Shown piece after piece: positions 1 to 64,000 of a DNA stretch of 64,000 nt; position 1 is the stretch's first letter; each line of letters begins with the position of its first letter. The notes under the pieces are model-generated. The model was not told where the DNA came from and searched no databases. It was given only the letters and a program-made list of their open reading frames with translations. Both the position numbers and the translations under genes were made by a program. Location: the NCBI RefSeq assembly GCF_019603315.1, contig NZ_CP080649.1, positions 1,131,501 through 1,195,500 on the forward strand, in the 5' to 3' direction. Origin of the DNA: Ruficoccus sp. ZRK36 (lineage in GTDB: Bacteria; Verrucomicrobiota; Verrucomicrobiia; Opitutales; Cerasicoccaceae).

Positions 1-2
1 TT

Positions 3-1817
3 TACAAAAATAAGAGAATCGACAGCATTCGCTCGACCATGCTTATCCGGATTGGATTTTTCCATCCGGAGCCTGATGTCGCCGCGATGATTGCGAACTA
101 CTATGCGGATGAGTTCATCATGTATAGTGTGCGCCTGAATATCGACCTGTCGATGCGAGCGGTCGAAGACCTGCGCATGCGCGCTGACGAACAGCGCGCT
201 GAAGTGGACGCCATTCGCGAGAAACTGGTTGAGTACCGTGAGAAATCGAATCGTACCTCACTGGAGCCGGATGAAAACATCGAGGCTCAGGAGATGTTCC
301 AGCTCAACCAGCTTGTAACAGAAGCTAAGGCCCAGCTCGACACCCTTGAGAACCGCTGGCAGCTCGTTCAAGAGCATGTCGCCGAGGGGAAGCCGATGTG
401 GAACCTGCCCTTTATCTCCAATCGCCCGCGTATCGCTGACCTGTTGAGCCAGCTCAGTATGCAGGAGGTCGAGCTGTCCTCCATGCGCAAGCGCTACGGC
501 CCCAAGTGGCCCGATCTGGAGCAAGCGGTACGTGGCCATGAGCAGACCAAGCAGGAGCTGGATTCGGCCGTGCAGTCCGCTATTCAGGAGATCCGCGTCG
601 AGTACGTAGAGGGCAAAAACTCTTACGAGCAGGCCGAAAAGCGTCTGGCTGAAAAAGAAGCCGACATTAAGGAGCTGCAGCGCCTCGCGGTTGGGTACCA
701 ATCGCTGGAGCAAGACCTGGAGGTCAATGTTGGCGTGCTCTCTAACATCATCTTCCGCCTTGAGCAGGAGAAGAACAACATTTCACTGGTATTGCCCAGT
801 GCCCGTATTATCGAAAAGGCATTGCCCTCTCCCTATCCGGCCAAGCCCAATGTAGTGATGAATCTGCTCGTCGGGGCTTTTGGCGGGGTCTTCCTCGGTT
901 TGGGTATCGTCTTTGTCATCGCGTTCCTGGATGACCGTATCAAGTCCGCCTTCGATGTTGAGACTTCGGTCGGCTTGCCGCTGATCGGGATTGTCCCGCG
1001 TATCAAGCGTCTGAACTCGCTGGAAAAGGCGCGCGCTGTGGCCGCAAATGTGGACCGCCGCGTGACCGAGTCCTTCCGGGCTATCCACTCCGCTCTGAAG
1101 ATCAATGAAGCGAGCCGGAACGCCAAGGTCATCGTCTCAACCAGTACCTCACCCAGTGAGGGTAAGTCTTTCGTCACCACCAACCTGGCACTCACGTTTG
1201 CCATTCACGGTGAGAAGACCCTGATCGTTGACGGTGACTTGCGCATGCCGAATGTCGGCAAATCTCTTGAGATCGAGGAAGCCCACAAGGGGATCATCCA
1301 CTATTTCAACGAGGAAGTCTCCCTTAAGGAAGCCATCGTCGAGGAGCTCTATCCGAATCTCGACGTGCTCATGGCTGGCGGTAAGGCTAAAAACCCGACG
1401 CAGATCCTCAACAGCCCGCGCTATGAGGAGATGCTGCACGAGCTGCGCTCGCAGTACGACCGCATCATCATTGACTCGCCGCCTATCGGTGCTGTCAGTG
1501 ACGTGCTGACGATCCTCCCGCATGCGGACGGCATCATCTATGTCATCAAGTTTAATGCGGTGAAGCGCCGCACGGCCAAGGCCAACCTGCGCCGGATCAT
1601 CGAGTCGAATACACCGGTCTTTGGTGCGATTCTGAATCAGATCAGCGTCGCGGTAGCCAGCTACTACTACGCGAACTACTACGATAAGTCCTACCAGAGC
1701 TATTATCACACCGATGATGGCGAGGATGTCATGACCGAGACGAAGGAGCGCAAGACCAAGCCTCCCGTCGCTCCCGTCGGTGATCCCAATGACCCGACCC
1801 CTGGGGACAAGGCCTGA
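3..1817 (+). CDS. Chain-length determinant/BY-type tyrosine kinase, 5' truncated
   Basis: C-terminal part of a Wzc/CapAB-type protein that regulates export and chain length of capsule or exopolysaccharide in the inner membrane. The reading frame is open to the window edge, so the first ATG at 39 is not the true start and the N-terminal Wzz segment and first membrane helix lie outside. Numbering from that ATG: coiled coil about 35-250, PxxP-bearing membrane helix about 268-297, kinase domain from about 345 with Walker A (SPSEGKSFVTT), Walker A' (LIVDGDLRMP) and Walker B (IIIDSPP). The C-terminus has a tyrosine cluster (YYYANYY...YQSYY), the usual autophosphorylation site of BY-kinases. A strong terminator follows. 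Family assignment is firm; the exact polysaccharide is unknown. Confidence 0.93.
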   Translation, partial: YKNKRIDSIRSTMLIRIGFFHPEPDVAAMIANYYADEFIMYSVRLNIDLSMRAVEDLRMRADEQRAEVDAIREKLVEYREKSNRTSLEPDENIEAQEMFQLNQLVTEAKAQLDTLENRWQLVQEHVAEGKPMWNLPFISNRPRIADLLSQLSMQEVELSSMRKRYGPKWPDLEQAVRGHEQTKQELDSAVQSAIQEIRVEYVEGKNSYEQAEKRLAEKEADIKELQRLAVGYQSLEQDLEVNVGVLSNIIFRLEQEKNNISLVLPSARIIEKALPSPYPAKPNVVMNLLVGAFGGVFLGLGIVFVIAFLDDRIKSAFDVETSVGLPLIGIVPRIKRLNSLEKARAVAANVDRRVTESFRAIHSALKINEASRNAKVIVSTSTSPSEGKSFVTTNLALTFAIHGEKTLIVDGDLRMPNVGKSLEIEEAHKGIIHYFNEEVSLKEAIVEELYPNLDVLMAGGKAKNPTQILNSPRYEEMLHELRSQYDRIIIDSPPIGAVSDVLTILPHADGIIYVIKFNAVKRRTAKANLRRIIESNTPVFGAILNQISVAVASYYYANYYDKSYQSYYHTDDGEDVMTETKERKTKPPVAPVGDPNDPTPGDKA

Positions 1818-1845
1818 TCAGACAGTAGTCTTTACCTTTTAACAG

Positions 1846-1874
1846 CGGCGAAGCTTCGGCTTCGCCGTTTTTTT
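1846..1874 (+). terminator. Rho-independent terminator after the BY-kinase gene
   Basis: Perfect 9-bp stem (1846-1854 with 1859-1867) closed by a C(TTCG)G tetraloop and followed by seven T residues (1868-1874). It lies 29 bases after the kinase stop codon and points the same way. Confidence 0.93.
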
Positions 1875-1991
1875 GTCGATGGAGGACAAAGCTTCTTTTG
1901 CCCCAAAGAGTTTCTGGGCGATATGATCGAAGCTTTCGTCCGCACACGGCCGTTGCTTTACAGGCGCGTGTTGGAGCGGTGGGGCCGGTCT

Positions 1992-2984
1992 TTATCGGGC
2001 GGCAGCGCGAGTGAGCCTGTCGATGAGCGCCAGGCCGATGCCATTGGCGGGGGGGAGCTCGATATAAATGCGCGAGTGCTCGAGCGTGTCGAGTTTACGC
2101 AGCATGGCAAAAAGCGTGCGCGCGATGTCCTCGGGGTCGCCGGTTTCGCTGAACCAGTAACGATCGTAGCCGCTGGGGGAGCTTTCAGCCTGTTGGCGGG
2201 AGGTGGCGACCCATGCGCAGCGGCCTTCTGGAGCCTCTGGAGGCTGTTCACCGTGTGAAACTAGGCAGAGGGGAGTATTCGGGCTGTAATGGCGCGCTAA
2301 CAGGCCCGGAGCGGCTGGTTTGGCCGCATCCTGTGGTGTATGAGTGGAGATGGGGAGTCCATCCAGCGTGGCGGAAAGTGCATCGGGGGAGAGGGGGCCG
2401 GGACGTAGCAGGCGAACGGCGTCCGGTCGGGACACATCGACGATGGTGGACTCGATGCCGGCCTGACAGGGGCCACCGTCGACAATCCAGCTCAGGCGCT
2501 CTCCGAGGGAGTCCATCACGTGAGCGGCGCAGGTCGGGCTGATGTAGCCAAAAGGGTTCGCGCTAGGCGCTGCGAGGGGGACGTCTGCGGCCTGCAGGAT
2601 GCGACGGGCCAGCGGGTGGGCCGGCATGCGTACGGCGACGGTCGGGTTACCCGCCGTGACCAAGTCGCTGACACAGTCAGCCTTGGGTAAAATCAGAGTC
2701 AGGGGGCCGGGCCAGAAGGCTTCAGCCAGCTTCCGGGCATGCGGTGGAATCTCCGCTGTGATGCTCTCAACCTGCTTCCATTCATGGACATGCAGAATGA
2801 GGGGGTCAATAAGAGGGCGTCCCTTGACGGTAAAAATCTGGCGGACGGTATCCTCCAGTAGGGCATTCCCGGCCAGACCATAGACAGTCTCGGTGGGGAG
2901 TGCTATAAGTTGACCCTCACGCAGGAGGGTTCCGGCCATGCGGACATCTCCGTCCGAGTCACCCAGTATGGTTGCGGACGGCAT
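1992..2984 (-). CDS. L-threonylcarbamoyladenylate synthase (Sua5/YrdC family)
   Basis: Makes threonylcarbamoyl-AMP from threonine, bicarbonate and ATP for the t6A37 modification of ANN-decoding tRNAs. At 330 aa it is the long Sua5 form: an YrdC domain at about 10-205 with the opening LPTETVYGLAG, the KGRP motif, the PGPLTLIL segment and SAN/ST-x-VD residues, then a linker and a Sua5 C-terminal domain (about 235-325). The ATG start overlaps nothing and lies 29 bases after rpsR on the same strand, so the two are probably cotranscribed. The family call is secure; the fold is split as in other Sua5 proteins, with no sign of damage. Confidence 0.93.
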   Translation of the reverse strand: MPSATILGDSDGDVRMAGTLLREGQLIALPTETVYGLAGNALLEDTVRQIFTVKGRPLIDPLILHVHEWKQVESITAEIPPHARKLAEAFWPGPLTLILPKADCVSDLVTAGNPTVAVRMPAHPLARRILQAADVPLAAPSANPFGYISPTCAAHVMDSLGERLSWIVDGGPCQAGIESTIVDVSRPDAVRLLRPGPLSPDALSATLDGLPISTHTPQDAAKPAAPGLLARHYSPNTPLCLVSHGEQPPEAPEGRCAWVATSRQQAESSPSGYDRYWFSETGDPEDIARTLFAMLRKLDTLEHSRIYIELPPANGIGLALIDRLTRAAAR

Positions 2985-3013
2985 GGCGGGTCATTAACCG
3001 CGTACGCGGCCGC

Positions 3014-3202
3014 TTACTTCATCAGCAGCAGATTGCGTGCGCGCTTGATGGCCTTGGTGATACGGCGCTGTTGGAGGGCCGTGAGACCAGTGATGCGGCG
3101 CGGCAGGATCTTGCCGGTGTCGGTGACGTAGCGCTTCAGGATATCGACATCGTTGAAGTCGAGGCCCTGAGGTGTCTTGCTCTGTGATTTCTCTTCAGAC
3201 AT
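3014..3202 (-). CDS. rpsR: 30S ribosomal protein S18
   Basis: Small-subunit ribosomal protein that binds S6 and 16S rRNA on the platform. The 62-aa product has the S18 core: DFNDVDILKRYVTDTGKILPRRITGL, then a basic helix with RRITKAIKRARNLLLM (written here in parts). It is a little shorter than the usual 70-80 aa because the N-terminus is short. It stands between lptG/F and the Sua5 gene rather than in the common rpsF-ssb-rpsR-rplI cluster. Start ATG at 3202. Confidence 0.95.
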   Translation of the reverse strand: MSEEKSQSKTPQGLDFNDVDILKRYVTDTGKILPRRITGLTALQQRRITKAIKRARNLLLMK

Positions 3203-3292
3203 GGGAAAAAGCGCTGGATCAAAGCGGTTTTCAGAGCAAAGGCAAGGGGAAAATGCACCCTTTCTTGTCTCTTTTTGGCGGGGAGGGGGTGC

Positions 3293-4495
3293 TTAGTTGC
3301 GGTTGACGCGGCTGAGCAGGTAGAAACCGAGCCCCTGATAGAGCAGGTTTGGCACCCAGATCAGCAGGTCGGGGCGTAGGCTGGGCTTGCCCTCAAGCCA
3401 GGATACGACGACGAGCAGGAAGAAATAGGTGAGAGCCAGGCCGAGAGCGAGAGCGAGGTTGGCGTAGGTCTCGGAGCGGCTGGCCTTGATGCCCAGTGGG
3501 ATGGCAATGGCGCACAGAGAGAGCACGGCGACGCCCATGGCGGCCTTTTTCTGAATGGCTGTCTGCACTTGGTTAATCCGTGCCGTCTGGGTCTCCTCGT
3601 CGAGCCCTTCCTCGTTCTCGATGTAGTGCTGCCGCTTGCCCAGCAGCTCATTGAGGTTGAGGTAGGAGAGCTTGCGTTCCTTGCTGCGCTCTCCGAAAAG
3701 CGCGTCCAGCGAGAGGCTGAAGCTGAGTTGCTCGGCGGCGAGGGATTGAATGCCACCGGCATCCTCGGCATCACTTTCGCTGCGGCCTTCTCCAGAGCCT
3801 TGCTCGACAGTCAGGCGGATGGCGTCTCTTTCTGCGTCAAAGCTGATCACCCCCGAGTTGCTGGTCAGGTAACGGGTCATCTTGCCTTTGTCTCCGATCA
3901 GCCAGGTGCGCAGGTTCTTCACGGTCGAGCCTTCGCGCGACTCGAAGTAGAAGACGTAACCGGGGAACTCTTTGACGAAGGTCTTGGGCTGGAAAAATCG
4001 TAGCGGGTCCTCGCGCACGACGTTGGCCAGTGAGCGCTTGTAGAGCGTGTCGGCCATGGGCGCGTAGTAGAAGCCGATCGCGACCGCAAAGGCCGTGCCG
4101 CCCATGGCGATGAGGAAAATCGGGGCTGCGATGCGCCACAGGCTGATTCCGGCGGCTTTCATGGCGAGGATTTCTCCTTGAGCGGAGAGACGTCCGAGCA
4201 CCAGCAGGACGCCCGTCAGGATGCCCAGCGGCAGTGCGTAGGGGATCACGCGCGGGATCAGGATGGCCATCAGGTAGATGAACTGCCCCCAGCCCACGCG
4301 GCCAGAGGCCAGCAGGCTAAACACTTCTTTGATCGCGTTACCCGCGACCAGGACGAACACAAACATGGCGACGGCCATAACCGTCGCCATCAGCACTGAA
4401 CGAAAAATGTACCGATGCAGGAGGATGGCGAAAACATTGGCTGCCCGTTTCACGCCTGACAAGTGCTGTTTTTGACGATGGGTGCTTTCACCCAT
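3293..4495 (-). CDS. LPS export permease, LptG/LptF (YjgP/YjgQ) family
   Basis: Inner-membrane permease that, with LptB, extracts lipopolysaccharide from the membrane and passes it to LptC and LptA. The 400-aa protein has the family layout: two N-terminal membrane helices plus a third near 100-130, a soluble beta-jellyroll-like middle (about 140-290) and three C-terminal helices (about 305-395). The RYIFRSVL start motif and the LPLGILTGVLL segment are typical. Which of LptF or LptG it is cannot be decided from the sequence alone; no second copy is in the window. lptC/A/B-like genes are 15 kb away. Confidence 0.9.
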   Translation of the reverse strand: MGESTHRQKQHLSGVKRAANVFAILLHRYIFRSVLMATVMAVAMFVFVLVAGNAIKEVFSLLASGRVGWGQFIYLMAILIPRVIPYALPLGILTGVLLVLGRLSAQGEILAMKAAGISLWRIAAPIFLIAMGGTAFAVAIGFYYAPMADTLYKRSLANVVREDPLRFFQPKTFVKEFPGYVFYFESREGSTVKNLRTWLIGDKGKMTRYLTSNSGVISFDAERDAIRLTVEQGSGEGRSESDAEDAGGIQSLAAEQLSFSLSLDALFGERSKERKLSYLNLNELLGKRQHYIENEEGLDEETQTARINQVQTAIQKKAAMGVAVLSLCAIAIPLGIKASRSETYANLALALGLALTYFFLLVVVSWLEGKPSLRPDLLIWVPNLLYQGLGFYLLSRVNRN

Positions 4496-4607
4496 GCAAA
4501 GGTGCTTTTAAGTGATATTTCCAATATAAATATTTTTTCTGGCAAAATCGCAGGAAATTCACTTGGCTAAACAGCTCGCAGTTTTTACCCCCCACTAGAT
4601 TGACGAC

Positions 4608-7600
4608 GTGATCCGAAAGGCCCGCACTCGATATTACCCTTGCTTGACACTTATCCTGACCCTCTTTTGCTTCCAGCTGACTGGCTGGGGACAGGAGGTA
4701 GATACGTCTGGCATGACCCTTACCGAGCTCCAGAAGGAGACGGGAGACCTCATTGAGCACCGTGACTACATGGGTGCCCGGCCCTACCTGCAGGAGATGA
4801 TCAAGCGCTTCGAGGGCGAGAGCGAGGATATGCGCCAGAGCCTTAACGGCGTCTACTTCTACATGGGGGTTGGCTACCTGGTCGAATACGGCGAGGAAAA
4901 TGACACCAAGTTCCTCCAGGAAGCCATCAAGTGGTTCCAGCGCCTGAACAAGGAATTTCCCAACGGCTCGTTTGCCGTTACCGCAAATCTGGCCATGGCC
5001 GATGCCCTGCGTGGGCTCCAGAAGTTTAACGAAGCCGGTGAGGTCTACGCCAAGCTGCTCTCGCCCCCGCTGGAAATGCGCCTGGACTCTGACCAGCGGA
5101 TCGAGGCTCTGCGCAATATCGTGGGCTCTTTCTACATCTCGAAGAACTGGAATGCCGGGCTGAAGTGGTTCAAGCTCTACCTGGACGAGGCCCGTACCGT
5201 GGATGATGAGGCCAAGGCCGCGGCCGCTCTGATGGAAGCCTACATCGCTCAGGGCAAGTTTGACGATACAATGAAGCTGCTGCCCTATCTGGTCAGTGAA
5301 TCGCCCGCCCGCTACAGCCTTCAGCTCAACGTTGCCCTGCTCGAGGCCGGGGATAAACTTTCCAAGCTCCAGCGCTTTAATGAGGCCATGCTCATGTACC
5401 GCATGGTGCTCACCGTGCAGGAGATTGTGGACTGGCAGCAGGACTACCTGGCCAGCCTGCAGCGCCAGCTCAACCTGCTGAAACTTTCCACCCAGGAGGG
5501 CGAGCAGCTTGCCGAGCTGGAAACCTCCGTCCTCAATACCGAGGCCCAGATCGGTGCCCTGAAGAAGATCAAGGACTACACCCCCGAGCTTAAAGTGCGT
5601 ATCGCGCGCACCTTCCTGCTGACCGGGCGCGATTGGGAGTCGTTTTTCGCTTATAAGGAGCTGGTCAAGGACTACCCGAACCACCCCGCCGCGCAGGACT
5701 TCCTCTATGCTGCTTTCAGTGCTGCCACTGAGCTCAAGCTGACCGATGAGGTCATCGCCATGGGTGAAACCTACGTCGGGAATAAGTCGTGGAAAAAGTA
5801 CGCCGACGACATTATCGTCCGGCTTTGCCAGTTCTACCTGGATAAAAACCAGTACGAAGACTTTTTCGATCTGGCGCGTGGGTTCCTGGCTGAAAAGCCC
5901 GAGTCCGAGTATGCCAGCCAGATCATCTTCATGATGGGCGCGACCTACGTGAAGCTTGAGCGCTTCGGCGACCTCATTGAGCAGTTCAACGGCTACCTTA
6001 AAAAGTACCCCAAGGGCATCATGTCCGAAGGCTGCCACTACTGGATCGGCCTGGCGGATATCTTCCTGGGCGACTATAAGGATGCGATCGAGCACTTCAG
6101 CGTCATGATCCAGTATTACAATACGGGCGCCTACGCTGAGGACTCTCTCTACCGCCGCGGTATCTGCTATTTCGGGGTCGAGAACTACAAGGGCGCCGAG
6201 CAGGACTTCCTCACTTTCATCAAGAAGTACCCGAACAGCAATCTGCGCGGGGAGGTCGAGTACTTCCTGGCCGATATTTACGCCACCACGGGTAACCTCA
6301 AGCCGGCGTTGATGCACTACTCCGAGGTGGAGAAGTACACCGACTCCGAGAGCTTTATCCGCAACGCCTACTTCCAGAAGGGCGACTTGCTGGAGAGCAA
6401 TCACCGCTACGACGAGATGGCTCGCAACTTCCAGGACTACATGGATAAGTACCGCGAGCAGGGGGACTTCACCGGCGCACTGTTCGAGCTGGGCCGCGCC
6501 CGCGAGCTGCAGGGCCGCCCGCAGGAAATGCTCGCCGAGTACCTCAAGGGTGTAAAACGCTTTGGTAATGATCCCCAAGCCTACGGGGTGGACCTCATCC
6601 TGGAGGTTTATGGACAGAAGTACGCTGAGAATCGTGCCCAGATCGACGAGACCCTCGCCTTCCTGGAAAAGGTCAAAAACGACAAGGCCTTCCGCGAAAA
6701 GATCATCACCGACCGCCAATACCTTTTCGATTACCTCCGGGCAAACCCGATGATCAAGCAGGACATCCAGGAAGCCTTCTACTCGAAGGAGTTCCGCGTT
6801 GGCCTGCGTGAGAACATGAGCCCGGTCGATAAGTGGCTGGAGCAGGTGCGCGCCGTTGATGCCGATTTCCCGAAAGAAGACCCTGCCACCACGCTGACCA
6901 AGATGTACCGCGAGGCGGAATCCCAGGGTGAGAATACGCTGGCATTGCGCCTGGCGATGACCCTGGACGGCCTCGACGCACCTGCGGATGACGGCCGCAT
7001 CTATACCGATCAGGATCTTGCCTATGCCAGCCCGCAGACTTTGATCTGGATCGGCAAGCAGGCTGAGGAATTCGACCAGCTCCTTTCCCGTCAGGCTTAC
7101 CTGACCGTGCTTGAGAGCCACCCGGATGCCTACGAGAGCCGCCTCAAGGCCTATCTCGCCCTGGGTAACCTCAGCATGAAGCAGAATCAGTGGAACGAGG
7201 CGATCGGCTACTTCAATGAGGCTCAGGCCCAGTTCCCCGGTGCCCCGGATGTGGTGTTGGCTGCCATGGGCGAGGCCGATGCCATGCGCCAGCAGGGCGA
7301 TATCGATGGTGCCCGCGGGAAGTACCAGCAGATTATTTCACGCCGTGAATGGCGCGGTGAGTATCAGGCTGAGGCTCTCTACAAGACCGGCCTGACCTAT
7401 ATGGAGGAGAAGGACTGGCCCTCGGCACAGGCTTTCTTCGAACGCGTTTACATCGGCTACGCCGGATTCCCCGAGTGGGCGTCTGCCTCATACTTTCAGA
7501 GTGGTCAGGCGTTGGAAAGCCTGGGTCGCCGCGACGATGCCCGCCGCACCTACGACGAGTTCCTTTCCAATCCCTCCCTCGAAAACACCCCTTACTACGA

Positions 7601-7631
7601 TAAAATCAAACAAGCGAGGTCGGCCCTGTGA
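4608..7631 (+). CDS. Secreted tetratricopeptide-repeat protein, first gene of an ExbBD operon
   Basis: 1007-aa protein with a GTG start and a signal peptide (hydrophobic stretch LTLILTLFCFQLTGWGQ, about residues 11-27), so probably periplasmic. Almost the whole length is helical TPR-like repeats; recurring blocks such as AxxYxxxLxxxP, YLADIYATTGNLKPA and ALYKTGLTYMEEKDWPSAQ are visible. No catalytic motif seen. It begins a run of six same-strand genes ending with ExbB, two ExbD and a TonB-like protein, so it probably is a periplasmic scaffold of that energised complex, comparable in place (not in proven function) to TPR partners of Tol/Ton systems. The next gene overlaps its stop codon by one base. 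Confidence 0.88.
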   Translation: MIRKARTRYYPCLTLILTLFCFQLTGWGQEVDTSGMTLTELQKETGDLIEHRDYMGARPYLQEMIKRFEGESEDMRQSLNGVYFYMGVGYLVEYGEENDTKFLQEAIKWFQRLNKEFPNGSFAVTANLAMADALRGLQKFNEAGEVYAKLLSPPLEMRLDSDQRIEALRNIVGSFYISKNWNAGLKWFKLYLDEARTVDDEAKAAAALMEAYIAQGKFDDTMKLLPYLVSESPARYSLQLNVALLEAGDKLSKLQRFNEAMLMYRMVLTVQEIVDWQQDYLASLQRQLNLLKLSTQEGEQLAELETSVLNTEAQIGALKKIKDYTPELKVRIARTFLLTGRDWESFFAYKELVKDYPNHPAAQDFLYAAFSAATELKLTDEVIAMGETYVGNKSWKKYADDIIVRLCQFYLDKNQYEDFFDLARGFLAEKPESEYASQIIFMMGATYVKLERFGDLIEQFNGYLKKYPKGIMSEGCHYWIGLADIFLGDYKDAIEHFSVMIQYYNTGAYAEDSLYRRGICYFGVENYKGAEQDFLTFIKKYPNSNLRGEVEYFLADIYATTGNLKPALMHYSEVEKYTDSESFIRNAYFQKGDLLESNHRYDEMARNFQDYMDKYREQGDFTGALFELGRARELQGRPQEMLAEYLKGVKRFGNDPQAYGVDLILEVYGQKYAENRAQIDETLAFLEKVKNDKAFREKIITDRQYLFDYLRANPMIKQDIQEAFYSKEFRVGLRENMSPVDKWLEQVRAVDADFPKEDPATTLTKMYREAESQGENTLALRLAMTLDGLDAPADDGRIYTDQDLAYASPQTLIWIGKQAEEFDQLLSRQAYLTVLESHPDAYESRLKAYLALGNLSMKQNQWNEAIGYFNEAQAQFPGAPDVVLAAMGEADAMRQQGDIDGARGKYQQIISRREWRGEYQAEALYKTGLTYMEEKDWPSAQAFFERVYIGYAGFPEWASASYFQSGQALESLGRRDDARRTYDEFLSNPSLENTPYYDKIKQARSAL

Positions 7632-8716
7632 TGACTTCTTTCCTGAAAACCGCTTTGACGCTGGCCGTCGTCGCCGTGGCCCTTCCCGCACAGGGGCAGA
7701 ATTACGTGCAGCAATACGGCTCGCAGCCTGTGCCCATCGTTAACAGAACCGGTGGCGCCAGCAATAAACTGTACCTGATGGGCCTGGAGGGCAACGAGCT
7801 GGTCTTCCGCTATAACCCGGCCAACCCGCAGGAGATCATCCTCCCCCTGAATACGCCCGGCCTGTCTCTCCTCTACACGCCCCCGAAGGAATACGAGAGC
7901 CAGTTGAGCATGATCAAGGCCGGCAGCTATGACCGGGCTGTCGAGGGCATGCGCGAATACGCCTACCCGCTGGTGCGCTTCTTGCAGGTGCCGGCGAGCA
8001 ATATCAATATCCACCCCATCGTCGACCGCTTCATCTTTGCGCTGGCCAACAGTAGCTACCTCGATGAGTCCGCGGCGTTGATGGAGTCCCTGCCGCTGCC
8101 CAAGCTCGACCCGCAGTACCTCGACTATGCCTTTACCGTGACCGAGAAGCTCGTTGAGGCGGGCAAGACCGAAGAGGCCCTGCGCCTGTTGAATCGCATC
8201 CCGTTGAATAAAAACAACGAGGCTCTGCTGCCCAAGGTCATGCGCTTCGCCAACAGCCTGCGCGAGAGCGGTAACACCTCCGAAGCTCTTTTCCTCTACC
8301 AGCGCATCCAGGACATCCCCGGCACCAAGGTGCAAAAGGAGGCCATGCTATGGACCGCTTACTGCAATGTCGAAGATGGGCGCGCCCAGACGGCCGAGCT
8401 GTTTGTCGAAAAGGCCGGTCAGATCGGCCCCGACGAGCGGGCCTTCTCCCTGCAAAAGCTTGTTCAGGGCCTGATCGCCATGGCCGTAGGTAACACCGAC
8501 GCAGCGATGGGCAGCATCAGCCAGGGCGTTGTCGCCGCCGATATCAGCTACCCGTGGACCCCCGAGCTGTTTTACCGCTCCGGTACACTTTATCAGCAAA
8601 TCGGGCGTCCCGCCGTTGCCCGTCAGATTTACGGCGAGGTCGATTTGTTCTTCGGCAGCACCCCCTGGGGTGAAAAGAGCCGCGAGCAGATGGCCAAACT
8701 CCCCAAGGGCAGCTAA
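7631..8716 (+). CDS. Secreted helical-repeat protein of the ExbBD operon
   Basis: 361-aa protein with a signal peptide (FLKTALTLAVVAVALPAQGQ). The ATG at 7631 shares a base with the upstream TGA; a GTG lies one codon earlier. After a short beta-rich N-terminal part (to about 80) the rest is TPR/SEL-like helices (for example EALRLLNRIPLNKNNEALLPK). Function unknown. The overlap with the TPR gene upstream and the 48-base gap to ExbB suggest it works in the same envelope complex. It matches no named family that I recognise. Confidence 0.85.
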   Translation: MTSFLKTALTLAVVAVALPAQGQNYVQQYGSQPVPIVNRTGGASNKLYLMGLEGNELVFRYNPANPQEIILPLNTPGLSLLYTPPKEYESQLSMIKAGSYDRAVEGMREYAYPLVRFLQVPASNINIHPIVDRFIFALANSSYLDESAALMESLPLPKLDPQYLDYAFTVTEKLVEAGKTEEALRLLNRIPLNKNNEALLPKVMRFANSLRESGNTSEALFLYQRIQDIPGTKVQKEAMLWTAYCNVEDGRAQTAELFVEKAGQIGPDERAFSLQKLVQGLIAMAVGNTDAAMGSISQGVVAADISYPWTPELFYRSGTLYQQIGRPAVARQIYGEVDLFFGSTPWGEKSREQMAKLPKGS

Positions 8717-8764
8717 CCCACATTTTCCCAAAACCTTTCCTTTCAACCACAACACCCTACCCGT

Positions 8765-9553
8765 ATGTACGACCTTAAGAAACTGATCACCATGCTCTCG
8801 CTGGGACTGGCTGCGCTGATCGCTGTGCCACTGCCCGCGCTTGCCCAGGAGGCCGATGACGCCGCTCAGACCGAGCAGGCCGCCGAAGCAGATGCTCAGG
8901 CTGACGCTGCCGCCAGCAAGTCCCTCTGGGACCTGTTCAAGGCTGGTGGCAATGCCATGTGGGTGCTGCTGGCCCTGTCCGTCAGTGGCGTTGGCCTGAT
9001 CATTTACAATCTGCTCATGATCCGCACCAAGCCGTTCCTGCGCCCGGATCTGGCCGAAAAGCTGAGCCCCGCTCTGGAGAATCTCCAGTTCGACGAAGCC
9101 CGCAAGATTTGCGACGAGAACCCCTCCGTGCTGACCAATATCGTCAGTGCCGGTCTGGAGCGTATCGACGGTCAGCACATTGACCCGGACTCGATGAAGG
9201 AAGCGATGGAAGAAGCCTCCACTGAAGAGCTCGCTGCTCCGTTTGTCATGATCAACATGCTCTCCGTGGTCGCCACGCTGTCCCCGATGGTCGGGCTGCT
9301 CGGTACGGTTTCCGGTATGGTGAAGGCCTTTAACGCTATCGCCACCCAGGGCATGGGTAACCCGCAGATGCTCGCCGATAACATTTCTGAGGCCCTTATT
9401 ACCACGGCCTCCGGTCTGATCGTCGCCATCCCGGCCATGTTCTTCTACATCGTTTTCAAGAATATCTACGGCAAGATTACCTCTCGTGTGGACCGGTCCG
9501 TTGGTGACCTCTTCCATGACATGATGAAGGGTATCCGCCGTCACGCCTCCTGA
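8765..9553 (+). CDS. MotA/TolQ/ExbB-family proton channel protein
   Basis: Proton-channel subunit that with ExbD/TolR converts proton-motive force to movement of a TonB/TolA-like arm. 262 aa: an N-terminal signal-like helix (about 7-27), an acidic Ala/Glu/Asp linker, then three membrane helices (about 60-80, 155-180, 205-235). The conserved region LSPMVGLLGTVSGMVKAF and the following NISEALITTASGLIVAIP match the family. The leader before the first channel helix is longer than in E. coli ExbB. Two ExbD genes follow. Confidence 0.95.
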   Translation: MYDLKKLITMLSLGLAALIAVPLPALAQEADDAAQTEQAAEADAQADAAASKSLWDLFKAGGNAMWVLLALSVSGVGLIIYNLLMIRTKPFLRPDLAEKLSPALENLQFDEARKICDENPSVLTNIVSAGLERIDGQHIDPDSMKEAMEEASTEELAAPFVMINMLSVVATLSPMVGLLGTVSGMVKAFNAIATQGMGNPQMLADNISEALITTASGLIVAIPAMFFYIVFKNIYGKITSRVDRSVGDLFHDMMKGIRRHAS

Positions 9554-9573
9554 GCACCTGCTCCTGACCTCCG

Positions 9574-9975
9574 ATGAAAACACATCGCCCCGAAACGCCC
9601 GACCAAGCCATGGACATCACGCCGATGATCGACGTGGTGTTCCTGCTGATCGTGTTCTTCATGGTTGTGGCCGCGGCGGTTACCCAAAAGGTCGAGATCA
9701 TCATGCCCCAGGCGGACCAGTCAGTGGTCCCTGAGGACAATAGCCGCCGCCTCGAAGTTACCGTGGTTGAAAACGGCGAGGCTTTCATTGGCATGATGCC
9801 CGTCACTCTGGATGAGCTCTCTGAGCGTATCCGGATCGACAATCAGGAGATACCCGGTTTTCGCGTCTACGTCCGTGCGGATGCTAACACACCGCACGAG
9901 TACATTCAGGTCATTATGAAGACCTGCGCCGAGAACGGGGTTTTCGATATTATCTTCGCCACGCTTCAGAGTTAG
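9574..9975 (+). CDS. ExbD/TolR-family biopolymer transport protein (first copy)
   Basis: 133 aa. Single membrane helix near the N-terminus with the channel aspartate in the motif MDITPMIDVVFLLIVFFMV (Asp of PMID), then a small periplasmic domain that ends in DIIFATLQS. It partners the ExbB protein upstream and starts 20 bases after it. A second ExbD follows after six bases; paired unequal ExbD copies are common in this phylum and probably form mixed dimers in the channel. Confidence 0.94.
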   Translation: MKTHRPETPDQAMDITPMIDVVFLLIVFFMVVAAAVTQKVEIIMPQADQSVVPEDNSRRLEVTVVENGEAFIGMMPVTLDELSERIRIDNQEIPGFRVYVRADANTPHEYIQVIMKTCAENGVFDIIFATLQS

Positions 9976-9981
9976 CCCACC

Positions 9982-10419
9982 ATGTCCAAGAGAAAACGCG
10001 TCAACGCCCTCGCCGAAGAGGACAAGACAGACCTCACGCCGATGATCGACGTGGTGTTCCTGCTGCTTGCCTTCTTCATGGTGACGACGAACTTCCAGGA
10101 AGAGGCAGACCTCGGCCTGAAGCTCCCCGCTAACCTGCCTCCGCCCAAAAACGTGGAGCTGCCCAACGAGCACGTGGTGGATATCGAGCCCAGCGGCGAT
10201 GTCTTCCTCAACGGGGCGCCGATGGACAACGTCAACAGCCGGACGATGCCCGAGTTGGTCAGTACCCTTAAGCGCCTCAAAGCCTCGGCAGACCGTGGTG
10301 ACATCCGTACATCTGTCACCATCGTAGCCTCCCCGGCGTCGCTGCACCAGCGCTCGATCGACGTGCTCAATGCCTGCGCCTCCGCGCAGATTAAATTCGT
10401 ATCTTTTTCCGCTGAGTAA
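9982..10419 (+). CDS. ExbD/TolR-family biopolymer transport protein (second copy)
   Basis: 145 aa. Same layout as the preceding gene: basic N-terminus, membrane helix with LTPMIDVVFLLLAFFMVTT and a periplasmic domain. The soluble domain differs clearly from the first copy (longer acidic/proline segment LPANLPPPKNVELP, about 45-60), so this is not a recent duplication. The stop lies 21 bases before the TonB-like gene. Confidence 0.94.
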   Translation: MSKRKRVNALAEEDKTDLTPMIDVVFLLLAFFMVTTNFQEEADLGLKLPANLPPPKNVELPNEHVVDIEPSGDVFLNGAPMDNVNSRTMPELVSTLKRLKASADRGDIRTSVTIVASPASLHQRSIDVLNACASAQIKFVSFSAE

Positions 10420-10440
10420 TTCGCACCCCCAGCCCTCCCC

Positions 10441-11721
10441 ATGAGCAAGAAACGCAAGGTTAACCTGCCCCTGATCGAGGTGATCGCGATCAGCCTGATT
10501 GTGCATCTGGTTGCCATCATCGGCCTGGGCGGTTACACGATTTACACCGCTCTCGTCCCTGAAGACCCGGACATGGAGGCTCCGCCCCCACCGGAGAGAA
10601 TCGAGCCCAACAAGCTCCAGCAGCAGGTGCGTATCCAGCAGCAGCAGAAGCGCAGCTCGCGTCCGGTGCAGAAGATCAGCGTCACGAACGCCTCTTCGGT
10701 TAATCTGCCGGACCTCAGCGTTGATATGCCCACCGTGAATACGACGGTCGCCGTCGGCGGTAACTATGGTGCCGGTCGTCTGGACGATGACTTCGGCGGT
10801 GGCGGGATCGACTTCAGTAAGTCGGCGGTCGACTTCTTCGGGATTAAGTCCACGGGTGAGCGCGTGACCTTTATCGTCGACGCCTCCAAGTACATGCTGG
10901 AGGACAAGAAGGGCGGTCTCCCGGCCTACAACATCATCAAGGAGGAAATCTCCAATATGGTGGACAAGCTTTCCTCGGGTACGCTTTTCAATGTCATGTT
11001 CTATGACGGGGGTAAGCTGCAGGCCTACTCGACTAAACTGCTTCCGGCCACCCGCCAGAACAAGGAATTGTTCAAGGAGTGGATCAAGCCCATCAACAAA
11101 GACATCGGCAGTGTCGGTAAGCTGAGCACCAACCTCAGCATCGAGAATAAGGATATCCAGCCGATGACCGACAAGGCCAGCAACTGGGTCAAGGCCCTGC
11201 AGGTCGCGATGGAGCAGGGCAGTGACACGATCAATATCATCGTTGCGGCCTGGCAGTTCCATGGTCGTGGACTCCAGGGCGAAGAGCTTGAGCGCTGGTA
11301 CCGGAGTGTTGATTGGGGCGAAGAGCAGCAAAAAGCCTGGGACGATAGCGTGAAAAAGGCTGAAGCGTGGCTGAAGGCCGAAAACGAAAAGCGCCGCAAG
11401 GCCAGCAAGCCGGAGCGTGTCGTGACCTGGATTGGCTCCATCGTAGCCGAGCTTTTCCCAAAGGTCCGAAGAAAACCTGCTCCCTCCTTTGATGTCGATG
11501 AAGTGGACAAGTTTATCTCCAATGTCCAACGCCAGCTCTACCGTGGACGGGATGAGCGCCCGCCGCCCATCAATGTGGTGCTGTTCCTCGGCTCTGATGA
11601 AAACGAAAGTAAGAACAGCAGCGTGAAGGCGTTTGAAGACCTGGCCAAGTCCAACCGCGGCAAGTTCAGTATCCTCAAGGGGATGCAGGCCCTGAAAAAC
11701 GTCACCGGACGCAGTAGTTAG
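10441..11721 (+). CDS. TonB-like anchored protein with a degenerate VWA-type domain
   Basis: 426 aa. N-terminus like TonB/TolA: basic start, one membrane helix (about 13-37), then a proline patch (PPPPERIEP) and a Gln/Arg-rich linker with likely coiled coil. From about 135 a domain begins with GERVTFIVDASKYML, which resembles the first strand and MIDAS loop of von Willebrand A domains (usual DxSxS), but the second MIDAS serine is replaced (DASKY). A matching end strand (PINVVLFLGSDENES) is near 375-390. No TonB C-terminal domain is seen. It is the last gene of the operon and is followed by a terminator; likely the moving arm or envelope partner of the ExbBD motor. Function is inferred. Confidence 0.8.
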   Translation: MSKKRKVNLPLIEVIAISLIVHLVAIIGLGGYTIYTALVPEDPDMEAPPPPERIEPNKLQQQVRIQQQQKRSSRPVQKISVTNASSVNLPDLSVDMPTVNTTVAVGGNYGAGRLDDDFGGGGIDFSKSAVDFFGIKSTGERVTFIVDASKYMLEDKKGGLPAYNIIKEEISNMVDKLSSGTLFNVMFYDGGKLQAYSTKLLPATRQNKELFKEWIKPINKDIGSVGKLSTNLSIENKDIQPMTDKASNWVKALQVAMEQGSDTINIIVAAWQFHGRGLQGEELERWYRSVDWGEEQQKAWDDSVKKAEAWLKAENEKRRKASKPERVVTWIGSIVAELFPKVRRKPAPSFDVDEVDKFISNVQRQLYRGRDERPPPINVVLFLGSDENESKNSSVKAFEDLAKSNRGKFSILKGMQALKNVTGRSS

Positions 11722-11756
11722 TCCTCATCTGCTTTGTAAATCGCAGTTTTTACCTA

Positions 11757-11784
11757 AGACGCCATGCAAGTGGCGTCTTTTTTT
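11757..11784 (+). terminator. Rho-independent terminator of the ExbBD operon
   Basis: 8-bp perfect stem (11757-11764 with 11771-11778), loop of six, followed by a run of T to 11784. It lies 36 bases after the stop of the VWA-like gene. Confidence 0.9.
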
Positions 11785-11991
11785 ATGCCCCGCATCGGCT
11801 CTTTCGCGTCTTTCGCGGCCAGCGTCAGGAGAAGGGGCGAGAGGGGATACGCAGATCCTGCAGGCCGCCGTGTGGTCCTGTACGGCTGGCCTAGTACCCC
11901 GTTATTTCATGGTGGCCTTATCCGGTCTTCAGGCCGGAGCGGGATTGATAGCGAGTGCCCGGCGAAGAGCCTCTTTTAGGGAGACGGGGGA

Positions 11992-13251
11992 CTACTTCTT
12001 GGTCGATTCCGCGCTGGCAGTAGCTATCTCCAGCGTGCCGACGGGCAGGCTGCGCTCCTCATCCCCGCGCAGGCTGACGGCCTCGAGGCTGTAGGTCTGC
12101 AGCGGGGGAAGACCGGGCTCCTTCGGCTCGATCTGCCACAGAGCGTTGTAGCTGCTCTCGGTTTCCGTGTCTTCGCCGCCAAGTGCCTCGGCAAAAAAGT
12201 CGTAGTCGCTCATCTGGATGCCGTTGCTGGCGCATAGGTGCTTCATCAACAGTCTGCACTGGCGGGCACGGTAGCTGTTTGCATCCCCTTGATAGCGTAT
12301 GCCAAAGCTGTAGGAGGCTCCACTTGACTGCAGGCGAGTGATAAAGCCGGTTTCATCACTGACGGTGATGGTGAGCGGCTCTGAGGGGCGGGCCTTGATT
12401 GCTTCGGTCTTGTCTGTCGTATCCTGAGCCAACAGCGTTTCCAGATCACTGTTCGTCGTGAATAGAAATAGCTGAGTGTCAATGAGCTTCAGGGTGGACG
12501 CATCAACCGTGCGCAGGAGCATCCAGCACTCAAGCTGGTCGGCAGAAGGCAGCACCTGCACGTAGATCAGGGCGGTGGGGAAGGCCTTGAGCATTTGCTC
12601 CCTGTTCGGGAACTGAATCGCCGGGCCGCCGTCGATTTGGAGGTAGCTGAAGTCGCGGGTCGGCGTCGAGACGAAGCTGAAACGGTTGCCGTCCTTGGTG
12701 CGGATCTGCTCTTCAATCAGGGTGCGCAGAGGCGGCAGCTCCTTGAGGCCGTCTTCCTGGCTCGACCATGCGCCGAGCAGCTGGATACGCTTGTAGCCTT
12801 GCTCCCAGAGTTGGGCGACGAGCCCCTGCACAGTTTCGCCGAGCGAGTCCTTGGAAAACTCTACGGGCTCAAACTCCTGGGTGAGGTGCGTTGCTTCGAC
12901 AGGGGCCGGACCTTGAGAGGCCTTTTCGCGCAGGCTATCCAGTATTGTGTCTGCCTCGGCGACCTTCGCCTTACCGTCTTCGATCATGCGCTTACCGGAT
13001 TCAACGTCGCGTTTGATGTCTTCAGCATCGCGCAGGGCCGTTGCTTTGCGTTGGGTCAGCCGGGTACCGCTATCGATGAGCGAAAGTCCCTGCTTCTTGA
13101 GGTCCATGGCACGTTCCCAGGCCAGGACATCAGAAGTCCCGAGCTTGCTGACGACCTGCTCGTCGGTCAGGCCGGTATCGTTACCAAAGGCAGCAGTTTC
13201 AAAACTGAGGGTGAGGATTGCTAGCAGCAACAGGAGGGGGAGTCGGGGCAT
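11992..13251 (-). CDS. Secreted protein of unknown function with a coiled-coil segment
   Basis: 419 aa with a clear signal peptide (LPLLLLLAILTLSFETAAFG). Residues about 45-110 are charged and helical (QRKATALRDAEDIKRDVESGKRM in part), likely a coiled coil; the remainder looks globular and mixed alpha/beta. No known motif recognised. It stands alone between the convergent end of the ExbBD operon and the divergent sufT gene. The ORF is intact and has strong codon structure, so it is probably real. Confidence 0.75.
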   Translation of the reverse strand: MPRLPLLLLLAILTLSFETAAFGNDTGLTDEQVVSKLGTSDVLAWERAMDLKKQGLSLIDSGTRLTQRKATALRDAEDIKRDVESGKRMIEDGKAKVAEADTILDSLREKASQGPAPVEATHLTQEFEPVEFSKDSLGETVQGLVAQLWEQGYKRIQLLGAWSSQEDGLKELPPLRTLIEEQIRTKDGNRFSFVSTPTRDFSYLQIDGGPAIQFPNREQMLKAFPTALIYVQVLPSADQLECWMLLRTVDASTLKLIDTQLFLFTTNSDLETLLAQDTTDKTEAIKARPSEPLTITVSDETGFITRLQSSGASYSFGIRYQGDANSYRARQCRLLMKHLCASNGIQMSDYDFFAEALGGEDTETESSYNALWQIEPKEPGLPPLQTYSLEAVSLRGDEERSLPVGTLEIATASAESTKK

Positions 13252-13435
13252 AGCGTTACGCTTGGACAGCTAGTTGGCGTTACAAAAAAGGATTAAATAA
13301 GGCGAGATGGCGTAATCGGCAAGGTCGAACATGGCCTTGTGCCGGTGAAAGGACTCGATATCACTTTGCAGGGGTGATTGCAAACGAACCGGGGGTGTCG
13401 GTTGACTTTTTGCGAACGATTAACAATTAAAGGGT

Positions 13436-14002
13436 ATGCTTGATGAGACCATATACCTCGAGCGGGACTGTCCCGCCACGCTTATTCCCGCCGGGGACGT
13501 GATCACGCTGGCCAAAGAAAGCCCCGTTTCCGTGAACCAGGCCCTCGGGGGCAGCGTCACGGTGACAACCCCGCAAGGCCTTTTCCGCATCGACCGCGAG
13601 AATTGGGAAGCACTGGGAGCCGAGGCTGCCGCAGCGCTTGAGCAGGAGTTTCAGGCCCAGGAAAGTGCCCGCCCGGACATGGATGGACCTTTCAGCGAAG
13701 AGCAGGTCTGGTATGTGCTCAAGTCCTGCTACGACCCCGAGATCCCCGTCAATATCGTGGATCTGGGCCTTATCTACAGCCTGGAGACCCGACCGGCCGA
13801 TGGCGGTAAGCACGAGGTCGATGTCCAGATGACCCTCACCGCGCAGGGCTGCGGTATGGGGCCGACCATTGCTGCTGACGCCAAGGAGCGGATCGAGGCC
13901 CTGCCGGGAGTCGACTTTGCCAACGTCCAGATCGTCTGGGATCCACCCTGGAACCCGCGCATGATCTCCGACGAGGGTAAGAAGAAGCTCGGCCTCGTCT
14001 GA
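13436..14002 (+). CDS. sufT: Fe-S cluster assembly factor SufT (MIP18/DUF59 family)
   Basis: 188 aa. N-terminal part (1-75) is the SufT-specific extension (LERDCPATLIPAGDVITL, then a GGSVTV strand); residues about 90-180 are the MIP18/DUF59 domain with CYDPEIPVNIVDLGLIY, the conserved GCGMGP (reactive Cys of the family) and the ending WDPPWNPRMISDEG. SufT proteins help mature Fe-S proteins. The gene is not next to other suf genes here; an A-type carrier gene lies at 26954. TTGACT at 13402 could be a -35 box; there is no good Shine-Dalgarno sequence before this ATG. Confidence 0.93.
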   Translation: MLDETIYLERDCPATLIPAGDVITLAKESPVSVNQALGGSVTVTTPQGLFRIDRENWEALGAEAAAALEQEFQAQESARPDMDGPFSEEQVWYVLKSCYDPEIPVNIVDLGLIYSLETRPADGGKHEVDVQMTLTAQGCGMGPTIAADAKERIEALPGVDFANVQIVWDPPWNPRMISDEGKKKLGLV

Positions 14003-14018
14003 TTCTGCTATCCACGCC

Positions 14019-14612
14019 ATGAAAAAGCTGGGCCTCCCGCTTATTGTTGCGCTGATTCCGGCGCTGGCGATCTTGGTGTGTACGATTACCTTCTCTGTCG
14101 TGCAGGTGAAGGATTTCGTCGATGAGCTGACGAGTCTGGAAGGCGTTTCCGTCTTTCCCGGGGAGTATACCTTTAACTGCCCAACGGCAGAGCCTCAGGT
14201 TATCTGGCTCTATGAAAGCATCCTCTACGAGGGACGACAGTACACCACGGACAGACTGCCCGAGGGAACAACCCTGAAGGTCTGGTCGGTCGATGGGCGA
14301 GAGGATGTAGAAGTCACAAATCCAGATGGAAGCATGACGAAAAATAGCGGTAGCATGTCAGCCAGGGTCATCGCCAGGTTTACGCCGCCACACCCGGGCG
14401 ACTATGTGCTCAGCGTCAGCGGAGCCTCGAAAAGTTTTATCCTGCAGGTCGGGCCTGACGATTTCATGGACACGCTGATGAAGATCTTCACAGCCGTTTT
14501 TGTACTGCTGGGAGGTCTTGTCGGGGCTGCCGGTGTCTTTGTCGCTGTTTTCTTTATCCTTCGAGCACGTATCTCAAAAAAAGCCGGACCACCGCCGCTA
14601 ACGCGTGCCTGA
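14019..14612 (+). CDS. Membrane protein of unknown function, two helices around a beta-rich domain
   Basis: 197 aa: N-terminal membrane helix (about 4-27), an extracytoplasmic mostly beta domain (28-150) and a second helix (about 160-187) followed by a short basic tail. Starts 17 bases after sufT, so probably cotranscribed with it. A similar two-helix design recurs in small proteins of this phylum, but I do not recognise a named family. Confidence 0.7.
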   Translation: MKKLGLPLIVALIPALAILVCTITFSVVQVKDFVDELTSLEGVSVFPGEYTFNCPTAEPQVIWLYESILYEGRQYTTDRLPEGTTLKVWSVDGREDVEVTNPDGSMTKNSGSMSARVIARFTPPHPGDYVLSVSGASKSFILQVGPDDFMDTLMKIFTAVFVLLGGLVGAAGVFVAVFFILRARISKKAGPPPLTRA

Positions 14613-14621
14613 GTCCTTTGG

Positions 14622-15734
14622 CTACAGGGAGCAGCCTTGCTCCGGTTCGGGGGGGGCGGCCTCGTGGTTGGGGCGGGCGATCACGCCCGCGTAGGGCTCC
14701 TCCGCGTAGGGGCGCTCGGCGGCCCCGTCATTGACGAGGTGCTCATCACAGACGGTAAACAGCTCATCGGGGGTCTGGGCGCGGCGCATGGCCTTGAGGA
14801 AGCGGCTCTCGGGGTCCACGCTCTGCCCCACGAAGTTGAGGAACTTCTTCATATAGGCGATGTGGCGCTTTGTGGGGCTGCCGGGGCGCAGGGTCGCGGC
14901 CCAGAGCTTGTCGATGTAGGTGCGCACATCGCCCAGAGTCGGGCGGAAATATTTTTGTCCGGCAGCGGCTTCGCGCCACTGGCGGAACAGCCACGGGTTA
15001 CGGATGGCCGAGCGCCCCATCATAATCCCGGCGGCGCCAGTCGCTGCGAGGACGGCCCGGGCCTTCGGGACGGAGGTGATGTTGCCGTTGGCCAGTACCG
15101 GGCATTTAACGGCCTGCACAGCCTGCTGGATGAAGTCGTAGTGGACCTCCCCCCGGTACATTTCCTTCACGGTGCGTCCGTGTACGCTGAGCAGGTCGAT
15201 GCCATGCTTGTTGATCAGTCCAAGCAACTCCTCGTAGTGCTCGGTCGAGTCGAAGCCGATCCGCATTTTGACGGTAAAGCGTCCGGGGCAGGCCTCGCGA
15301 AGTGTGCCCAGCAGGCGGTTGACATGGTCAGGGTCGCGCAGCAGCCCGCCGCCGACGTTCTTTTTGTACACCTTGGGGGCCGGGCAGCCGAGGTTGAGGT
15401 CCACGCCCGCGATGGGGTAGGCCTGCAGCTCGCGGGCCGTGCGGGCCATCGACTCCAGATGCTCGCCGATCAACTGCGCGAAAACCGGTCGCCCCGAGGG
15501 ATTCTCGGTTATGGAGGAGAGGATGTACGGGATGAGCCGCGAGTGCTCATAGACCCGGAAGTATTCGGTAAAGAAATAGTCCGGTGCGCCCAGCTCCGAG
15601 ACCACGCGCATAAAGGGCAGGGTGGTGACATCCTGCATCGGGGCCAGCGCGCTGGGCGGCTGGCCGGGGATGAGCGTTTCGGGTAGCGGTTGCACGGGTG
15701 GTCTTGTTGAGTAAACCGCCCAAGAAACCCCCAT
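14622..15734 (-). CDS. tRNA-dihydrouridine synthase
   Basis: FMN enzyme that reduces uridines in the D-loop of tRNA. 370 aa, TIM-barrel. Motifs in order: LAPMQDVTTLPFMRV (FMN-binding N-terminus), VDLNLGCPAPKVYKKNVGGGLLRDP with the catalytic cysteine (LNLGCP), KMRIGFD, LLSVHGRTVKEMYRG, VLANGNITS and GIMMGRSAIRNPW. A C-terminal helical domain follows (about 250-350). The ATG at 15734 gives a 30-aa leader before the barrel; a later start is possible. The Dus subclass (A, B or C) cannot be settled by eye. Confidence 0.93.
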   Translation of the reverse strand: MGVSWAVYSTRPPVQPLPETLIPGQPPSALAPMQDVTTLPFMRVVSELGAPDYFFTEYFRVYEHSRLIPYILSSITENPSGRPVFAQLIGEHLESMARTARELQAYPIAGVDLNLGCPAPKVYKKNVGGGLLRDPDHVNRLLGTLREACPGRFTVKMRIGFDSTEHYEELLGLINKHGIDLLSVHGRTVKEMYRGEVHYDFIQQAVQAVKCPVLANGNITSVPKARAVLAATGAAGIMMGRSAIRNPWLFRQWREAAAGQKYFRPTLGDVRTYIDKLWAATLRPGSPTKRHIAYMKKFLNFVGQSVDPESRFLKAMRRAQTPDELFTVCDEHLVNDGAAERPYAEEPYAGVIARPNHEAAPPEPEQGCSL

Positions 15735-15787
15735 TCGCCCCCGCCTGCAACGCTAAGTTGCGCTTTTGCGGGTATGTCTGCTTTGGC

Positions 15788-16285
15788 TTAGAACGTCTGC
15801 CCGTAGAGGCGTTTGACCGAGTCGCGGGAGAGCACGACGATGGTGAAAATTCCGAGAATAGTACCAAGTGGAACGGAGGTGCAAAGCAGGCAGGCTACGA
15901 CAAAACTGAATATGTAGTGGCGATGTTGCCTTAGAAAGCGCCCGGATATGATGATCCCGACGCCGATGGCCACGTTGAATAACAGGCCCACAACTATAAG
16001 TGTCGCAAAAAATCCACCAAAGATAGTCGGAAGAATAGCGAGTATAGCAGGATCGCCGCTCCCGGGAGGCATATTGCGTGCCGCTTCGTCCACGGCAATG
16101 GCTACACCGCCTGCCAGCAGGGCTGAGCCGGAAAGGATAAACAGCAGTGGCAGGCAGGAGATCAGGATGAATAAGATCCCGGCGACGATATGCACGGTAG
16201 CCAGCGTATCGAGGTGGCTGCGGTCTGCGTGGTTAGCCGAAGTAGAGGCAGAGCCGTATAAAGGTGGAGGAGGGCGGTTAGTCAT
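15788..16285 (-). CDS. Small integral membrane protein, unknown function
   Basis: 165 aa. Four hydrophobic segments (about 25-55, 82-110, 120-138, 140-158) after a polar N-terminus rich in Pro, Ser and His. No catalytic motif. It may be a tail of a domain seen in many environmental bacteria (IspA/DUF-type small membrane proteins), but no family is assigned. It is 53 bases upstream of the Dus gene on the same strand. Confidence 0.6.
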   Translation of the reverse strand: MTNRPPPPLYGSASTSANHADRSHLDTLATVHIVAGILFILISCLPLLFILSGSALLAGGVAIAVDEAARNMPPGSGDPAILAILPTIFGGFFATLIVVGLLFNVAIGVGIIISGRFLRQHRHYIFSFVVACLLCTSVPLGTILGIFTIVVLSRDSVKRLYGQTF

Positions 16286-16386
16286 AGCGGCTTGGGCACA
16301 CCATGATACGCCTTGAGGACAATGTCACGCAGTAAGCCTGGGTTGCTCCCGCTGGGCCGCGAGACGACGTTACAGGAGGCTGCTCC

Positions 16387-16830
16387 TCAGTTCTGCTGCT
16401 TGAGGATGCGCTCGAGGATCTCGGTCATGTCCTCGACAGCGTCGAGCACCTTGCGGGCGGCGAAGATCGGCTGCTTGGCCTGGAGGGCGAGCACCATCGA
16501 GTCGCTGGGGCGGGCATCGACTTCCAGTACCTTTTTACCCAGCTCGTTCTCCATCGACAGGATGAGCCGTGCGAAAAAGGTGCCGTCGTCCACGTCATTG
16601 ATGATGACGCGGCGCAGGGTCACCCCCAGCCCGGTGAAGATACTCGTCATGAGGTCGTGGGTGAGCGGACGCTCCTTTTTGACGTTGTTGATCGTCATGG
16701 AGATGGCGTTGCCGATGCTTTGGTCGACGTAAATGACAAAGGTTTTTTCCGGGCAGCCGAGGAATATCGCGCAGCCGTTGGAGGTCGGCATGACGCCCTT
16801 GATTGTTACTTCCACCACATCGGTGCTCAT
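16387..16830 (-). CDS. Bifunctional nuclease (BFN/DUF151) domain protein
   Basis: 147 aa from the ATG at 16830 (a TTG three codons upstream is the alternative). The BFN signature is clear: IFLGCPEKTFVIYVDQSIG, RPLTHDLMTSIFTGLG and the LEVDARPSDSMVLALQ segment with conserved Asp and Arg. Plant and Thermotoga relatives have reported DNase/RNase activity; the bacterial role is not well known. It is divergent from aroK, separated by 133 bases. Confidence 0.9.
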   Translation of the reverse strand: MSTDVVEVTIKGVMPTSNGCAIFLGCPEKTFVIYVDQSIGNAISMTINNVKKERPLTHDLMTSIFTGLGVTLRRVIINDVDDGTFFARLILSMENELGKKVLEVDARPSDSMVLALQAKQPIFAARKVLDAVEDMTEILERILKQQN

Positions 16831-16963
16831 AAGTGCCAATGTCGCAGATAAACCCTATCCTCGCAAGTGCTTTTAGGGAATCGTCGGCGGCGCGCAGGCC
16901 GTTTTTTACGAGGGGCGTATTTTTTGTTCGTCGGATCAGGCAGCAGGCATTGAATGGTGGCAG

Positions 16964-17503
16964 ATGAGCCGCCCAGCGAAGACTCCGCGCCCAAACCTGT
17001 ATCTGGTGGGCTTTATGGGTACCGGCAAGACCACGGTCGGCCGGGCGCTCGCGCGGCGTCTGCGCTTAAAGTTCATCGACTCGGATCACGTGATCGAGGA
17101 GCAGGCCGGTAAGCCTATCCCGCAGATCTTTGCCGAGGAAGGGGAGGCCCACTTTCGGGCGCTGGAAAAGGCCTTCGTCGAGTCCGGCCACCCGGCCTGC
17201 GGCTGTATCGTGGCCTGCGGCGGGGGGCTGGTTACACAGCCGGGTATGGCCGAGGCCCTGCGCGAACGCGGGATCGTGGTCAGCCTGTTTGCCTCGCCTG
17301 CGACGATCCTCAAGCGCACCAGCTCGAACTCCAACCGCCCGCTGCTCAACGTCCCCGACCCGGAGGGCCGCATCCGCGAGCTGCTCGCTGAGCGTGAACC
17401 GGCCTACCTGCGCGCCGGGATGAGTATCTACACCGATGAGCGTCCGATGAGCGATGTCGTCAGCCACCTGGAGCGCTTCTACCGTCGCGAGGCCAGGGCC
17501 TAG
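16964..17503 (+). CDS. aroK: Shikimate kinase
   Basis: Phosphorylates shikimate at the 3-hydroxyl in the chorismate pathway. 179 aa, normal length. Walker A GFMGTGKTTVGRALA (about 17-31), the shikimate-binding Asp/Arg residues (FIDSDHVIEE and EEGEAHFRALEK), the GGG loop (VACGGGLV) and the lid region (SSNSNRPLL). Standalone gene; no aro neighbours in view. Confidence 0.94.
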   Translation: MSRPAKTPRPNLYLVGFMGTGKTTVGRALARRLRLKFIDSDHVIEEQAGKPIPQIFAEEGEAHFRALEKAFVESGHPACGCIVACGGGLVTQPGMAEALRERGIVVSLFASPATILKRTSSNSNRPLLNVPDPEGRIRELLAEREPAYLRAGMSIYTDERPMSDVVSHLERFYRREARA

Positions 17504-17553
17504 CCCTGGGTGATCGTGCTGGAGTCTTTTCTGCGGTTACGCCCCGCTTCGCT

Positions 17554-17952
17554 TTAAAAATGTGAGCCCATCAGCTCCATGAGGGGCTTGGGCGGGCGGA
17601 CGGGTTCGCCTTGCGGGTTGATAAACCCATGGCGGGACCAGCCAGTGGCCAGCAGTTCGTCGTGGCGGAGGACTTCGTAGTCGCACTGGATTTTGACGAT
17701 GGGCTTTTCCTTTACGGTGACGCGGACGATCAGCTTATCGTCGAAAAAGGCCGGGCGGCGGTAGCGGACGTTGACCTCCAGCACGGGCAGCAGAAAGCCT
17801 TCCTCCTCAAGCTGCTTGTAGGAGTAGCCGATGGTGTCGAGCATCTCCACACGGGCGACCTCGAACCAGGTCAGGTAGTTGCCGTGGTAAACGAGGCCCA
17901 TCTTGTCGGTCTCGGCGTAGCGTACGCGGATGGCGGTTTTAGTCTGAATCAT
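17554..17952 (-). CDS. Acyl-CoA thioesterase, hotdog fold (YbgC/FadM-like)
   Basis: 132 aa from the ATG at 17952; upstream open frame lacks family sequence and overlaps the next gene's leader, so this start is preferred. Motif VRYAETDKMGLVYHGNYLTWFE is the 4HBT/YbgC active-site region with the catalytic Asp in YAETDKMG and the His-Gly-Asn-Tyr. The tail PRPPKPLMELMGSHF is typical. Probably hydrolyses short-chain or aromatic acyl-CoA; no tol-pal genes adjoin it as in E. coli. Confidence 0.9.
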   Translation of the reverse strand: MIQTKTAIRVRYAETDKMGLVYHGNYLTWFEVARVEMLDTIGYSYKQLEEEGFLLPVLEVNVRYRRPAFFDDKLIVRVTVKEKPIVKIQCDYEVLRHDELLATGWSRHGFINPQGEPVRPPKPLMELMGSHF

Positions 17953-17992
17953 AGCGCTGGTCTTGCTATCGGTGTAAAGGTGGTTTAGGCGG

Positions 17993-18023
17993 TTGGGCTT
18001 GTCCGATAAAAAAACAAGCCCAA
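17993..18023. repeat. Perfect 10-bp inverted repeat between divergent genes
   Basis: Arms 17993-18002 and 18014-18023 are perfect reverse complements with an A-rich 11-base loop. It lies between the thioesterase start and the small membrane-protein start. It has no T-tract on either side, so it is more likely an operator or mRNA leader hairpin than a terminator. Confidence 0.6.
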
Positions 18024-18067
18024 CTCTCACCTCCGGGGCAAGCGCGGAAAATCTCCCGTCGTCAGAC

Positions 18068-18343
18068 ATGCCCGGCTCTGGCCGTGGTATGACCCTGCTG
18101 CGTGGGGTTCTGCACTGGCTGGGCTGGTGGGCGATTTTTACCTTTTCCTTTATCCTTTCAGGCGGGTTACTGGGCGGCATGGTCTATCTGGTCGCGGGTT
18201 TCCTCGGTAATCCCGAGCACGAGCTGAGCTACCGCCTGAGCAAGGGCTTTCTTAACGGGGCAGAGTACTTCGGCATCTGGGCCGGGGGCCTGAGCATTGT
18301 CCTGTGCTGGATCAAGGCCCATCGGGAGGGACGATTTTTATGA
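18068..18343 (+). CDS. Small membrane protein, unknown function
   Basis: 91 aa from ATG 18068 (alternatives: TTG 17993 inside the inverted repeat, or ATG 18089). Two membrane helices (about 17-45 and 67-85). The stop overlaps the next start (ATGA). It heads a compact same-strand run that ends with lptC-lptA-lptB-hprK, so it may belong to envelope biogenesis, but this is inference from position only. Confidence 0.65.
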   Translation: MPGSGRGMTLLRGVLHWLGWWAIFTFSFILSGGLLGGMVYLVAGFLGNPEHELSYRLSKGFLNGAEYFGIWAGGLSIVLCWIKAHREGRFL

Positions 18344-18951
18344 GCTTTGCGCATCGCCTAAAGATTTTTGCCGTCGGGTTTACCGTCGGGCTCGTTATTC
18401 TGTTTGTCGTGCTGAATAAACGCCAGGGGGAGCGCAAGGAGCTTACCGCACCTCCTACGGCTGAGGCTGTCCAGCGTGAGGCTGTGCCCGGCGTGCTGGA
18501 GGCCTACCGCGAGCGCCGGGTTGCCATGGACTCGAAATTCATCGCCGAGCAGCATCGTAAGCCGCTGCCCGGCAAGGCCTGGATGCGTATCCTTATCCTG
18601 CGGGGGATGGACCCCGAGCAGGTGCTGCGGATCGAGGAGTACACCCACGAGGAGAGTGGAGTGGACCTGGTGGATCGTGTGGTCGTGATGGCTCCCGACC
18701 GGGTGGAGGTCACACTCACCGCTGATGCGACCCCCTCCGAGCTGGCCCAGGCCGCACAACCCCTGGGCTGCCATCTGCTGGCGAAAACCCCGGACGGCGC
18801 AGGTGTCATCGTTGGGCTCGGGGGCAGTTCGCTGGATGACTATGCGCAGGCCGTGGAGGGCTTGCAGGCTCTGGATCAACTTGTGGCAGGCGTGCAGCCG
18901 GTTATCTATGGTGAGGCTGAGCCCTTTAAGGAAGACCAGCAGAAGGATTGA
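18340..18951 (+). CDS. Single-pass membrane protein, unknown function
   Basis: 203 aa, ATG at 18340 overlapping the previous TGA, with GGGAGGG at 18325 as ribosome binding site. N-terminal membrane helix (about 7-26), a charged helical linker and a small alpha/beta domain (about 70-190). The last part (VEVTLTADATPSELAQAAQ, then a GAGVIVGLGG segment) resembles an inhibitor/propeptide-like ferredoxin fold seen before subtilisin domains, but no protease domain is present. Function unknown. Confidence 0.75.
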   Translation: MSFAHRLKIFAVGFTVGLVILFVVLNKRQGERKELTAPPTAEAVQREAVPGVLEAYRERRVAMDSKFIAEQHRKPLPGKAWMRILILRGMDPEQVLRIEEYTHEESGVDLVDRVVVMAPDRVEVTLTADATPSELAQAAQPLGCHLLAKTPDGAGVIVGLGGSSLDDYAQAVEGLQALDQLVAGVQPVIYGEAEPFKEDQQKD

Positions 18952-19084
18952 GGGGGGCTATTTCGCCTGCCGATTCAGAAGGAACCTCGCTGGATAGCGT
19001 TTGTCTTTGTTTTCCCGCAAGAACCTGTACGCTTCGCGGTTGCTTTGGGGGCGCTTTTCTCGCAACCTGCCATTTGTCCAAGCC

Positions 19085-19549
19085 ATGAGAATCCGACTGT
19101 CTTCGCTCACCCTAACCCTGTGCGCTCTGTGTGCGCTGGCGGTTGCATCTGCCTGGGCCCAGGACGACAAGATGATGCCGGACGCTCCGATCATGAAGTT
19201 CCGGTTGCCCGGTTTCGATGAGGAGACCGGCTATCGCAGTTGGCTGCTGGCCGGGGATGAGGCCCGAGTCAAGAGCCCCGAGGAGATCGAGGTGACCGCT
19301 ATGGTGCTCAAGACCTTCAGCAGTGACGATCCTATCAATGCCCAGACGACGATCCAGAGCCCGATGGCTATCATCTACCCCAAGGAGGGTATTGCCTGGG
19401 GTACGGGGCTGATCACCATCCACGACCGCTATGATGCCTACTCCATTATCGGTGAGGACTGGGCCTGGCACAACAAGGAGCACAGAATCACCATTAACCG
19501 CGACGCCCGCGTGACCTTCCGCGAGTCGCTCGGCTCCATCATCGAGTAA
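19085..19549 (+). CDS. LptC-like LPS export protein
   Basis: 154 aa from ATG 19085; an earlier ATG at 19001 would place the signal peptide internally. Signal peptide or anchor at 4-26 (LTLCALCALAVASAWAQ), then a beta-rich domain with RLPGFDEETGYRSWLLAGDEA, a sequence style of LptC/OstA-fold proteins that tether LptB2FG to LptA. The position directly before lptA and lptB supports this. Sequence match to E. coli LptC is weak, so the call leans on context. Confidence 0.75.
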   Translation: MRIRLSSLTLTLCALCALAVASAWAQDDKMMPDAPIMKFRLPGFDEETGYRSWLLAGDEARVKSPEEIEVTAMVLKTFSSDDPINAQTTIQSPMAIIYPKEGIAWGTGLITIHDRYDAYSIIGEDWAWHNKEHRITINRDARVTFRESLGSIIE

Positions 19550-19561
19550 TTTTCACAGACC

Positions 19562-20107
19562 ATGAAGCACCTTTTATCCCGTACCTGCCTGTTTCTTTTG
19601 GGCCTGCTGCCTCTGGCCGCATCGCCGTTAGCTGCCCAAGGCGTGGGCGAAGACACAGTCGTGACGAGCGACAAGCTCGAGATGGTGGGCAAGGATGAGC
19701 AGAACCACTTCTTCTTCCAGGACAATGTCGTCGTGACCGGCACCAATCTGAAGGCCACCTGCGACGAGATGACGGTCATCGCCAGCCGCGTGACTGAGCA
19801 GGCTGCCGTCGGTGAGCTGGGGACTATCACCAGCATCACGCTCGTCGGCCATGTGGTGATCGAGCAGAGCGGCCGCCGGGCCGAGTCTGGCCGCGCCGAG
19901 ATATTTCCGCGTGAGGGTAAAGTCGTCCTGACCGAGGACCCCGTCGTCTACGACTCCGAAGGCACGGTGAAGGGCGAGCGCATCGAGCTTTATAAGAACG
20001 AGAAAAAGGCCCGCGTCTTTGGCGGTGCCAAGAACGAGCCCGGCAAGCGCCCGACCGTCACCCTGCCCAGTATCGGCGATATGGGCTACAAGGAGGGCAG
20101 CAAGTAA
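19562..20107 (+). CDS. lptA: LptA/OstA-family periplasmic LPS transport protein
   Basis: 181 aa with signal peptide (LFLLGLLPLAASPLAAQG). The OstA-like beta-jellyroll follows: VVTSDKLEMVGKDEQN, NVVVTGTNLKATCDEM, VVIEQSGRRAESGRAEIFP and VVLTEDPVVYDSEGTVKGERIEL (read in parts) are the typical repeating strands. It forms the periplasmic bridge for LPS. Its stop shares one base with the lptB start. Confidence 0.88.
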   Translation: MKHLLSRTCLFLLGLLPLAASPLAAQGVGEDTVVTSDKLEMVGKDEQNHFFFQDNVVVTGTNLKATCDEMTVIASRVTEQAAVGELGTITSITLVGHVVIEQSGRRAESGRAEIFPREGKVVLTEDPVVYDSEGTVKGERIELYKNEKKARVFGGAKNEPGKRPTVTLPSIGDMGYKEGSK

Positions 20108-20883
20108 TGGCTACCGCTGAAGAAACTGTCGTCATGCCCGCTCTTGAGGGGGAGGCCGCCCATGGCTCCATCCAGACCAAGGGGCTCGTAAAGACCTACG
20201 GTAAGCGCACCGTGGTCAAGGGCGTGGATGTTCGTGTCGATGCGGGTGAAATCGTCGGCCTGCTCGGCCCCAATGGTGCCGGTAAGACCACGACCTTCTA
20301 CATGGTGGTGGGCCTCGTCGAGGCCACCGGTGGCCAGGTCTTTCTCGATGACCACGATATCACCGCCAAGCCCATGTTTCGCCGGGCCCGGATGGGCATC
20401 GGCTACCTGCCGCAGGAGCCCTCTGTCTTTCGCAAGCTGACCGTCTACCAGAACATCCTCGCAGTGGTGGAGACGCTACCGGTCCCCCGCCGTGAGCGGC
20501 GCGACTTCGTCATGGCGCATCTGGAGGAGCTCGGTCTCGACCAGCTCGAAAAGCAAAAGGCCTACACCCTCTCCGGGGGCGAACGCCGCCGCCTGGAGAT
20601 CACCCGTGCGCTGGTTGCCCGCCCGCGCTTTATGCTGCTGGACGAGCCCTTTAGCGGGGTGGACCCAATCAGTGTTGCCGAGGTGCAGGACATCATTCGC
20701 GGCCTGAAGAGCAAAAACATCGGTGTGCTCATCACGGACCACAATGTGCGCGAAACCCTCAGTATCGTGGACCGTGCCTACCTCATCCACCAGGGCGAAG
20801 TCCTCTGCGAGGGCACCAGCGATTTCCTCGTGAACGACCCCAAGAGCCGGGAGTTCTATCTCGGCGCCAACTTCAACCTCTGA
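20107..20883 (+). CDS. lptB: LPS export ABC transporter ATP-binding protein
   Basis: 258 aa ATPase that drives LPS extraction with LptF/G. Walker A GPNGAGKTTTF, Q-loop GIGYLPQEPSVFRKLTV, signature LSGGERRRLEI, Walker B FMLLDEPFSGVDPISV and the H-loop ITDHNV. An 18-aa N-terminal extension precedes the usual start. It overlaps lptA and is seven bases from hprK. Confidence 0.95.
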   Translation: MATAEETVVMPALEGEAAHGSIQTKGLVKTYGKRTVVKGVDVRVDAGEIVGLLGPNGAGKTTTFYMVVGLVEATGGQVFLDDHDITAKPMFRRARMGIGYLPQEPSVFRKLTVYQNILAVVETLPVPRRERRDFVMAHLEELGLDQLEKQKAYTLSGGERRRLEITRALVARPRFMLLDEPFSGVDPISVAEVQDIIRGLKSKNIGVLITDHNVRETLSIVDRAYLIHQGEVLCEGTSDFLVNDPKSREFYLGANFNL

Positions 20884-20889
20884 TCCGCC

Positions 20890-21852
20890 ATGCCACCTCC
20901 CCCGAACGCCAAAATCGTTGAGAGCATCTCTGTCCGCGACTTTTACGAGTCCTTTTCCGAGCAGCTCGAACTGGAGCTGGTGACGGGCGAGGAGGGGATG
21001 AAACGCTTTATCCGCGAGAAGAGCATTAACCGGCCCGCGCTCGCGCTGACCGGCTACTTCAAGCACTTTGCCAACCGCCGGCTCCAGCTCTTTGGTGCAG
21101 GTGAGATGGCCTATCTGCGCGACCTGCCCGAGGCTGAGCAGCTGCGCATCATGCGGGAGATTATCGCGCGTCATATCCCCTGTATTGTTGTTTCCCGTAA
21201 TCTGGTGCCGATCAAGGCCATGTATACCGCAGCTGAGGAGTCGCGCACCCCGATGTTCCGCACCCCGATGAAGTCGAAGGACTTTATCGCTGAGACGACG
21301 ATCCTGCTGGAGGACAAGTTCGCGCCCCGTAGCTCGATTTACGGCACGCTGCTCGACATCAAGGGTATCGGTACGCTCATTCGCGGTAAAAGCGGCGTGG
21401 GTAAGAGCGAATGCGCCCTGGCTCTGATTGAGCGTGGTCACAGTCTGGTCGCTGACGACGTGACCTACATCAAAAAGGTCGGGGATCACGAAATCTTGGG
21501 AACCAGCGCGGAGCTTAATCGCGGCTACATGGAGTGCCGCGGGATCGGCATCATCAGTGTCAGCGACCTCTTTGGCATTCGCTGCGTACGTCTGGAGAAG
21601 CGTATCGACCTGGTCATTACCTTTACCGAATGGCAGCCCGGCATCGAGGAAGAGCGCACGGGCCTGGAAAAAGCCTATTACGAGATCCTCGGGATGAAGG
21701 TCCCGCACATCCAGATCCCGGTGCGTCCTGGTCGCGATATGGCCCGATTGGTCGAGGTGGGGGCCCTTGTTCAGGCTCTGCGCTCGATGGGGCACGACTC
21801 CGCCACGGAATTCAACGAGCGGCTCATTGCCGCCATGTCAACCGGGGCATAA
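20890..21852 (+). CDS. hprK: HPr kinase/phosphorylase
   Basis: 320 aa. N-terminal domain (1-130) and C-terminal kinase domain with Walker [21 protein letters not shown] and the signature [16 protein letters not shown]. Phosphorylates and dephosphorylates a serine on HPr; in Gram-negative bacteria it usually sits, as here, beside lpt and rpoN-region genes and acts through a partial PTS in regulation. No HPr or EI gene is in the window. Confidence 0.95.
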
Positions 21853-22384
21853 TAAGCCCCCCGGGTGAGGCTGGGGAAAATATTTTTCCCATACCAAAAG
21901 AGCGTTTGTTACGTTTTTGTTCCGCTTGCGCGGGATAGCCTGATCCGGCACAGTAAACGCTAACTTGTTCAAATCCTATACTTTGCATGACCACCTTCTG
22001 ACGGGTTATTTATGCAACTAAAAGGTGACAAAATGGAGGCTCGAACCGGTGTTAGTAACTTGTGGAAAAGTAGAACTTGCCAATTGGGCCCCTGGAAAAT
22101 TTACTTCGATCCATACAAAGCCACGGGTTGGACCCGCTCGGAAATGCTAAATCTCACCGCTTTCCCTGCTTCCTCTCCGACCCGTCTGGGTAACTCCCTA
22201 ATTAACTAATTTTAAACTACTTATGGATTCTATCTCGCTGCCGTTCCGCTTGACTCCTTGACCCCTACTCAGCCCACTGCCCGTGCAGGGGGCTTTCTCG
22301 ATTGATACAGACTCCTATGCTATAGCTGTTTGTGTGCATTTCGGAACTGCTTGTGAATAAATCCTTTAAAACCCGTAACTTTAA
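21853..22384. promoter_or_regulatory. dnaA upstream region with a DnaA box
   Basis: 532 bases without a credible gene (a 65-codon open frame at 22012 has no known features). 21874-21890 can form a short stem (7 bp) after hprK that may be a weak terminator. 22352-22360 is a perfect DnaA box in reverse orientation (matches TTATNCACA), 25 bases before the dnaA ATG; 22061-22069 is one base off consensus. The block is richer in A+T than its neighbours near the start. This supports dnaA autoregulation; box clustering is too thin to call oriC. Confidence 0.5.
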
Positions 22385-23806
22385 ATGAGTCAGCAAAGCC
22401 ACCAAACGACTTTATGGGAGACCATAAAAGGCGATTTGCAGAGTATTTTCCCTCATGACGTCTACCGTACCTGGTTTGAACCGGTACACTGCGTCGATGA
22501 AAGCGACGATTTTGTAACCTTGGAAGTGCCGAACGATTTTTCGGCTTTCTGGATCCAGGATAACTACCAGGACATCATCACCAAGCGCCTGCGCGAAAAC
22601 ACTGGCCAGGCCATGGGCATCCGCTATCGGGTGCACGAAAATGAGGCCGAAGAGTCTGCGACTGCCGAGGATGGCTCGCTGCCCGGTCGCGCGCTTGGCC
22701 CGACCGAGGCGGCCCGCGCCCCCCGCGTCTCTGAGCCCCGCCCCCGTGTGGGTAAAAAGGGCGGTTTCTCCTCCCGCATTATCCTGAATCCGCGCAACAC
22801 CTTCGACAACTTCGTCGTCGGAGCCGGTAACCAGCTTGCCCACGCCGCCTGCATGGCTGTGGCCAATGCTCCCGCCCGCGCCTACAACCCGCTTTTCCTC
22901 TACGGAGATACCGGTCTGGGGAAGACCCACCTCATGCACGCAGTCGCCCAGCATGCCCTGCGTACAAACCCCGAGGCCGAAATCGCCTACATTTCCACCG
23001 AGAGCTTTACCAACGAGTTCATCGAGGCGATTCAGACCAACACCGTGACGAAGTTCCGCCAGCGCTACCGCCAGGTGGACATGCTCCTGATCGACGACAT
23101 CCACTTCCTCTCCGGTAAGGAGCGCATTCAGGAGGAGTTCTTCCACACCTTTAACGAGCTCTTCGAGCGCCAGAAGCAGATTTTCCTCTCCAGCGACCGC
23201 CCCGCCAGTGAGATCGCCAAGCTGGAAAACCGCCTCATTTCCCGCTTCCAGTGGGGCTTGGTGGCCGACATCCAGCCGCCGGACTTCGAGACCCGCGTGG
23301 CCATTCTCAGTAAGAAGGCCCGCTCCATGAATCTCGACCTGCCCGAGCACATTCTCCAGTTCCTGGCCGAACGCGTCTCGCGTAACGTCCGGCGCATGGA
23401 GGGTGCACTCACCCGCGTGGCCGGCTTTGCTGCCCTCATGAAGGGCGCGATCGACATCCCGACCGTTGAGCGTCTGCTGCATGACATCCTGCAGGAGGAG
23501 GCCCAGAACAAGGTGACGATCGAAAAGATCCAGCAGAAGGTCGCCGACTACTACAAGCTGCGCCTGAGCGATATGGTCAGCAAGCGCCGTCCGGCAAACA
23601 TCGCCTTCCCGCGCCAGATCGCCATGTATCTCTCCCGCATGCTCACCAGCCACTCCCTCCAGGAGATCGGGGACGCCTTTGGCGGCCGTGACCACGGCAC
23701 CGTGATCCATGCCTGCAAGACGGTTGAGAACATCATGGAGCAGGACGACTCCGTCGCCCGTGCTGTCGATTACCTGCAAAAGCAGCTCGCCTCCCACCGC
23801 TTCTAG
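22385..23806 (+). CDS. dnaA: Chromosomal replication initiator protein DnaA
   Basis: 473 aa with the four DnaA domains: I (1-90), variable linker II (about 90-130), AAA+ domain III with Walker [11 protein letters not shown], Walker [11 protein letters not shown], sensor residues and [12 protein letters not shown], and domain IV ending in the DnaA signature [15 protein letters not shown]. Opens the origin and binds TTATNCACA boxes. dnaN, recF and gyrB are not next to it, so the classic dnaA cluster is absent. Confidence 0.97.
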
Positions 23807-24129
23807 CGGGACATCGCCCTTTGGAGGCGGGGCTACGCACCCCGCACCCGCGGCAGGCGAAGCCCGCACTTTGGATGCTGCGCATCGTGTCGGCGATTAC
23901 CGAAACCAGCCATGCTGGTTTCGGTAATCGCCGAGCAGAGCCTCAAAACTGGTTTGCCAGCAATGATGTTTGTACGTCAGTTGATCAGCGAAACTGGGTC
24001 GTGGCATTTTCTCCTGAAAATGCCAAGGTGATCCGAAGGGTCACAGGTGCAGGACTCTGTCCTGCGATTAACCGGTTGCCAAGCGTGCAAGTTTTTGTCT
24101 GACTGAGGCTTGGCAAATGCCCTTTAACT
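23807..24129. repeat. Hairpin-dense intergenic segment downstream of dnaA
   Basis: About 320 bases without a credible gene but with a chain of perfect or near-perfect short inverted repeats, given as left arm/right arm: 23827-23832/23840-23845; 23891-23910/23914-23933 (20 bp, 3-base loop; 21 bp if the flanking T-A is counted); 23949-23952/23957-23960; 24003-24011/24016-24024 (9 bp); 24028-24034/24038-24044 (one G-T); 24049-24055/24059-24065 (7 bp); 24076-24084/24108-24116 (9 bp). Seven stems in under 300 bases suggest a structured RNA or a remnant of a repetitive element. No T-tract follows most of them. Confidence 0.6.
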
Positions 24130-24741
24130 ATGGCCGGCGTTGACGAAACGATCGTACGCGAGTACTTCGAGATGAACGGGTTCCTCGTTCGTCAGCTACG
24201 CAAGTACGCGGTGCAGTCGCGCGCCAAGCGCAGCGAGGAGGAGATCGACCTGATGGTCTACAACCCCGCCTGGCGCAAGGGCTCGGCCAAGCCCGGCTTT
24301 ATGCTCTTCTCGAACGAGCTGGAGCTGGTCCAGCGGGCGGTCGTCATCGTCAAGGGCTGGCACAGCCAGCGCTTCACGCCCGGCACCCTGCGCGGCAGCT
24401 CCGACATCTTCAAGTTTCTGGAGAAGGACGTGTTGAAAAAGGCCGAGGAGCTCTTCCACGTGGACGAGAGGGAGGTCGAGGACATGGGCTCGTTTATGAA
24501 GATCCTCGTCATGCCCGGCCTGCCCACCCACGAGCCGCACAAATCCCAGAGCATCGAGCTGCTCGAGAGCGCCGGGATCGACGCCATTATCTCTTTTCGC
24601 TCGATCCTGCAGGACATCGTCCAAAAGCTCGAGGTGAACCACAACTACCAGAAGTCCGACCTGCTTCAGATCCTGCGTATCCTGAAGAACTACGACATGG
24701 TCAAGGAGCCGCAGCTCGAACTCTTCGGTAGTAAACGATGA
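24130..24741 (+). CDS. Conserved protein of unknown function
   Basis: 203 aa. Opens with VDETIVREYFEMNGFLVRQLRKY, then an acidic/basic patch with EEEIDLMVYNP, which resembles the D/E-xK core of a restriction-like fold (EIDLMV, then VVIVKGWHSQRF), and helices toward the C-terminus. It could be a divergent PD-(D/E)xK nuclease, but key residues are uncertain. It follows dnaA across the hairpin segment and precedes an lpxA-like gene. I do not recognise a named family. Confidence 0.7.
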   Translation: MAGVDETIVREYFEMNGFLVRQLRKYAVQSRAKRSEEEIDLMVYNPAWRKGSAKPGFMLFSNELELVQRAVVIVKGWHSQRFTPGTLRGSSDIFKFLEKDVLKKAEELFHVDEREVEDMGSFMKILVMPGLPTHEPHKSQSIELLESAGIDAIISFRSILQDIVQKLEVNHNYQKSDLLQILRILKNYDMVKEPQLELFGSKR

Positions 24742-24834
24742 ACGCTCGGTCAGCTCACATGTATCTGAAAATGGATACACTCCATCGTTTGCTCCGTCTT
24801 GGTTTTAATTTTTAAACATTTAGCTATCTAACTC

Positions 24835-25554
24835 TTGAACGCCCAACCCTGTTTAATCGAACCCGGCGTCACCCTCGGCGCTGACTGTAACCTGGCCCCC
24901 TTTGCGGTGGTGAAGACCGGCTCCGTGCTTGGCGATCGTGTCACCGTGGACCACTTCGCTGTCGTCGGCGGCCTGCCGCAGGATTTGAAGTTCGACCCCG
25001 CGACGAAGAGCGGTGTGCGCATCGGCGCGGGCACCGTCCTGCGCGAGGGTGTCACCATCCACCGCGCGACCACCGAGGGCGGCTTTACCGAGATCGGCGC
25101 GAATTGCCTGCTCATGGTCAACTCCCACGTCGGCCACGACTGCACGCTGGGCGACAGCGTCATCATGGCCAACGGCGCACTGCTCGGCGGGCACGTCCAT
25201 GTGGGCAAGAACGCCTTCATCAGCGGTAACGCCGTCATCCACCAGCACGTGCGGGTGGGTGAGGGCTGTATGATCTCCGGCGGCTCGCGCGTCGGGCTCG
25301 ATGTGCCGCCCTTTGTCATCGTGGACGGTAAGAACACCGTGGGTGGGCTCAACCTCGTCGGCCTGCGCCGCCGCGGCCACACCGCCGAGGAGATCACAGA
25401 CCTCAAGAACTGCTACCGCGCCATCTACATGAGCACCGTCAAGGGCTCCGCCGCCGACAAGGCCGCCACCGTCACCCCCACCACCGAAACCGGTAAAACC
25501 TTTATCGACTTCTTCGCCGCCCGCGGCCGCGGCTTTATCCACGCGAGACGGTAG
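24835..25554 (+). CDS. lpxA: UDP-N-acetylglucosamine acyltransferase, LpxA-like
   Basis: First enzyme of lipid A synthesis: moves a hydroxyacyl chain from ACP to UDP-GlcNAc. 239 aa from a TTG at 24835. Left-handed beta-helix hexapeptide repeats fill residues 8-170; the LpxA signatures GGLPQDLKF, REGVTIHRAT, NSHVGHDC with catalytic His, ALLGGHVHVG and HQHVRVG are present, followed by a helical C-terminus (LVGLRRRGHTAEEI). It is about 20 residues shorter than E. coli LpxA, mainly at the C-terminal helices. No lpxD/fabZ next to it. Confidence 0.9.
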   Translation: MNAQPCLIEPGVTLGADCNLAPFAVVKTGSVLGDRVTVDHFAVVGGLPQDLKFDPATKSGVRIGAGTVLREGVTIHRATTEGGFTEIGANCLLMVNSHVGHDCTLGDSVIMANGALLGGHVHVGKNAFISGNAVIHQHVRVGEGCMISGGSRVGLDVPPFVIVDGKNTVGGLNLVGLRRRGHTAEEITDLKNCYRAIYMSTVKGSAADKAATVTPTTETGKTFIDFFAARGRGFIHARR

Positions 25555-25584
25555 TGTGTATTTAGATTTGGATACGTCGCTAAA

Positions 25585-25905
25585 ATGAAGAATCGCTGGA
25601 AAATTGCCTTTTGGGTGTTGTTTTGTTTATCCTTGTTTGCTGGCTACGCATTGTTTCAGCTTGGGTTTCATGTGGGAGATCGTTTTGGCCAAGCGAACTA
25701 TCACAATACCTATACGAGGGAAGTCAGTCGTATGATTTACCGCATTAATGATCTTCATGAAGAAGGCAAAGAAGCAGAGATGACGCTGAAGTTGCGTTAC
25801 TTGAATGAGCACATGGTAGACGTTGGAAGTCAGACTCGCTTCCACGAAATGCTTGAGGGATTTGATACAATTGGAACTTCGGAGAATGTGAAATCTGATG
25901 ACTGA
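25585..25905 (+). CDS. Small membrane-anchored protein, unknown function
   Basis: 106 aa. N-terminal membrane helix (about 7-27), then a charged helical domain (RMIYRINDLHEEGKEAEMTL). Base use is more A+T rich than its neighbours. The last codons overlap the pdxA start (25898), which suggests translational coupling. No family recognised. Confidence 0.65.
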   Translation: MKNRWKIAFWVLFCLSLFAGYALFQLGFHVGDRFGQANYHNTYTREVSRMIYRINDLHEEGKEAEMTLKLRYLNEHMVDVGSQTRFHEMLEGFDTIGTSENVKSDD

Positions 25906-26803
25906 CAAACCCATCGCTATCACCTGCGGGGACCCGGCTGGAGTCGGGCCGGAGATTGTCGCTAAAATTTTAAAAGAGCGTCCCGACCTGCGGGAAAAAG
26001 TCTGCCCGGTCGGCCCGGCCTCGTGGCTGTCCACGCTCGACTATGCGCAGGCCAAGGAAGTCGGCGAGGCAGGTTTTCGCGCCACCCCGGGCGAGCCCAC
26101 GGTTGATGGCGCGGCGGTCGCGCTGGAGGCGCTCGATGAGGCTGCCTACGGTTGTCGCCAGGGCCGCTACCGAGCCGTGGTGACCGGCCCGGTCAGCAAG
26201 GCCTGGATGACCAAGGCCGGGTGGACCTGGCCGGGACAGACGGAGTTTTTCGCCGAGCGCTGGTACGGCGAGCCGACCATGGCATTTGCGGGCGGTAAGC
26301 TCACCGTCGTCCTTGCTACCTGGCACGTGCCACTGATGGAGGTGATGAACCACCTCACCCGCGAGTCGATGGAGCGTGCCGTGAAAAACGCCGCCCACCT
26401 CGCCCGCAAGCTCGGGGCCAGCGAGTCGCGCATAGGCGTCTGCGGCCTTAACCCACACGCAGGGGAGGGCGGCCTGATCGGCTACGAGGAGCAGGGCCAG
26501 CTCGACCCGATGCTCGACGTTTTACGCGAAACCTATCCCGGCCTCTCGAAGTGCGAGCCCGGCGACACGCTTTTCCACCGCCAGCTGCAGGGCGAGTTTG
26601 ATGTGATCATCGCCATGTACCACGACCAGGGTCTCGCACCGCTCAAGGCCGTGGACTTCGATCGTGCGGTCAATATCACGCTCGGTCTGCCCTTCGTGCG
26701 CACCAGTCCTGACCACGGGACGGCCTTCGGGATCGCTGGTCAGGGGAGGGCGGATGTCGGCAGTTTTCTGCGTGCGATTGAGCTGGCTGAGGTGCTGATG
26801 TAG
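25898..26803 (+). CDS. pdxA: 4-hydroxythreonine-4-phosphate dehydrogenase
   Basis: Oxidises 4-phosphohydroxy-L-threonine in the DXP-dependent pyridoxal 5'-phosphate pathway. 301 aa; N-terminal ITCGDPAGVGPEIVAK, the substrate His/metal site CGLNPHAGEGGLIGYEE, the MYHDQGLAPLKAV motif with metal-binding His, and FVRTSPDHGTAF near the end. Metal-binding His/Asp residues are intact. Slightly shorter than the ~330-aa average, within the family range. Confidence 0.95.
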   Translation: MTDKPIAITCGDPAGVGPEIVAKILKERPDLREKVCPVGPASWLSTLDYAQAKEVGEAGFRATPGEPTVDGAAVALEALDEAAYGCRQGRYRAVVTGPVSKAWMTKAGWTWPGQTEFFAERWYGEPTMAFAGGKLTVVLATWHVPLMEVMNHLTRESMERAVKNAAHLARKLGASESRIGVCGLNPHAGEGGLIGYEEQGQLDPMLDVLRETYPGLSKCEPGDTLFHRQLQGEFDVIIAMYHDQGLAPLKAVDFDRAVNITLGLPFVRTSPDHGTAFGIAGQGRADVGSFLRAIELAEVLM

Positions 26804-26953
26804 AAGGGCTTGCGGAGTTTTTATCTGCGTTTTCTGCCCGGATGGATGGACTCGAGTGCCAGCCCCGTGCGGCTGCCCGCTAGCCGCCATGGGCCGGGTC
26901 TCCCGTCCGCCCTTGCGTTTTTGGCCAAGATGGCTTTTGTTTAACCCTTACCC

Positions 26954-27331
26954 ATGACATCTTCTCTCTCCACTGAATTACCTGCGGGCGTGCGCGTGGG
27001 CGACGAGCGCCTTGTTCGTCTCACCGAGCCTGCCGGCGAAAAACTTGCCAGCCTCATCGCACGCGAGAACAAGGGCGAGTACCTGCGCATGGCGATCACG
27101 GGCGGCGGCTGCAACGGCCTGTCCTACAAGCTCAAGTTTGTCCCGGCCCCGAAAAAGGGCGACATCCTCGTGCAGTCGGCAGGGGCCCAGGTCGTGGTGG
27201 ACTCCAAAAGCGCCCTCTACCTCAAGGGCACGACCCTCGACTATTCGGACAAGATGGTCGGCGGCGGCTTCAAGTTCTCCAACCCCAACGCCTCCTCCAG
27301 CTGCTCCTGCGGCGAAAGCTTTTCGGTCTAG
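26954..27331 (+). CDS. A-type iron-sulfur carrier (IscA/ErpA/SufA family)
   Basis: 125 aa, HesB-like domain. The three conserved cysteines are present: GGGCNGLSY, and the C-terminal SCSCGESF. It accepts and hands on Fe-S clusters. Together with SufT (13436) it is the second cluster-assembly factor in the window. Which of IscA, SufA or ErpA it corresponds to cannot be decided here. Confidence 0.93.
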   Translation: MTSSLSTELPAGVRVGDERLVRLTEPAGEKLASLIARENKGEYLRMAITGGGCNGLSYKLKFVPAPKKGDILVQSAGAQVVVDSKSALYLKGTTLDYSDKMVGGGFKFSNPNASSSCSCGESFSV

Positions 27332-27387
27332 CGGATTTTTGTTGGAGGCATTGCGTCGGGATTCACCGAGGCCCGCGCCCTAAGCCC

Positions 27388-27570
27388 TGTCCGTGGGTGA
27401 ACGACTTGCCGCGCCATTCGTTTATCTCCTATCGGCTGGCCACCATCCACGACGAAAACAAGGTTGCCCGCGAGGCCGGAAACTCACCCGACATCATTTT
27501 TAGCAACTATCACGAAACGACCACCGGGCATGCAGCGAAGCTGTATTTTGGGATCGGGCCCTACTCTTAA
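27388..27570 (+). pseudogene. Decayed tyrosine-recombinase (integrase) C-terminal fragment
   Basis: An open stretch without a start codon whose translation ends in LPRHSFISYRLA, then VAREAGNSPDIIFSNYHETT and AAKLYFGI: the RHS box and the GNSPxxIFxxY end with the probable catalytic Tyr of tyrosine integrases of the same family as the intact one at 29929. Everything upstream of about residue -60 is missing, replaced by the end of the A-type carrier region. It marks the left edge of an older insertion; the rest of that element is probably the AvcD region to its right. Confidence 0.75.
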
Positions 27571-27667
27571 TGACATCCATAGCGCCTTAACACTCGCTTT
27601 CACGTACTAAAAATACTGAGTACACCGTCATTGGCTTACGAATGGCAGTATCATCAGTTTCTGTCGT

Positions 27668-27880
27668 TTACATTTCCTCGAGATCCTCGTCAGCAAGTAG
27701 CCTGCGCATACGTTCTCTTTCTTGCTCTAAGAGAATCTTTCTTTGTTCGCTAAAAAAGTTTAATACTTTTTCTTGCTCGTCACTGTGTTGACGCTGTGCA
27801 CGCAAGTGCTCTTGCTCTCTCGGGGGAGCAAAAAGCTGCAAATCCATCTGAACCGGACCCATATTTTTTTTGTTATCCAT
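27668..27880 (-). CDS. Small coiled-coil protein downstream of the deaminase
   Basis: 70 aa, mostly charged helix (LRAQRQHSDEQEKVLNFFSEQ region), no known motif. It lies 41 bases after the deaminase stop on the same strand. No clear ribosome binding site, so it may be read through from the gene before it or be spurious. Confidence 0.4.
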   Translation of the reverse strand: MDNKKNMGPVQMDLQLFAPPREQEHLRAQRQHSDEQEKVLNFFSEQRKILLEQERERMRRLLADEDLEEM

Positions 27881-27921
27881 TGGTAGCTAATGCGTTGCAA
27901 TTCTCGACGCTATACGCTCCA

Positions 27922-28956
27922 TTACTTTTGAATTTTGGAATCGTAGACCTTTGCCACCTCTCTCTCAAGCTCAAATAAAGCAGCTAGAGAGATTCCCTGA
28001 GGAAGTCGAGCTGTGGTGGTGTCGGATGGGGTTGCGTTACCATCTGATTTTAAGACACGACCTTGCGTGGAAAATATTTCAGAGAATCTCGTCGGGGCGA
28101 TTCCCTCGAAAGGGATCAATTTTACCTTATTTGCTTCGTTCCTTTCAGTCAAACTGTCGTCATGGAGCTTGGTTGCTTTGGATTTTGGATATGGTTCTAT
28201 GAAGTATATTCTCTCGATCCCTGATAATATTATATGCCTAGCACAGTTATGGCAGGGGTATGTTGTGACGTAGATGCTTGCACCTTTAACGCGTGATGAA
28301 GCACTACCAAGTGCATTGAAAATTGCATTCATTTCCGCGTGTATCGCTCTGGAGAACTCGATTAGATCGGACAATCTTGATTTGTTTCTAAGGTAATCGT
28401 AGGCGTCTCTTTCATGCTTCTTGTCAATGATTCCAATGTCAACAAGCTCAGACACCATTTGCTCGGATATGACGTCTTTTTCATTGTCGTTCCTGCAATC
28501 CTTTGTTTCGGAGGTTCTATATTTATAACAACGTTTGTCTCCATTATTGTTTTCCGAACAATATATCCCACCGCCATACTTAGGAACGTCATTCCATCCT
28601 GTTCCTATAATTATTCCATTGTTATCTACAATTGAAGCTCCCACTTGCCGAGATAGGCAAGCGCTGTTTAGTCCTGCCGACCAAGCAGAAAACATTGCCC
28701 TCTCCGATATGTCGGGCGTAATTGTCTTTGTGCCAAATATGGCATCAAAAAACCTCTTGATGCGTAGGTTTGAGTTGGTGTTTGTGCTTACATCGATAAA
28801 AAAGTCTGAAAGCGGGAATAACCCCCGTACGTCTTGTCCATGGTCGTCGATGTCACGGAAATCACGATCAATTAATGATTCGGCATTTGAACGCGTATCT
28901 CCTCTGCTGGTAAGCGCTTTTATACGACTTTCTCGATCAGAATATACCCCGATCAT
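27922..28956 (-). CDS. AvcD-like anti-phage dCTP/dCMP deaminase, C-terminal part
   Basis: 344 aa from the first ATG after the amber codon (29047). Cytidine-deaminase zinc site: HAE in RAIHAEMNAIFNA and PCxxC in TYPCHNCARHI, as in deoxycytidylate deaminases. The reading frame upstream is open through RVCYIIDSLKN and FYMIGVYS, a bridge conserved in AvcD proteins, so the ATG here is an artefact of the TAG and not a real start. In AvcID systems, AvcD depletes dCTP during phage infection and is held by the AvcI RNA. The gene is visibly A+T rich against the host background and lies outside the tRNA-Arg element. If read through, the full product has about 510 residues. Confidence 0.85.
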   Translation of the reverse strand: MIGVYSDRESRIKALTSRGDTRSNAESLIDRDFRDIDDHGQDVRGLFPLSDFFIDVSTNTNSNLRIKRFFDAIFGTKTITPDISERAMFSAWSAGLNSACLSRQVGASIVDNNGIIIGTGWNDVPKYGGGIYCSENNNGDKRCYKYRTSETKDCRNDNEKDVISEQMVSELVDIGIIDKKHERDAYDYLRNKSRLSDLIEFSRAIHAEMNAIFNALGSASSRVKGASIYVTTYPCHNCARHIILSGIERIYFIEPYPKSKATKLHDDSLTERNEANKVKLIPFEGIAPTRFSEIFSTQGRVLKSDGNATPSDTTTARLPQGISLAALFELEREVAKVYDSKIQK

Positions 28957-29046
28957 ATAAAAAAGCTTCGTATATACTTTTTTAAAAATATGACGCTCAT
29001 ATTTGTTTTTTAGAGAGTCAATTATATAGCAAACTCTCTTTGGTTG

Positions 29047-29049
29047 CTA
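29047..29049 (-). other. In-frame amber stop inside the AvcD-like gene
   Basis: TAG follows ...RKKIGE and precedes QPKRVCYIID in the same frame. CAG or AAG one base away would restore a sense codon. It could be a nonsense mutation, suppressed in the host, or a sequencing error. Confidence 0.85.
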
Positions 29050-29454
29050 TTCTCCGATTTTCTTTCGATGTTCGTATATATTGCTTATAATATGTTCGGC
29101 GAGAAATTCTTTATTGTGTTTTTCTCTAAGGGCATTTCCAGTGTTTATAAGCTTGCTTTTTCTCGCAGAGATGGAGCCGCTTTTAAATTCTGGATTATGT
29201 TGAGGGGCGGGGTCAAGAGTGTCGGAGAGTATTTCAATTACATTACTTACTTTGTATGTCTTGACCTGATATCCCCTCGATTCCATTTCGATTTTAATAG
29301 CTTCAGATACGTCTTTGATTGGGGCTCCAATTGGTCCACAAAGGCCTAACACGATCTCATTCGTAATAGTCGATTCGACGAACTCGAGAGAGTTTGTTGC
29401 CGATGTGCTTCCTGTCTCGACTTGCGATTTCGTTTGCCTTGCTGTGTCTGCCAT
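29047..29454 (-). CDS. AvcD-like N-terminal P-loop-type domain, cut by an amber codon
   Basis: 135 aa from MADTAR at 29454 (ATG 29526 is the longer alternative). After a polar leader comes VLGLCGPIGAPIKDV, the deoxynucleoside-kinase-like N-terminal domain of AvcD, whose P-loop lacks the usual GKS/T, as is common in that family. It ends at TAG 29047-29049. The next codons in the same frame continue the protein without any gap, so this and the deaminase part are one gene: 29454 down to 27922. No frameshift is needed, only a single-codon change. Confidence 0.85.
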   Translation of the reverse strand: MADTARQTKSQVETGSTSATNSLEFVESTITNEIVLGLCGPIGAPIKDVSEAIKIEMESRGYQVKTYKVSNVIEILSDTLDPAPQHNPEFKSGSISARKSKLINTGNALREKHNKEFLAEHIISNIYEHRKKIGE

Positions 29455-29779
29455 TATTCCAATGTTTTGGTGTTTGAGGTACATTAAATTATGTGACATC
29501 TCTTTAGTTTTACAATGAAATATCAATATAATTTAATTGTTCCACTGCGATGCGGCTACTTCTTGATGTTGGCAAAAAGGGTGCATGTCATGCCTCAATT
29601 TAGCACAGCATTTAAGCGCCTGCGCTATGCGTGCTAGAGCCTTGCAAAATCTACTTTATGTCACGTCGAAGGCTATTTCCCCGTTTTTTCCCAAATTGGG
29701 GTCTTTAAGGCCCTTTTTTGCCTTTTTGAGTCGCAACTGGATTTGTGGCTCTAGTCGTTGTTTGACAACGATTTAAAAA

Positions 29780-29823
29780 TGGTGCCCCCACCGAGACTCG
29801 AACTCGGATTAACGGTTTAGGAA
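29780..29823 (-). repeat. attL: displaced 3' end of tRNA-Arg
   Basis: 44 bases identical to 45031-45074. It reads as the tRNA CCA end, acceptor, T-arm and into the anticodon side, then diverges at 29824. It is a tRNA fragment left by site-specific integration and is not functional as a tRNA. Confidence 0.92.
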
Positions 29824-29860
29824 GCCTCGAATTGTAGCCTATTTTCAATGACTTAAGAAA

Positions 29861-29886
29861 CTGGGGCTCTATTGGGGCTCTATTTT
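29861..29886 (+). repeat. 26-base repeat near the left end, copy 1 of 2
   Basis: Identical to 44903-44928 in the same orientation, and itself built of two tandem 11-base units (GGGGCTCTATT twice). It lies 37 bases inside attL, immediately upstream of the integrase start codon. Likely an integrase or excisionase arm-type site and possibly also a promoter operator. Confidence 0.75.
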
Positions 29887-29928
29887 GACTTTACTTTTCC
29901 CTCCTATGGCGGCTTAAGTGCCGTTAAC

Positions 29929-31245
29929 ATGGAAGACTACCGCAGGCGTCCACGGAAACGGGCAACAGGTGCACCGGGAGAACCCGTACTCCAATCGTAC
30001 AATGAAAAAGCCCGCCCTGATCTAAAGTGGCGGGTGAAGTACAAGCAGGAAGGCGCGTGGAAAGTTCGGAAATTTAAGCTGAAGAAAGAGGCCCAGCGCT
30101 TCCACAATGAAAAGGTGGCCGAATTTCGGAACCTCGGTGTGGAAATGGCCAATGCTCTTTCGGAGGAGTTAAAGCGCGAGGCGCTGGACGCTCAGGAAGT
30201 GCTCGGAGGACTTTCCCTTGTCGAAGCTGCAAAACACTACCGTGCGTACGTTCAGCGGACTTCTAGCGGGGAAAAGGTAACCAACCTCGTGCAAGCCTTC
30301 CTGCGTCACCTTAGAGATGATCGAGGAGTGGGCCCCCGACACCTCAATGACGTCGCCGGGAGGCTGGGGCGCTTCGCTGAGGATTTTGGCCAGCACCACC
30401 CTGCCGCCATCAGTCCCACCGAAGTTGCGGACTGGTTGGGAACCTTAAAGGCCAGCATTAAGCCGAAAGGCGCAACCGAGCGTGAAGTGTTGGAGGTGGA
30501 TTTGTCCGTGCAGAGTCGCCGACACTATCGCGCTGCGCTGCATAACTTCTTTGCGTGGTGTGTTGATAACGACCACTGTGCCTCTATTCCCGTGCGTGGC
30601 AGGCCACCTCGTGTACGCGAAGCACAGTCGCTGGCAATCTGGACGCCAACTGAGCTGGCGCGAGTTATTCAAATACTTTTCGACTGGAGCCCTGACCAAA
30701 CGAAGAGTAAGGAAGGTAAGCGCACTGGCAATTACCCGACCAAGGTGCCCGAGAAAATGGATATCCTTGCTAACATTGTGATTTGTGCCTTTGGTGGGCT
30801 ACGGCAAAGCGAGTTCGAGCGCTTGCACTGGGAGCATATCCACCTCGCGCACGACATTATCGACCTGTCGGATATCACGACCAAGAACACGCCGAGTAAC
30901 CGCCATGTTACGATCCGTCCTACGTTGCGTGCATGGCTGGAGGTTTTCTTCGCCTTTGAGTCCGGCCCGTGCATCAAGCCGAACTTTCCGAATCGGCTAG
31001 CAGCGTTTCGACAACACCTGCGCGACAAGGGCATGGAGTGGAAGCAAAACGTGCTGCGCCACTCTTTCGCCAGTTATCTCATGGGCGAGCTACAGGACGC
31101 CGCGAAGGTCGCAGCCCAAATGGGCCACGTTGGTCAAGGTACTTTATACAAGCACTACTCCAAGCCCGTCTACCGCGATCACGCGACCGCCTACTGGAGC
31201 CTGACCCCCGATAGTCTAACTCTTAAAGCGGTGGATGCTATATGA
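29929..31245 (+). CDS. Tyrosine-type site-specific integrase
   Basis: 438 aa from ATG 29929 (an in-frame TTG at 29872 would lie in the repeat and is less likely). N-terminal arm-binding part (1-80, basic: RRRPRKRATG), core-binding SAM-like domain (about 100-205), catalytic domain with Arg I in GGLRQSEFERL, the NVLRHSFASYL box (Arg II) and GHVGQGTLYKHYSK with the nucleophile Tyr. It catalyses integration at tRNA-Arg. Located 100 bases inside attL. Its stop overlaps the start of the next gene. Confidence 0.93.
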   Translation: MEDYRRRPRKRATGAPGEPVLQSYNEKARPDLKWRVKYKQEGAWKVRKFKLKKEAQRFHNEKVAEFRNLGVEMANALSEELKREALDAQEVLGGLSLVEAAKHYRAYVQRTSSGEKVTNLVQAFLRHLRDDRGVGPRHLNDVAGRLGRFAEDFGQHHPAAISPTEVADWLGTLKASIKPKGATEREVLEVDLSVQSRRHYRAALHNFFAWCVDNDHCASIPVRGRPPRVREAQSLAIWTPTELARVIQILFDWSPDQTKSKEGKRTGNYPTKVPEKMDILANIVICAFGGLRQSEFERLHWEHIHLAHDIIDLSDITTKNTPSNRHVTIRPTLRAWLEVFFAFESGPCIKPNFPNRLAAFRQHLRDKGMEWKQNVLRHSFASYLMGELQDAAKVAAQMGHVGQGTLYKHYSKPVYRDHATAYWSLTPDSLTLKAVDAI

Positions 31246-31943
31246 GCATAAACTGTGAGGATGATTGCGGAGACGTCTCCACTCTTGAATCGCTATATGA
31301 GTGCGTGCATAAACTCATCTTACGCTACGACCTAGACTACCCAAAGTTCATGCCATATTTGGAGTTCGATTCTACAGGAGAGCTAAAAAGTGAAATAACG
31401 CGCTCAAAGAAGGAAAAAGAACTCAACAAACGTGAACTGTTACTCCTTGAGCTATACTTTCGATTAGGCGCATGTATTCGTAGGCAGGATCAGTTGCATT
31501 CTGATGAGGTCATACGTATGGCTTATCTGACGGGGCATATTTGTGCAGAGGAAGAGCGAATGCGCGTGTCTAATAATAAATTTGCTACCATCGTCCCCGA
31601 TGACCGCTATTGGTTTGTGCGTGCGATGCAGATGTGCTGGCCAATGTACCTTCTGGCGACCCCTACTAAACGGCGGCCTGATCCAGGCAGTTTGAGGGAG
31701 AGTGAGATGAAAAATCTTTCTGATGAGTTAAGGGAAAAGGTATTCGAAGCACTGCATGCATGCCGTATCCACCTTACTGTACAGGAGGCCCGAAGAGGGG
31801 TTAGGCTGACGCCTGAAATGATATGCAGTAACATGCCCGATGGGTTTAGGCTTGGCGCTAAAACTGTTCAGCGCTGGCAGCGGAGGTGGGCTACGCTAAT
31901 GATGTCCGGAGATTCGGGCATGCGCAAAAGGTCTCACCTATAA
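31242..31943 (+). CDS. Element protein of unknown function, overlapping integrase
   Basis: 233 aa, start ATG overlaps the integrase TGA by four bases. Hydrophilic, with a helical C-terminal stretch (VQEARRGVRLTPEMICSNMP, KTVQRWQRRW) that could be a DNA-binding helix-turn-helix. No enzyme motifs. Translation coupling with integrase suggests a role in recombination or control of the element. Confidence 0.75.
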   Translation: MSINCEDDCGDVSTLESLYECVHKLILRYDLDYPKFMPYLEFDSTGELKSEITRSKKEKELNKRELLLLELYFRLGACIRRQDQLHSDEVIRMAYLTGHICAEEERMRVSNNKFATIVPDDRYWFVRAMQMCWPMYLLATPTKRRPDPGSLRESEMKNLSDELREKVFEALHACRIHLTVQEARRGVRLTPEMICSNMPDGFRLGAKTVQRWQRRWATLMMSGDSGMRKRSHL

Positions 31944-31993
31944 GACCTTTTGGATTTCTTTCGTTTTTAGTTATGTGGTCTAGGGTTGGCCGC

Positions 31994-32206
31994 ATGAAGC
32001 GAGAGCCCATCGAACAACTTCCCGAACTCGTTACCAAGGACGCCCTTTGTGCGCGCCTTGGCGTGAGCCCGGATTTTGTCGAGCGGCTTGACCTTCCGCG
32101 TTATCGCTTCTCACGTCGCGCTGTGCGCTACGACGTCAAGGACGTCCAACGAGTGCTGGAGCGTTACCGCATTGCCGGTGGAACTGGGTCAACTGCGCGC
32201 AACTAA
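31994..32206 (+). CDS. AlpA/excisionase-like helix-turn-helix protein
   Basis: 70 aa from ATG 31994 with MKREPIEQLPELVTKDALCARLGVS: MerR/AlpA-type winged helix, then FSRRAVRYDVKDVQRVLERY, the typical end of prophage AlpA or excisionase-like proteins. Likely controls excision or transcription of the element. It precedes the primase gene by 110 bases. Confidence 0.82.
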   Translation: MKREPIEQLPELVTKDALCARLGVSPDFVERLDLPRYRFSRRAVRYDVKDVQRVLERYRIAGGTGSTARN

Positions 32207-32292
32207 TCTACGCAAGAGCGCTCGTTGTTCCCATTGTTGGCGACCAGCAACAAACAGTCCCCCGGACCAATCTGGCTGGGGGACATGTATTG

Positions 32293-32298
32293 TATAAT
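32293..32298 (+). promoter_or_regulatory. Candidate -10 box of the primase-helicase gene
   Basis: A perfect TATAAT 18 bases before the ATG of the primase-helicase gene, preceded by a 9-bp stem (32257-32265 with 32276-32284, one G-T). No good -35 at 17 bases. If used, the transcript would begin at or near the start codon. Confidence 0.4.
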
Positions 32299-32315
32299 TA
32301 ACACAAGATATCAGC

Positions 32316-34499
32316 ATGAATGACCATAGTCAAATTATCAGTGGGGTAAATGAAAAAATAGGCGATCGGATGGTTAGTATCTATCCGCCATTAAGTAGTG
32401 GACCCTCAAGGGTGCCGCTCGAGAATACGCCCATTTGGGATGCGTTGATGGGTATAAAAAATGGCATCTACAAGGAGGTTGTACAGAAGGTTCGCAAGGC
32501 AGAAGGTAAGGTTAAAAAAAGGAAGGCTAAGATGGAATTGCCATCCCTCATGCCTACTGGGGTTTTTGAGAACGGATTAAAAGACATGGTGCCTGATCCG
32601 TTCTCAGGCCTGCTTCAAGTTGACATTGATGACGTTCCTGATGTTCAGGAAGTGAAAAGCCAATTGATGTCGGATCCACATATATACTCTTGTTTTGTTT
32701 CACCATCAGGAAGAGGCGTAAAGGGGCTAATTCGTGTCCCGCAAGACTCCGACCCTTTAATGGCGAAACAGGCAGTGGTTCGCCACCTGAGTGCAGTACA
32801 CGGTCTCGAAATTGATGAGGGGCCTTGTGGCATAAATTATCGGATGTATGTGTCCTATGATCCCGAATTATATATCAATAAGGACTGCAGGGAGCTCCCA
32901 CTGGAGTTTTGTGAGGAAAAGGATCAGCGAGACTTGGTTGTTGGGGGCTCAAAAGAATCATTTCGCGAATACAACCTCTTTCCTCTGGATGAAATAAAGT
33001 GCGCACTTGGCGCAATACCGGATCGCCCTGACTATGATCTGTGGATCAGGTTGGCAAATGCGGTACGGGATGCTGCTGGTACCGAAAATGCAGTGGAACT
33101 ATTGAAGGCTTGGTCTCCGGAGGAAAGACCGGGTGAGTATGGATTTAAAATCTGCGAATTACCCTTGGTAAAGGCTAGTTGCTTGTTTGAGGAAGCTTAT
33201 CGGAACGGTTGGAGTCCCGAAGTTTACTACGAAAATTCATCAAACCGATATTGGCTGATGGATGCCGACAGTAAGTTTCGTACTTACACGCAATCGCACC
33301 TGACCGATCAGCTAAAACGCTATGGTCTCGATGGCGAGCAGGCTGCTAGTGTCGCACGCAGTGCCCGTTTCAGGTTTTCATTAGACTGCGTCTTAAATGT
33401 TGCGGGAATGCCGAAGGGGCTGAACGAAATGAACGGCAAAAAGCTGTTAGTTCCGCGTGGACCGAACCTCATTGAGCCCCACCAAGGCGAGTGGGAAACC
33501 ATCAAGGCCATTTTTGTAGGCATGTTAGGCGAAACGCAGTATGAGTATTTTATATGGTGGCTGGCCTTATCCTTGCAGTCGTTGTACGGCGGCAATTGGC
33601 AGCCTGCGCAGGTTTTAGCCTTGGTGGGGCCGACGGCTTCCGCGAAAAGCCTTACTCAGTCCATCCTTACTCTGCTGTTTGGCGGTACGGAAGCACGTGT
33701 GATGCAGGCTGTCTCGGGCTCGACTCCGTTTAACGGCGATTGGGCGGAAGCTGCACACTTGGTCATTGAAGACGAGTTTTCTGATAACAATAAATCGACC
33801 CGAGATAGGATAAAGGAACGGGTCAAAGAGATAGCCGTTAACAGGAGGCACCGCATCCACCCTAAGGGCAAAGATGCCATTGATGTAACTCCGTTTTGGC
33901 GTCTCACGATCTCATGTAATCCTGTGCCGGAATCGTTGGCCGTCATGCCGCACCTAGATGAATCGTCGATGAATAAAATTAGTATCCTAGGTACCAAGCG
34001 GTTCGAGATGCCTATGCCTGCGGCTACTGCGAAAGAGAAGGAGAAACTTTGGTCTGCGGTCAGGCGGGAAGCGCCTGCACTTATACATGATTTGCTATCG
34101 TGGGGAAACCCGCCAGCGCACCTGCGAGATGAGGAGAATCGCTTCGATTTAGCAGCATACCACGACGAAGGTGTAAAGCGCATGATTGAGGATATGTCGC
34201 AAGAATTTGAGTTGCTGAATTTGATCATCGACGGAATGCGTAAAGGCCATTTTGACGTTGAGGATGAATTCGACGGTGGGCACTCGGAAACAAATTTAAA
34301 GATCGAAGTTACCGCTGCTGAGGTGCACGAAGTGCTCCGCTACAGGGGGCTGCCTAGTTGGATGAATACAAGGCAGATTGGCAAAATGCTGAGCTATCTT
34401 ACGAAGATTCGGCCTGAATATGTAACAACCATAAAATCTAGCCGCTCAAACGGAAACAGGTATCAGATAGTGGGCAATGGTGGTGAAATTATCTGGTAG
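32316..34499 (+). CDS. Primase-helicase (VirE-N/PriCT_2/D5-type) of the element
   Basis: 727 aa replicase-like protein. N-terminal VirE-N/BT4734-like domain (about 60-205; LLQVDIDDVPD, CFVSPSGRGVKGLIRV), a PriCT_2-like helical segment (about 225-275; LWIRLANAVRDAAG), then a superfamily-3-type helicase core with Walker A LVGPTASAKSLTQS (about 437-447), Walker B HLVIEDEF and ISCNP as motif C. Such fusions replicate phage satellites, plasmids and integrative elements. The stop overlaps the first iteron-like repeat. Confidence 0.86.
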   Translation: MNDHSQIISGVNEKIGDRMVSIYPPLSSGPSRVPLENTPIWDALMGIKNGIYKEVVQKVRKAEGKVKKRKAKMELPSLMPTGVFENGLKDMVPDPFSGLLQVDIDDVPDVQEVKSQLMSDPHIYSCFVSPSGRGVKGLIRVPQDSDPLMAKQAVVRHLSAVHGLEIDEGPCGINYRMYVSYDPELYINKDCRELPLEFCEEKDQRDLVVGGSKESFREYNLFPLDEIKCALGAIPDRPDYDLWIRLANAVRDAAGTENAVELLKAWSPEERPGEYGFKICELPLVKASCLFEEAYRNGWSPEVYYENSSNRYWLMDADSKFRTYTQSHLTDQLKRYGLDGEQAASVARSARFRFSLDCVLNVAGMPKGLNEMNGKKLLVPRGPNLIEPHQGEWETIKAIFVGMLGETQYEYFIWWLALSLQSLYGGNWQPAQVLALVGPTASAKSLTQSILTLLFGGTEARVMQAVSGSTPFNGDWAEAAHLVIEDEFSDNNKSTRDRIKERVKEIAVNRRHRIHPKGKDAIDVTPFWRLTISCNPVPESLAVMPHLDESSMNKISILGTKRFEMPMPAATAKEKEKLWSAVRREAPALIHDLLSWGNPPAHLRDEENRFDLAAYHDEGVKRMIEDMSQEFELLNLIIDGMRKGHFDVEDEFDGGHSETNLKIEVTAAEVHEVLRYRGLPSWMNTRQIGKMLSYLTKIRPEYVTTIKSSRSNGNRYQIVGNGGEIIW

Positions 34500-34598
34500 G
34501 GGTATTAGGGGTTGGATTGGTGAGCAGAGGAATAGGCTAAAGGGGTGAGGTGCGTTCAAAGAGGTCCAGTAAGACGAACGACTACCCCTGATACCCCT
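34498..34598. repeat. Iteron-like AGGGGT cluster with inverted-repeat ends
   Basis: Five copies of AGGGGT or its reverse complement in 101 bases: 34498, 34507 and 34541 direct, 34583 and 34592 inverted. The outer parts (34498-34511 and 34585-34598) are reverse complements in 13 of 14 positions. It lies exactly at the end of the primase-helicase gene, where satellite and plasmid origins often are. Could also be a terminator-like stem or a regulatory site before hsdM. Confidence 0.5.
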
Positions 34599-34710
34599 AC
34601 TTGGCTTCATGTCCCCCCCCCTCGACACCCACTTTTCGCCTCGACAGCAATACAATGTGCGGATTCTTATTTTACGTGGCTTTTACGTCTGGGGCCACTA
34701 GTTTTCCGCC

Positions 34711-36363
34711 ATGCCGCCCAAGAAAAAATCCTCCCCGAAGAAGACCAACGGCGACCTCGGCTTCGAGGCCAAGCTCTGGCTTGCTGCCGACAAACTCCGT
34801 AATAATATGGACGCGGCCGAGTACAAACATGTGGTGCTCGGGCTAATTTTTCTCAAGTATATCTCCGATGCCTTCGACGAGATGCACGCGAAGCTCGTTG
34901 CGGGCGAGGGCGATTACGACGGAGCCGATCCCGAGGACCCGGACGAGTACAAGGCCGAGAACATCTTTTGGGTGCCCCCTGCTGCCCGTTGGAAATATAT
35001 CCAAGGTAGCGCCCATCAGCCCGAAGTCGGCAAGATCGTGGACGACGCCATGGTCGCCATCGAGCGAGACAATAAGGGGCTCAAGGGCGTCCTGCCCAAG
35101 GACTACGCACGCCCCGCGCTTGATAAGCACCGTCTGGGCGAGTTGATCGACCTGATCGGTACCATCGGCCTCGGTGACGCCGAAAACCGTTCCAAAGACA
35201 TCCTGGGGCGCGTCTACGAGTACTTCCTGAGCCAGTTCGCCAGCGCCGAGGGCAAGAAAGGTGGCCAGTTCTACACCCCCCGCTGTGTCGTGCAGTTACT
35301 GGTCGAAATGCTGGCCCCCCGGCCCGGCTCCCGCATCTACGACCCCTGCTGCGGCTCGGGCGGCATGTTTGTGCAGTCCGAGAGGTTCATCGAGGAGCAC
35401 GGCGGGCGCATCGGGGACATCGCTGTCTACGGGCAGGAGAGCAATCCCACCACGCGCCGCCTTGCCGCCATGAACCTCGCGATTCGCAGTATCGAGGCAA
35501 ACCTCGGTCCTGAGCATGCTGATACCTTCCGGCGCGATCTCCACCCCGATTTGCGGGCCGACTACGTTATCGCCAACCCGCCCTTTAATGACTCCGACTG
35601 GTTCCGCAAGGACGACGACGTGCGTTGGCAATTCGGCACCCCGCCGAAAGGAAATGCCAACTTCGCGTGGGTGCAGCACTTTGTTCATCACCTTGCGCCG
35701 GGTGGCAGCGCGGGCTTCGTTCTCGCTAACGGTTCCATGTCCTCTAACCAGTCCGGCGAGGGGGACATCCGCCGCGCCCTCATCGAGGCCGATTTGGTGG
35801 ACTGCATGGTCGCGCTCCCCGGCCAGCTCTTTTACTCTACCCAAATTCCTGTATGCCTCTGGTTTTTGACTAAGGACAAGTCGGCCCGTGTCGTTAGCTC
35901 GGGCGAAAAGGACGATCTGCCGGAACGAGCGCGTGACCGCCGGGGCGAGACACTCTTTATCGATGCCCGTAAGATGGGCTCTATGCTCGACCGCGTCCAT
36001 CGCGAGCTAACTAACGAGGATGTCGCGCGCATTTCTCGTACCTACCATAGCTGGCGTCTTGATATTCCGATGGGTGAGGTAAAGCACGGCGATGCTATTG
36101 CAATTGTTGATCCCGACCCGGAATGGATTTACCAAGATATCCCCGGCTTCTGCAAATCTGCCACCAAGGATGAAATAGCCAGCCACGGCTACGTCCTAAC
36201 GCCGGGTCGTTACGTAGGGGCAGAGGCCACCGAGGACGATGGCGAGCCCTTCGAGGAGAAGATGCCGCGCCTAGTGGCCGAGCTCGACGCCCAGTTCGCC
36301 GAATCCGCCAAACTCGAAGCCGCCATTCGGCAGAACCTCAAGGAGCTGGGCTATGGTGGCTAA
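34711..36363 (+). CDS. hsdM: Type I restriction-modification DNA methyltransferase subunit
   Basis: 550 aa N6-adenine methylase subunit. N-terminal HsdM_N helical domain (about 14-150), SAM site [14 protein letters not shown] (motif I, about 211-223) and catalytic VIANPPFND (motif IV). AAGGAG before the overlapping hsdS supports coexpression. Base use here is closer to the host than in the genes around it, so this gene may have another history than the TIR and Abi-C genes. Confidence 0.96.
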
Positions 36364-37666
36364 CGTGAAGACGAAAAAAACGCTGCATGTTCCTGTTGGT
36401 TTTTCGGGACCAGACACTTGGAGTTGGTCGTCGCTCGAAAATGTCTGCGATGGGATATTTGATTGCCCTCACTCAACACCGAAACTGACGGATTCTGGTC
36501 CCTATGTCGTTCGAACTCAGGATATCATCACTGGGGTTTTTCGCAGGGAAGAAGCTGCAAAGGTTTCAGAAGAAACATACGCGACTCGTATTAAAAGAAC
36601 TGAGCCTCGCTACGGCGATCTACTGTACAGCAGGGAAGGTACATACTTTGGCATTGCGGCCGAAGTTCCAAAGGAGACTCGTGTCTGCCTTGGCCAGCGA
36701 ATGGTTCTTATTCGGCCAAAGTCTACAAGGATAGACTCGCGATTTCTGAAGTACTGGTTGAATTCATCGGTCATGGCGCGGCATATCCTTGGTTTCCGCG
36801 ATGGCTCTGTTGCCGAGCGCCTTAACCTTCCTACGATTCGAAGTCTGCCCACCTTGCTACCCCCACTGGCGGAGCAGAAGCGCATTGCTCACATTCTCGG
36901 TACGCTGGATGATAAAATCGAGCTTAACCGCCGGATGAATGCCACGCTCGAACAGATGGCGAGGGCCCTCTTTAAGAGCTGGTTTGTGGACTTCGACCCC
37001 GTCCGCGCCAAGCTCGACGGGAAAGCCCCTACCGGCCTCGACCCAGCCACCGCCGCGCTCTTCCCCTCCACCTTCCAAGACTCCCCCCTCGGCCCCATCC
37101 CGCAGGGCTGGGAAGTAGTAAAAATTAGAGACATTGCCGATAACTCACGCAGGAGCATTAAGCCCGAGCAAATTGATGTCGAATTGCCTTACATCGCACT
37201 TGAACACATGCCACGCCGATGCATCGCTCTGGACTCATGGGGTAGATCTGAGGGTATAGCTTCCGGTAAGCTCCACTTTGCCAAGGGGGATATTCTATTT
37301 GGTAAGCTTCGTCCTTACTTCCACAAAGTTGGCGTCCCAGCCGTTTCTGGTATCTGCTCAACTGATATTCTCGTCATTACGCCAAAAGGGCCTGAATGGT
37401 TGGGCTTCGCGCTTTGCCACTTGTCTAGCCACGAGCTTGTGAACTACACGGATTTGGCTTCTACTGGGACCAAAATGCCTCGTACTAACTGGAAGGATAT
37501 TTCCGCATATGAAATAGTCTTGCCACGGAAGGAGATCGCCGAGGCATTTAACCGGCAGATTAAGCTATATATCGATCAAATCCACTTAAACATACACCAA
37601 TCCCGCAACTTGGAAACCCTCCGCGACACGCTGCTGCCGAAACTACTTAGTAGAGGAGGGGATTAA
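36353..37666 (+). CDS. hsdS: Type I restriction-modification specificity subunit
   Basis: 437 aa with two target-recognition domains (about 15-165 and 245-400) separated by conserved helix [21 protein letters not shown] and closed by a second helix. Determines the bipartite recognition site; the site itself is not predictable by eye. The ATG lies inside the hsdM end with AAGGAG seven bases before it. Target domains differ from each other as usual. Confidence 0.95.
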
Positions 37667-37672
37667 TTTATC

Positions 37673-38189
37673 GTGGCAAAAGAATTAGAGATCGTATGCC
37701 CCTATGTAATACCCTATCAGAAGGCTAGCACTGGGTCGGGTAAGCATATCGGAAAAAAAAGAATCCAAGACATTTTGGGATGATCCGGACGTCGCACGGG
37801 TGGCTGGCAAGCAAGGTTGCTATGTCTTTGCGTTGAAAGCGGGGAGGGGGCACAAACCATGGTATGTGGGTAAGGCGACAAAGTCGATGTATCAGGAGTG
37901 TCTGTCATTGGATAAACTAAACAAGTATAACGAAGTTTTGTTTAAGGGAAATAAAGGGACTCCGGTTTTGTTTTTCATAGTTTTAGGCGGCAATAAGAAA
38001 AAAGTGCCCAAGGGCGATATTGATGAGATGGAACCCTTTTTCATTCAAAATGCGCTCACGAAAAACCCCGATTTGACAAACATTCAAAAGGCCAATGTTC
38101 CTGCGTGGACGGTAAAGGGTGTTGTCCGTGGTGGAAGGGGGAAACCAAAACCTAATACGACTTCGTTTCGTAAAATGATGGGAATATAA
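37673..38189 (+). pseudogene. GIY-YIG-like protein, frameshifted at an A8 run
   Basis: Two open pieces join at eight A residues (37753-37760). The GTG at 37673 (behind AGGAGGGG at 37654) opens VAKELEIVCPYVIPYQKAS and is stopped at 37781; from the A run on, the other frame continues ESKTFWDDPDVARVAGKQGCYVFALK to 38189. With seven As the whole is one ~171-aa protein. The part after the shift shows GCYVFAL...PWYVGKA, which recalls the GIY and YIG strands, with a later helix. A GTG at 37800 could make a 129-aa product alone. The gene is nested between hsdS and hsdR. Confidence 0.7.
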
Positions 38190-38207
38190 CCAATAGATCG
38201 TTGTGCA

Positions 38208-38702
38208 ATGAAAGTTTTTATTAGCTATAGTGTGGCCGATACGGCGCTTGTTTGGAAGGTCTCAGAATCAATCAAGGATAAAGCTGAGGTTATTTATTGG
38301 GAGGATGCTCACCGTCCTGGGAATCAAGCATGGGAGCAAATTGCTACATGGATTGATGGGTCTGATTTGGTTTTAGTGATTATTACCGATCGGACGGTCA
38401 ATAGGGCTATGTCGGTAGGGCAAGAAGTTGGTCATGCGAGGAGAGCAAACAAGAGAATTGTGCCATTGGTTGCTAGCACAGTTGACATAAAGGACCTCGG
38501 TTTTCTTGCTGGAATCACGTATATATCGCTAGACATGAGCGATGCAGCGTCCGCACTGGCATCGCTCCAAAGGGAGGTTGATAAGTTTTCAAAAGAAGTT
38601 CAGCAGAAAAGGGCGCAGTTGGAGCATCGGAAGAGCAATCAAGAAGGCGTTGTTGCACTTGCCGGAATTGCACTCTTGCTCTACATGCTCTCGCAAAACT
38701 AA
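38208..38702 (+). CDS. TIR-domain protein with C-terminal membrane helix
   Basis: 164 aa. TIR fold: MKVFISYSVADTALVWKV (first strand, FISYS), IYWEDAHRPGN, IDGSDLVLVIIT, then the region SVGQEVGHARRANKRIVPL with the Glu that is catalytic in NAD-cleaving TIRs. C-terminal hydrophobic stretch (about 146-160, VALAGIALLLYML) suggests anchoring in the inner membrane. TIR proteins in defence degrade or cyclise NAD on activation. A+T rich relative to hsdM. Followed by the Abi-C gene after 15 bases. Confidence 0.88.
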   Translation: MKVFISYSVADTALVWKVSESIKDKAEVIYWEDAHRPGNQAWEQIATWIDGSDLVLVIITDRTVNRAMSVGQEVGHARRANKRIVPLVASTVDIKDLGFLAGITYISLDMSDAASALASLQREVDKFSKEVQQKRAQLEHRKSNQEGVVALAGIALLLYMLSQN

Positions 38703-38717
38703 ACGTATTAACCGGTG

Positions 38718-39560
38718 ATGAGTGAAGATATTATTAGTATCAAAACACGTCAGTTATTTCGTGAATACATGGTTAATTGGGTTCTTCGCGAGATTGCTGA
38801 TGCGTTTGACGCAGCAAGGATACTATGTGACTTGAGCTATGACCCGCCAGTACATGGACAGCGTCGTGCCTTGGTTGAAAGGTACTACAAGGCTATAGAG
38901 TGGAGCGACGGTGGCCAAGTGGCTCGGGTATTAAAAGTTTTCGAGTCGGTGCTGTATGAATCTGAAAGGCTTGCGAATGATGATGCAAATAACGACAAGG
39001 AAAGATCGACGGAGGTATTTGATAAGTTAAAATGGGGCCTTGGTTGTGATGGCTTTCATTGGACAGGTAGGCGGATTGTCAGAAATGCTGGGACATCTAC
39101 CTTGGATGATCTGAAGGAAGTCGCTGCTACATTCGATGCAAAGCATCTCATCGAGCAAATTGCCAGGATCGAGGGCTCAATTGATGCGGACCCATCGCTA
39201 GCAATTGGTACATCTAAGGAGCTAATAGAGACCTGTTGTCGCACTATTCTTAGTGAAAGAGGCCAACCAGTAGAAGGCTCGCCCGATGTGCAGACTTTGA
39301 CAAAAATGACCCTTAAAGAACTTAACTTGGTGCCAGAGGGGATTTCTAAGTCGGTAAAGGGTGCAGATGTCGTCAAGCGAATACTAAGCAATTTAGGTTC
39401 TATTGGAAATGGGCTTGGTGAGTTAAGAAATTTGTACGGTACCGGTCATGGCAAGGATGGCAAAGCAGTTGGATTAAAGCCTCGGCATGCGCGTTTAGCA
39501 GTAGGTGCTGCCGCCACGCTGACTACATTTCTCTTTGCTACACACGAAGAAACCAAGTGA
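38718..39560 (+). CDS. Abortive-infection (Abi-C) family protein
   Basis: 280 aa from ATG 38718 (GTG at 38715 is one codon earlier). N-terminal helical part (1-160) of unknown role; C-terminal Abi_C domain (about 165-275) with [23 protein letters not shown] and the conserved end [10 protein letters not shown]...[13 protein letters not shown]. Abi_C proteins are found with defence genes; catalysis is not defined. Its stop region overlaps the hsdR GTG start at 39557, which argues that the three nested genes are cotranscribed with hsd. Confidence 0.87.
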
Positions 39561-42500
39561 TTTTTGTTGATATGCTTCTTAACGAATCCACAGTCGAAGA
39601 TGCAGCCCTCGCTTGGTTTGGGGAGCTGAGGTATGCGGTGGGTCATGGACCGGAGTTTGCTCCCGGAGCGGGGCCGTCGGAGCGGGAGTCGTTTAGTGGG
39701 GTGTTACTGGAGAAGCGGCTTCGTGAGGCAGTATCGCGGCTGAACCCGAAAATTCCTACTGAGGCGCAGGAGGACGCTTTACGGAAGGTAAAGCTCATTG
39801 CGACGCCTTCGCTTGTACAGACCAACCGTACTTTCCACAAGATGCTGCGGGATGGGATCGAGGTGGAGTACAGGCGGCCCGACGGTTCGATTGCGGGCGA
39901 TCATGTTAAACTGATCGACTATGCGTATCCCGGACGAAACGACTGGTTGGTCGTTAACCAATTTACTGTGGTCGAAAATGGCCATGAGCGTCGCCCGGAT
40001 ATCGTCGTTTATGTAAATGGGCTTCCGCTATCTGTCGTTGAGCTCAAGAATGCGGCGAACGAAGATGCCACGATCTGGTCAGCCTACCGGCAACTCCAGA
40101 CGTATAAGGCTGAAATCCCGTCGCTGCTGCATTATAATGCAACTCTCGTTGTTTCTGACGGCTTGGAAGCTCGCATGGGCTCGCTGACAGCGAATCAAGA
40201 GTGGTTCAAGGTCTGGCGTACTGTAAGCGGGCTAGAGGACGCGCCTGACGCCGCGCTGGAGCTTGAGACTCTAATACGCGGTGTCTTCGATCAGCGCCGC
40301 TTTCTGACACTGCTGGAGCATTTCATCCTTTTCGAGGAAGATACCGATAGCGACCGCCTGCATAAGATCATTGCTGGCTACCATCAGTTTCATGCGGTGA
40401 ATGCCGCTGTCGATGAAACTATCCGGGCCAGCGGTATGGGCCAGGATGAGGGCACGCGTGGCGAGTCGGGTGACCGGCGTGCGGGAGTCGTCTGGCATAC
40501 CCAAGGCAGCGGTAAGAGCTTTTCCATGCTTTTCTACGCGGGGCGTATCATCCGGCATCCGGTGATGCAGAACCCCACGCTGGTTGTCTTGACCGACCGC
40601 AACGACCTTGACGACCAGCTTTTCGGGCAGTTTCAGCGTTGCCACGAAATTCTAGGTCAGACGCCTTTACAGGCTGATCGTCGCGAGGAGCTTCGAGAGC
40701 TGCTGACCCGAAATAGCGGAGGGGTGATCTTTACCACTATTCATAAGTTTCTTCCCGAGACGGGCGAAGATATGCCAGCCCTGAGTGATCGCCGCAACAT
40801 TGTCGTAATTGCGGATGAGGCGCACCGCTCGCAATATGGATTTAAGGTCCGAGTTAATAAGGAAACAGGCGAAAGGCGTATCGGGTTGGCTGTCAGTATG
40901 CGACAAGCTTTGCCCGGAGCTACCTTTATCGGATTTACGGGGACGCCCATTGAAAAAACGGACGCCAATACACGAGCGGTTTTCGGGGACTACATCAGCG
41001 TATACGACATCCAGCGTGCCGTGCACGACGGTGCCACCGTGCCGATTTACTACGAAAGTCGCATCTCCAAGCTTCGCATGAACCGAGAGGCTCTACCGAC
41101 GCTGGATGAGGAGTTTGACGAGATAACCGAAGGGCAGGAATTTACCGCCAAGGAAAAGATCAAAACCAAGTGGGCAGCGTTGGAAGCGCTTGTGGGTGAT
41201 CCAAAGCGGGTTGAGTTAATCGCACAGGATTTAGTTCAGCATTTCGAGCGACGTACAGAGGCGATGGAGGGCAAGGCGATGATCGTTTGCATGAGCCGTC
41301 GTATCTGCGTCGATATGTACAACGCCTTGATTAAGCTGCGTCCAGAATGGGCCAGCGCAAAAGATGACGATGTCGAAGCTGAGCGCCAAAAGGACTGTCT
41401 TGCGAGGGTCATCATGACGGGTAGTGCTTCGGATGGCCCTGAGTGGCAACAGCACATCCGTACCAAGGATAAGCGCCGAAAACTGGCTACGCGTTTCAAG
41501 GATACGAAAGACCCATTTCGTATCGTGATTGTGCGCGATATGTGGCTGACGGGCTTTGACGCGCCTTGTATGCACACAATGTACCTGGACAAGCCGATGC
41601 AAGGTCATGGCCTAATGCAGGCCATTGCCCGTGTTAACCGTGTCTTTAAGGATAAACCGGGCGGTCTCATCGTTGATTACCTTGGCTTGGCGGACCAATT
41701 AAAGCGTGCTCTGGCTACATACACGGATAGTGGCGGTACGGGAAGCCCGACCATCGACACTGATCGTGCGATCGGTGTTATGCGCGAGAAGCACGAAGTC
41801 GTCTGCGACATGATGCATGGCTTTGATTGGTCAAAGTGGACTTCAGGCACGCCAGCGGAGAGACTCGCGTTGTTGCCTTCAGGGCAAGAGCATGTCTTAC
41901 AGCTTGCTGAAGGTAAGGCGAGATTCACACAGGCTACTTTGGAATTGTCGCATGCATTCGCGCTATGTGCTGCCAGTGAAGCTGCTGGCGAAATTCGCGA
42001 TGATGTCGCATTCTTTCAGGCTATATCCGCAGCACTGAATAAGAAAACTCTCCAAGGGCAGAGGTCCCCCGAAGAGATCGATGCGGCTGTCCGCCAGCTT
42101 GTATCCAAGGCAATTGCGCCCGACGGCGATGTCATCGATGTATTCTCCGCAGCAGGCCTCGCAAGGCCCGATATCGGAATCCTAGATGACCGATTCCTTG
42201 CTGAAGTACGGGGCCTAAAACACAAGAATGTGGCGGCAGAGTTGTTGGAGAAACTCCTAAAGGATCAGATTAAGGTTCGGGCCAAGCGTAACCTTGTTCA
42301 ATCTGAGCAGTTTTCCGATAGACTGCAAAAAACCCTTAACAGTTACCACAATCGGGCCATTGCGACGCAAGAGGTGATCGAGGAGTTGATCAGACTTGCC
42401 CATGATCTCGATGCTGCAACTAGGCGGGGGGAAGAGCTTGGACTAACGGATGACGAAGTTGCGTTTTATGATGCTTTGGCTGCAAACGGCACGGCTCGGG

Positions 42501-42724
42501 ATGTCATGGGCAACGAAAAGCTGAAAGTTATCGCTGCCGAGCTGATTTCTAAGGTGCGCAAAAGCACGACCATCGACTGGCACCTGAAGGAAGGTGCTAG
42601 AGCTAAAATCCGCGTGTTGGTTAAGCGCATTCTTAATAAGCATGGATACCCACCCGACTTGCAGGCTGAGGCCGTCCAGACAGTGCTTAAGCAGGCAGAA
42701 TTACTTTGTAAGGACTGGGTATAG
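39557..42724 (+). CDS. hsdR: Type I restriction endonuclease subunit
   Basis: 1055 aa. N-terminal PD-(D/E)xK nuclease with [23 protein letters not shown] (Asp, and E-x-K of VELK), superfamily-2 translocase with Walker [21 protein letters not shown] and later motifs ([15 protein letters not shown]), then a helical C-terminus. Cuts DNA at sites far from the recognition site when unmethylated DNA is met. GTG at 39557 overlaps abi-C; ATG 39572 is an alternative. The subunit is intact, so R, M and S can form a complete enzyme. Confidence 0.95.
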
Positions 42725-42742
42725 ATTTTATCCTACTAAAAA

Positions 42743-43657
42743 ATGCCGCTACCTCCATACGACAAAATGACTCTCCCTGTTCTCCGATTTATCGCCGAGA
42801 AGGGAGTGCATAAGATTTCAGAGATCGAACCTTTGGTCGTCGATTATTTCAGCGTATCGCCGGATGAGAGCGCTGAGACACTTCCTAGCGGTACAGAAAC
42901 TAGACTGCATAACCGTGTAAGCTGGGCGGTCTACGACCTGTATAAATCCGGTCTTCTTAAGCGAGTAAAGCGGGGACATTACGATATTACTGAGCACGGC
43001 CAAAAGGAGTTACAGTCCCCACCCGAGCAAATGGACCGTACCTATTTGCGAAAATTTGATAGTTTCCGAGAGTGGGAGGAAAAAAGTGCCAGAAAAAGCA
43101 AGACCTCCAGTCCAGTTAATAACACTGCCGAGACATCAGGCACGCCAGAAGACCAAATGGCGGAGGCTTTTGCTGCTATGCAGGTAGCTCTTGCTGACGA
43201 ATTGCTGGAGAAGGTGAAAGAAATTAGTCCTGTAGGCTTTGAGCAACTCGTTCTGAACCTAATGATCCGCATGGGATATGGTGGGTCACGAGAGGCATCA
43301 GGATTTCTGACAAAAGCAAGCGGAGATAACGGGATTGATGGTCTTATAAACGAGGATCGCCTTGGGCTGGATGTTATCTATTTGCAGGCCAAGCGGTATA
43401 CGGAGAATAACATTAGTGAGCCACAGATACGTGAATTTGTCGGTGCCCTTGCTGGTAAGCAGGCAAACAAGGGCGTCTATATTACGACTACGGCGTTTTC
43501 TCGGCAGGCTATTGCATTTGCTGAGCGGGTACAGCAGAAGGTTATCCTGATTGATGGCGAAAAGCTTGCAGAGCTAATGATCGAGCATGATTTAGGTGTT
43601 TCGACGAAGACCGAGTACAAGATTAAGCGTTTGGATACCGATTTCTTTGATTTCTAG
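42743..43657 (+). CDS. Mrr-type restriction endonuclease
   Basis: 304 aa: N-terminal winged-helix (Mrr_N; about 5-95, RVSWAVYDLYKSGLLKR) and C-terminal Mrr_cat nuclease domain (about 165-290) with GFEQLVLNLMIRMGYG and the catalytic core DGLINEDRLGLDVIYLQAKRY (Asp plus QAK). Cuts methylated DNA in relatives. Together with a type I system it could give opposite-mode protection: one cuts unmodified, the other modified DNA. Starts 19 bases after hsdR. Confidence 0.93.
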   Translation: MPLPPYDKMTLPVLRFIAEKGVHKISEIEPLVVDYFSVSPDESAETLPSGTETRLHNRVSWAVYDLYKSGLLKRVKRGHYDITEHGQKELQSPPEQMDRTYLRKFDSFREWEEKSARKSKTSSPVNNTAETSGTPEDQMAEAFAAMQVALADELLEKVKEISPVGFEQLVLNLMIRMGYGGSREASGFLTKASGDNGIDGLINEDRLGLDVIYLQAKRYTENNISEPQIREFVGALAGKQANKGVYITTTAFSRQAIAFAERVQQKVILIDGEKLAELMIEHDLGVSTKTEYKIKRLDTDFFDF

Positions 43658-43663
43658 GGGTGG

Positions 43664-43915
43664 CTATTCCATCACCTTGAAAACATCTACGTCCGGATTC
43701 TCGGCTTCTATTTGCGCGACTAGGTCTGTTGCGGGAATGCCTATTACCCTAGCGATGGCAAACAGGGTATAAAGTGAAGGGGCGTTCTCGCCGCGCTCAA
43801 TAAGGGAAAGGGCGGACACGCTCATCTTGGCGTAAAAAGCGAGTTTCTCTTGAGTAAACGCTCGTTCCTTACGCGTGCGCTGGATGGTTTGCCCAACTGC
43901 TTGTTTAAAATCCAT
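43664..43915 (-). CDS. XRE-family helix-turn-helix regulator
   Basis: 83 aa Cro/C1 type: TIQRTRKERAFTQEKLAFYAKMS (helix-turn-helix), SLIERGENAPSLYTLFAIARVIG. It faces the GIY-YIG gene at 44001 with 85 bases between, which contain repeated TACGCG elements. It may be a C-protein-like regulator of restriction genes or of the divergent gene; no target is proven. Confidence 0.88.
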   Translation of the reverse strand: MDFKQAVGQTIQRTRKERAFTQEKLAFYAKMSVSALSLIERGENAPSLYTLFAIARVIGIPATDLVAQIEAENPDVDVFKVME

Positions 43916-43937
43916 GCTTTTCGGGATTTTACCAAAT

Positions 43938-43990
43938 TACGCGCTGAATTAACCAAGGCCTGTAATACGCGTAAAATAATGCGCGTTTAT
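43938..43990. promoter_or_regulatory. TACGCG repeats in the XRE/GIY-YIG divergent promoter
   Basis: TACGCG at 43938-43943; palindrome TACGCGTA at 43966-43973; related TGCGCG at 43980-43985. The three sites lie between divergent starts and are a candidate operator for the XRE protein. A fourth TACGCG at 44930-44935 lies next to the right-end repeat. Inferred from spacing and repetition only. Confidence 0.4.
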
Positions 43991-44000
43991 TCTTGATGGT

Positions 44001-44900
44001 TTGAGTGTGCCGGACAGCGTATCGGGTAGGATGCTGTTACGCGAAATACCCCGGTTTGAGCCCTATCTTCGCGAATCCACGAAGCTTGTGCGCCATATTG
44101 AGCGCAAGTGGGATGTGCGGATGCTTATCGAACATGGGCAGTTCGACTGCTACCAAAACTATCAGGTGCATCCCGTTTTTCACGACTGCTCCTACATATT
44201 GTCGTTCTTGGGAGAGGAGCAGGGGCGGGCACGCTTCATTGGGCTTTACAAAAAGACAGGAGTTGAGGGGCCTACTAGCTTTTCTGCGCCGAGTGGCTTC
44301 CCTTATCCACAGATGTTTGAGTCTCCGAGGCCACACTACATGTACGCGTTTGAAAAGCTTGATGGCTTTAGGGATTTAGAGGGGCGCTTGGTCATTGATT
44401 GGGGAGGGGCCACGCTATCGTGGCATCAGTGGTTTCGTCCCAGGAGCAGAGCTAAGGAAGTGGCCGAGATCAGCCCGGTTGGGTATGTTAAGCCCTTTCC
44501 GGGGTATGAGGATTTCGTTTTAACCTATCGTGAGCTTCGGCAGCTAGTTGCCCACCCGCAATCGAACAGGGAGTGGTATGACCTGCTTAGCTCAGTGGCT
44601 GGCGTCTACCTGATCCTAGATATTCGTGACGGCAAGCAATACGTCGGGAGTGCCTACGGCGAAAAAGGACTCTGGGGGCGGTGGGCGACCTATGCCAAAA
44701 CCGGGCACGGCGGTAATAAGCTACTGGCCGAGCTTTGCGAGCAGGACCAACAGGCTCCACAGCACTTTCGTTTTACTGTTTTACGGACCCTGCCACGTAC
44801 GATGGCTAAGAATCGCGTTATTGCCGTAGAGACTCTCTACAAGGAGAAGTTGGGCTCCCGGGCATACGGACTAAACGCCTCGGAGAGTAAGCGCGGGTAA
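44001..44900 (+). CDS. GIY-YIG nuclease family protein
   Basis: 299 aa from a TTG at 44001 (GTG 44007 also possible). N-terminal domain (1-190) of unknown kind; C-terminal GIY-YIG domain about 195-290 with SVAGVYLILDIRDGKQYVGSAYG (GVY-x10-YVG form) and YAKTGHGGNKLLAEL, then the Glu-bearing helix AVETLYKEKLGSRAYGLN. Such fusions are seen in defence islands. It is the last gene of the element, ending two bases before the right 26-base repeat. Confidence 0.88.
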   Translation: MSVPDSVSGRMLLREIPRFEPYLRESTKLVRHIERKWDVRMLIEHGQFDCYQNYQVHPVFHDCSYILSFLGEEQGRARFIGLYKKTGVEGPTSFSAPSGFPYPQMFESPRPHYMYAFEKLDGFRDLEGRLVIDWGGATLSWHQWFRPRSRAKEVAEISPVGYVKPFPGYEDFVLTYRELRQLVAHPQSNREWYDLLSSVAGVYLILDIRDGKQYVGSAYGEKGLWGRWATYAKTGHGGNKLLAELCEQDQQAPQHFRFTVLRTLPRTMAKNRVIAVETLYKEKLGSRAYGLNASESKRG

Positions 44901-44902
44901 TT

Positions 44903-44928
44903 CTGGGGCTCTATTGGGGCTCTATTTT
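44903..44928 (+). repeat. 26-base repeat near the right end, copy 2 of 2
   Basis: Identical to 29861-29886, same orientation; 102 bases inside attR. Internal tandem 11-base units as in copy 1. Presence at both ends of the element fits arm-type recombinase sites. Confidence 0.75.
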
Positions 44929-45030
44929 TACGCGAAAAGGCGGTTTTACGCAGTTTATAGCGGCTGGGAAGTAGATCCAGTTGATGTGTGTAAATCGCTG
45001 TTGGTCAGCGTATTTAGTAGTAAAATAGAC

Positions 45031-45074
45031 TGGTGCCCCCACCGAGACTCGAACTCGGATTAACGGTTTAGGAA
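45031..45074 (-). repeat. attR: 44-base direct repeat shared with attL
   Basis: The right copy is the 3' part of the intact tRNA-Arg gene (CCA end, acceptor, T-arm and into the anticodon loop). Direct-repeat identity with 29780-29823 is complete across 44 bases and ends at 45075. Confidence 0.92.
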
Positions 45075-45105
45075 ACCGCGGTTCTATCCATTGAACTATG
45101 GGGAC
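45031..45105 (-). tRNA. tRNA-Arg (anticodon CCT)
   Basis: 75 nt with encoded CCA. Acceptor GTCCCCA pairs with TGGGGGC, D-stem GTTC/GAAC, anticodon stem GCGGT/ACCGT with loop TTCCTAA (anticodon CCT, reads AGG), T-arm CCGAG/CTCGG around TTCGAGT. It serves as the integration site of the element to its left; integration kept the gene complete. Confidence 0.95.
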
Positions 45106-45482
45106 CTTGGCTGTGGAATCGCATCCGTAGCGCGGGCGTGTGTTTGGCGCAGGGCCGTGTGGCTGATCGGCACGGGATGGTAACGCAGCCTACGCAAGCG
45201 AAAACTCCACCGGGCGTCAACAGAATCGTACCGGTGTTAGCGGGCGGATGCGTTGGCGGACCGTGTACTGAGACCCGCCGGTGAGCGGGCTGTGGTGTAC
45301 GTCTATTGTCGAGGGGTTGGGTAGGGTTCAGTCAGTGCGCTAGTGAGAAGGGGCTGACGTTGGCCGTCGTCGAATAGCGGGCGCGTGTAACGACAGGCGG
45401 AGGCCCACCTGGATAGAAATTCCATGCAACCGTCTGTGCGGTTTTCCGGCTGAGAGGCGGCCCTTTTGCAGGGCGTCGCCTT
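45106..45482. other. Intergenic stretch between tRNA-Arg and the GH3 gene
   Basis: 377 bases, GC-rich, host-like composition. I see no credible gene, repeat or terminator with a T-tract; one weak 5-bp stem lies near 45465-45480 beyond the GH3 stop. The tRNA promoter must lie in the first part. Confidence 0.5.
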
Positions 45483-47921
45483 TTAGCAATACTCAAAGGT
45501 GAGCGTCTGTCCGCTGAGGCAGTGGGGGCCGACCTGCAGGGTGTAGGAGCCTGCTTCGGTTTTCCAGCATTTGTCCTCGGGCGAGTAGGTGTCCAGATCT
45601 GCTGCGCTCAGCGTCAGGCTGATCTCGCGCGATTCACCGGGGCTGAGGGCGACTTTCTGGAAGGCCTTAAGCTCGAGGCGTGGGCGTCCCTGCTCGGGGG
45701 AGCTTGCCCCCGTGTAGAGCTGGACGACTTCCTGCGCGGCTGTATCGCCGGAGTTGGTGAGGAGAACCGTCACGCTCAGCGGTTGGTCCACGCTCATCTT
45801 CGAGCACGACAGTCGGGGCTCGCCGTAGGTGAAGGTGCTGTACGTGAGCCCGAACCCAAAGGGAAAGAGCGGGGCTACCTCCGGGTGCGTGACGTTGTAG
45901 CGGTAGCCCATCATCAGCCCCTCGGTAAAGGCTGTGCTCTGCTCGTTGCCGGGATAGCCGGCCATCGCGGGCACATCCTCCAGCCTCCGGGGCAGCGTGA
46001 CGGGGAGTCGGCCAGAGGGGGAGGCGTCGCCGAGCAGCAGGCGGGCGAGTGCCGTGCCGCCTTCCTCTCCGGGGTAAAAGGCGTGCATGAGCGCGTGCAC
46101 CTCGTCCAGCCACGGCATGGCCATCGCGGTTGCGCCGTTGAGCACGACGACGGTGTTCGGGTTTGCGCTGTTGATGGCGCGGATCAACTCGTCTTGACCG
46201 GTCGGCAGCTCAAAGCTTTTGCGGTCGCCGCCGCCGCCTTCGAAGCGGTTGCACAGCCCCGCACAGACGATGACGGCGTCGGCCTCACGAGCCAGGGCGA
46301 CGGCCTCATCGAGGAGGAGGTTTTGACCGCTGTCGCGTGTTTCCAGCCGCAGGGCAGCACCCGAGGTGAGGGCGCGAAACTCCAGGCAAAACTCGACGGG
46401 CTCATCCGCCTGCGGCAGATCGAGCGTGATGTCGTGCGAGCCAAAGCGATCCTCGAATCCGGTGTTCTTGTCCGGGATCCACCTGTCGAGGATAACCTTT
46501 CCACCGACGCTCACCCGCACGCCACCGGCCTCGTACAGCAGGTGGCACTCCCCGCACAGGGCGGGCAGCTGGAGTGTCCCTGTGAAGCGTACGCTAAAGG
46601 AGCCGCGCTGGACGCCAATCGCCGGTGCGGCCCAGCCCCAGGCATAGTTGATGGTGGGCGTCTGCAGCTGGCATACGGGGCCGTCGGCGAGTTCGGTGTT
46701 GTTGAAATACTCAGCTTTAAGACCTCCTCCGAACACTCCCTTGAGGACCGGTCCGCTGCCATGAGCAGGGCAACCCTCGGCGTAGACGATCTCCACGCCA
46801 CTATCGGCCAGGCGCGTTTGCAGGCCCTCCAGGGGTGAGACGGCATGGCTGGGGGTGACGGAGGCACTGCCACTGCCACCCAGTCGGGCGATGGCGGCGT
46901 TGGGGCCGATGACGGCGAGGCGCTTGAGCGAGTCCTGCTTGAGCGGGAGGAGGTTCCTCTCGTTTTTGAGCAATACGATACCGGCCTCGGCGACCTTGGC
47001 GGCGATGCTGCGGTGGCGCGGCGTGTCCAGTTCGGCGGGTTGATCCGAGCGCACCTGGTAGCGGAAAACGGCGGTCAGCAGACGCAGGACATGGCGGTCG
47101 ATTTGATCCTCGGTCAGGGCGCCGCTGTCGATCTCGGCGCGAAGTTTTTCGGGGGTCAGGAATTTTCCAGGTCCGGGCATTTCCAGGTCCAGGCCAGAGG
47201 CAGCAGCCGTAGGGCTATGGACGCCGCTCCAGTCGGAGACGACCATCCCCTCGAAGTTTAACTCCTCGCGTACGAAGCCCTCCAGCAGCTCCCGGTGTTG
47301 CGCCGTGGGGATGCCATTGAGCTCGTTGTAGGAGGTCATCAGCGCGGCGGGCTGCTCACGCAGGACGACGTCGCGGAAGTGACGCAGGTAAAGCTCGTGG
47401 AGCGTGGGCTCGTCGATCTCGACCGTATGGGTGTAGGAGTGCTTGATCTGAGCGTAGCCAGCGAGGTGCTTGAGGCAGGCGCCCGTGCCCGTGCTTTGGA
47501 TGCCGTGAATGAGCGCCCCAGCCATTTTTGCGGTCAGGTGCGGGTCTTCCGAATACGTCTCGAAGTTCCGGCCACCGACGGGCAACCGCTGAAGGTTGGC
47601 CATGGGGCCGAGCAGGATGCCGACGCCGAGCTGGCGGCACTCGCGCCCGAGTAGCTCGCCGGCCTGCTCCAGCATGGTCGGGTCCCATGTTGCGCCGAGT
47701 GTCACACCGGTGGGCAGGCAGGAGGTAGCCTGCTTACCCCCGTCCGTGAAGGTCAGGCCGTGGCCGCAGTCCGCCACGCGCAGGGGCTGGAGCCCCAGGC
47801 GCGGAACGCCTCCGAAGTGCCAGGTGTCGTTGCCGCTGAGCAGCGTCGCCTTTTCCTCAAAGCTGAGCTGCGCGAGAATCGCCTCAGCTTGTGCCTGTGG
47901 GTTGGTTTCGGAGGTGTTCAT
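45483..47921 (-). CDS. Glycoside hydrolase family 3 beta-glucosidase-like enzyme with PA14 insert
   Basis: 812 aa. Order: GH3 N-terminal barrel (about 30-290) with the nucleophile in VVSDWSGVHS; GH3 C-terminal alpha/beta domain (about 315-660) split by a PA14-type insert (about 390-530; LKAEYFNNTELADG, YEAGGVRVSVGG); fibronectin-type-III-like tail (about 720-795; QEVVQLYTGASSPEQGRPRLELK). No signal peptide, so probably cytoplasmic. It is the last gene of a four-gene minus-strand row controlled by IclR. Confidence 0.92.
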   Translation of the reverse strand: MNTSETNPQAQAEAILAQLSFEEKATLLSGNDTWHFGGVPRLGLQPLRVADCGHGLTFTDGGKQATSCLPTGVTLGATWDPTMLEQAGELLGRECRQLGVGILLGPMANLQRLPVGGRNFETYSEDPHLTAKMAGALIHGIQSTGTGACLKHLAGYAQIKHSYTHTVEIDEPTLHELYLRHFRDVVLREQPAALMTSYNELNGIPTAQHRELLEGFVREELNFEGMVVSDWSGVHSPTAAASGLDLEMPGPGKFLTPEKLRAEIDSGALTEDQIDRHVLRLLTAVFRYQVRSDQPAELDTPRHRSIAAKVAEAGIVLLKNERNLLPLKQDSLKRLAVIGPNAAIARLGGSGSASVTPSHAVSPLEGLQTRLADSGVEIVYAEGCPAHGSGPVLKGVFGGGLKAEYFNNTELADGPVCQLQTPTINYAWGWAAPAIGVQRGSFSVRFTGTLQLPALCGECHLLYEAGGVRVSVGGKVILDRWIPDKNTGFEDRFGSHDITLDLPQADEPVEFCLEFRALTSGAALRLETRDSGQNLLLDEAVALAREADAVIVCAGLCNRFEGGGGDRKSFELPTGQDELIRAINSANPNTVVVLNGATAMAMPWLDEVHALMHAFYPGEEGGTALARLLLGDASPSGRLPVTLPRRLEDVPAMAGYPGNEQSTAFTEGLMMGYRYNVTHPEVAPLFPFGFGLTYSTFTYGEPRLSCSKMSVDQPLSVTVLLTNSGDTAAQEVVQLYTGASSPEQGRPRLELKAFQKVALSPGESREISLTLSAADLDTYSPEDKCWKTEAGSYTLQVGPHCLSGQTLTFEYC

Positions 47922-47942
47922 GGGAGCCGGTCGTATTGCGAA

Positions 47943-49430
47943 TTAGTTTTCGGGGGTGGTCAGCGCGTACTCGATGCCGAGGATTTCGGCGATCTGGATG
48001 ATCGTGTCGGCGTGGTGGCCGATCCCGAGCGCGAAGTGGTGGGTGGGGCCTTCGGAGCACCAGCGCTTGAGGAAGGTGCGCACGTCGGGCTTGAAGATGC
48101 CGTGCGTATTGGTGTTGCCCGTGGGCGGGATCGGGCGGCGGGCGGACTCGCCCTCGGCGATGACAAACTTGAACTTGCCCTCCGCGGTCTGGCCGATGCT
48201 CAGCATGGTGATCGGGCCTTCCTTGATCTGGAACTCCACGCCCGCGCCACTGCCGGGCTTGCCGTGGTACTTTTTCAGGCTGCGGATAACGGGCTTGGCG
48301 GCGGCGATGTTGATGTGGTGGGGGCCGTCATGGCCGACCAATACACTGTCGAGCTCGAAGTCCACCGGGTGGAACTCCGCGAAGCTGCCTCCGATGTCGA
48401 GCCGGTCCATGATCATCATGGCCACGCAGGTCTTGATGTCGAACTCGCCGCACATGGGGAAACCGCCACCGGTGAGCAGGGAGTTGGCCACGATGAGGTT
48501 TGTCACCAGCGTGCGCAGTTCGGAGCCCGGCTCGGCCTCGTAGTAGTAGGCGAAGCCGTCGAGGTTCTTATCCGCGATGAGGCCCTCCAGGGCGACTCCG
48601 GCCTTGGCGGCGTTTTCCAGATCTTGCTCGGTGAGCTTCTCGGTCAGCGGGTCGGAGACCGGGTCGGGCGTGTCGAAAAAGGCGAGGATGCGCTCCTTCC
48701 AGGACTCGACGCGGGCCGGATCCGGGTCGGTGTAGTGCTTGTAAAGGTCACCCGGTTCGACCGTGGTGACGTGCGCGCCAAAGGCGGACGTGATGGCGGT
48801 CGGGTCGCAGTGCATGTCGAGCATGGACTCCAGCACATGGCCCATCAGGCCGAGGCGGGCGGTGCGCAGGCTGTGCAGGACCTTGGCGATGCCGCACCAC
48901 TGCTTGATCTCGGCCAGAGCGGCCGGGTCGTCTCCCTCGTGCCCGAGGATAAACGGCGGGGCCTTGCGCCCGAAGCGCACGGCTACACCGGTAAACTCCG
49001 GGACCGAGCACACGTCGTCATTGCACAGCTGCATGAAGGTTGTGCCGTTCGGGTAGTCCATGGCCTTGAGCGGCTGGAGCGCGACCAGCACGATCGGCAC
49101 CTTGATCTCGCGGCAGAGCACGCCAAAGGTGGAGGAGGTGCCGTAGGTCACCATGTCGATGAAGAGCACGTCGATGTCGGCGGCCTTGATGGCGGGCACG
49201 GCATCGTAGGCGACCTGCGCGTTGTCGATCATCCCGAACTCGGCGACCTCGACAGCATTGTCTTCGAGCAGACCCTTGAGCACGCCGAGCTTGCGGTGCA
49301 TCTCGTCGAGCAGACCGTCAAACTGCGGCCAGTACACATGGTGGCCGATGCCGAGCAGGCCCACGCGGGCTTTCAGCGGGTTAATGCGCTCGACCTTGGT
49401 CGGCAGGGGGGTGGTTTGCGTGGCAGACAT
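47943..49430 (-). CDS. L-fucose/L-arabinose isomerase-fold protein
   Basis: 495 aa. Sugar-isomerase layout: N-terminal domain with VGLLGIGHHVYWPQF, then DVLFIDMVTYGTSSTF and PIVLVALQPLKAMD, central DLYKHYTDPD region, and C-terminal metal-site region with CGEFDIKTCVAMMIMDRLDIGGSFAE (Glu and Asp) and GHHADTIIQIAEIL near the end. The substrate cannot be read from the sequence; fucose, arabinose or a rarer sugar are possible. 21 bases separate it from the GH3 gene. Confidence 0.82.
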   Translation of the reverse strand: MSATQTTPLPTKVERINPLKARVGLLGIGHHVYWPQFDGLLDEMHRKLGVLKGLLEDNAVEVAEFGMIDNAQVAYDAVPAIKAADIDVLFIDMVTYGTSSTFGVLCREIKVPIVLVALQPLKAMDYPNGTTFMQLCNDDVCSVPEFTGVAVRFGRKAPPFILGHEGDDPAALAEIKQWCGIAKVLHSLRTARLGLMGHVLESMLDMHCDPTAITSAFGAHVTTVEPGDLYKHYTDPDPARVESWKERILAFFDTPDPVSDPLTEKLTEQDLENAAKAGVALEGLIADKNLDGFAYYYEAEPGSELRTLVTNLIVANSLLTGGGFPMCGEFDIKTCVAMMIMDRLDIGGSFAEFHPVDFELDSVLVGHDGPHHINIAAAKPVIRSLKKYHGKPGSGAGVEFQIKEGPITMLSIGQTAEGKFKFVIAEGESARRPIPPTGNTNTHGIFKPDVRTFLKRWCSEGPTHHFALGIGHHADTIIQIAEILGIEYALTTPEN

Positions 49431-49478
49431 GATGTTTGCTTCTATGGTTATGTATTTAAGGTTTGAAAATGCGGACTC

Positions 49479-51893
49479 TTACCAGGAAATGAGCACCGTG
49501 CCGGAAGCCGGTTGTGTCGTGGTCAACAGCTGGCCATGAGCGGTGGTGGATGCCTCGTAGGGGACGGTGTTGCCGGTGACATATGGCCACTCGGGATTGT
49601 GCCAAAACGTGACCTCGCCGGCACCGGTGGGCGGGAAAAACCGCAAGGTCGCATCCTTGAGGCCGTGTACCCACATGCGGCGCTTGACCCAGACCTGTCC
49701 GGGCAGTTCTTCCTTGTGGCTGACGAGGCTGCTGCCTGGCTGCTCGACGAAGACGCGGCACTCGTAGCGCCAGCCGCGCTGGGGCCGATAGGCTGCGCGA
49801 TTGTCGTCGATCCATGTCTCTGTGCCCAGAAGCAGCGGAGCTCCGAAAGGTGTGCCGAGCGCAAGCTCGACTGTGGTGTCCGAGTGACAGCCGGAGAAGA
49901 ACCAACCGTTGCTGTAGCGATGAATGGATACAACCGGCGTTGTCTGGGTGATGCTTCGGCGGTTAAATGCGATACTCCAGCCCAGATCAGACAGGGCCTG
50001 CCTGTTGAGCTGCCCAAAGTCGAAGCAAGTGCCGCGTGCATCGGGAGTCGGCAGGTGCTCGGTCTTGCTGATGCTCAGCGGCAGTGGGCCGCGCAGCCAC
50101 CACAGGCGTCCGCCGGTGTCGGAGCGGTAGAAGGCCGCCAGAGCGCGGCGCTGGCCGTCGATAGTTGCAGTGGCTTGAGCTGGTTTATCGTCGCTGGGTG
50201 TTTCGGCTAAACCCCCACCCGACATCACGGGGCGATGCACGAAGCTCTTGCAGGGTTCTTCGCTGGTGGCGTTGTCGATGGCCTCCAGATTTGTGGAGAC
50301 TTCAGTCGCGCCGCTCAGGGCGTCGGCCTGCGCCAGCCCCAGGCGCTTCCGCAGGGTCGGTGCGTTGTCCAGCGGTCCATAGACGATTGCGCTTTGTCCG
50401 GACTCGATCCAGTCGATGAGTAAGCTTTCGGTGGCGGCGTCAAAGGGCGCGGGGGAGACGAGGATGCGGCCCTCAAGCGACTGCCTGACGGCTTCGCTGT
50501 CAAAGTTGCGGGTGCTCACGATCGTGTTCAGAGGGAGGCCGTTGTTGATGGCTTCCCGCATAAACCAGTCCGTCTGAAACAGACGCTCCGGGCGGTGCGG
50601 TTTTTCAAACATCGCGTCATGGAGCTGCTCGAACGGGTAGAGCCATACCAGCGGGCCGGGCGTGTCCGGTAGCTCCTCAAAGGCGCGCAGCAGGTGGGGG
50701 GAAGCTTCTGCCGGGACTGCGTCGGGCATGTGGCCGTAGGAGTCGTCGATACTGAGGAGGTTCAGCTTCTGCGGAGCTTGTATGCTGCCGTTTTCGTCGA
50801 TGCGGCTGACGGCTAGCGGCAGATAGATGTCGTGCGGCTGGCGTTCGTAGCGGTCCAGCCACGGGCTGTTGAGCCACCATGGATCATGGATGTAGAAGCG
50901 GAAAGGAATCTCCTTCCCGGCGGGAAGCTCCACGATGCGGCTGAGGTAGCCAGCGACCTCCAGGCCAAAGTCTTTGTTCAGCGCGGCCCAGGGTGAGTTG
51001 GGCGGTGGCTCGAAATCGAAGCCGCCTGAGTAGATCTCGCGCAGCGGTGTCGCGTCGCTGGCCAGGTCGGTGCCTGTGCTGAGGTTTGTGCCACGCGTTT
51101 CGATGCCCAGCGTGGGGCACTCGGCGCGGAAGTCGCGCCAGAACTTGAGGATCTTCTCACGGATTTCGGTGCTCTGCTCAGGGGTAAAGTTTTCCCCGTC
51201 AAAGAGCGGGCCGCGCGTCATCCAGGTTTCCATCCCGAACCCGAACCCGTTGGACAGCCAGATGAAATCAAACCCGATGTCCGCGGCCAGATGCTGGAAC
51301 TGACGCCCGAGAAAGGTTCCCATGCTCGTGTCCTGCGGGATGCCCTCGGGGAAGCCCGCGTAGGGGCGCTGATCAGCGTTGAGGATGCCGTAGCAGCAGA
51401 CAAAGCTGGCCTTGCCCATGGTGTCGGCGAGGCAGATCTCGCGGTGGCGCTCGTACTTGAAGCTGGAGGGGGCGAACTCGCCGCCGGGGTCAAAGGTCGT
51501 GCCGATGCGCACAGGCTTGCCAAGCGCCTCTACGGCCTCGCGCCAGCAGCGGGCGATCTCGGCGAAGCGGCGGTACGTGATGGGGCGGGCGTCCTTCCGG
51601 TAGAGGTGTGAGCGGGCGTGCAGCGATATGCTTTCCGGGTCAGTCGGTATCTGAGGGTGGACATGGGCGTTGCCGTTGCCGATGTAGCGTGCCCATTCCA
51701 TCTCGCTGTCGAGGTCGCCGGTGTAGTCCAGGATTTCCGAGCCATCGGAGGCCCAGAACATGATCGAGACGCATTCGCTGTCTTTGATCAGCATGGACCA
51801 CTGCTCAAGCGCCTGATCGCAGCAGGCGCGCGTTTGCTCCAGACTGAGCCCGTAAAAGGGTTTGAGGGATACTTCGAGAGTGAGGTTCTTCAT
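49479..51893 (-). CDS. Large cytoplasmic protein, probable carbohydrate-active enzyme of unknown family
   Basis: 804 aa, no signal peptide. Stretches look like a TIM barrel in the first half (TLEVSLKPFYGLSLEQT, SIMFWASDGSEILDYTGD, RIGTTFDPGGEFAPSSF, FDFIWLSNGFGFG) with conserved Asp/Glu at strand ends, a middle Rossmann-like part (about 440-560, ILVSPAPFDAATESLLIDWIE) and a beta-rich C-terminus (about 640-800). No named GH family recognised. It is flanked by an isomerase and IclR, so a sugar role is inferred. Confidence 0.7.
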   Translation of the reverse strand: MKNLTLEVSLKPFYGLSLEQTRACCDQALEQWSMLIKDSECVSIMFWASDGSEILDYTGDLDSEMEWARYIGNGNAHVHPQIPTDPESISLHARSHLYRKDARPITYRRFAEIARCWREAVEALGKPVRIGTTFDPGGEFAPSSFKYERHREICLADTMGKASFVCCYGILNADQRPYAGFPEGIPQDTSMGTFLGRQFQHLAADIGFDFIWLSNGFGFGMETWMTRGPLFDGENFTPEQSTEIREKILKFWRDFRAECPTLGIETRGTNLSTGTDLASDATPLREIYSGGFDFEPPPNSPWAALNKDFGLEVAGYLSRIVELPAGKEIPFRFYIHDPWWLNSPWLDRYERQPHDIYLPLAVSRIDENGSIQAPQKLNLLSIDDSYGHMPDAVPAEASPHLLRAFEELPDTPGPLVWLYPFEQLHDAMFEKPHRPERLFQTDWFMREAINNGLPLNTIVSTRNFDSEAVRQSLEGRILVSPAPFDAATESLLIDWIESGQSAIVYGPLDNAPTLRKRLGLAQADALSGATEVSTNLEAIDNATSEEPCKSFVHRPVMSGGGLAETPSDDKPAQATATIDGQRRALAAFYRSDTGGRLWWLRGPLPLSISKTEHLPTPDARGTCFDFGQLNRQALSDLGWSIAFNRRSITQTTPVVSIHRYSNGWFFSGCHSDTTVELALGTPFGAPLLLGTETWIDDNRAAYRPQRGWRYECRVFVEQPGSSLVSHKEELPGQVWVKRRMWVHGLKDATLRFFPPTGAGEVTFWHNPEWPYVTGNTVPYEASTTAHGQLLTTTQPASGTVLISW

Positions 51894-51921
51894 GGAGAAA
51901 GGAGTTGGTGGGTGGTTGCGT

Positions 51922-52701
51922 TTAAGAGGCCGGGGTGGCGTTCACGCTTTGGCCCCAGACGGTTTCGATCTCTTGGGCGGCTTTTTTGAGTGTGCTCAGG
52001 CACTTGTCGAAGAGGCCGTCTTTGTTCATGCGCAGCGAGGGGGCGCTGGTGCCGATACTGGCGATGACGTGGCCCCAGGGGCTGTGGATAGGGACGGCTA
52101 CCGCGCTGATGCCTTCGCAGAATTCATCCCTCGTTTTTGCGTACCCTTGCTGGCGCACGTTAACCAGCTCTGCCCGCAGGGCATCGACGGAGTTGAGCGT
52201 GTTTCGCGTAAAGGCGGCCAGGGGCGTATGGTGAAGGTAGATTTCCAGCTCGTTCTCGGGGAGGGAGGCCAGGAGGACCTTACCGAAAGCCGTGCAGTGC
52301 GAGTGGTCGCTCACATCCTCGGGCTCGTGGGCCCGGAGTGCCTGCTTGCTGGGGATGTATTGCAGGTTGATGATGCGGCCGTGGTCGATGGCGCCGAGCA
52401 GGACGCTCTCGTTGAGGATGTCCGCGGCTTCGCGGACGAACGGGCCGGCTGCAAGGGTCAGCGGGCGCAGCCCGGAGGGATGGCGACCCATGAGCGGGAT
52501 GCGGGCGCCGGGGTGAAAGAGCTTGGTCTTTGGGTCTTGCCGCAGGTAGCCACGTTCGCAGAACGTGCGGGCGATGTTGTGAACGGTCGCGACGTTCAGG
52601 TCCAGCTTTGCGGCCAGTGCGCGTGTCCCGATGCCATCTGGAGCCTGAAATACCGCCTCCATGATAGACAGGCTTTTGTCGAGAGTGTTAACGCGGGGCA
52701 T
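51922..52701 (-). CDS. IclR-family transcriptional regulator
   Basis: 259 aa from ATG 52701 (MPRVNTLDKSLSIMEAV); the open frame upstream has no IclR sequence. N-terminal winged helix-turn-helix (1-70; GTRALAAKLDLNVATVHNIART), ligand domain with LRPLTLAAGPFVREA and the SAVAVPIHSP strand. It probably responds to a sugar or its acid and controls the genes to its left. The 15-base palindrome at 52759 is a candidate self-operator. Confidence 0.92.
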   Translation of the reverse strand: MPRVNTLDKSLSIMEAVFQAPDGIGTRALAAKLDLNVATVHNIARTFCERGYLRQDPKTKLFHPGARIPLMGRHPSGLRPLTLAAGPFVREAADILNESVLLGAIDHGRIINLQYIPSKQALRAHEPEDVSDHSHCTAFGKVLLASLPENELEIYLHHTPLAAFTRNTLNSVDALRAELVNVRQQGYAKTRDEFCEGISAVAVPIHSPWGHVIASIGTSAPSLRMNKDGLFDKCLSTLKKAAQEIETVWGQSVNATPAS

Positions 52702-52758
52702 ATTTGAGGGGGTAAGTGTTCTTTTATTGTGAACGCAATATTCGCCCAGAATACCTGT

Positions 52759-52773
52759 TTTCTCAATGAGAAA
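52759..52773. promoter_or_regulatory. Palindrome upstream of iclR, candidate operator
   Basis: Perfect 15-base palindrome TTTCTCA-A-TGAGAAA centred at 52766, 58 bases upstream of the iclR start, in the 385-base gap between divergent iclR and the sulfatase at 53087. IclR proteins often bind pseudo-palindromes of 12-15 bases here. The rest of the gap (52774-53086) holds nothing else that I can support. Confidence 0.5.
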
Positions 52774-53086
52774 TAGGCATCTTGACTGATGATATGCGCG
52801 TATAAACGACGATTTAGCCGAAATCAGACCCATCGGACTTCTTTTTGTTTATTTTATATAAACACGAAGGTGCCCTATGCCTAGGATAGCGTGACGGGCT
52901 TGTTTGGATACAGCGAACAGAGTCGAGAGGTGGCTCACCGGGGAGACTGAGCTGGGTGTGAGCTTCTCGTGCCGGGGTCAGAGTGGCTCATCTACGGCTA
53001 CGACTCGTCTGTGCGTTTAATATTAAATAAAGATGTCCCTGATTGCTATTGCTTGAGTGGAGCACTGTGGAAAAATGGAGCTATCC

Positions 53087-54451
53087 ATGCAGCCTAATAT
53101 CCTCGTTTTCTTCACGGACCAGCAACGTTGGGACACGCTGGGCCTGAATGGCAACCCCGCCGGCTTGACTCCGAACTTCGACCGCTTCGCGCGGAAGGGG
53201 ACCTTCTTTAAGCACGGTGTCACCCCGCAGCCGGTGTGCGGCCCAGCTCGCAGCTGCCTGCAGACTGGGCAGTATGCGACCACGACGGGGGTTTGGCGCA
53301 ACGGCTTCGCCCTGAAGCCGGAGTCGCCCAAGCTGGCTGAAATTTTGGGTGAAGCCGGATACCGCACCAGCTACATCGGTAAGTGGCATCTGAGCCACGC
53401 GAAAGACGATGGGCCTGTCCCCGCCGAGTCGCGGGCCGGTTACCAGGACTGGCTGGGCGCTAATTGCGTGGAGATGACCTCCGGGCCCTACTCGGCTCGC
53501 CTGTGGAACGAGGAAAACGAGGAGGTGCAGCTGCCCGGCTACCGTGTGGATGCGATGGCTGACGCCATTGTCCGCTACATCGGTGAACGCGCCAGTGAGC
53601 CCGAGGCCGACCGCAAACCCTTCCTGCTTTTCAACTCCTTCCTCGAACCGCATCACCAGAATACGGACGACTCTTACCCGGCCCCGCACGGACAGGCCGA
53701 GCTTTACCGCGATCTGCCGCTACCGCCCGACCTGCGCGCGCTGGGCGGGAGTTCCTCCGGGCATTGGGCGGGCTACTGTGGGATGATCAAGCGTCTGGAC
53801 GAGGCCCTTGGCCGCGTGATGGACGCGCTCGAGTCTACCGGCCTGGATAAGAACACCATTGTCGCCTTTATCAGTGACCACGGCTGCCACTTCAAAACCC
53901 GTAACGCCGAGTACAAGCGCAGCCCGCACGAGGCCTCCGTACGCGTACCCTTTGCCATCTGGGGGCCGCTCTGGGACGGGGGCGGTGAGCGCTCCGAGGC
54001 CGCCAGCCTGGTCGATCTGATGCCCAGCCTGTTGGCCAGCGCCGGGATAGAGATACCGGCCGAGGTACAGGGGCGCAGTCTGCTTCCGCTGACGCGAAAT
54101 GAGACGGCGCACTGGCCGGAGGAATCGCTTATTCAGTTCGGGGACATCGGCATGTCGCCGGGGCGCGCTCTGCGCACGAACCGCTGGAAATACGCCGTTA
54201 AATCTTCTGATGAGTACACCAGCCAGCCCACGGCTCCGGCCTACACGGAGATGTGTCTGTACGATTTACAGACTGATCCCTACGAGTTGTTGAATCTGGT
54301 CGCTCTGGAGTCTCATGCCGAACTGCGCGAGCAGCTGAAGCAGCGCCTGCTGGACCGGATGGCTGCCGTCGGTGAGACTGGGGCAGAGATTCTTAGCCAG
54401 CCTCCTGAGCCAACGCCTCAGCGTACGGTCGAGTATCCCAATCACCGCTAA
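53087..54451 (+). CDS. Type I (FGly) sulfatase, no signal peptide
   Basis: 454 aa from ATG 53087, which has GGAG six bases before it; ATG 53075 is the alternative. Active-site motif PVCGPARSCLQTGQ (C-x-P-x-R, the Cys becomes formylglycine). Metal ligands in VFFTDQQRWDTLG (Asp) and FISDHGCHFK. GKWHL lies after. Lack of a signal peptide means it acts inside the cell or is exported in an unrecognised way. Substrate unknown. Confidence 0.92.
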   Translation: MQPNILVFFTDQQRWDTLGLNGNPAGLTPNFDRFARKGTFFKHGVTPQPVCGPARSCLQTGQYATTTGVWRNGFALKPESPKLAEILGEAGYRTSYIGKWHLSHAKDDGPVPAESRAGYQDWLGANCVEMTSGPYSARLWNEENEEVQLPGYRVDAMADAIVRYIGERASEPEADRKPFLLFNSFLEPHHQNTDDSYPAPHGQAELYRDLPLPPDLRALGGSSSGHWAGYCGMIKRLDEALGRVMDALESTGLDKNTIVAFISDHGCHFKTRNAEYKRSPHEASVRVPFAIWGPLWDGGGERSEAASLVDLMPSLLASAGIEIPAEVQGRSLLPLTRNETAHWPEESLIQFGDIGMSPGRALRTNRWKYAVKSSDEYTSQPTAPAYTEMCLYDLQTDPYELLNLVALESHAELREQLKQRLLDRMAAVGETGAEILSQPPEPTPQRTVEYPNHR

Positions 54452-54507
54452 GGGGCAGTCTCAAGCCTGCCGGGGCAGGTGCGCTATAGCCATCCTCGGT
54501 AGACCGC

Positions 54508-56052
54508 TTAGTTAACCGTGGTCGGAGCCGTTTCGGCCTCCTGCGTGTCGGGCGTATGCTGGGCGGTGCTTTTCTCGGGCATCAGGCCGGAGATGTTAAA
54601 GGGATTGGCCGGGCCGTCGATGGCCTCCTCGTCGGTCTCGGGCATTCCGAAGTCGCCTCCGAGCACGAGATGGAGCTGCACCCGGTTGATACAAGCCTGG
54701 GTACGGACGGACAACAGGTTGAGCTGGGCCTCGCTCAGGTCCACCTGGAGCTGCGTCACGTAGTACATGCCGGTCTGTCCGACCTCATACTGGAGCTCGG
54801 CCAGCTTGAGCGTGCGCGAGGTGTCGTCGACCACGGTGTTCAGGTAGGAGCTCTGCTGCTCCAGTGTTTCCAGCGTGTTGAGGGTCGTCTCGACTTCCTT
54901 GAAGGCGTTGAGCACCGCTGTGGCGTACTGGGCCATGGCTTCGCGCTGTTGGGCGCTTGCGCCTTCCTGGCGGGCCTGCAGCTCACCACCCATATAGATA
55001 GGAGCGATAAGGTTCGCTCCGACATTGATCAGCGGGTCGGAGATGTTTTGCAGCTGGTAGAAGTTACTGGAGAGCGAGGCGACTGCGGCGGTCAGGTTGA
55101 TCTTCGGCAGGCGGGCCGCGCGGGCTGATCCGACGAGGTTAAATTTCGAGGCGACGTTGCGCTCGGCGGCGAGGATATCCGGGCGGCGGTCCAGCAGCTC
55201 TGCGGGCAGTCCGGTGGGGATGGGCTCCAGCGTATCGGGCAGCTCGGGGGTGACGTCCAACTGCGCAGCCGGGTAGTGCCCGACTAGGACTTCCAGCGCC
55301 CGCACCGCGGACTTGTACGCGAGGCGGGTCTGCTCCAGCTCGCTGCGAAACTCATTGATGCTGGCTTTCGCGGTGAGGTAGTCCTGCTCATTACCCGAGC
55401 CGACATCCCAGCGCGTCTTGGCGATTTCCACCAGCTCCTCGCTAGCCTTGATCACATTTTCCAGGATAAGTGTCTGCTGGCGGGCCTGCTTGGCGAGAAA
55501 CCACCCTGTGGCGACTTCGGCCACGAGAGACTGCCGCGCATAGGCAATGTCGTACTGTGCGGAGACGTACTCCTCCATCGCGGCACGGCGTCCGTAGCGG
55601 ACACGCCCCCACACATCGAGCTCCCAGGTGGAGCTAACCAGCCAACCGCGCAGACCACCGTTGGCACCGCCCAGGTGGGTGCCCGCTTTGCCGTCTCCGG
55701 CGAGGTTCGGGTAGAGGGCTGAGCCGGCAACGGCTACTCCACTGGCGGCCTGCTGCATGCGTGCCTCAGCGGCCTGGAGGTTCGTGTTGTAGGCCAGTGC
55801 CTGCTGGATCAGCTCATTGAGCTGCGGGTCCTGAAAGGAGTCGGGCCAGTTTACGACTACCTCGCCCTCACTGCTGACGCCCTCCGCCCATTGCTTGGGG
55901 ATCACCAGCTCCGTGGCGGTAGTGTTGAGGATTTCCGGGTTCTTGGGGGCGTCCTGCAGGGCACACCCGGCGAGCAGGCCAAGCAGCCCGATCGGAACGA
56001 GCCGGGAAAGCCATCCGCGTGTAAAAGGTGAAAAATGAACGCTCGGGGCCAC
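54508..56052 (-). CDS. Outer-membrane efflux lipoprotein (TolC/OprM/NodT family)
   Basis: 514 aa. Lipobox LLAGC at about 28-32. OEP repeats: two blocks of long helices (about 75-250 and 290-450) with the typical LLDRRPDILAAERNVASKFN motif. It forms the outer-membrane channel for the HlyD-type adaptor gene next to it (five bases apart). No inner-membrane pump gene of the RND, ABC or MFS class is found beside them. Confidence 0.92.
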   Translation of the reverse strand: MAPSVHFSPFTRGWLSRLVPIGLLGLLAGCALQDAPKNPEILNTTATELVIPKQWAEGVSSEGEVVVNWPDSFQDPQLNELIQQALAYNTNLQAAEARMQQAASGVAVAGSALYPNLAGDGKAGTHLGGANGGLRGWLVSSTWELDVWGRVRYGRRAAMEEYVSAQYDIAYARQSLVAEVATGWFLAKQARQQTLILENVIKASEELVEIAKTRWDVGSGNEQDYLTAKASINEFRSELEQTRLAYKSAVRALEVLVGHYPAAQLDVTPELPDTLEPIPTGLPAELLDRRPDILAAERNVASKFNLVGSARAARLPKINLTAAVASLSSNFYQLQNISDPLINVGANLIAPIYMGGELQARQEGASAQQREAMAQYATAVLNAFKEVETTLNTLETLEQQSSYLNTVVDDTSRTLKLAELQYEVGQTGMYYVTQLQVDLSEAQLNLLSVRTQACINRVQLHLVLGGDFGMPETDEEAIDGPANPFNISGLMPEKSTAQHTPDTQEAETAPTTVN

Positions 56053-56056
56053 TGGA

Positions 56057-57193
56057 TCAGAGTTTGAGAATGAGCCAGTTGACGTACGAGTTCATGCGCA
56101 GGATGATCATGCGCAGGATGCGCAGCTCCTCGAGGAACTTCGTGTAAACGGCGGCTTCACCGACGGCACCGGCCGGCAGGTTAAGGTCTTTGATCTCCTC
56201 GGGGTCGAGCTCGATGCGTACGCCGTACTGGACGGGGGGCAGGATGTTCGCGCCAGAGTTCGCCGAGAGGGTGGAGATGGGCAGGAGAGACTGGCCGTTG
56301 ATCCAGGCTATGTAGTCTACCTTACCCTGAAGGACGCGGCCGGGGTGGCTGCGCAGAGCGACCTCGGCATCATCCCCCTCCTCGATATAGACGAGCTGGT
56401 TCTGGTCAAAGTAAGCGACCAGGTAAGTCTCCTCTTCCACGAAAATCTGCGGCGAGGTCATGGGAAAGCTTGTCAGCCGCTGGCCGGGACGGATCTGGAG
56501 GTTGGGGACGTAGCCGTCCGCCGGGGCGCGCATCACGCTCTGCTCAAGCTTCCACTCGGCGCCCTTGAGGTCGGCTTCGATTTGGGCGACTTCTGCCCAG
56601 ACGCCATTGACCTTGGCGTTCAGGTCCTCGACGACCTGCTGGTATTCGGCTTGGGCGGCGGCGCGATCGGCTTCGAGGACCTCCGTCTTGGTCACGGTGT
56701 CCTGCACGTCAAACTTGTTGCCCGCACCCTTGTCGGCCAGGCTCGTGTACTCGCCTGAGCGTTGGCGTGCCAGGGCAAGTTTGGCGTCGATCGAGTCGAG
56801 CTTGCTCTGGGCAATCACGAGCTGCTGCTCGAGTTTCTTGCCATTCTGCTGAGCCTGTACGAGCTGGGCCTTGAGCGAATCCACTTTGCTCTGGAAGGGT
56901 ACCGGGTCGAGGCGGAAGATGACGTCGCCTTTTTTGACGTGCTGGTTGGGCTCGACGGGGACTTCCTTGACGACCCCTTCGACGCTCGGGATGAGGTCCA
57001 CCATGCGGTGGAAGACGCGGAGCTCGGTGGAGGCGGGCTGGGAAAGATTCAGCAGGAGAATCTCTGTACAGATGAGAACGACCGGGATGGTGACGGAGAC
57101 GACCAGTGTAATGGCGTTCCACGGTATCCACTTCAGCTTTTTAACCAGCAGGTAGAGTAAGCCTACATAGAGGGCGAGAAAGATCAGTTCCAT
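56057..57193 (-). CDS. HlyD-family membrane-fusion adaptor (YiaV-like)
   Basis: 378 aa. Two N-terminal membrane helices (about 2-17 and 24-47), lipoyl-like half motif GVVKEVPVEPNQHVKKGDVIFRLDP, long coiled coil (about 105-215), the second lipoyl half and a beta-barrel end. The two-helix start and the neighbour DUF3302 gene match the E. coli yiaV-yiaW pair. Links inner and outer membrane channels. Confidence 0.9.
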   Translation of the reverse strand: MELIFLALYVGLLYLLVKKLKWIPWNAITLVVSVTIPVVLICTEILLLNLSQPASTELRVFHRMVDLIPSVEGVVKEVPVEPNQHVKKGDVIFRLDPVPFQSKVDSLKAQLVQAQQNGKKLEQQLVIAQSKLDSIDAKLALARQRSGEYTSLADKGAGNKFDVQDTVTKTEVLEADRAAAQAEYQQVVEDLNAKVNGVWAEVAQIEADLKGAEWKLEQSVMRAPADGYVPNLQIRPGQRLTSFPMTSPQIFVEEETYLVAYFDQNQLVYIEEGDDAEVALRSHPGRVLQGKVDYIAWINGQSLLPISTLSANSGANILPPVQYGVRIELDPEEIKDLNLPAGAVGEAAVYTKFLEELRILRMIILRMNSYVNWLILKL

Positions 57194-57196
57194 GGC

Positions 57197-57715
57197 TTAG
57201 GCTTTTTTCGGTTGGTTCGGGCTGGAAGTGTCTCCGGAGGCTTTGGCCTGCAGATTGGCGAGGGCCGAGCGGGCTTCCTCGTACTCCTCCGCCACACGTC
57301 GCATGGACTCTAGGCGGAGGTTGAGGGCCTCGATTTCTTTGCGCCAGGCCAGGGGGATCTCGTCTTTTACCACAGCCTCGTCCTGCGGCTTGTCTTCGAC
57401 AGTCGTTTCGGAAAGCTCGGTCATCGTCTCGGTGACGTGCCCTTCGGGGGCGTCGAGACGGATTTCATTCTGACTGATCTTCAGGCGCGGGGATTTCAGA
57501 TAAGTCCATACCCAGGCGATAGGCCAGAGCATCCCGCCGAAGAGCAGCGACATGTAAACGAGTATCTTGATCGCCTCCTTTTGGGGGTGGTTTTTCTTGT
57601 GGGCGATCTTCTCGGGGAGGATATGCACCATCCAGAAAAGCGCGATGAACATGATCGGAGTCAGGACAAGAATGATCAGCGCGGCGATGTTCGCGATGTG
57701 CTCCAGGGATGTCAT
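57197..57715 (-). CDS. DUF3302 (YiaW-like) inner-membrane protein
   Basis: 172 aa: two membrane helices (about 8-32 and 48-70) with EKIAHKKNHPQKEAIKIL between them, then a polar C-terminal coiled coil. DUF3302 proteins accompany HlyD-type proteins. Here the C-terminal tail (75-172) is longer than in E. coli YiaW. First gene of the three-gene efflux operon. Confidence 0.85.
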   Translation of the reverse strand: MTSLEHIANIAALIILVLTPIMFIALFWMVHILPEKIAHKKNHPQKEAIKILVYMSLLFGGMLWPIAWVWTYLKSPRLKISQNEIRLDAPEGHVTETMTELSETTVEDKPQDEAVVKDEIPLAWRKEIEALNLRLESMRRVAEEYEEARSALANLQAKASGDTSSPNQPKKA

Positions 57716-58231
57716 GGTTGAGTCATTTCCACAGGCGCAGTAGAGCCCCTGATGAGTCGAGAGAGTGCGGGATTATGAGAGTATGATGCAGGGTGATGCT
57801 GCTATGGCACACCTAAGGACAGGCAGGGATTTAACAAGCCAAAACCTGCAAGTGTTGTGCCAAACCCCCTCTTGATAAGCGATCTGGCGGGGATTTACCC
57901 TACATGTCGCAGTGACCCTTGTAGGGTGGATTTGTTGTTGTTCTCTGTGTCTCTCAGTAAAGCTTTTTAAAAATAAATCACAGCCGGAAGGCGCTACCTG
58001 CGCGCAGCCGGGCAGGGGAGCTTTCCGCCGGGAAAGCAGAGGAGCTGTATCCGTTTAGACAACTGTGTTTGTGGCTGGGATGTTGTTTGATTGTCGGGTT
58101 GAAGGGTACCCTATGGATACTGTGAGCTTCGCTGGGCACGGGCCATTGATTGATCAGGGAGTCTCGGCTCTTCCCTTGGCAGCCTGTGTCGTCTTGTGGT
58201 GACGAAACGGTCGCAGAGCTTTTAACATCGT
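57716..58231. other. Divergent intergenic region, efflux operon/sulfatase
   Basis: 516 bases with no credible gene. Contains an A+T-rich patch at about 57940-57990 that could hold a promoter, and promoters for both divergent genes must be here. I see no convincing -35/-10 pair, inverted repeat or terminator. Confidence 0.45.
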
Positions 58232-59665
58232 ATGCTTATGACGCCTACCCCCGGAAAGAACATTGTGCTTATCGTTACGGATGAGCAGAACCTGGCTGAA
58301 TGTGCCGCCTATGGGGCAACGCCCTGCAAGACGCCTCACCTGGACCAACTGGCCGCCGAGAGTGTGTTGTTTGAAAATGCTTACACAAGCTGTCCCCTGT
58401 GCAGCCCGGCTCGAGGAACGGTTGTCACAGGTTTATATCCTCATGCACATGGCGTCACTTGTAATACGGAGGATACGGGTTGCTGCGTCCAGGAGTTGAA
58501 CGATTCCCCGGATCTGCTCCCGCGTGTCCTCTCGGGGGGCGGCTACTCCTGCGGCTTCACCGGTAAGTGGCACCTGGGGACCACGAAGGGGAATCTTTAT
58601 AACAACGGGCGTAACCCAGCGCTGCCGACTGACTTCGGCTACGAGGGCTACGATTATCCGGGGCATGGTGGGATTGGCATCGGCTACGATCAATTCAAGG
58701 AACACCTGAAGCAGCATGGGCTGCAGTACGAGGTCGATAGGCAGACGGATATGCAGCCGTTGATCTACGGGGCTTCAAATATTCCCGAGGCGCTCGATGT
58801 GCCTGCTTTTATCACCGATCAGGCGATAGAGATGGTCGATACCTTTTCCCGGCGTGATCAGCCCTTCTTTCTGCATGTCAACCATTGGGGCCCGCACCAT
58901 CCGTTTTTCGTGCCAGAGGAGGCCCTCGAGTCTTATGAGGATACCGAAATTCCTCCATGGCCAAATTACGAGTGGGACCCGTACCTGCATAGCGGCCCCC
59001 ACCAGTTAAGAGTGCTCCCGGACCAGAGGAATAAGTCCTGGGATGATTGGGCGAGGCTGCTCCGGTACAAGTATGCGTTTACGTCCTCCATCGACCGGCA
59101 GGTGGGCCGCCTCATGCGGCACCTGAGAGAGCAAGAGCTCCTGGATAACACGGTCGTCATTTTTACGAGCGACCATGGTGATCACAGTGGCTCACATGGT
59201 GGCTTGATCGACAAGGGTTTTACGCACTTCGAAGAGGCTCTGCATATCCCTCTGATGATACGGATGCCCGATGGGCAGGGTAAGCGCTGTCAGGACCTGG
59301 TCTCTCTGGCCGACATCTATGCGACTGTGATTGATGCTGCGGGCATGAGTAGCCCGGCCTCACATGGTCAGTCCTTGGTGAATCCCGCTCTACCGCCGAG
59401 AGAGCATGTCGTGACGGAGTTTCATGGACTCAATAGCATGACGCTGTCGATGCGTACGATTCGGGCAGCAGACCTAAAGTATGGCTGGAATTGTGTGGGC
59501 GAGGATGAGCTCTATGACCTTTCCGCTGATCCCCACGAGATGCGTAATTTGATCGGTGATCCTGCCTACGCGGCACGCCTGCGGGAAATGCGCCAGAGGC
59601 TTTACGACTGGATGGAAGAGACCCGTGACCCCGTACGGGAGCAGTACGCGCGCTATAACGTGTAG
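58232..59665 (+). CDS. Type I (FGly) sulfatase, no signal peptide (second)
   Basis: 477 aa. Metal site LIVTDEQNL, active-site motif CPLCSPARGTVVTGLYPHAHG (C-S-P-A-R), GKWHLG, then FTSDHGDHSGSHGG. No signal peptide. It differs in sequence from the one at 53087, so it is probably of another sulfatase subfamily. Predicted to remove sulfate from a carbohydrate; which one is unknown. Stands alone, 68 bases from the convergent secreted sulfatase. Confidence 0.93.
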   Translation: MLMTPTPGKNIVLIVTDEQNLAECAAYGATPCKTPHLDQLAAESVLFENAYTSCPLCSPARGTVVTGLYPHAHGVTCNTEDTGCCVQELNDSPDLLPRVLSGGGYSCGFTGKWHLGTTKGNLYNNGRNPALPTDFGYEGYDYPGHGGIGIGYDQFKEHLKQHGLQYEVDRQTDMQPLIYGASNIPEALDVPAFITDQAIEMVDTFSRRDQPFFLHVNHWGPHHPFFVPEEALESYEDTEIPPWPNYEWDPYLHSGPHQLRVLPDQRNKSWDDWARLLRYKYAFTSSIDRQVGRLMRHLREQELLDNTVVIFTSDHGDHSGSHGGLIDKGFTHFEEALHIPLMIRMPDGQGKRCQDLVSLADIYATVIDAAGMSSPASHGQSLVNPALPPREHVVTEFHGLNSMTLSMRTIRAADLKYGWNCVGEDELYDLSADPHEMRNLIGDPAYAARLREMRQRLYDWMEETRDPVREQYARYNV

Positions 59666-59733
59666 CGCCGAGCGCCTGCCGTGCGATCTATCCGTTAACG
59701 CAAGCCCGCCGAGGGCCGCGTATCCGCTACCCT

Positions 59734-61491
59734 CTATTCTGCTTGTTTGCTCAGGATTTCCAGGCCGAGTGCTTTTTGGTTGGCGTGGGTTTGGGTGGAC
59801 GGTCTTTTCGTGATAGCTCCACTGGGGTCGCCCTTCAGGCCAGCACCCCCTTTACGCAGCTCAACCACAGACGCGACTGCTTGGGCATTTGCTTCCCAGG
59901 ATGGCTCCATCGTGTCCGAGCCCGGGATGAACTCGCCGAAGGGCGTGCCGACAGCTTCCAGATGCGTGGTGAGGAGTGCCTTCATCTCGTCGAGCTTGGC
60001 CGCATACTCCGGGTCTGTGGCCAGGTTATGCGTTTCATGCGGGTCATCCTTCAGGTTATAGAGCTGATCGTGGTCGAAATAATTCGGATACCGGCAAATC
60101 ATTGCCAGGCTGAGGCCACTGTTCGTCGTATAACCGATTCTGTAAACGGATGAAAGCGGATCATCGGGATCTGCCAGTGCGGCTTTCCAGGTCGGCATTC
60201 TGACGGCGATGTATTTCCAGCCATCTTTGACCACGGAGCGTGCCATACCGATCTCGGAGTATACGCCTTCCGGGTGGATTTCAGCCGTGGGGTTGTTGAA
60301 AGTTTCAACCAGGCTCTTGCCGTCTGTCCGGTAAGAGTCCGATACCGTCGCCTCCGCCATCTCAAGCAGGGTAGGTGCGATGTCCGCGCTCGAAACATCT
60401 GAAAGCACCACCGACGGCTTGATCGACTTGGGGTAGTAGATGAACATTGAGGCGCGCGTACCGCCTTCATAGAGCGTGGATTTTGCCGAGACTCCGTTGT
60501 CAGCGACGTAGACGAAAATCGTGTTATCCAGGAGCCCGTCCTGCTCAAGTTTGTCGATCATCACCCTGACGCTCGCATCGATCCAGGCCAGACCCTCATA
60601 CTTTCTGCTCTTGATCACTTCCTCATCGTACTTGGAGCCGATGCGTTGCTGGATGGTCGAGAATGGCTCAAGCCCTTCGGCCTGAGGGACGGTATCGACG
60701 ATTCCCTCTCCCGTGAAGTTCGCGTGCGCTGCGGAGTTTGCCCAGTCGGTTGGTCCGTGGACGAGGGTTGTTGCGTAGTAGAGGAAAAACGGCTCTTTAT
60801 CATCCTTGTTTTCGTCGATGAACTCCAGAGCGGCATCCAGGGTCCAGGCCGGGTTGTGGGCCTTGGTGTTACCGTAGTAGACATGCTTCGCCCAGTCGAA
60901 GCCAATCCCCTCCACCACATAGCGTCTGAGGATTTTCTCCGTTCGATACATGGCCTCAGACTGCGCCGGGGTGATGTCGAGTGTTCTCGGCTCGTTGGGA
61001 ATCTTGATCGCGGGCTTTTCGTTGTCAGGAGTCTCCGCGTATATCTCAGCGTAGCGCTGCCGGTCGGAGCAGTGGAGTTTGCCAACAAAACCTGTACGGT
61101 AGCCGCTCTTCGATAGGAGGGCGGCGAGGTTCTGCCCGTCGTCTTCGACGCCGAGGTTGAACTCGGGTGAGCCCTGACTGTTATTCTCCAAGACCTTTTT
61201 GTATTGGCTGCTGTAGGATGAGCCAGGGTAGCGTCCCGTCAGCATCGTGTATCTCGATGGCGTGCAGACTGAGGTCGTCAGGTAGGCGTTCTGAAAGGTT
61301 GCACCACTGCGGGACAGGCGGTCAATGGTCGGGGCGACGTCGGCCGGAATCGTCTCAAATGCGGCGGTCGGCATCAGGTCGAAATCGTGATCATCCGAAA
61401 CGAAGAAAATAATATTGGGGCGGTCAGTGGCCTGCAGGCTGAGAGTAGCGAGGCAACATCCGATAAGGCAGAACTTGGAAAATAACGTCAT
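59734..61491 (-). CDS. Secreted type I sulfatase
   Basis: 585 aa from ATG 61491. Signal peptide FCLIGCCLATLSLQATD, then NIIFFVSDDHDFD (metal), active motif SVCTPSRYTMLTGRYPG (C-T-P-S-R), GKLHCS and VYVADNGVSAKST in place of DHG. It is the only one of the three with export signal. Substrate not predictable. An anSME activating enzyme is not in the window. Confidence 0.93.
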   Translation of the reverse strand: MTLFSKFCLIGCCLATLSLQATDRPNIIFFVSDDHDFDLMPTAAFETIPADVAPTIDRLSRSGATFQNAYLTTSVCTPSRYTMLTGRYPGSSYSSQYKKVLENNSQGSPEFNLGVEDDGQNLAALLSKSGYRTGFVGKLHCSDRQRYAEIYAETPDNEKPAIKIPNEPRTLDITPAQSEAMYRTEKILRRYVVEGIGFDWAKHVYYGNTKAHNPAWTLDAALEFIDENKDDKEPFFLYYATTLVHGPTDWANSAAHANFTGEGIVDTVPQAEGLEPFSTIQQRIGSKYDEEVIKSRKYEGLAWIDASVRVMIDKLEQDGLLDNTIFVYVADNGVSAKSTLYEGGTRASMFIYYPKSIKPSVVLSDVSSADIAPTLLEMAEATVSDSYRTDGKSLVETFNNPTAEIHPEGVYSEIGMARSVVKDGWKYIAVRMPTWKAALADPDDPLSSVYRIGYTTNSGLSLAMICRYPNYFDHDQLYNLKDDPHETHNLATDPEYAAKLDEMKALLTTHLEAVGTPFGEFIPGSDTMEPSWEANAQAVASVVELRKGGAGLKGDPSGAITKRPSTQTHANQKALGLEILSKQAE

Positions 61492-61684
61492 GGCTAAGGC
61501 AGAATTGATTGCGCTCCATTGTCTTGAGATCGCTCCGGGAGCGAAAGCCATTTCCTATTCACACAGAACAGTTGCTGGATTTCTGGGGTGTCGGTGACTT
61601 CGCGGTACTCTCGATCACAGATGTTTTACGGATATGCGTGGGCTTCTGCTGGGGCGCAGGCGTTTCAGTCATTTTGCCTGACAC

Positions 61685-61712
61685 AAAAAAGCCGCAGCAC
61701 TCGGCTGCGGCT
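61685..61712 (-). terminator. Rho-independent terminator after the PEP-CTERM gene
   Basis: On the minus strand: 8-bp stem (61705-61712 with 61690-61697), seven-base loop, followed by a run of T (A residues 61685-61690 on the plus strand). Lies 35 bases after the stop codon of the PEP-CTERM gene. Confidence 0.88.
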
Positions 61713-61746
61713 CAGAAAGGTATTCAGGGATTACCCAATGATCGGG

Positions 61747-62643
61747 TCAGGCCTTGAGCCGGCGGCGCAGGATCACAACACCGAGGACTGCCAGCCCGCC
61801 AAGCGCGGCATAGGTCGAAGGCTCGGGGATCGCGCCCGTCACACTTGCCCAGCTGTCTCCGAAGACCACGTCGTCAAACAACACATAGGTGTCATTGTCA
61901 TCTGTCCCGATAAAGTGAGTGCGGGCTTTTAAGCCAATAATCTCGCTACTCCCCATGCCTGTGCCGAGGAAAGTCTCCTCAACCATGGTACCGCTACCCT
62001 CAGTCGTTGACGCGTTTAGCCATGTGGTCGCAGTCGTGTAGCGGCCGAGCGTTTCATCCCAGCCGCCGTAGCGGATGACGAGGAAGTACGTGGTGTAATA
62101 GTTCAGGATGCCGCTACTAGCTGCCCGGTTGGCGTCACCGACGCGCGCAATCGTGGTCGGGCCGTTCACGCCACCGAGTGTGAGGTTCGTGGTCGCAGTG
62201 CCATCCGAGTCGCTGGCACCCCAGCTGAAAAATGCCGACTCAGAAGCTGTACCAATAATGGGGCTTTGGCTCGTCGATGTGCCATTGTTGACCTGAAAGA
62301 TCATGCTGGCGTAGTAGTCCTGGCCACCTGTCTGAGCTTCGGAGAAAACATTACGGCTCAGAGCGGTGTACCCGGCTGTTGTCACCTCCAGTGCGTTGCC
62401 GCCACCGCGGCTGATGCCGCCTGCGCTATAACTGATGCCAGAGTCGGTCACGTTTGCCGTGACCGTGCTGCCCCAGGCATTATTCCATCCGGAGCCACCG
62501 TTTTGGCCACCGATGGCGCTGTCAGCCGCATAGCTGTCAAAGGTGTCCCACGCCAGCTGGGCTTGGCAGGTGCCCATCAGGGCAAGAGCGCCGACGGAAA
62601 AGGCAAAAATAGAGCGAATACTTAAACGTTGGGGCAATCTCAT
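61747..62643 (-). CDS. PEP-CTERM sorting-signal protein
   Basis: 298 aa. Signal peptide (IFAFSVGALALMGTCQAQ), beta-sandwich-like middle of unknown function (rich in Gly, Thr, Ser), and a C-terminal PEP-CTERM signal IPEPSTYAALGGLAVLGVVI then basic RRRLKA. Sorted by exosortase and linked to extracellular polysaccharide in this phylum. Probably a surface protein; the exosortase gene is not in view. Confidence 0.93.
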   Translation of the reverse strand: MRLPQRLSIRSIFAFSVGALALMGTCQAQLAWDTFDSYAADSAIGGQNGGSGWNNAWGSTVTANVTDSGISYSAGGISRGGGNALEVTTAGYTALSRNVFSEAQTGGQDYYASMIFQVNNGTSTSQSPIIGTASESAFFSWGASDSDGTATTNLTLGGVNGPTTIARVGDANRAASSGILNYYTTYFLVIRYGGWDETLGRYTTATTWLNASTTEGSGTMVEETFLGTGMGSSEIIGLKARTHFIGTDDNDTYVLFDDVVFGDSWASVTGAIPEPSTYAALGGLAVLGVVILRRRLKA

Positions 62644-63012
62644 AGTCGGGGTAGGGCTAATATTTGCAACTTTAGCCGGTCGTGCGTCGATTTGACCGGC
62701 ACATGGGGTATATATGCTAGACGACGTTAACCTAATGATACTGCCTTTTTAAGACAAGCAGAATTCGCGTTATTGAGACGCTGGCATCTGGCTGGAGAGC
62801 CTACGGCTGCAACCACAGCCTCCGAGCGGACGTGCTGTGGGTATTGGGTTCAGGTCACGAGGCCGTGTCTGGCTCTCGTCCATGCCCTAAGCGGACGCTC
62901 CGAAGAGACTCATCGCCAGTGAGCGTCTGCCTTTGAGGGCGTCCGCATCTATGTGCTCCCGCGTCGATAGCGAGAGAGCTCGTGGGTAGGGTCTCCCTGT
63001 CCCCGGGAGGTT
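62644..63012. other. Intergenic region, nothing recognised
   Basis: 369 bases between the PEP-CTERM start and the stop of the next gene. I see no gene, tRNA or clear terminator. The PEP-CTERM promoter must be near 62644-62750, where A+T is higher. Confidence 0.4.
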
Positions 63013-64000
63013 CTATGCCTCTATATTGAACGTGGTGTCGTCCAGATGAAGGTTCTTAACGTGCTGGAAGACCGGGTAGGGCGGCTCTTGCTGGCCGGTG
63101 ACGGTGAAGCTGCAGTGGTTAAAAGAGATGTCCTGGATGATTGCATCCTCGCGCCCAACCACGATGGGAAAGAGCTCGCTGGTGGCAGATATGTTGGAAA
63201 AGTGGATATCCTGGATGGCGTCCACGAGGTTCTCCGGGTGGATGATGATCTGGACGGGGTTTTCAAAAATGCGGTCCAGGACCACGTTGCTAAAATTAAT
63301 GTTACGGACGCGCGTTCGGTTCAGGCTGAAGTCGGTCGGGCTGGAGTGGTCGGGGAGCTCGATCGTCAGGCCCTGGCGAGAGTCGGTGATGACGAGATCC
63401 GAGAAGGTACAGTTCTGGACGGTGCCGTCGTTACGCCAGGCGATGCGGATCGCGTTGTGGATGGAGCTGAGGACACAGCCTTTCACGATGATGCGCTCGC
63501 AGACGCGAGGCTGCTTGAGGGTATTTGTGTTGGCCCGCACGATGATGCTGTCGTCGCCGGAGTGGATGACGCAGTTGCTCAGGGTGATGTCACTGGAGCA
63601 GTTGATGTGGATGCCGTCCGCATTCGGGTATTGAGGATTACAATACATTTTCACGGAGTCGGCGGACACGTACTGGCAGTTGTTAATCCAGCACCCCCAG
63701 CCGCCGGCCATCTCTTTCATGGTAAAGTCACACATGCGCACGTTGGTGCTGCTCATGACAAATATCATGCGTGCCGGCAGAATGTCGGTATTGCGAATGT
63801 AGCGTTTTTTGCCGTCGGGGTCCGTGATCTCGTCACAAAATGCGCTCCCTCTACAGTCGATCAGGCCCATGCCGGTGATCGAGACATTGCTGGCCCCACC
63901 GATGTAGATGAGGCAACGATTGGTCGCCCGCGGGGCTTTTTTCTCGTCGAGCTCCTCGCTGACAAAGTCCGGGTAGTCTTCCCCCTTTGTGCTGGCGGCC
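63013..64000 (-). CDS. Right-handed beta-helix protein, GH28-like, 5' truncated
   Basis: The frame is open to the window edge; the ATG at 63870 is internal, because the residues before it (IYIGGASNVSITGMGLIDCRG) continue the fold. Repeats such as NVRMCDFTMKEM, CVIHSGDDSIIVRAN (the GDD-like pair of GH28) and RIIVKGCVLSSIHNAIRIAW fit a pectate-lyase/polygalacturonase helix. Likely acts on a uronic or galactan-type polysaccharide; export signal is outside the window. Confidence 0.82.
   Translation of the reverse strand, partial: AASTKGEDYPDFVSEELDEKKAPRATNRCLIYIGGASNVSITGMGLIDCRGSAFCDEITDPDGKKRYIRNTDILPARMIFVMSSTNVRMCDFTMKEMAGGWGCWINNCQYVSADSVKMYCNPQYPNADGIHINCSSDITLSNCVIHSGDDSIIVRANTNTLKQPRVCERIIVKGCVLSSIHNAIRIAWRNDGTVQNCTFSDLVITDSRQGLTIELPDHSSPTDFSLNRTRVRNINFSNVVLDRIFENPVQIIIHPENLVDAIQDIHFSNISATSELFPIVVGREDAIIQDISFNHCSFTVTGQQEPPYPVFQHVKNLHLDDTTFNIEA

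Follow-up and report, generated by a model that had tools for sequence, protein, structure and literature searches.

The interrupted gene and its surroundings

The window we analysed is a stretch of 64,000 nucleotides from the genome of Ruficoccus sp. ZRK36. On its minus strand, positions 29526 to 27922 form one frame of 535 codons, which ends in TAA and contains a single internal stop, the TAG at 29047–29049. A preliminary description of this DNA had seen here an AvcD-like anti-phage deaminase, whose P-loop-like N-terminal part and deaminase part lie in one frame and are split by the TAG alone. Our searches agree on both points. When the TAG is read as any residue, the read-through protein matches the NF041025 profile (anti-phage dCTP deaminase) with 457 bits at positions 1–434 of 437, where the curated cut-off is 400 bits, and the PADLOC dCTPase model with 516 bits. 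Taken alone, the part after the stop reaches 392 bits against NF041025, just under the cut-off, and the part before the stop 52 bits. An independent profile search of the whole genome again placed one TAG within the NF041025 match, and there was none within the matches of the other carriers. Judged by its sequence, the interrupted gene is an AvcD/DcdV-like anti-phage dCTP deaminase of the NF041025 family.

The gene probably does not begin at the TTG at 29526, the start given in the preliminary description. The ATG at 29454 is the more plausible start, because the first approximately 41 residues of the longer frame are unconserved and are modelled with low confidence. We therefore place the gene at 27922–29454 on the minus strand, as the profile, the PADLOC model, and the alignment indicate. 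The piece before the stop (29050–29454) covers about half of the P-loop/kinase-like domain, up to helix 141–160 of the structural model. This domain is recognizable by fold search and by alignment, and its Walker A motif is degenerate: the P-loop-like segment GLCGPIGAPIKD (29311–29346) has no canonical GKS or GKT. Just after the stop comes VCYIIDSLKN (29005–29034), which corresponds to a Walker-B-like central strand (model strand 165–170). Further along lie the two zinc-site motifs, HAEM (28330–28341, invariant from H396 to M399) and PCHNC (28243–28257), so that the HAE and PCxxC motifs of zinc deaminases are retained with H396, E398, P424, C425, and C428, all of them invariant.

With 40.8% G+C, compared to about 59% in the host flanks, the gene has a composition consistent with acquisition from elsewhere. 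Its nearest homologue (L100 in genome G232) is 45% identical over the full length, but differs in having an uninterrupted frame and in lying at another genomic site. Directly downstream of the deaminase, a charged-residue-rich ORF of 70 amino acids (27668–27880, minus strand) has no relative in the fetched loci and no Pfam match.

The neighbourhood is shaped by integration. A tRNA-Arg(CCT) gene at 45031–45105 (minus strand) serves as the integration site of a 15.25-kb element, which spans 29780 to about 45080–45105 according to its repeats. At the other end of the element there is a 50-nt att copy (29780–29829, minus strand), 96% identical to the 3′ end of the tRNA gene, followed by the integrase of the element (29872–31245, plus strand; PF00589). 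The cargo includes, besides this integrase, a primase-like protein, a type I restriction-modification system, a TIR protein, an Abi_C/AbiJ-like protein, an Mrr-like restriction enzyme, and UzuA. The deaminase gene lies just outside the element, in the stretch that separates the att copy from hesB. It adjoins the C-terminal remnant of a tyrosine integrase (27376–27567, plus strand), which has no Pfam match but is 29% identical to residues 384–448 of the integrase at 29872–31245 (E = 2e-6). The interval between hesB and tRNA-Arg(CCT) measures 17.7 kb here, about 8.5 kb in congener G001, and about 1.6 kb in congener G002; the contents in the two congeners (loci L169 and L170) are non-homologous to those here (window positions 27331–29780). 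Since the same interval holds differing contents, we regard it as an integration hotspot and the deaminase gene as part of an older, decayed remnant.

Known AvcD proteins are held in check by an RNA antitoxin, AvcI. The 145 nt upstream of the deaminase fold somewhat better than shuffled sequence (z = −3.1). They have no Rfam match, and a comparison with the corresponding stretches of 70 homologues, in which an AvcI-like RNA could be expected, showed no sequence similarity. Just upstream of the ATG at 29454 lies a long imperfect AU-rich hairpin (29475–29541, minus strand; z about −3), which may act as a leader or as an antitoxin RNA. In seven other loci (L105, L106, L107, L108, L109, L187, and L237), small ORFs of about 55–80 amino acids precede the deaminase, stop shortly before or within its start, and share similar end peptides (AASKITW, AASKLDW, SAQKLTW, SASKINW). 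Such ORFs could specify a small partner protein, or they could fall within the AvcI region. No small upstream ORF with such an end peptide is present at the deaminase gene of the window.

The stop in the context of the protein family

To see what the stop does to the protein we aligned it first to 12 and then to 50 further homologues (51 sequences with the window protein). The preliminary description had asked which residue the TAG replaces in relatives; among the 50 homologues, the column holds 14 different residue types or a gap. The position belongs to a linker that varies in both length and sequence. The same description held the 30 codons after the TAG to be conserved in AvcD. This is true from the fifth residue after the stop, where conservation resumes with the strand VCYIID, but not for the codons before it, which belong to the unconserved linker.

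The AlphaFold2 model of the read-through protein (mean pLDDT 85.8, pTM 0.85) places the TAG at the last residue of helix 141–160, five residues ahead of the central strand 165–170. In fold comparisons the C-terminal part resembles dCMP deaminases and the N-terminal part adenylate/UMP-CMP kinase-like proteins. Because the stop precedes the central strand, termination would leave half a kinase-like domain. The only nearby in-frame restart codon is the ATG at 28956, 31 codons after the TAG. It opens the longest ATG-started ORF after the stop (27922–28956, 344 amino acids), which contains the deaminase domain but no complete N-terminal one. The codon lies within the core strand 189–195; hence, a restart product would also lack a whole N-terminal domain.

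Apart from the TAG, the gene appears undamaged. The 51-sequence alignment has 39 invariant columns, 38 of them beyond the stop, and the window protein retains every one. It also agrees with the family at each of the 46 strongly conserved columns in the post-stop part. The earlier observation that all deaminase residues are intact is thereby borne out. We saw no extra stops, frameshifts, or lost conserved residues in the gene. The post-stop part offers 137 effective sites at which a change would either introduce a further stop or replace an invariant residue, and none of them is hit. If the post-stop part evolved neutrally, then fewer than about 0.022 neutral substitutions per site have accumulated since the stop arose, at the 95% level. 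Without a second lesion, the gene, if it is a pseudogene, is therefore young. The lesion is thus recent, absent (a sequencing error), or tolerated (read-through); an undecayed remainder is also what one expects of a functional gene that is read through.

Elsewhere in the phylum we found nine carriers whose frame is open over its full length, and one truncated carrier. No in-frame stop occurs in any of them, and hence the stop is private to the Ruficoccus sp. ZRK36 genome. Neither the approximately 60 loci from viral contigs, 55 of which are intact and four of which carry a one-base frameshift, nor the alignable homologues have a stop at the position of the TAG. Our attempts to widen this comparison gave little: a DNA-pattern search of viral contigs returned no further record of the locus, a scan of genome contigs with a single deaminase protein found unrelated deaminases only, and E. 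coli genomes hold too few copies of the family for a base rate of pseudogenes.

Other members of the family are damaged too. In one homologue from the same order (L103 in genome G169; 1339–2076, minus strand) the gene is truncated after about 150 positions of the NF041025 profile and runs into unrelated sequence. In each of the four viral-contig homologues with frameshifts (L194, L206, L215, and L234), the frame looks to be disrupted by the gain or loss of one base at or next to a short homopolymer run; chance, sequencing error, and slippage or phase variation are all conceivable causes. The four frameshifts, one truncation, and the TAG of the window fall into about the same N-terminal zone (profile positions 108–172 of 505, approximately). 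We considered whether this cluster marks a programmed site and rejected the idea: it was noticed post hoc, the frameshifts lie at or next to short homopolymer runs, and runs of at least six are only mildly enriched in the zone (8.9 per 1000 residues, compared to 3.4–6.3 in four of the five bins outside 100–240). We put the cluster down to chance, slippage, or sequencing error.

Explanations for the internal stop

Inactivation, read-through, and sequencing error had all been proposed for this gene, and recent inactivation is the best supported of the three. We consider it likely that the window contains a recent nonsense allele of a horizontally acquired deaminase, either a pseudogene of recent origin or an inactive allele that segregates in the species. 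The gene is probably a young pseudogene, younger than about 2% neutral divergence. In this scenario, an anti-phage dCTP/dCMP deaminase gene would have been acquired horizontally and recently hit by a nonsense substitution. Translation would stop roughly midway through the N-terminal kinase-like domain, and no working enzyme would be expected, save for a trace from basal mistranslation. The silenced allele would now sit in what decay has left of an integrative element at the tRNA-Arg hotspot. We infer both the loss of function and the recency of the stop, as well as the cause of the loss, either drift or an advantage in shedding a costly toxic gene.

The main alternative is an error in sequencing or assembly, in which case the real gene would be an ordinary intact dCTP deaminase without a stop. 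We think this is unlikely. It would account for a gene in which all but one codon is intact, and the viral contigs hold no second record of the locus that would speak to the base in question. However, the assembly is nearly closed (two contigs, 98.6% complete). Isolated substitution errors are also rarer than homopolymer indels, and the TAG site is no homopolymer. Furthermore, damaged copies of the family do exist elsewhere, at a few per cent.

One could also argue that the amber codon is read through in a programmed or regulated manner: TAG would be decoded at low efficiency, any residue would be inserted, and a toxic deaminase would be kept low. Several observations would fit. The linker is tolerant, with its 14 residue types among homologues, so that any inserted residue would probably work, and the downstream frame is wholly intact. 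Cases of bacterial in-frame stops where dN/dS is below 1 have been reported as well (PMC7918605). Nevertheless, no examined homologue has a stop at this position. A suppressor tRNA, one of the checks suggested earlier, did not turn up: none of the 45 tRNA matches in the genome (ARAGORN, Rfam) has a CTA anticodon, in a set that lacks Ile-GAT and Ala-TGC. The genome has no match to the PYLIS_1 element, and release factor RF1 (prfA) is present (471 bits). Judged from sequence, the genome uses TAG as an ordinary stop. It ends 16 of the 49 ORFs taken as gene proxies in the window, about one third, and pdxA and hesB end with TAG here at the same end residue as in congeners that use TAG or TGA.

The codons following the TAG are CAA CCA and happen to match UAG-CARYYA, a read-through context; it belongs to eukaryotic viruses and ribosomes, however, and is no bacterial signal. 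A hairpin starting 7 nt after the TAG likewise seems suggestive when compared to dinucleotide shuffles (z = −3.6). Against synonymous-codon shuffles its z-score is only −2.3, and 10 of 129 windows along the gene are stronger, which makes it the 11th of 130. We therefore rejected the hairpin as an exceptional stimulatory RNA element. Programmed read-through is thus unsupported: our tests gave no positive evidence for it, though they do not prove its absence, and we hold it to be very unlikely. Still more far-fetched is the specific version in which the amber codon is a regulatory element that permits traces of toxic enzyme, perhaps more when RF1 becomes limiting during phage infection.

It is equally far-fetched that the gene is split, with two pieces made separately through re-initiation and working together or apart: the 344-amino-acid downstream ORF does contain the whole zinc site, but its ATG at 28956 lies inside strand 189–195 with no clear Shine-Dalgarno sequence ahead of it, the central strand 165–170 would be in neither product, and no examined homologue consists of two clean genes at the point of the TAG, the four two-ORF cases being one-base frameshifts.

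Recent inactivation hence remains our preferred reading. On this reading, a point mutation removed or silenced a defence gene while a fresh, defence-rich element entered the neighbourhood at the tRNA hotspot, which fits a rapid turnover of phage defences. If read-through were true after all, then the gene would illustrate a translational means of restraining a toxic phage-defence enzyme.

Comparison with known systems

The closest characterized relatives are the AvcD/DcdV proteins of the AvcID systems in Vibrio and E. coli (PMC10511110, PMC9455884). The window gene belongs to the same NCBIfam family, NF041025, and shares their two-domain architecture of a P-loop/kinase-like domain and an HAE/PCxxC zinc deaminase. 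Intact family members deplete dC nucleotides during phage infection. AvcD deaminates dCTP and dCMP upon infection by phage, when transcription is halted and AvcI, a labile RNA antitoxin, decays (PMC10511110), and its over-production without AvcI is toxic (PMC9455884). Unlike these systems, the window gene is interrupted by a TAG, and its upstream region matches none of the homologue upstream regions in which an AvcI-like RNA would be expected, so that an antitoxin is unproven here.

A second comparison concerns the stop itself. In-frame stops turn up widely in bacterial genes, usually do not persist for long, and are over-represented among genes of the mobilome (Belinky et al. 2021, PMC7918605). 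The deaminase gene resembles these alleles in being a mobilome gene with a single stop that is otherwise intact. It differs from them in that one genome alone carries the stop.

Follow-up and report, generated by a model that had tools for sequence, protein, structure and literature searches.

The type I restriction-modification operon found in a 64,000-nucleotide stretch of Ruficoccus sp. ZRK36 DNA (hereinafter, the window) carries, between hsdS and hsdR, three additional genes that are best explained as exchangeable cargo. The interpretation that we consider probable is that an integrative island brought in this operon and that its hsdS-hsdR slot has gathered independent modules, namely, a HEPN RNase of the Abi_C family, a membrane TIR protein and a decayed GIY-YIG-like nuclease, the first two of which would act as abortive back-ups in a layered defence that begins with restriction. 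Because the three families were not found together again in the sampled genomes or scanned viral contigs, they look less like a novel machine of three components than like separate phage-defence genes gathered at a known hotspot of insertion. The presence of HEPN toxins in restriction operons and the use of the hsdS-hsdR gap as a cargo hotspot are already published (PMC3710099, PMC12255303, PMC11411939); the new part is the recurrent link between hsd operons and small TIR proteins with a membrane helix, and no earlier description of TIR genes in hsd operons was found in the open-licence literature.

The island and its restriction operon

A tRNA-Arg gene in the window is the integration site of a 15.3-kb island that spans the type I operon (Table 1). 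The operon is complete, Pfam and PADLOC identifying each of HsdM, HsdS and HsdR as an intact protein, and the gene order proposed in an earlier note made from the sequence alone, hsdM-hsdS-GIY-YIG-like-TIR-Abi_C-hsdR, is borne out by the Pfam assignments and the coordinates, all these genes being co-oriented and tightly spaced. The same note had the end of Abi_C overlapping the GTG start of hsdR. The Abi_C stop codon indeed shares 4 nt with this GTG, but since HsdR of an Ignavibacteria relative (L005) starts where the window has the ATG 39572, the overlap is possible but uncertain. The G+C content of the cargo genes is 0.44-0.46, compared to 0.60 for hsdM and 0.54 for hsdR.

Table 1. Features of the island and of the type I operon, in window coordinates
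Feature	Position	Strand	Basis and remarks
attL, copy (50 nt) of the tRNA-Arg 3' part	29780..29829	+	96% identity to 45031-45080
Tyrosine integrase of the island	29872..31245	+	Pfam Phage_integrase 4.6e-08; adjoins attL
Island replication/primase-like protein (BT4734-like_N, DUF5906)	32316..34499	+	Pfam
hsdM, type I methyltransferase	34711..36363	+	Pfam N6_Mtase 3e-104, HsdM_N
hsdS, specificity subunit	36353..37666	+	Pfam Methylase_S, PADLOC Specificity_I; 11-nt overlap with hsdM
GIY-YIG-like gene, frameshifted	37673..38189	+	Two frames joined at an A-run; relatives L005 and L006 intact
A8 run, site of the frame change	37753..37760	+	Sequence; absent from relatives
TIR protein (164 aa) with conserved E73 and a hydrophobic helix at the C-terminus (147-163)	38208..38702	+	Pfam TIR_2 4.5e-13, alignments, hydropathy
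Abi_C protein, 281 aa; N-terminal domain and HEPN 138-281, R238-x6-H245	38715..39560	+	Pfam Abi_C 8.9e-26, alignment, model, fold comparison
hsdR, type I restriction subunit	39557..42724	+	Pfam HSDR_N, SWI2_SNF2, T1RH-like_C
Mrr-type IV restriction enzyme	42743..43657	+	Pfam Mrr_cat 4e-33, Mrr_N
UzuA-like protein, C-terminal GIY-YIG-like domain	44001..44900	+	PADLOC UzuA 2e-88; Pfam GIY-YIG below cut-off
tRNA-Arg (CCT), integration target; 3' part is attR	45031..45105	-	

Several other features of the island and its surroundings are worth recording. A small HTH gene on the opposite strand also lies inside the island, and the UzuA-like gene at the right end is a second gene of the GIY-YIG type, distinct from the nested one. 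Just within both island ends, a 29-nt direct repeat (29861-29889 and 44903-44931, 97%, 15 kb apart) possibly represents the arm sites of the integrase. Just beyond attL, on the minus strand (27922-29526), there is a cytidine/deoxycytidylate-deaminase gene that is split by an in-frame stop; its upstream part looks kinase-like by eye and resembles AvcD-type defence proteins. A genome of the same family (L152, G391) has a related hsdM, with a DNA identity of 76%, that is broken next to a fragment of a transposase.

The cargo genes

The GIY-YIG-like gene, which the earlier note placed after hsdS, is present there with its motifs, but its reading frame is broken. The frame that opens at GTG 37673 closes at TGA 37781-37783, and the conserved core lies one frame over, extending to 38189; by contrast, the relatives from Ignavibacteria (L005; its core is 73% identical) and Desulfobacterales (L006; 54%) consist of one open frame each and lack the A8 run. 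Judging by this comparison, the gene is frameshifted at the A8 run and is not intact, and the shift could be a homopolymer error of sequencing or assembly. Programmed frameshifting at the run is disfavoured because the run is absent from the relatives. A shorter product that starts at GTG 37800 would keep the core motifs and may have residual activity. The protein is recognized by neither Pfam nor NCBIfam nor PADLOC, and its assignment rests on the motifs and a weak structural match: GCY and YVG, corresponding to the GIY and YIG motifs, along with the catalytic Glu and Asn, are conserved across the family, and in the comparison of the model, which is poor (pLDDT 51), the best row, itself weak, is T4 EndoII (Z 3.9), further rows being Hpy188I and UvrC. 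Foldseek placed Hpy188I at rank 2, a result on which, given the low confidence of the model, we do not rely.

The TIR protein, with a TIR_2 score of 50.2 bits against the Pfam cut-off of 28, belongs to a small family in which the C-terminal hydrophobic segment is present throughout. In alignments of six members, E73, within the S...E helix motif, is invariant, and its position suggests a catalytic role. The protein is probably an NAD-consuming enzyme that is held at the membrane by the C-terminal helix. Like Thoeris ThsB and Pycsar PycTIR, it has a TIR domain with a conserved glutamate, and both gave weak profile matches; unlike them, it is a single small TIR with a C-terminal hydrophobic helix that is accompanied by neither ThsA nor a cyclase. 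Specifically, the 32-46 kb part of the window encodes no SIR2/SLOG or other ThsA-like protein and the ThsB_TIR match is below the Pfam cut-off, and Pfam and PADLOC detect no nucleotide cyclase among the annotated operon neighbours. The broad TIR profile detects in the phylum mostly large multidomain TIR proteins, and the small membrane family accounts for only three of the phylum profile matches (E below 1e-70). The protein search of the plasmid collection with the TIR sequence produced no match, and neither did the phage collection; the PDB sequence search with it yielded a single match, the TIR domain of a receptor (E 0.0019), and such searches with the GIY-YIG-like, TIR and Abi_C proteins found no usable relatives of any of them.

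For the third protein, the Abi_C score (PF14355) is 90.3 bits compared to the curated cut-off of 24, and the R238-x6-H245 motif, which falls within the R-x4-6-H pattern, is invariant in 11 homologues. In the model (pLDDT 77), the seven best matches to residues 138-281 are HEPN structures, followed by Csm6; subject to the caveat that applies to helical bundles, the HEPN matches range from Z 11.9 to 7.3, with the first clearly unrelated row at 7.1. Among these, 1o3u, 3o10 and 2hsb score about 12, the HEPN domain of AbiA 10.2 and Csm6 7.8. Foldseek had listed unrelated helical proteins ahead of HEPN, a ranking that VIA-align resolved. On the combined strength of the motif and the modelled four-helix fold, Abi_C is a HEPN domain protein, presumably with RNase activity, as the TIR protein presumably has NADase activity. 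Its N-terminal domain, which probably senses or restrains the HEPN part, is of a type seen also in Streptomyces plasmid proteins and in L142 (34% over residues 2-281); within the 281 aa, Pfam detects no N-terminal ABC (AAA_13) ATPase fusion of the kind found in PrrC and RloC. The L142 gene itself (6001-6843) is a stand-alone Abi_C with the N-terminal type of the window, located in a prophage-like contig on the strand opposite to the flanking phage genes.

The state of these genes bears on whether the cargo has any present function. That it is decaying or passively carried baggage appears improbable: the GIY-YIG frameshift, the split deaminase gene beside the island and the hsdM interrupted by a transposase in the same-family genome are what one would expect of such baggage, but the TIR and Abi_C genes are both intact, have their conserved motifs and retain operon spacing, and the hsd genes and Mrr are intact as well.

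Cargo of the hsdS-hsdR gap in other genomes

The premise of the earlier note that defence genes are nested in hsd operons is supported. Most of the related operons of the phylum have variable cargo in this gap: it exceeds 300 bp in 25 of the 31, and the genes within it encode Fic, RhuM, Schlafen-AlbA_2, AAA_15/21, DUF1016/YhcG, DUF1828/1829 and other proteins. None of the 31 contains the trio. Direct evidence of cassette exchange comes from three of the viral-contig loci, L035, L040 and L042, whose HsdRs are 98-99% identical; even so, the L035 TIR shares no more than 41% identity with the TIRs of the other two, and the gene that precedes it is different. Conversely, the TIRs of L041 and L040 are 70% identical despite 26% identity between the respective HsdRs. 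The exchanged TIRs, the variable gap content and the G+C of the cargo all point to a slot filled by independent modules. Even if the cargo is merely co-mobilised, these loci demonstrate exchange of defence genes in the hsdS-hsdR gap, and L035, L040 and L042 amount to a natural swap series of different TIRs with near-identical HsdR.

The small TIR-membrane family is nested in hsd operons at all five viral-contig loci (L035/L039, L040-L043), which count as two hsd lineages because three of them share one hsdR and two another, on contigs that are putatively viral. The HsdRs of these lineages are 24-40% identical to that of the window and the neighbours are different, so with the window the association extends to three hsd lineages. 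The TIR gene occupies either the hsdS-Schlafen interval or the hsdM-hsdS interval, in the latter case with a start-stop overlap, and neither Abi_C nor GIY-YIG is found beside it at any of the five loci. Outside hsd operons, TIR-membrane genes follow SIR2-HerA (L038) or adjoin a SIR2-like gene (L037).

Abi_C shows a similar pattern. Thirteen Abi_C genes exceed the Pfam cut-off among the 388 sampled genomes of the phylum, and six of these are next to or near hsdS in type I operons, in the order hsdS-AbiC-hsdR (G218, G305), hsdS-AbiC-Schlafen-hsdR (G210), hsdS-AbiC-AAA_13 (G279) or hsdS-473aa-AbiC (G052), the window being the sixth case and the only one of the six with TIR. Among the annotated neighbours of plasmid Abi_C genes, which are variable, there is no TIR. 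In G279 (L175, 5873-8904), a short Abi_C immediately follows hsdS and is itself immediately followed by an AAA_13 (PrrC/RloC-like) gene.

The relatives of the GIY-YIG-like gene are scattered over still other contexts. The one in L005 is located in an hsdMS...R operon with SIR2-HerA, another adjoins a SIR2-like gene (L007), and a third resides on a Polymorphobacter plasmid beside other genes (L004); no defence neighbour was seen for those in L006 and L009, and the neighbourhood of the one in L008 ends at the contig end. Searching the plasmid collection at the protein level with the GIY-YIG fragment gave no match, and scans of viral contigs for this family gave no informative relative. The L005 cargo as a whole (3334-12165) is large and multi-module, with SIR2-like, HerA, GIY-YIG relative, DUF3037 and DUF4357 genes between hsdS and hsdR.

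Thus, all three families are found again in type I operons, but separately and each in other company, and neither the trio nor any pair of its members was found together again in the sampled genomes or scanned viral contigs. The sample came mainly from one phylum, complemented by collection scans with short peptide patterns; a conserved trio may therefore have escaped detection elsewhere. The earlier note had suggested that the trio may be one dedicated effector system, in which TIR acts at the membrane and Abi_C and GIY-YIG serve as sensor or nuclease, and that this system is a back-up to restriction. The close, co-oriented spacing in one operon and the common low G+C are consistent with this proposal, but it is largely refuted and we now consider it very unlikely, given that the side-by-side search for the three families recovered random partners at every other locus examined, that the GIY-YIG frame is broken, and that Abi_C with the same N-terminal type is a stand-alone gene both on a Streptomyces plasmid and in a contig of prophage-like character. 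Nor is the sensor role supported for either protein, Abi_C being itself a HEPN effector and GIY-YIG being frameshifted.

Possible roles of the TIR and Abi_C proteins

The part of the earlier proposal that is supported is that TIR and Abi_C are abortive-type effectors and a plausible back-up to restriction, as proposed for HEPN proteins in restriction operons, AbiJ among them, by Anantharaman et al. 2013 (PMC3710099). The hsd genes and the cargo would probably be expressed as one transcript, restriction would hit the incoming DNA first, and Abi_C and TIR would halt the cell if the infection proceeds, as PrrC or DarTG2 do within their own type I operons. We infer the triggers of Abi_C and TIR, and the abortive outcome; the effectors may either sense the failure of restriction or only ride along with it.

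In EcoprrI-PrrC, the gene for a HEPN RNase lies within a type I hsd operon and backs up blocked restriction (PMC3710099, PMC12707154); the Abi_C of the window, likewise a predicted HEPN RNase embedded in an hsd operon, differs in lacking the ABC ATPase domain, in belonging to another HEPN family and in its location after hsdS, and any coupling to Hsd would be hypothetical. With the HEPN toxins of the AbiJ/Abi_C group, it shares the HEPN fold with R-x6-H, the Abi_C family, the type I operon and the proposed second line of defence, but it retains the N-terminal domain of the stand-alone forms and adjoins a TIR-membrane gene. Independent modules inserted in type I operons are exemplified by DarTG2, placed between hsdS and hsdR in the RRDM island described in the RptR paper, where the hsdS-hsdR gap is considered a potential recombination hotspot (PMC12255303), and by TgvAB of V. 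cholerae, an embedded pair that was tested and is independent of restriction (PMC11411939); the effectors in the window, TIR and HEPN, differ from both DarTG2 and a GmrSD-like pair.

The coupled alternative is that TIR-membrane and Abi_C are dedicated guards, bound in an inactive state by HsdS, HsdM or HsdR and freed when a phage anti-restriction protein strikes, as is PrrC with EcoprrI. Each of the two is nested repeatedly in hsd lineages that are unrelated, with start and stop codons that in many cases overlap or adjoin, and the PrrC precedent and the HEPN proposal (PMC3710099) lend it credence; nevertheless, we consider this explanation rather unlikely since both are also found outside hsd operons (TIR in L037 and L038; Abi_C in L030, L033 and plasmids) and since the Abi_C of the window has the stand-alone type of N-terminal domain, whereas AbiJ without this domain is more frequent in restriction-modification operons (Anantharaman et al. 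2013; PMC3710099). Also rather unlikely, although worth stating for the TIR family by itself, is the idea that small TIRs bearing a membrane helix at the C-terminus are dedicated to guarding type I enzymes and spread among them by horizontal exchange, being silenced by the intact Hsd complex or triggered by its translocation intermediates or phage anti-restriction proteins, whereupon they would drain NAD at the membrane. If so, the family would be the TIR counterpart of PrrC. Should the TIR-hsd link prove functional, interchangeable suicide effectors (HEPN RNases, TIR NADases, DarTG, PrrC) would have a general platform in restriction operons, and a single backbone fitted with many cassettes could show whether the failure of restriction is itself the trigger.

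A separate observation concerns L041 (5588-8240), in which a single hsd operon has the small TIR-membrane gene ahead of hsdS and, between hsdS and hsdR, a second and different TIR gene of the CAP12-like type (PF10137, 7e-32).
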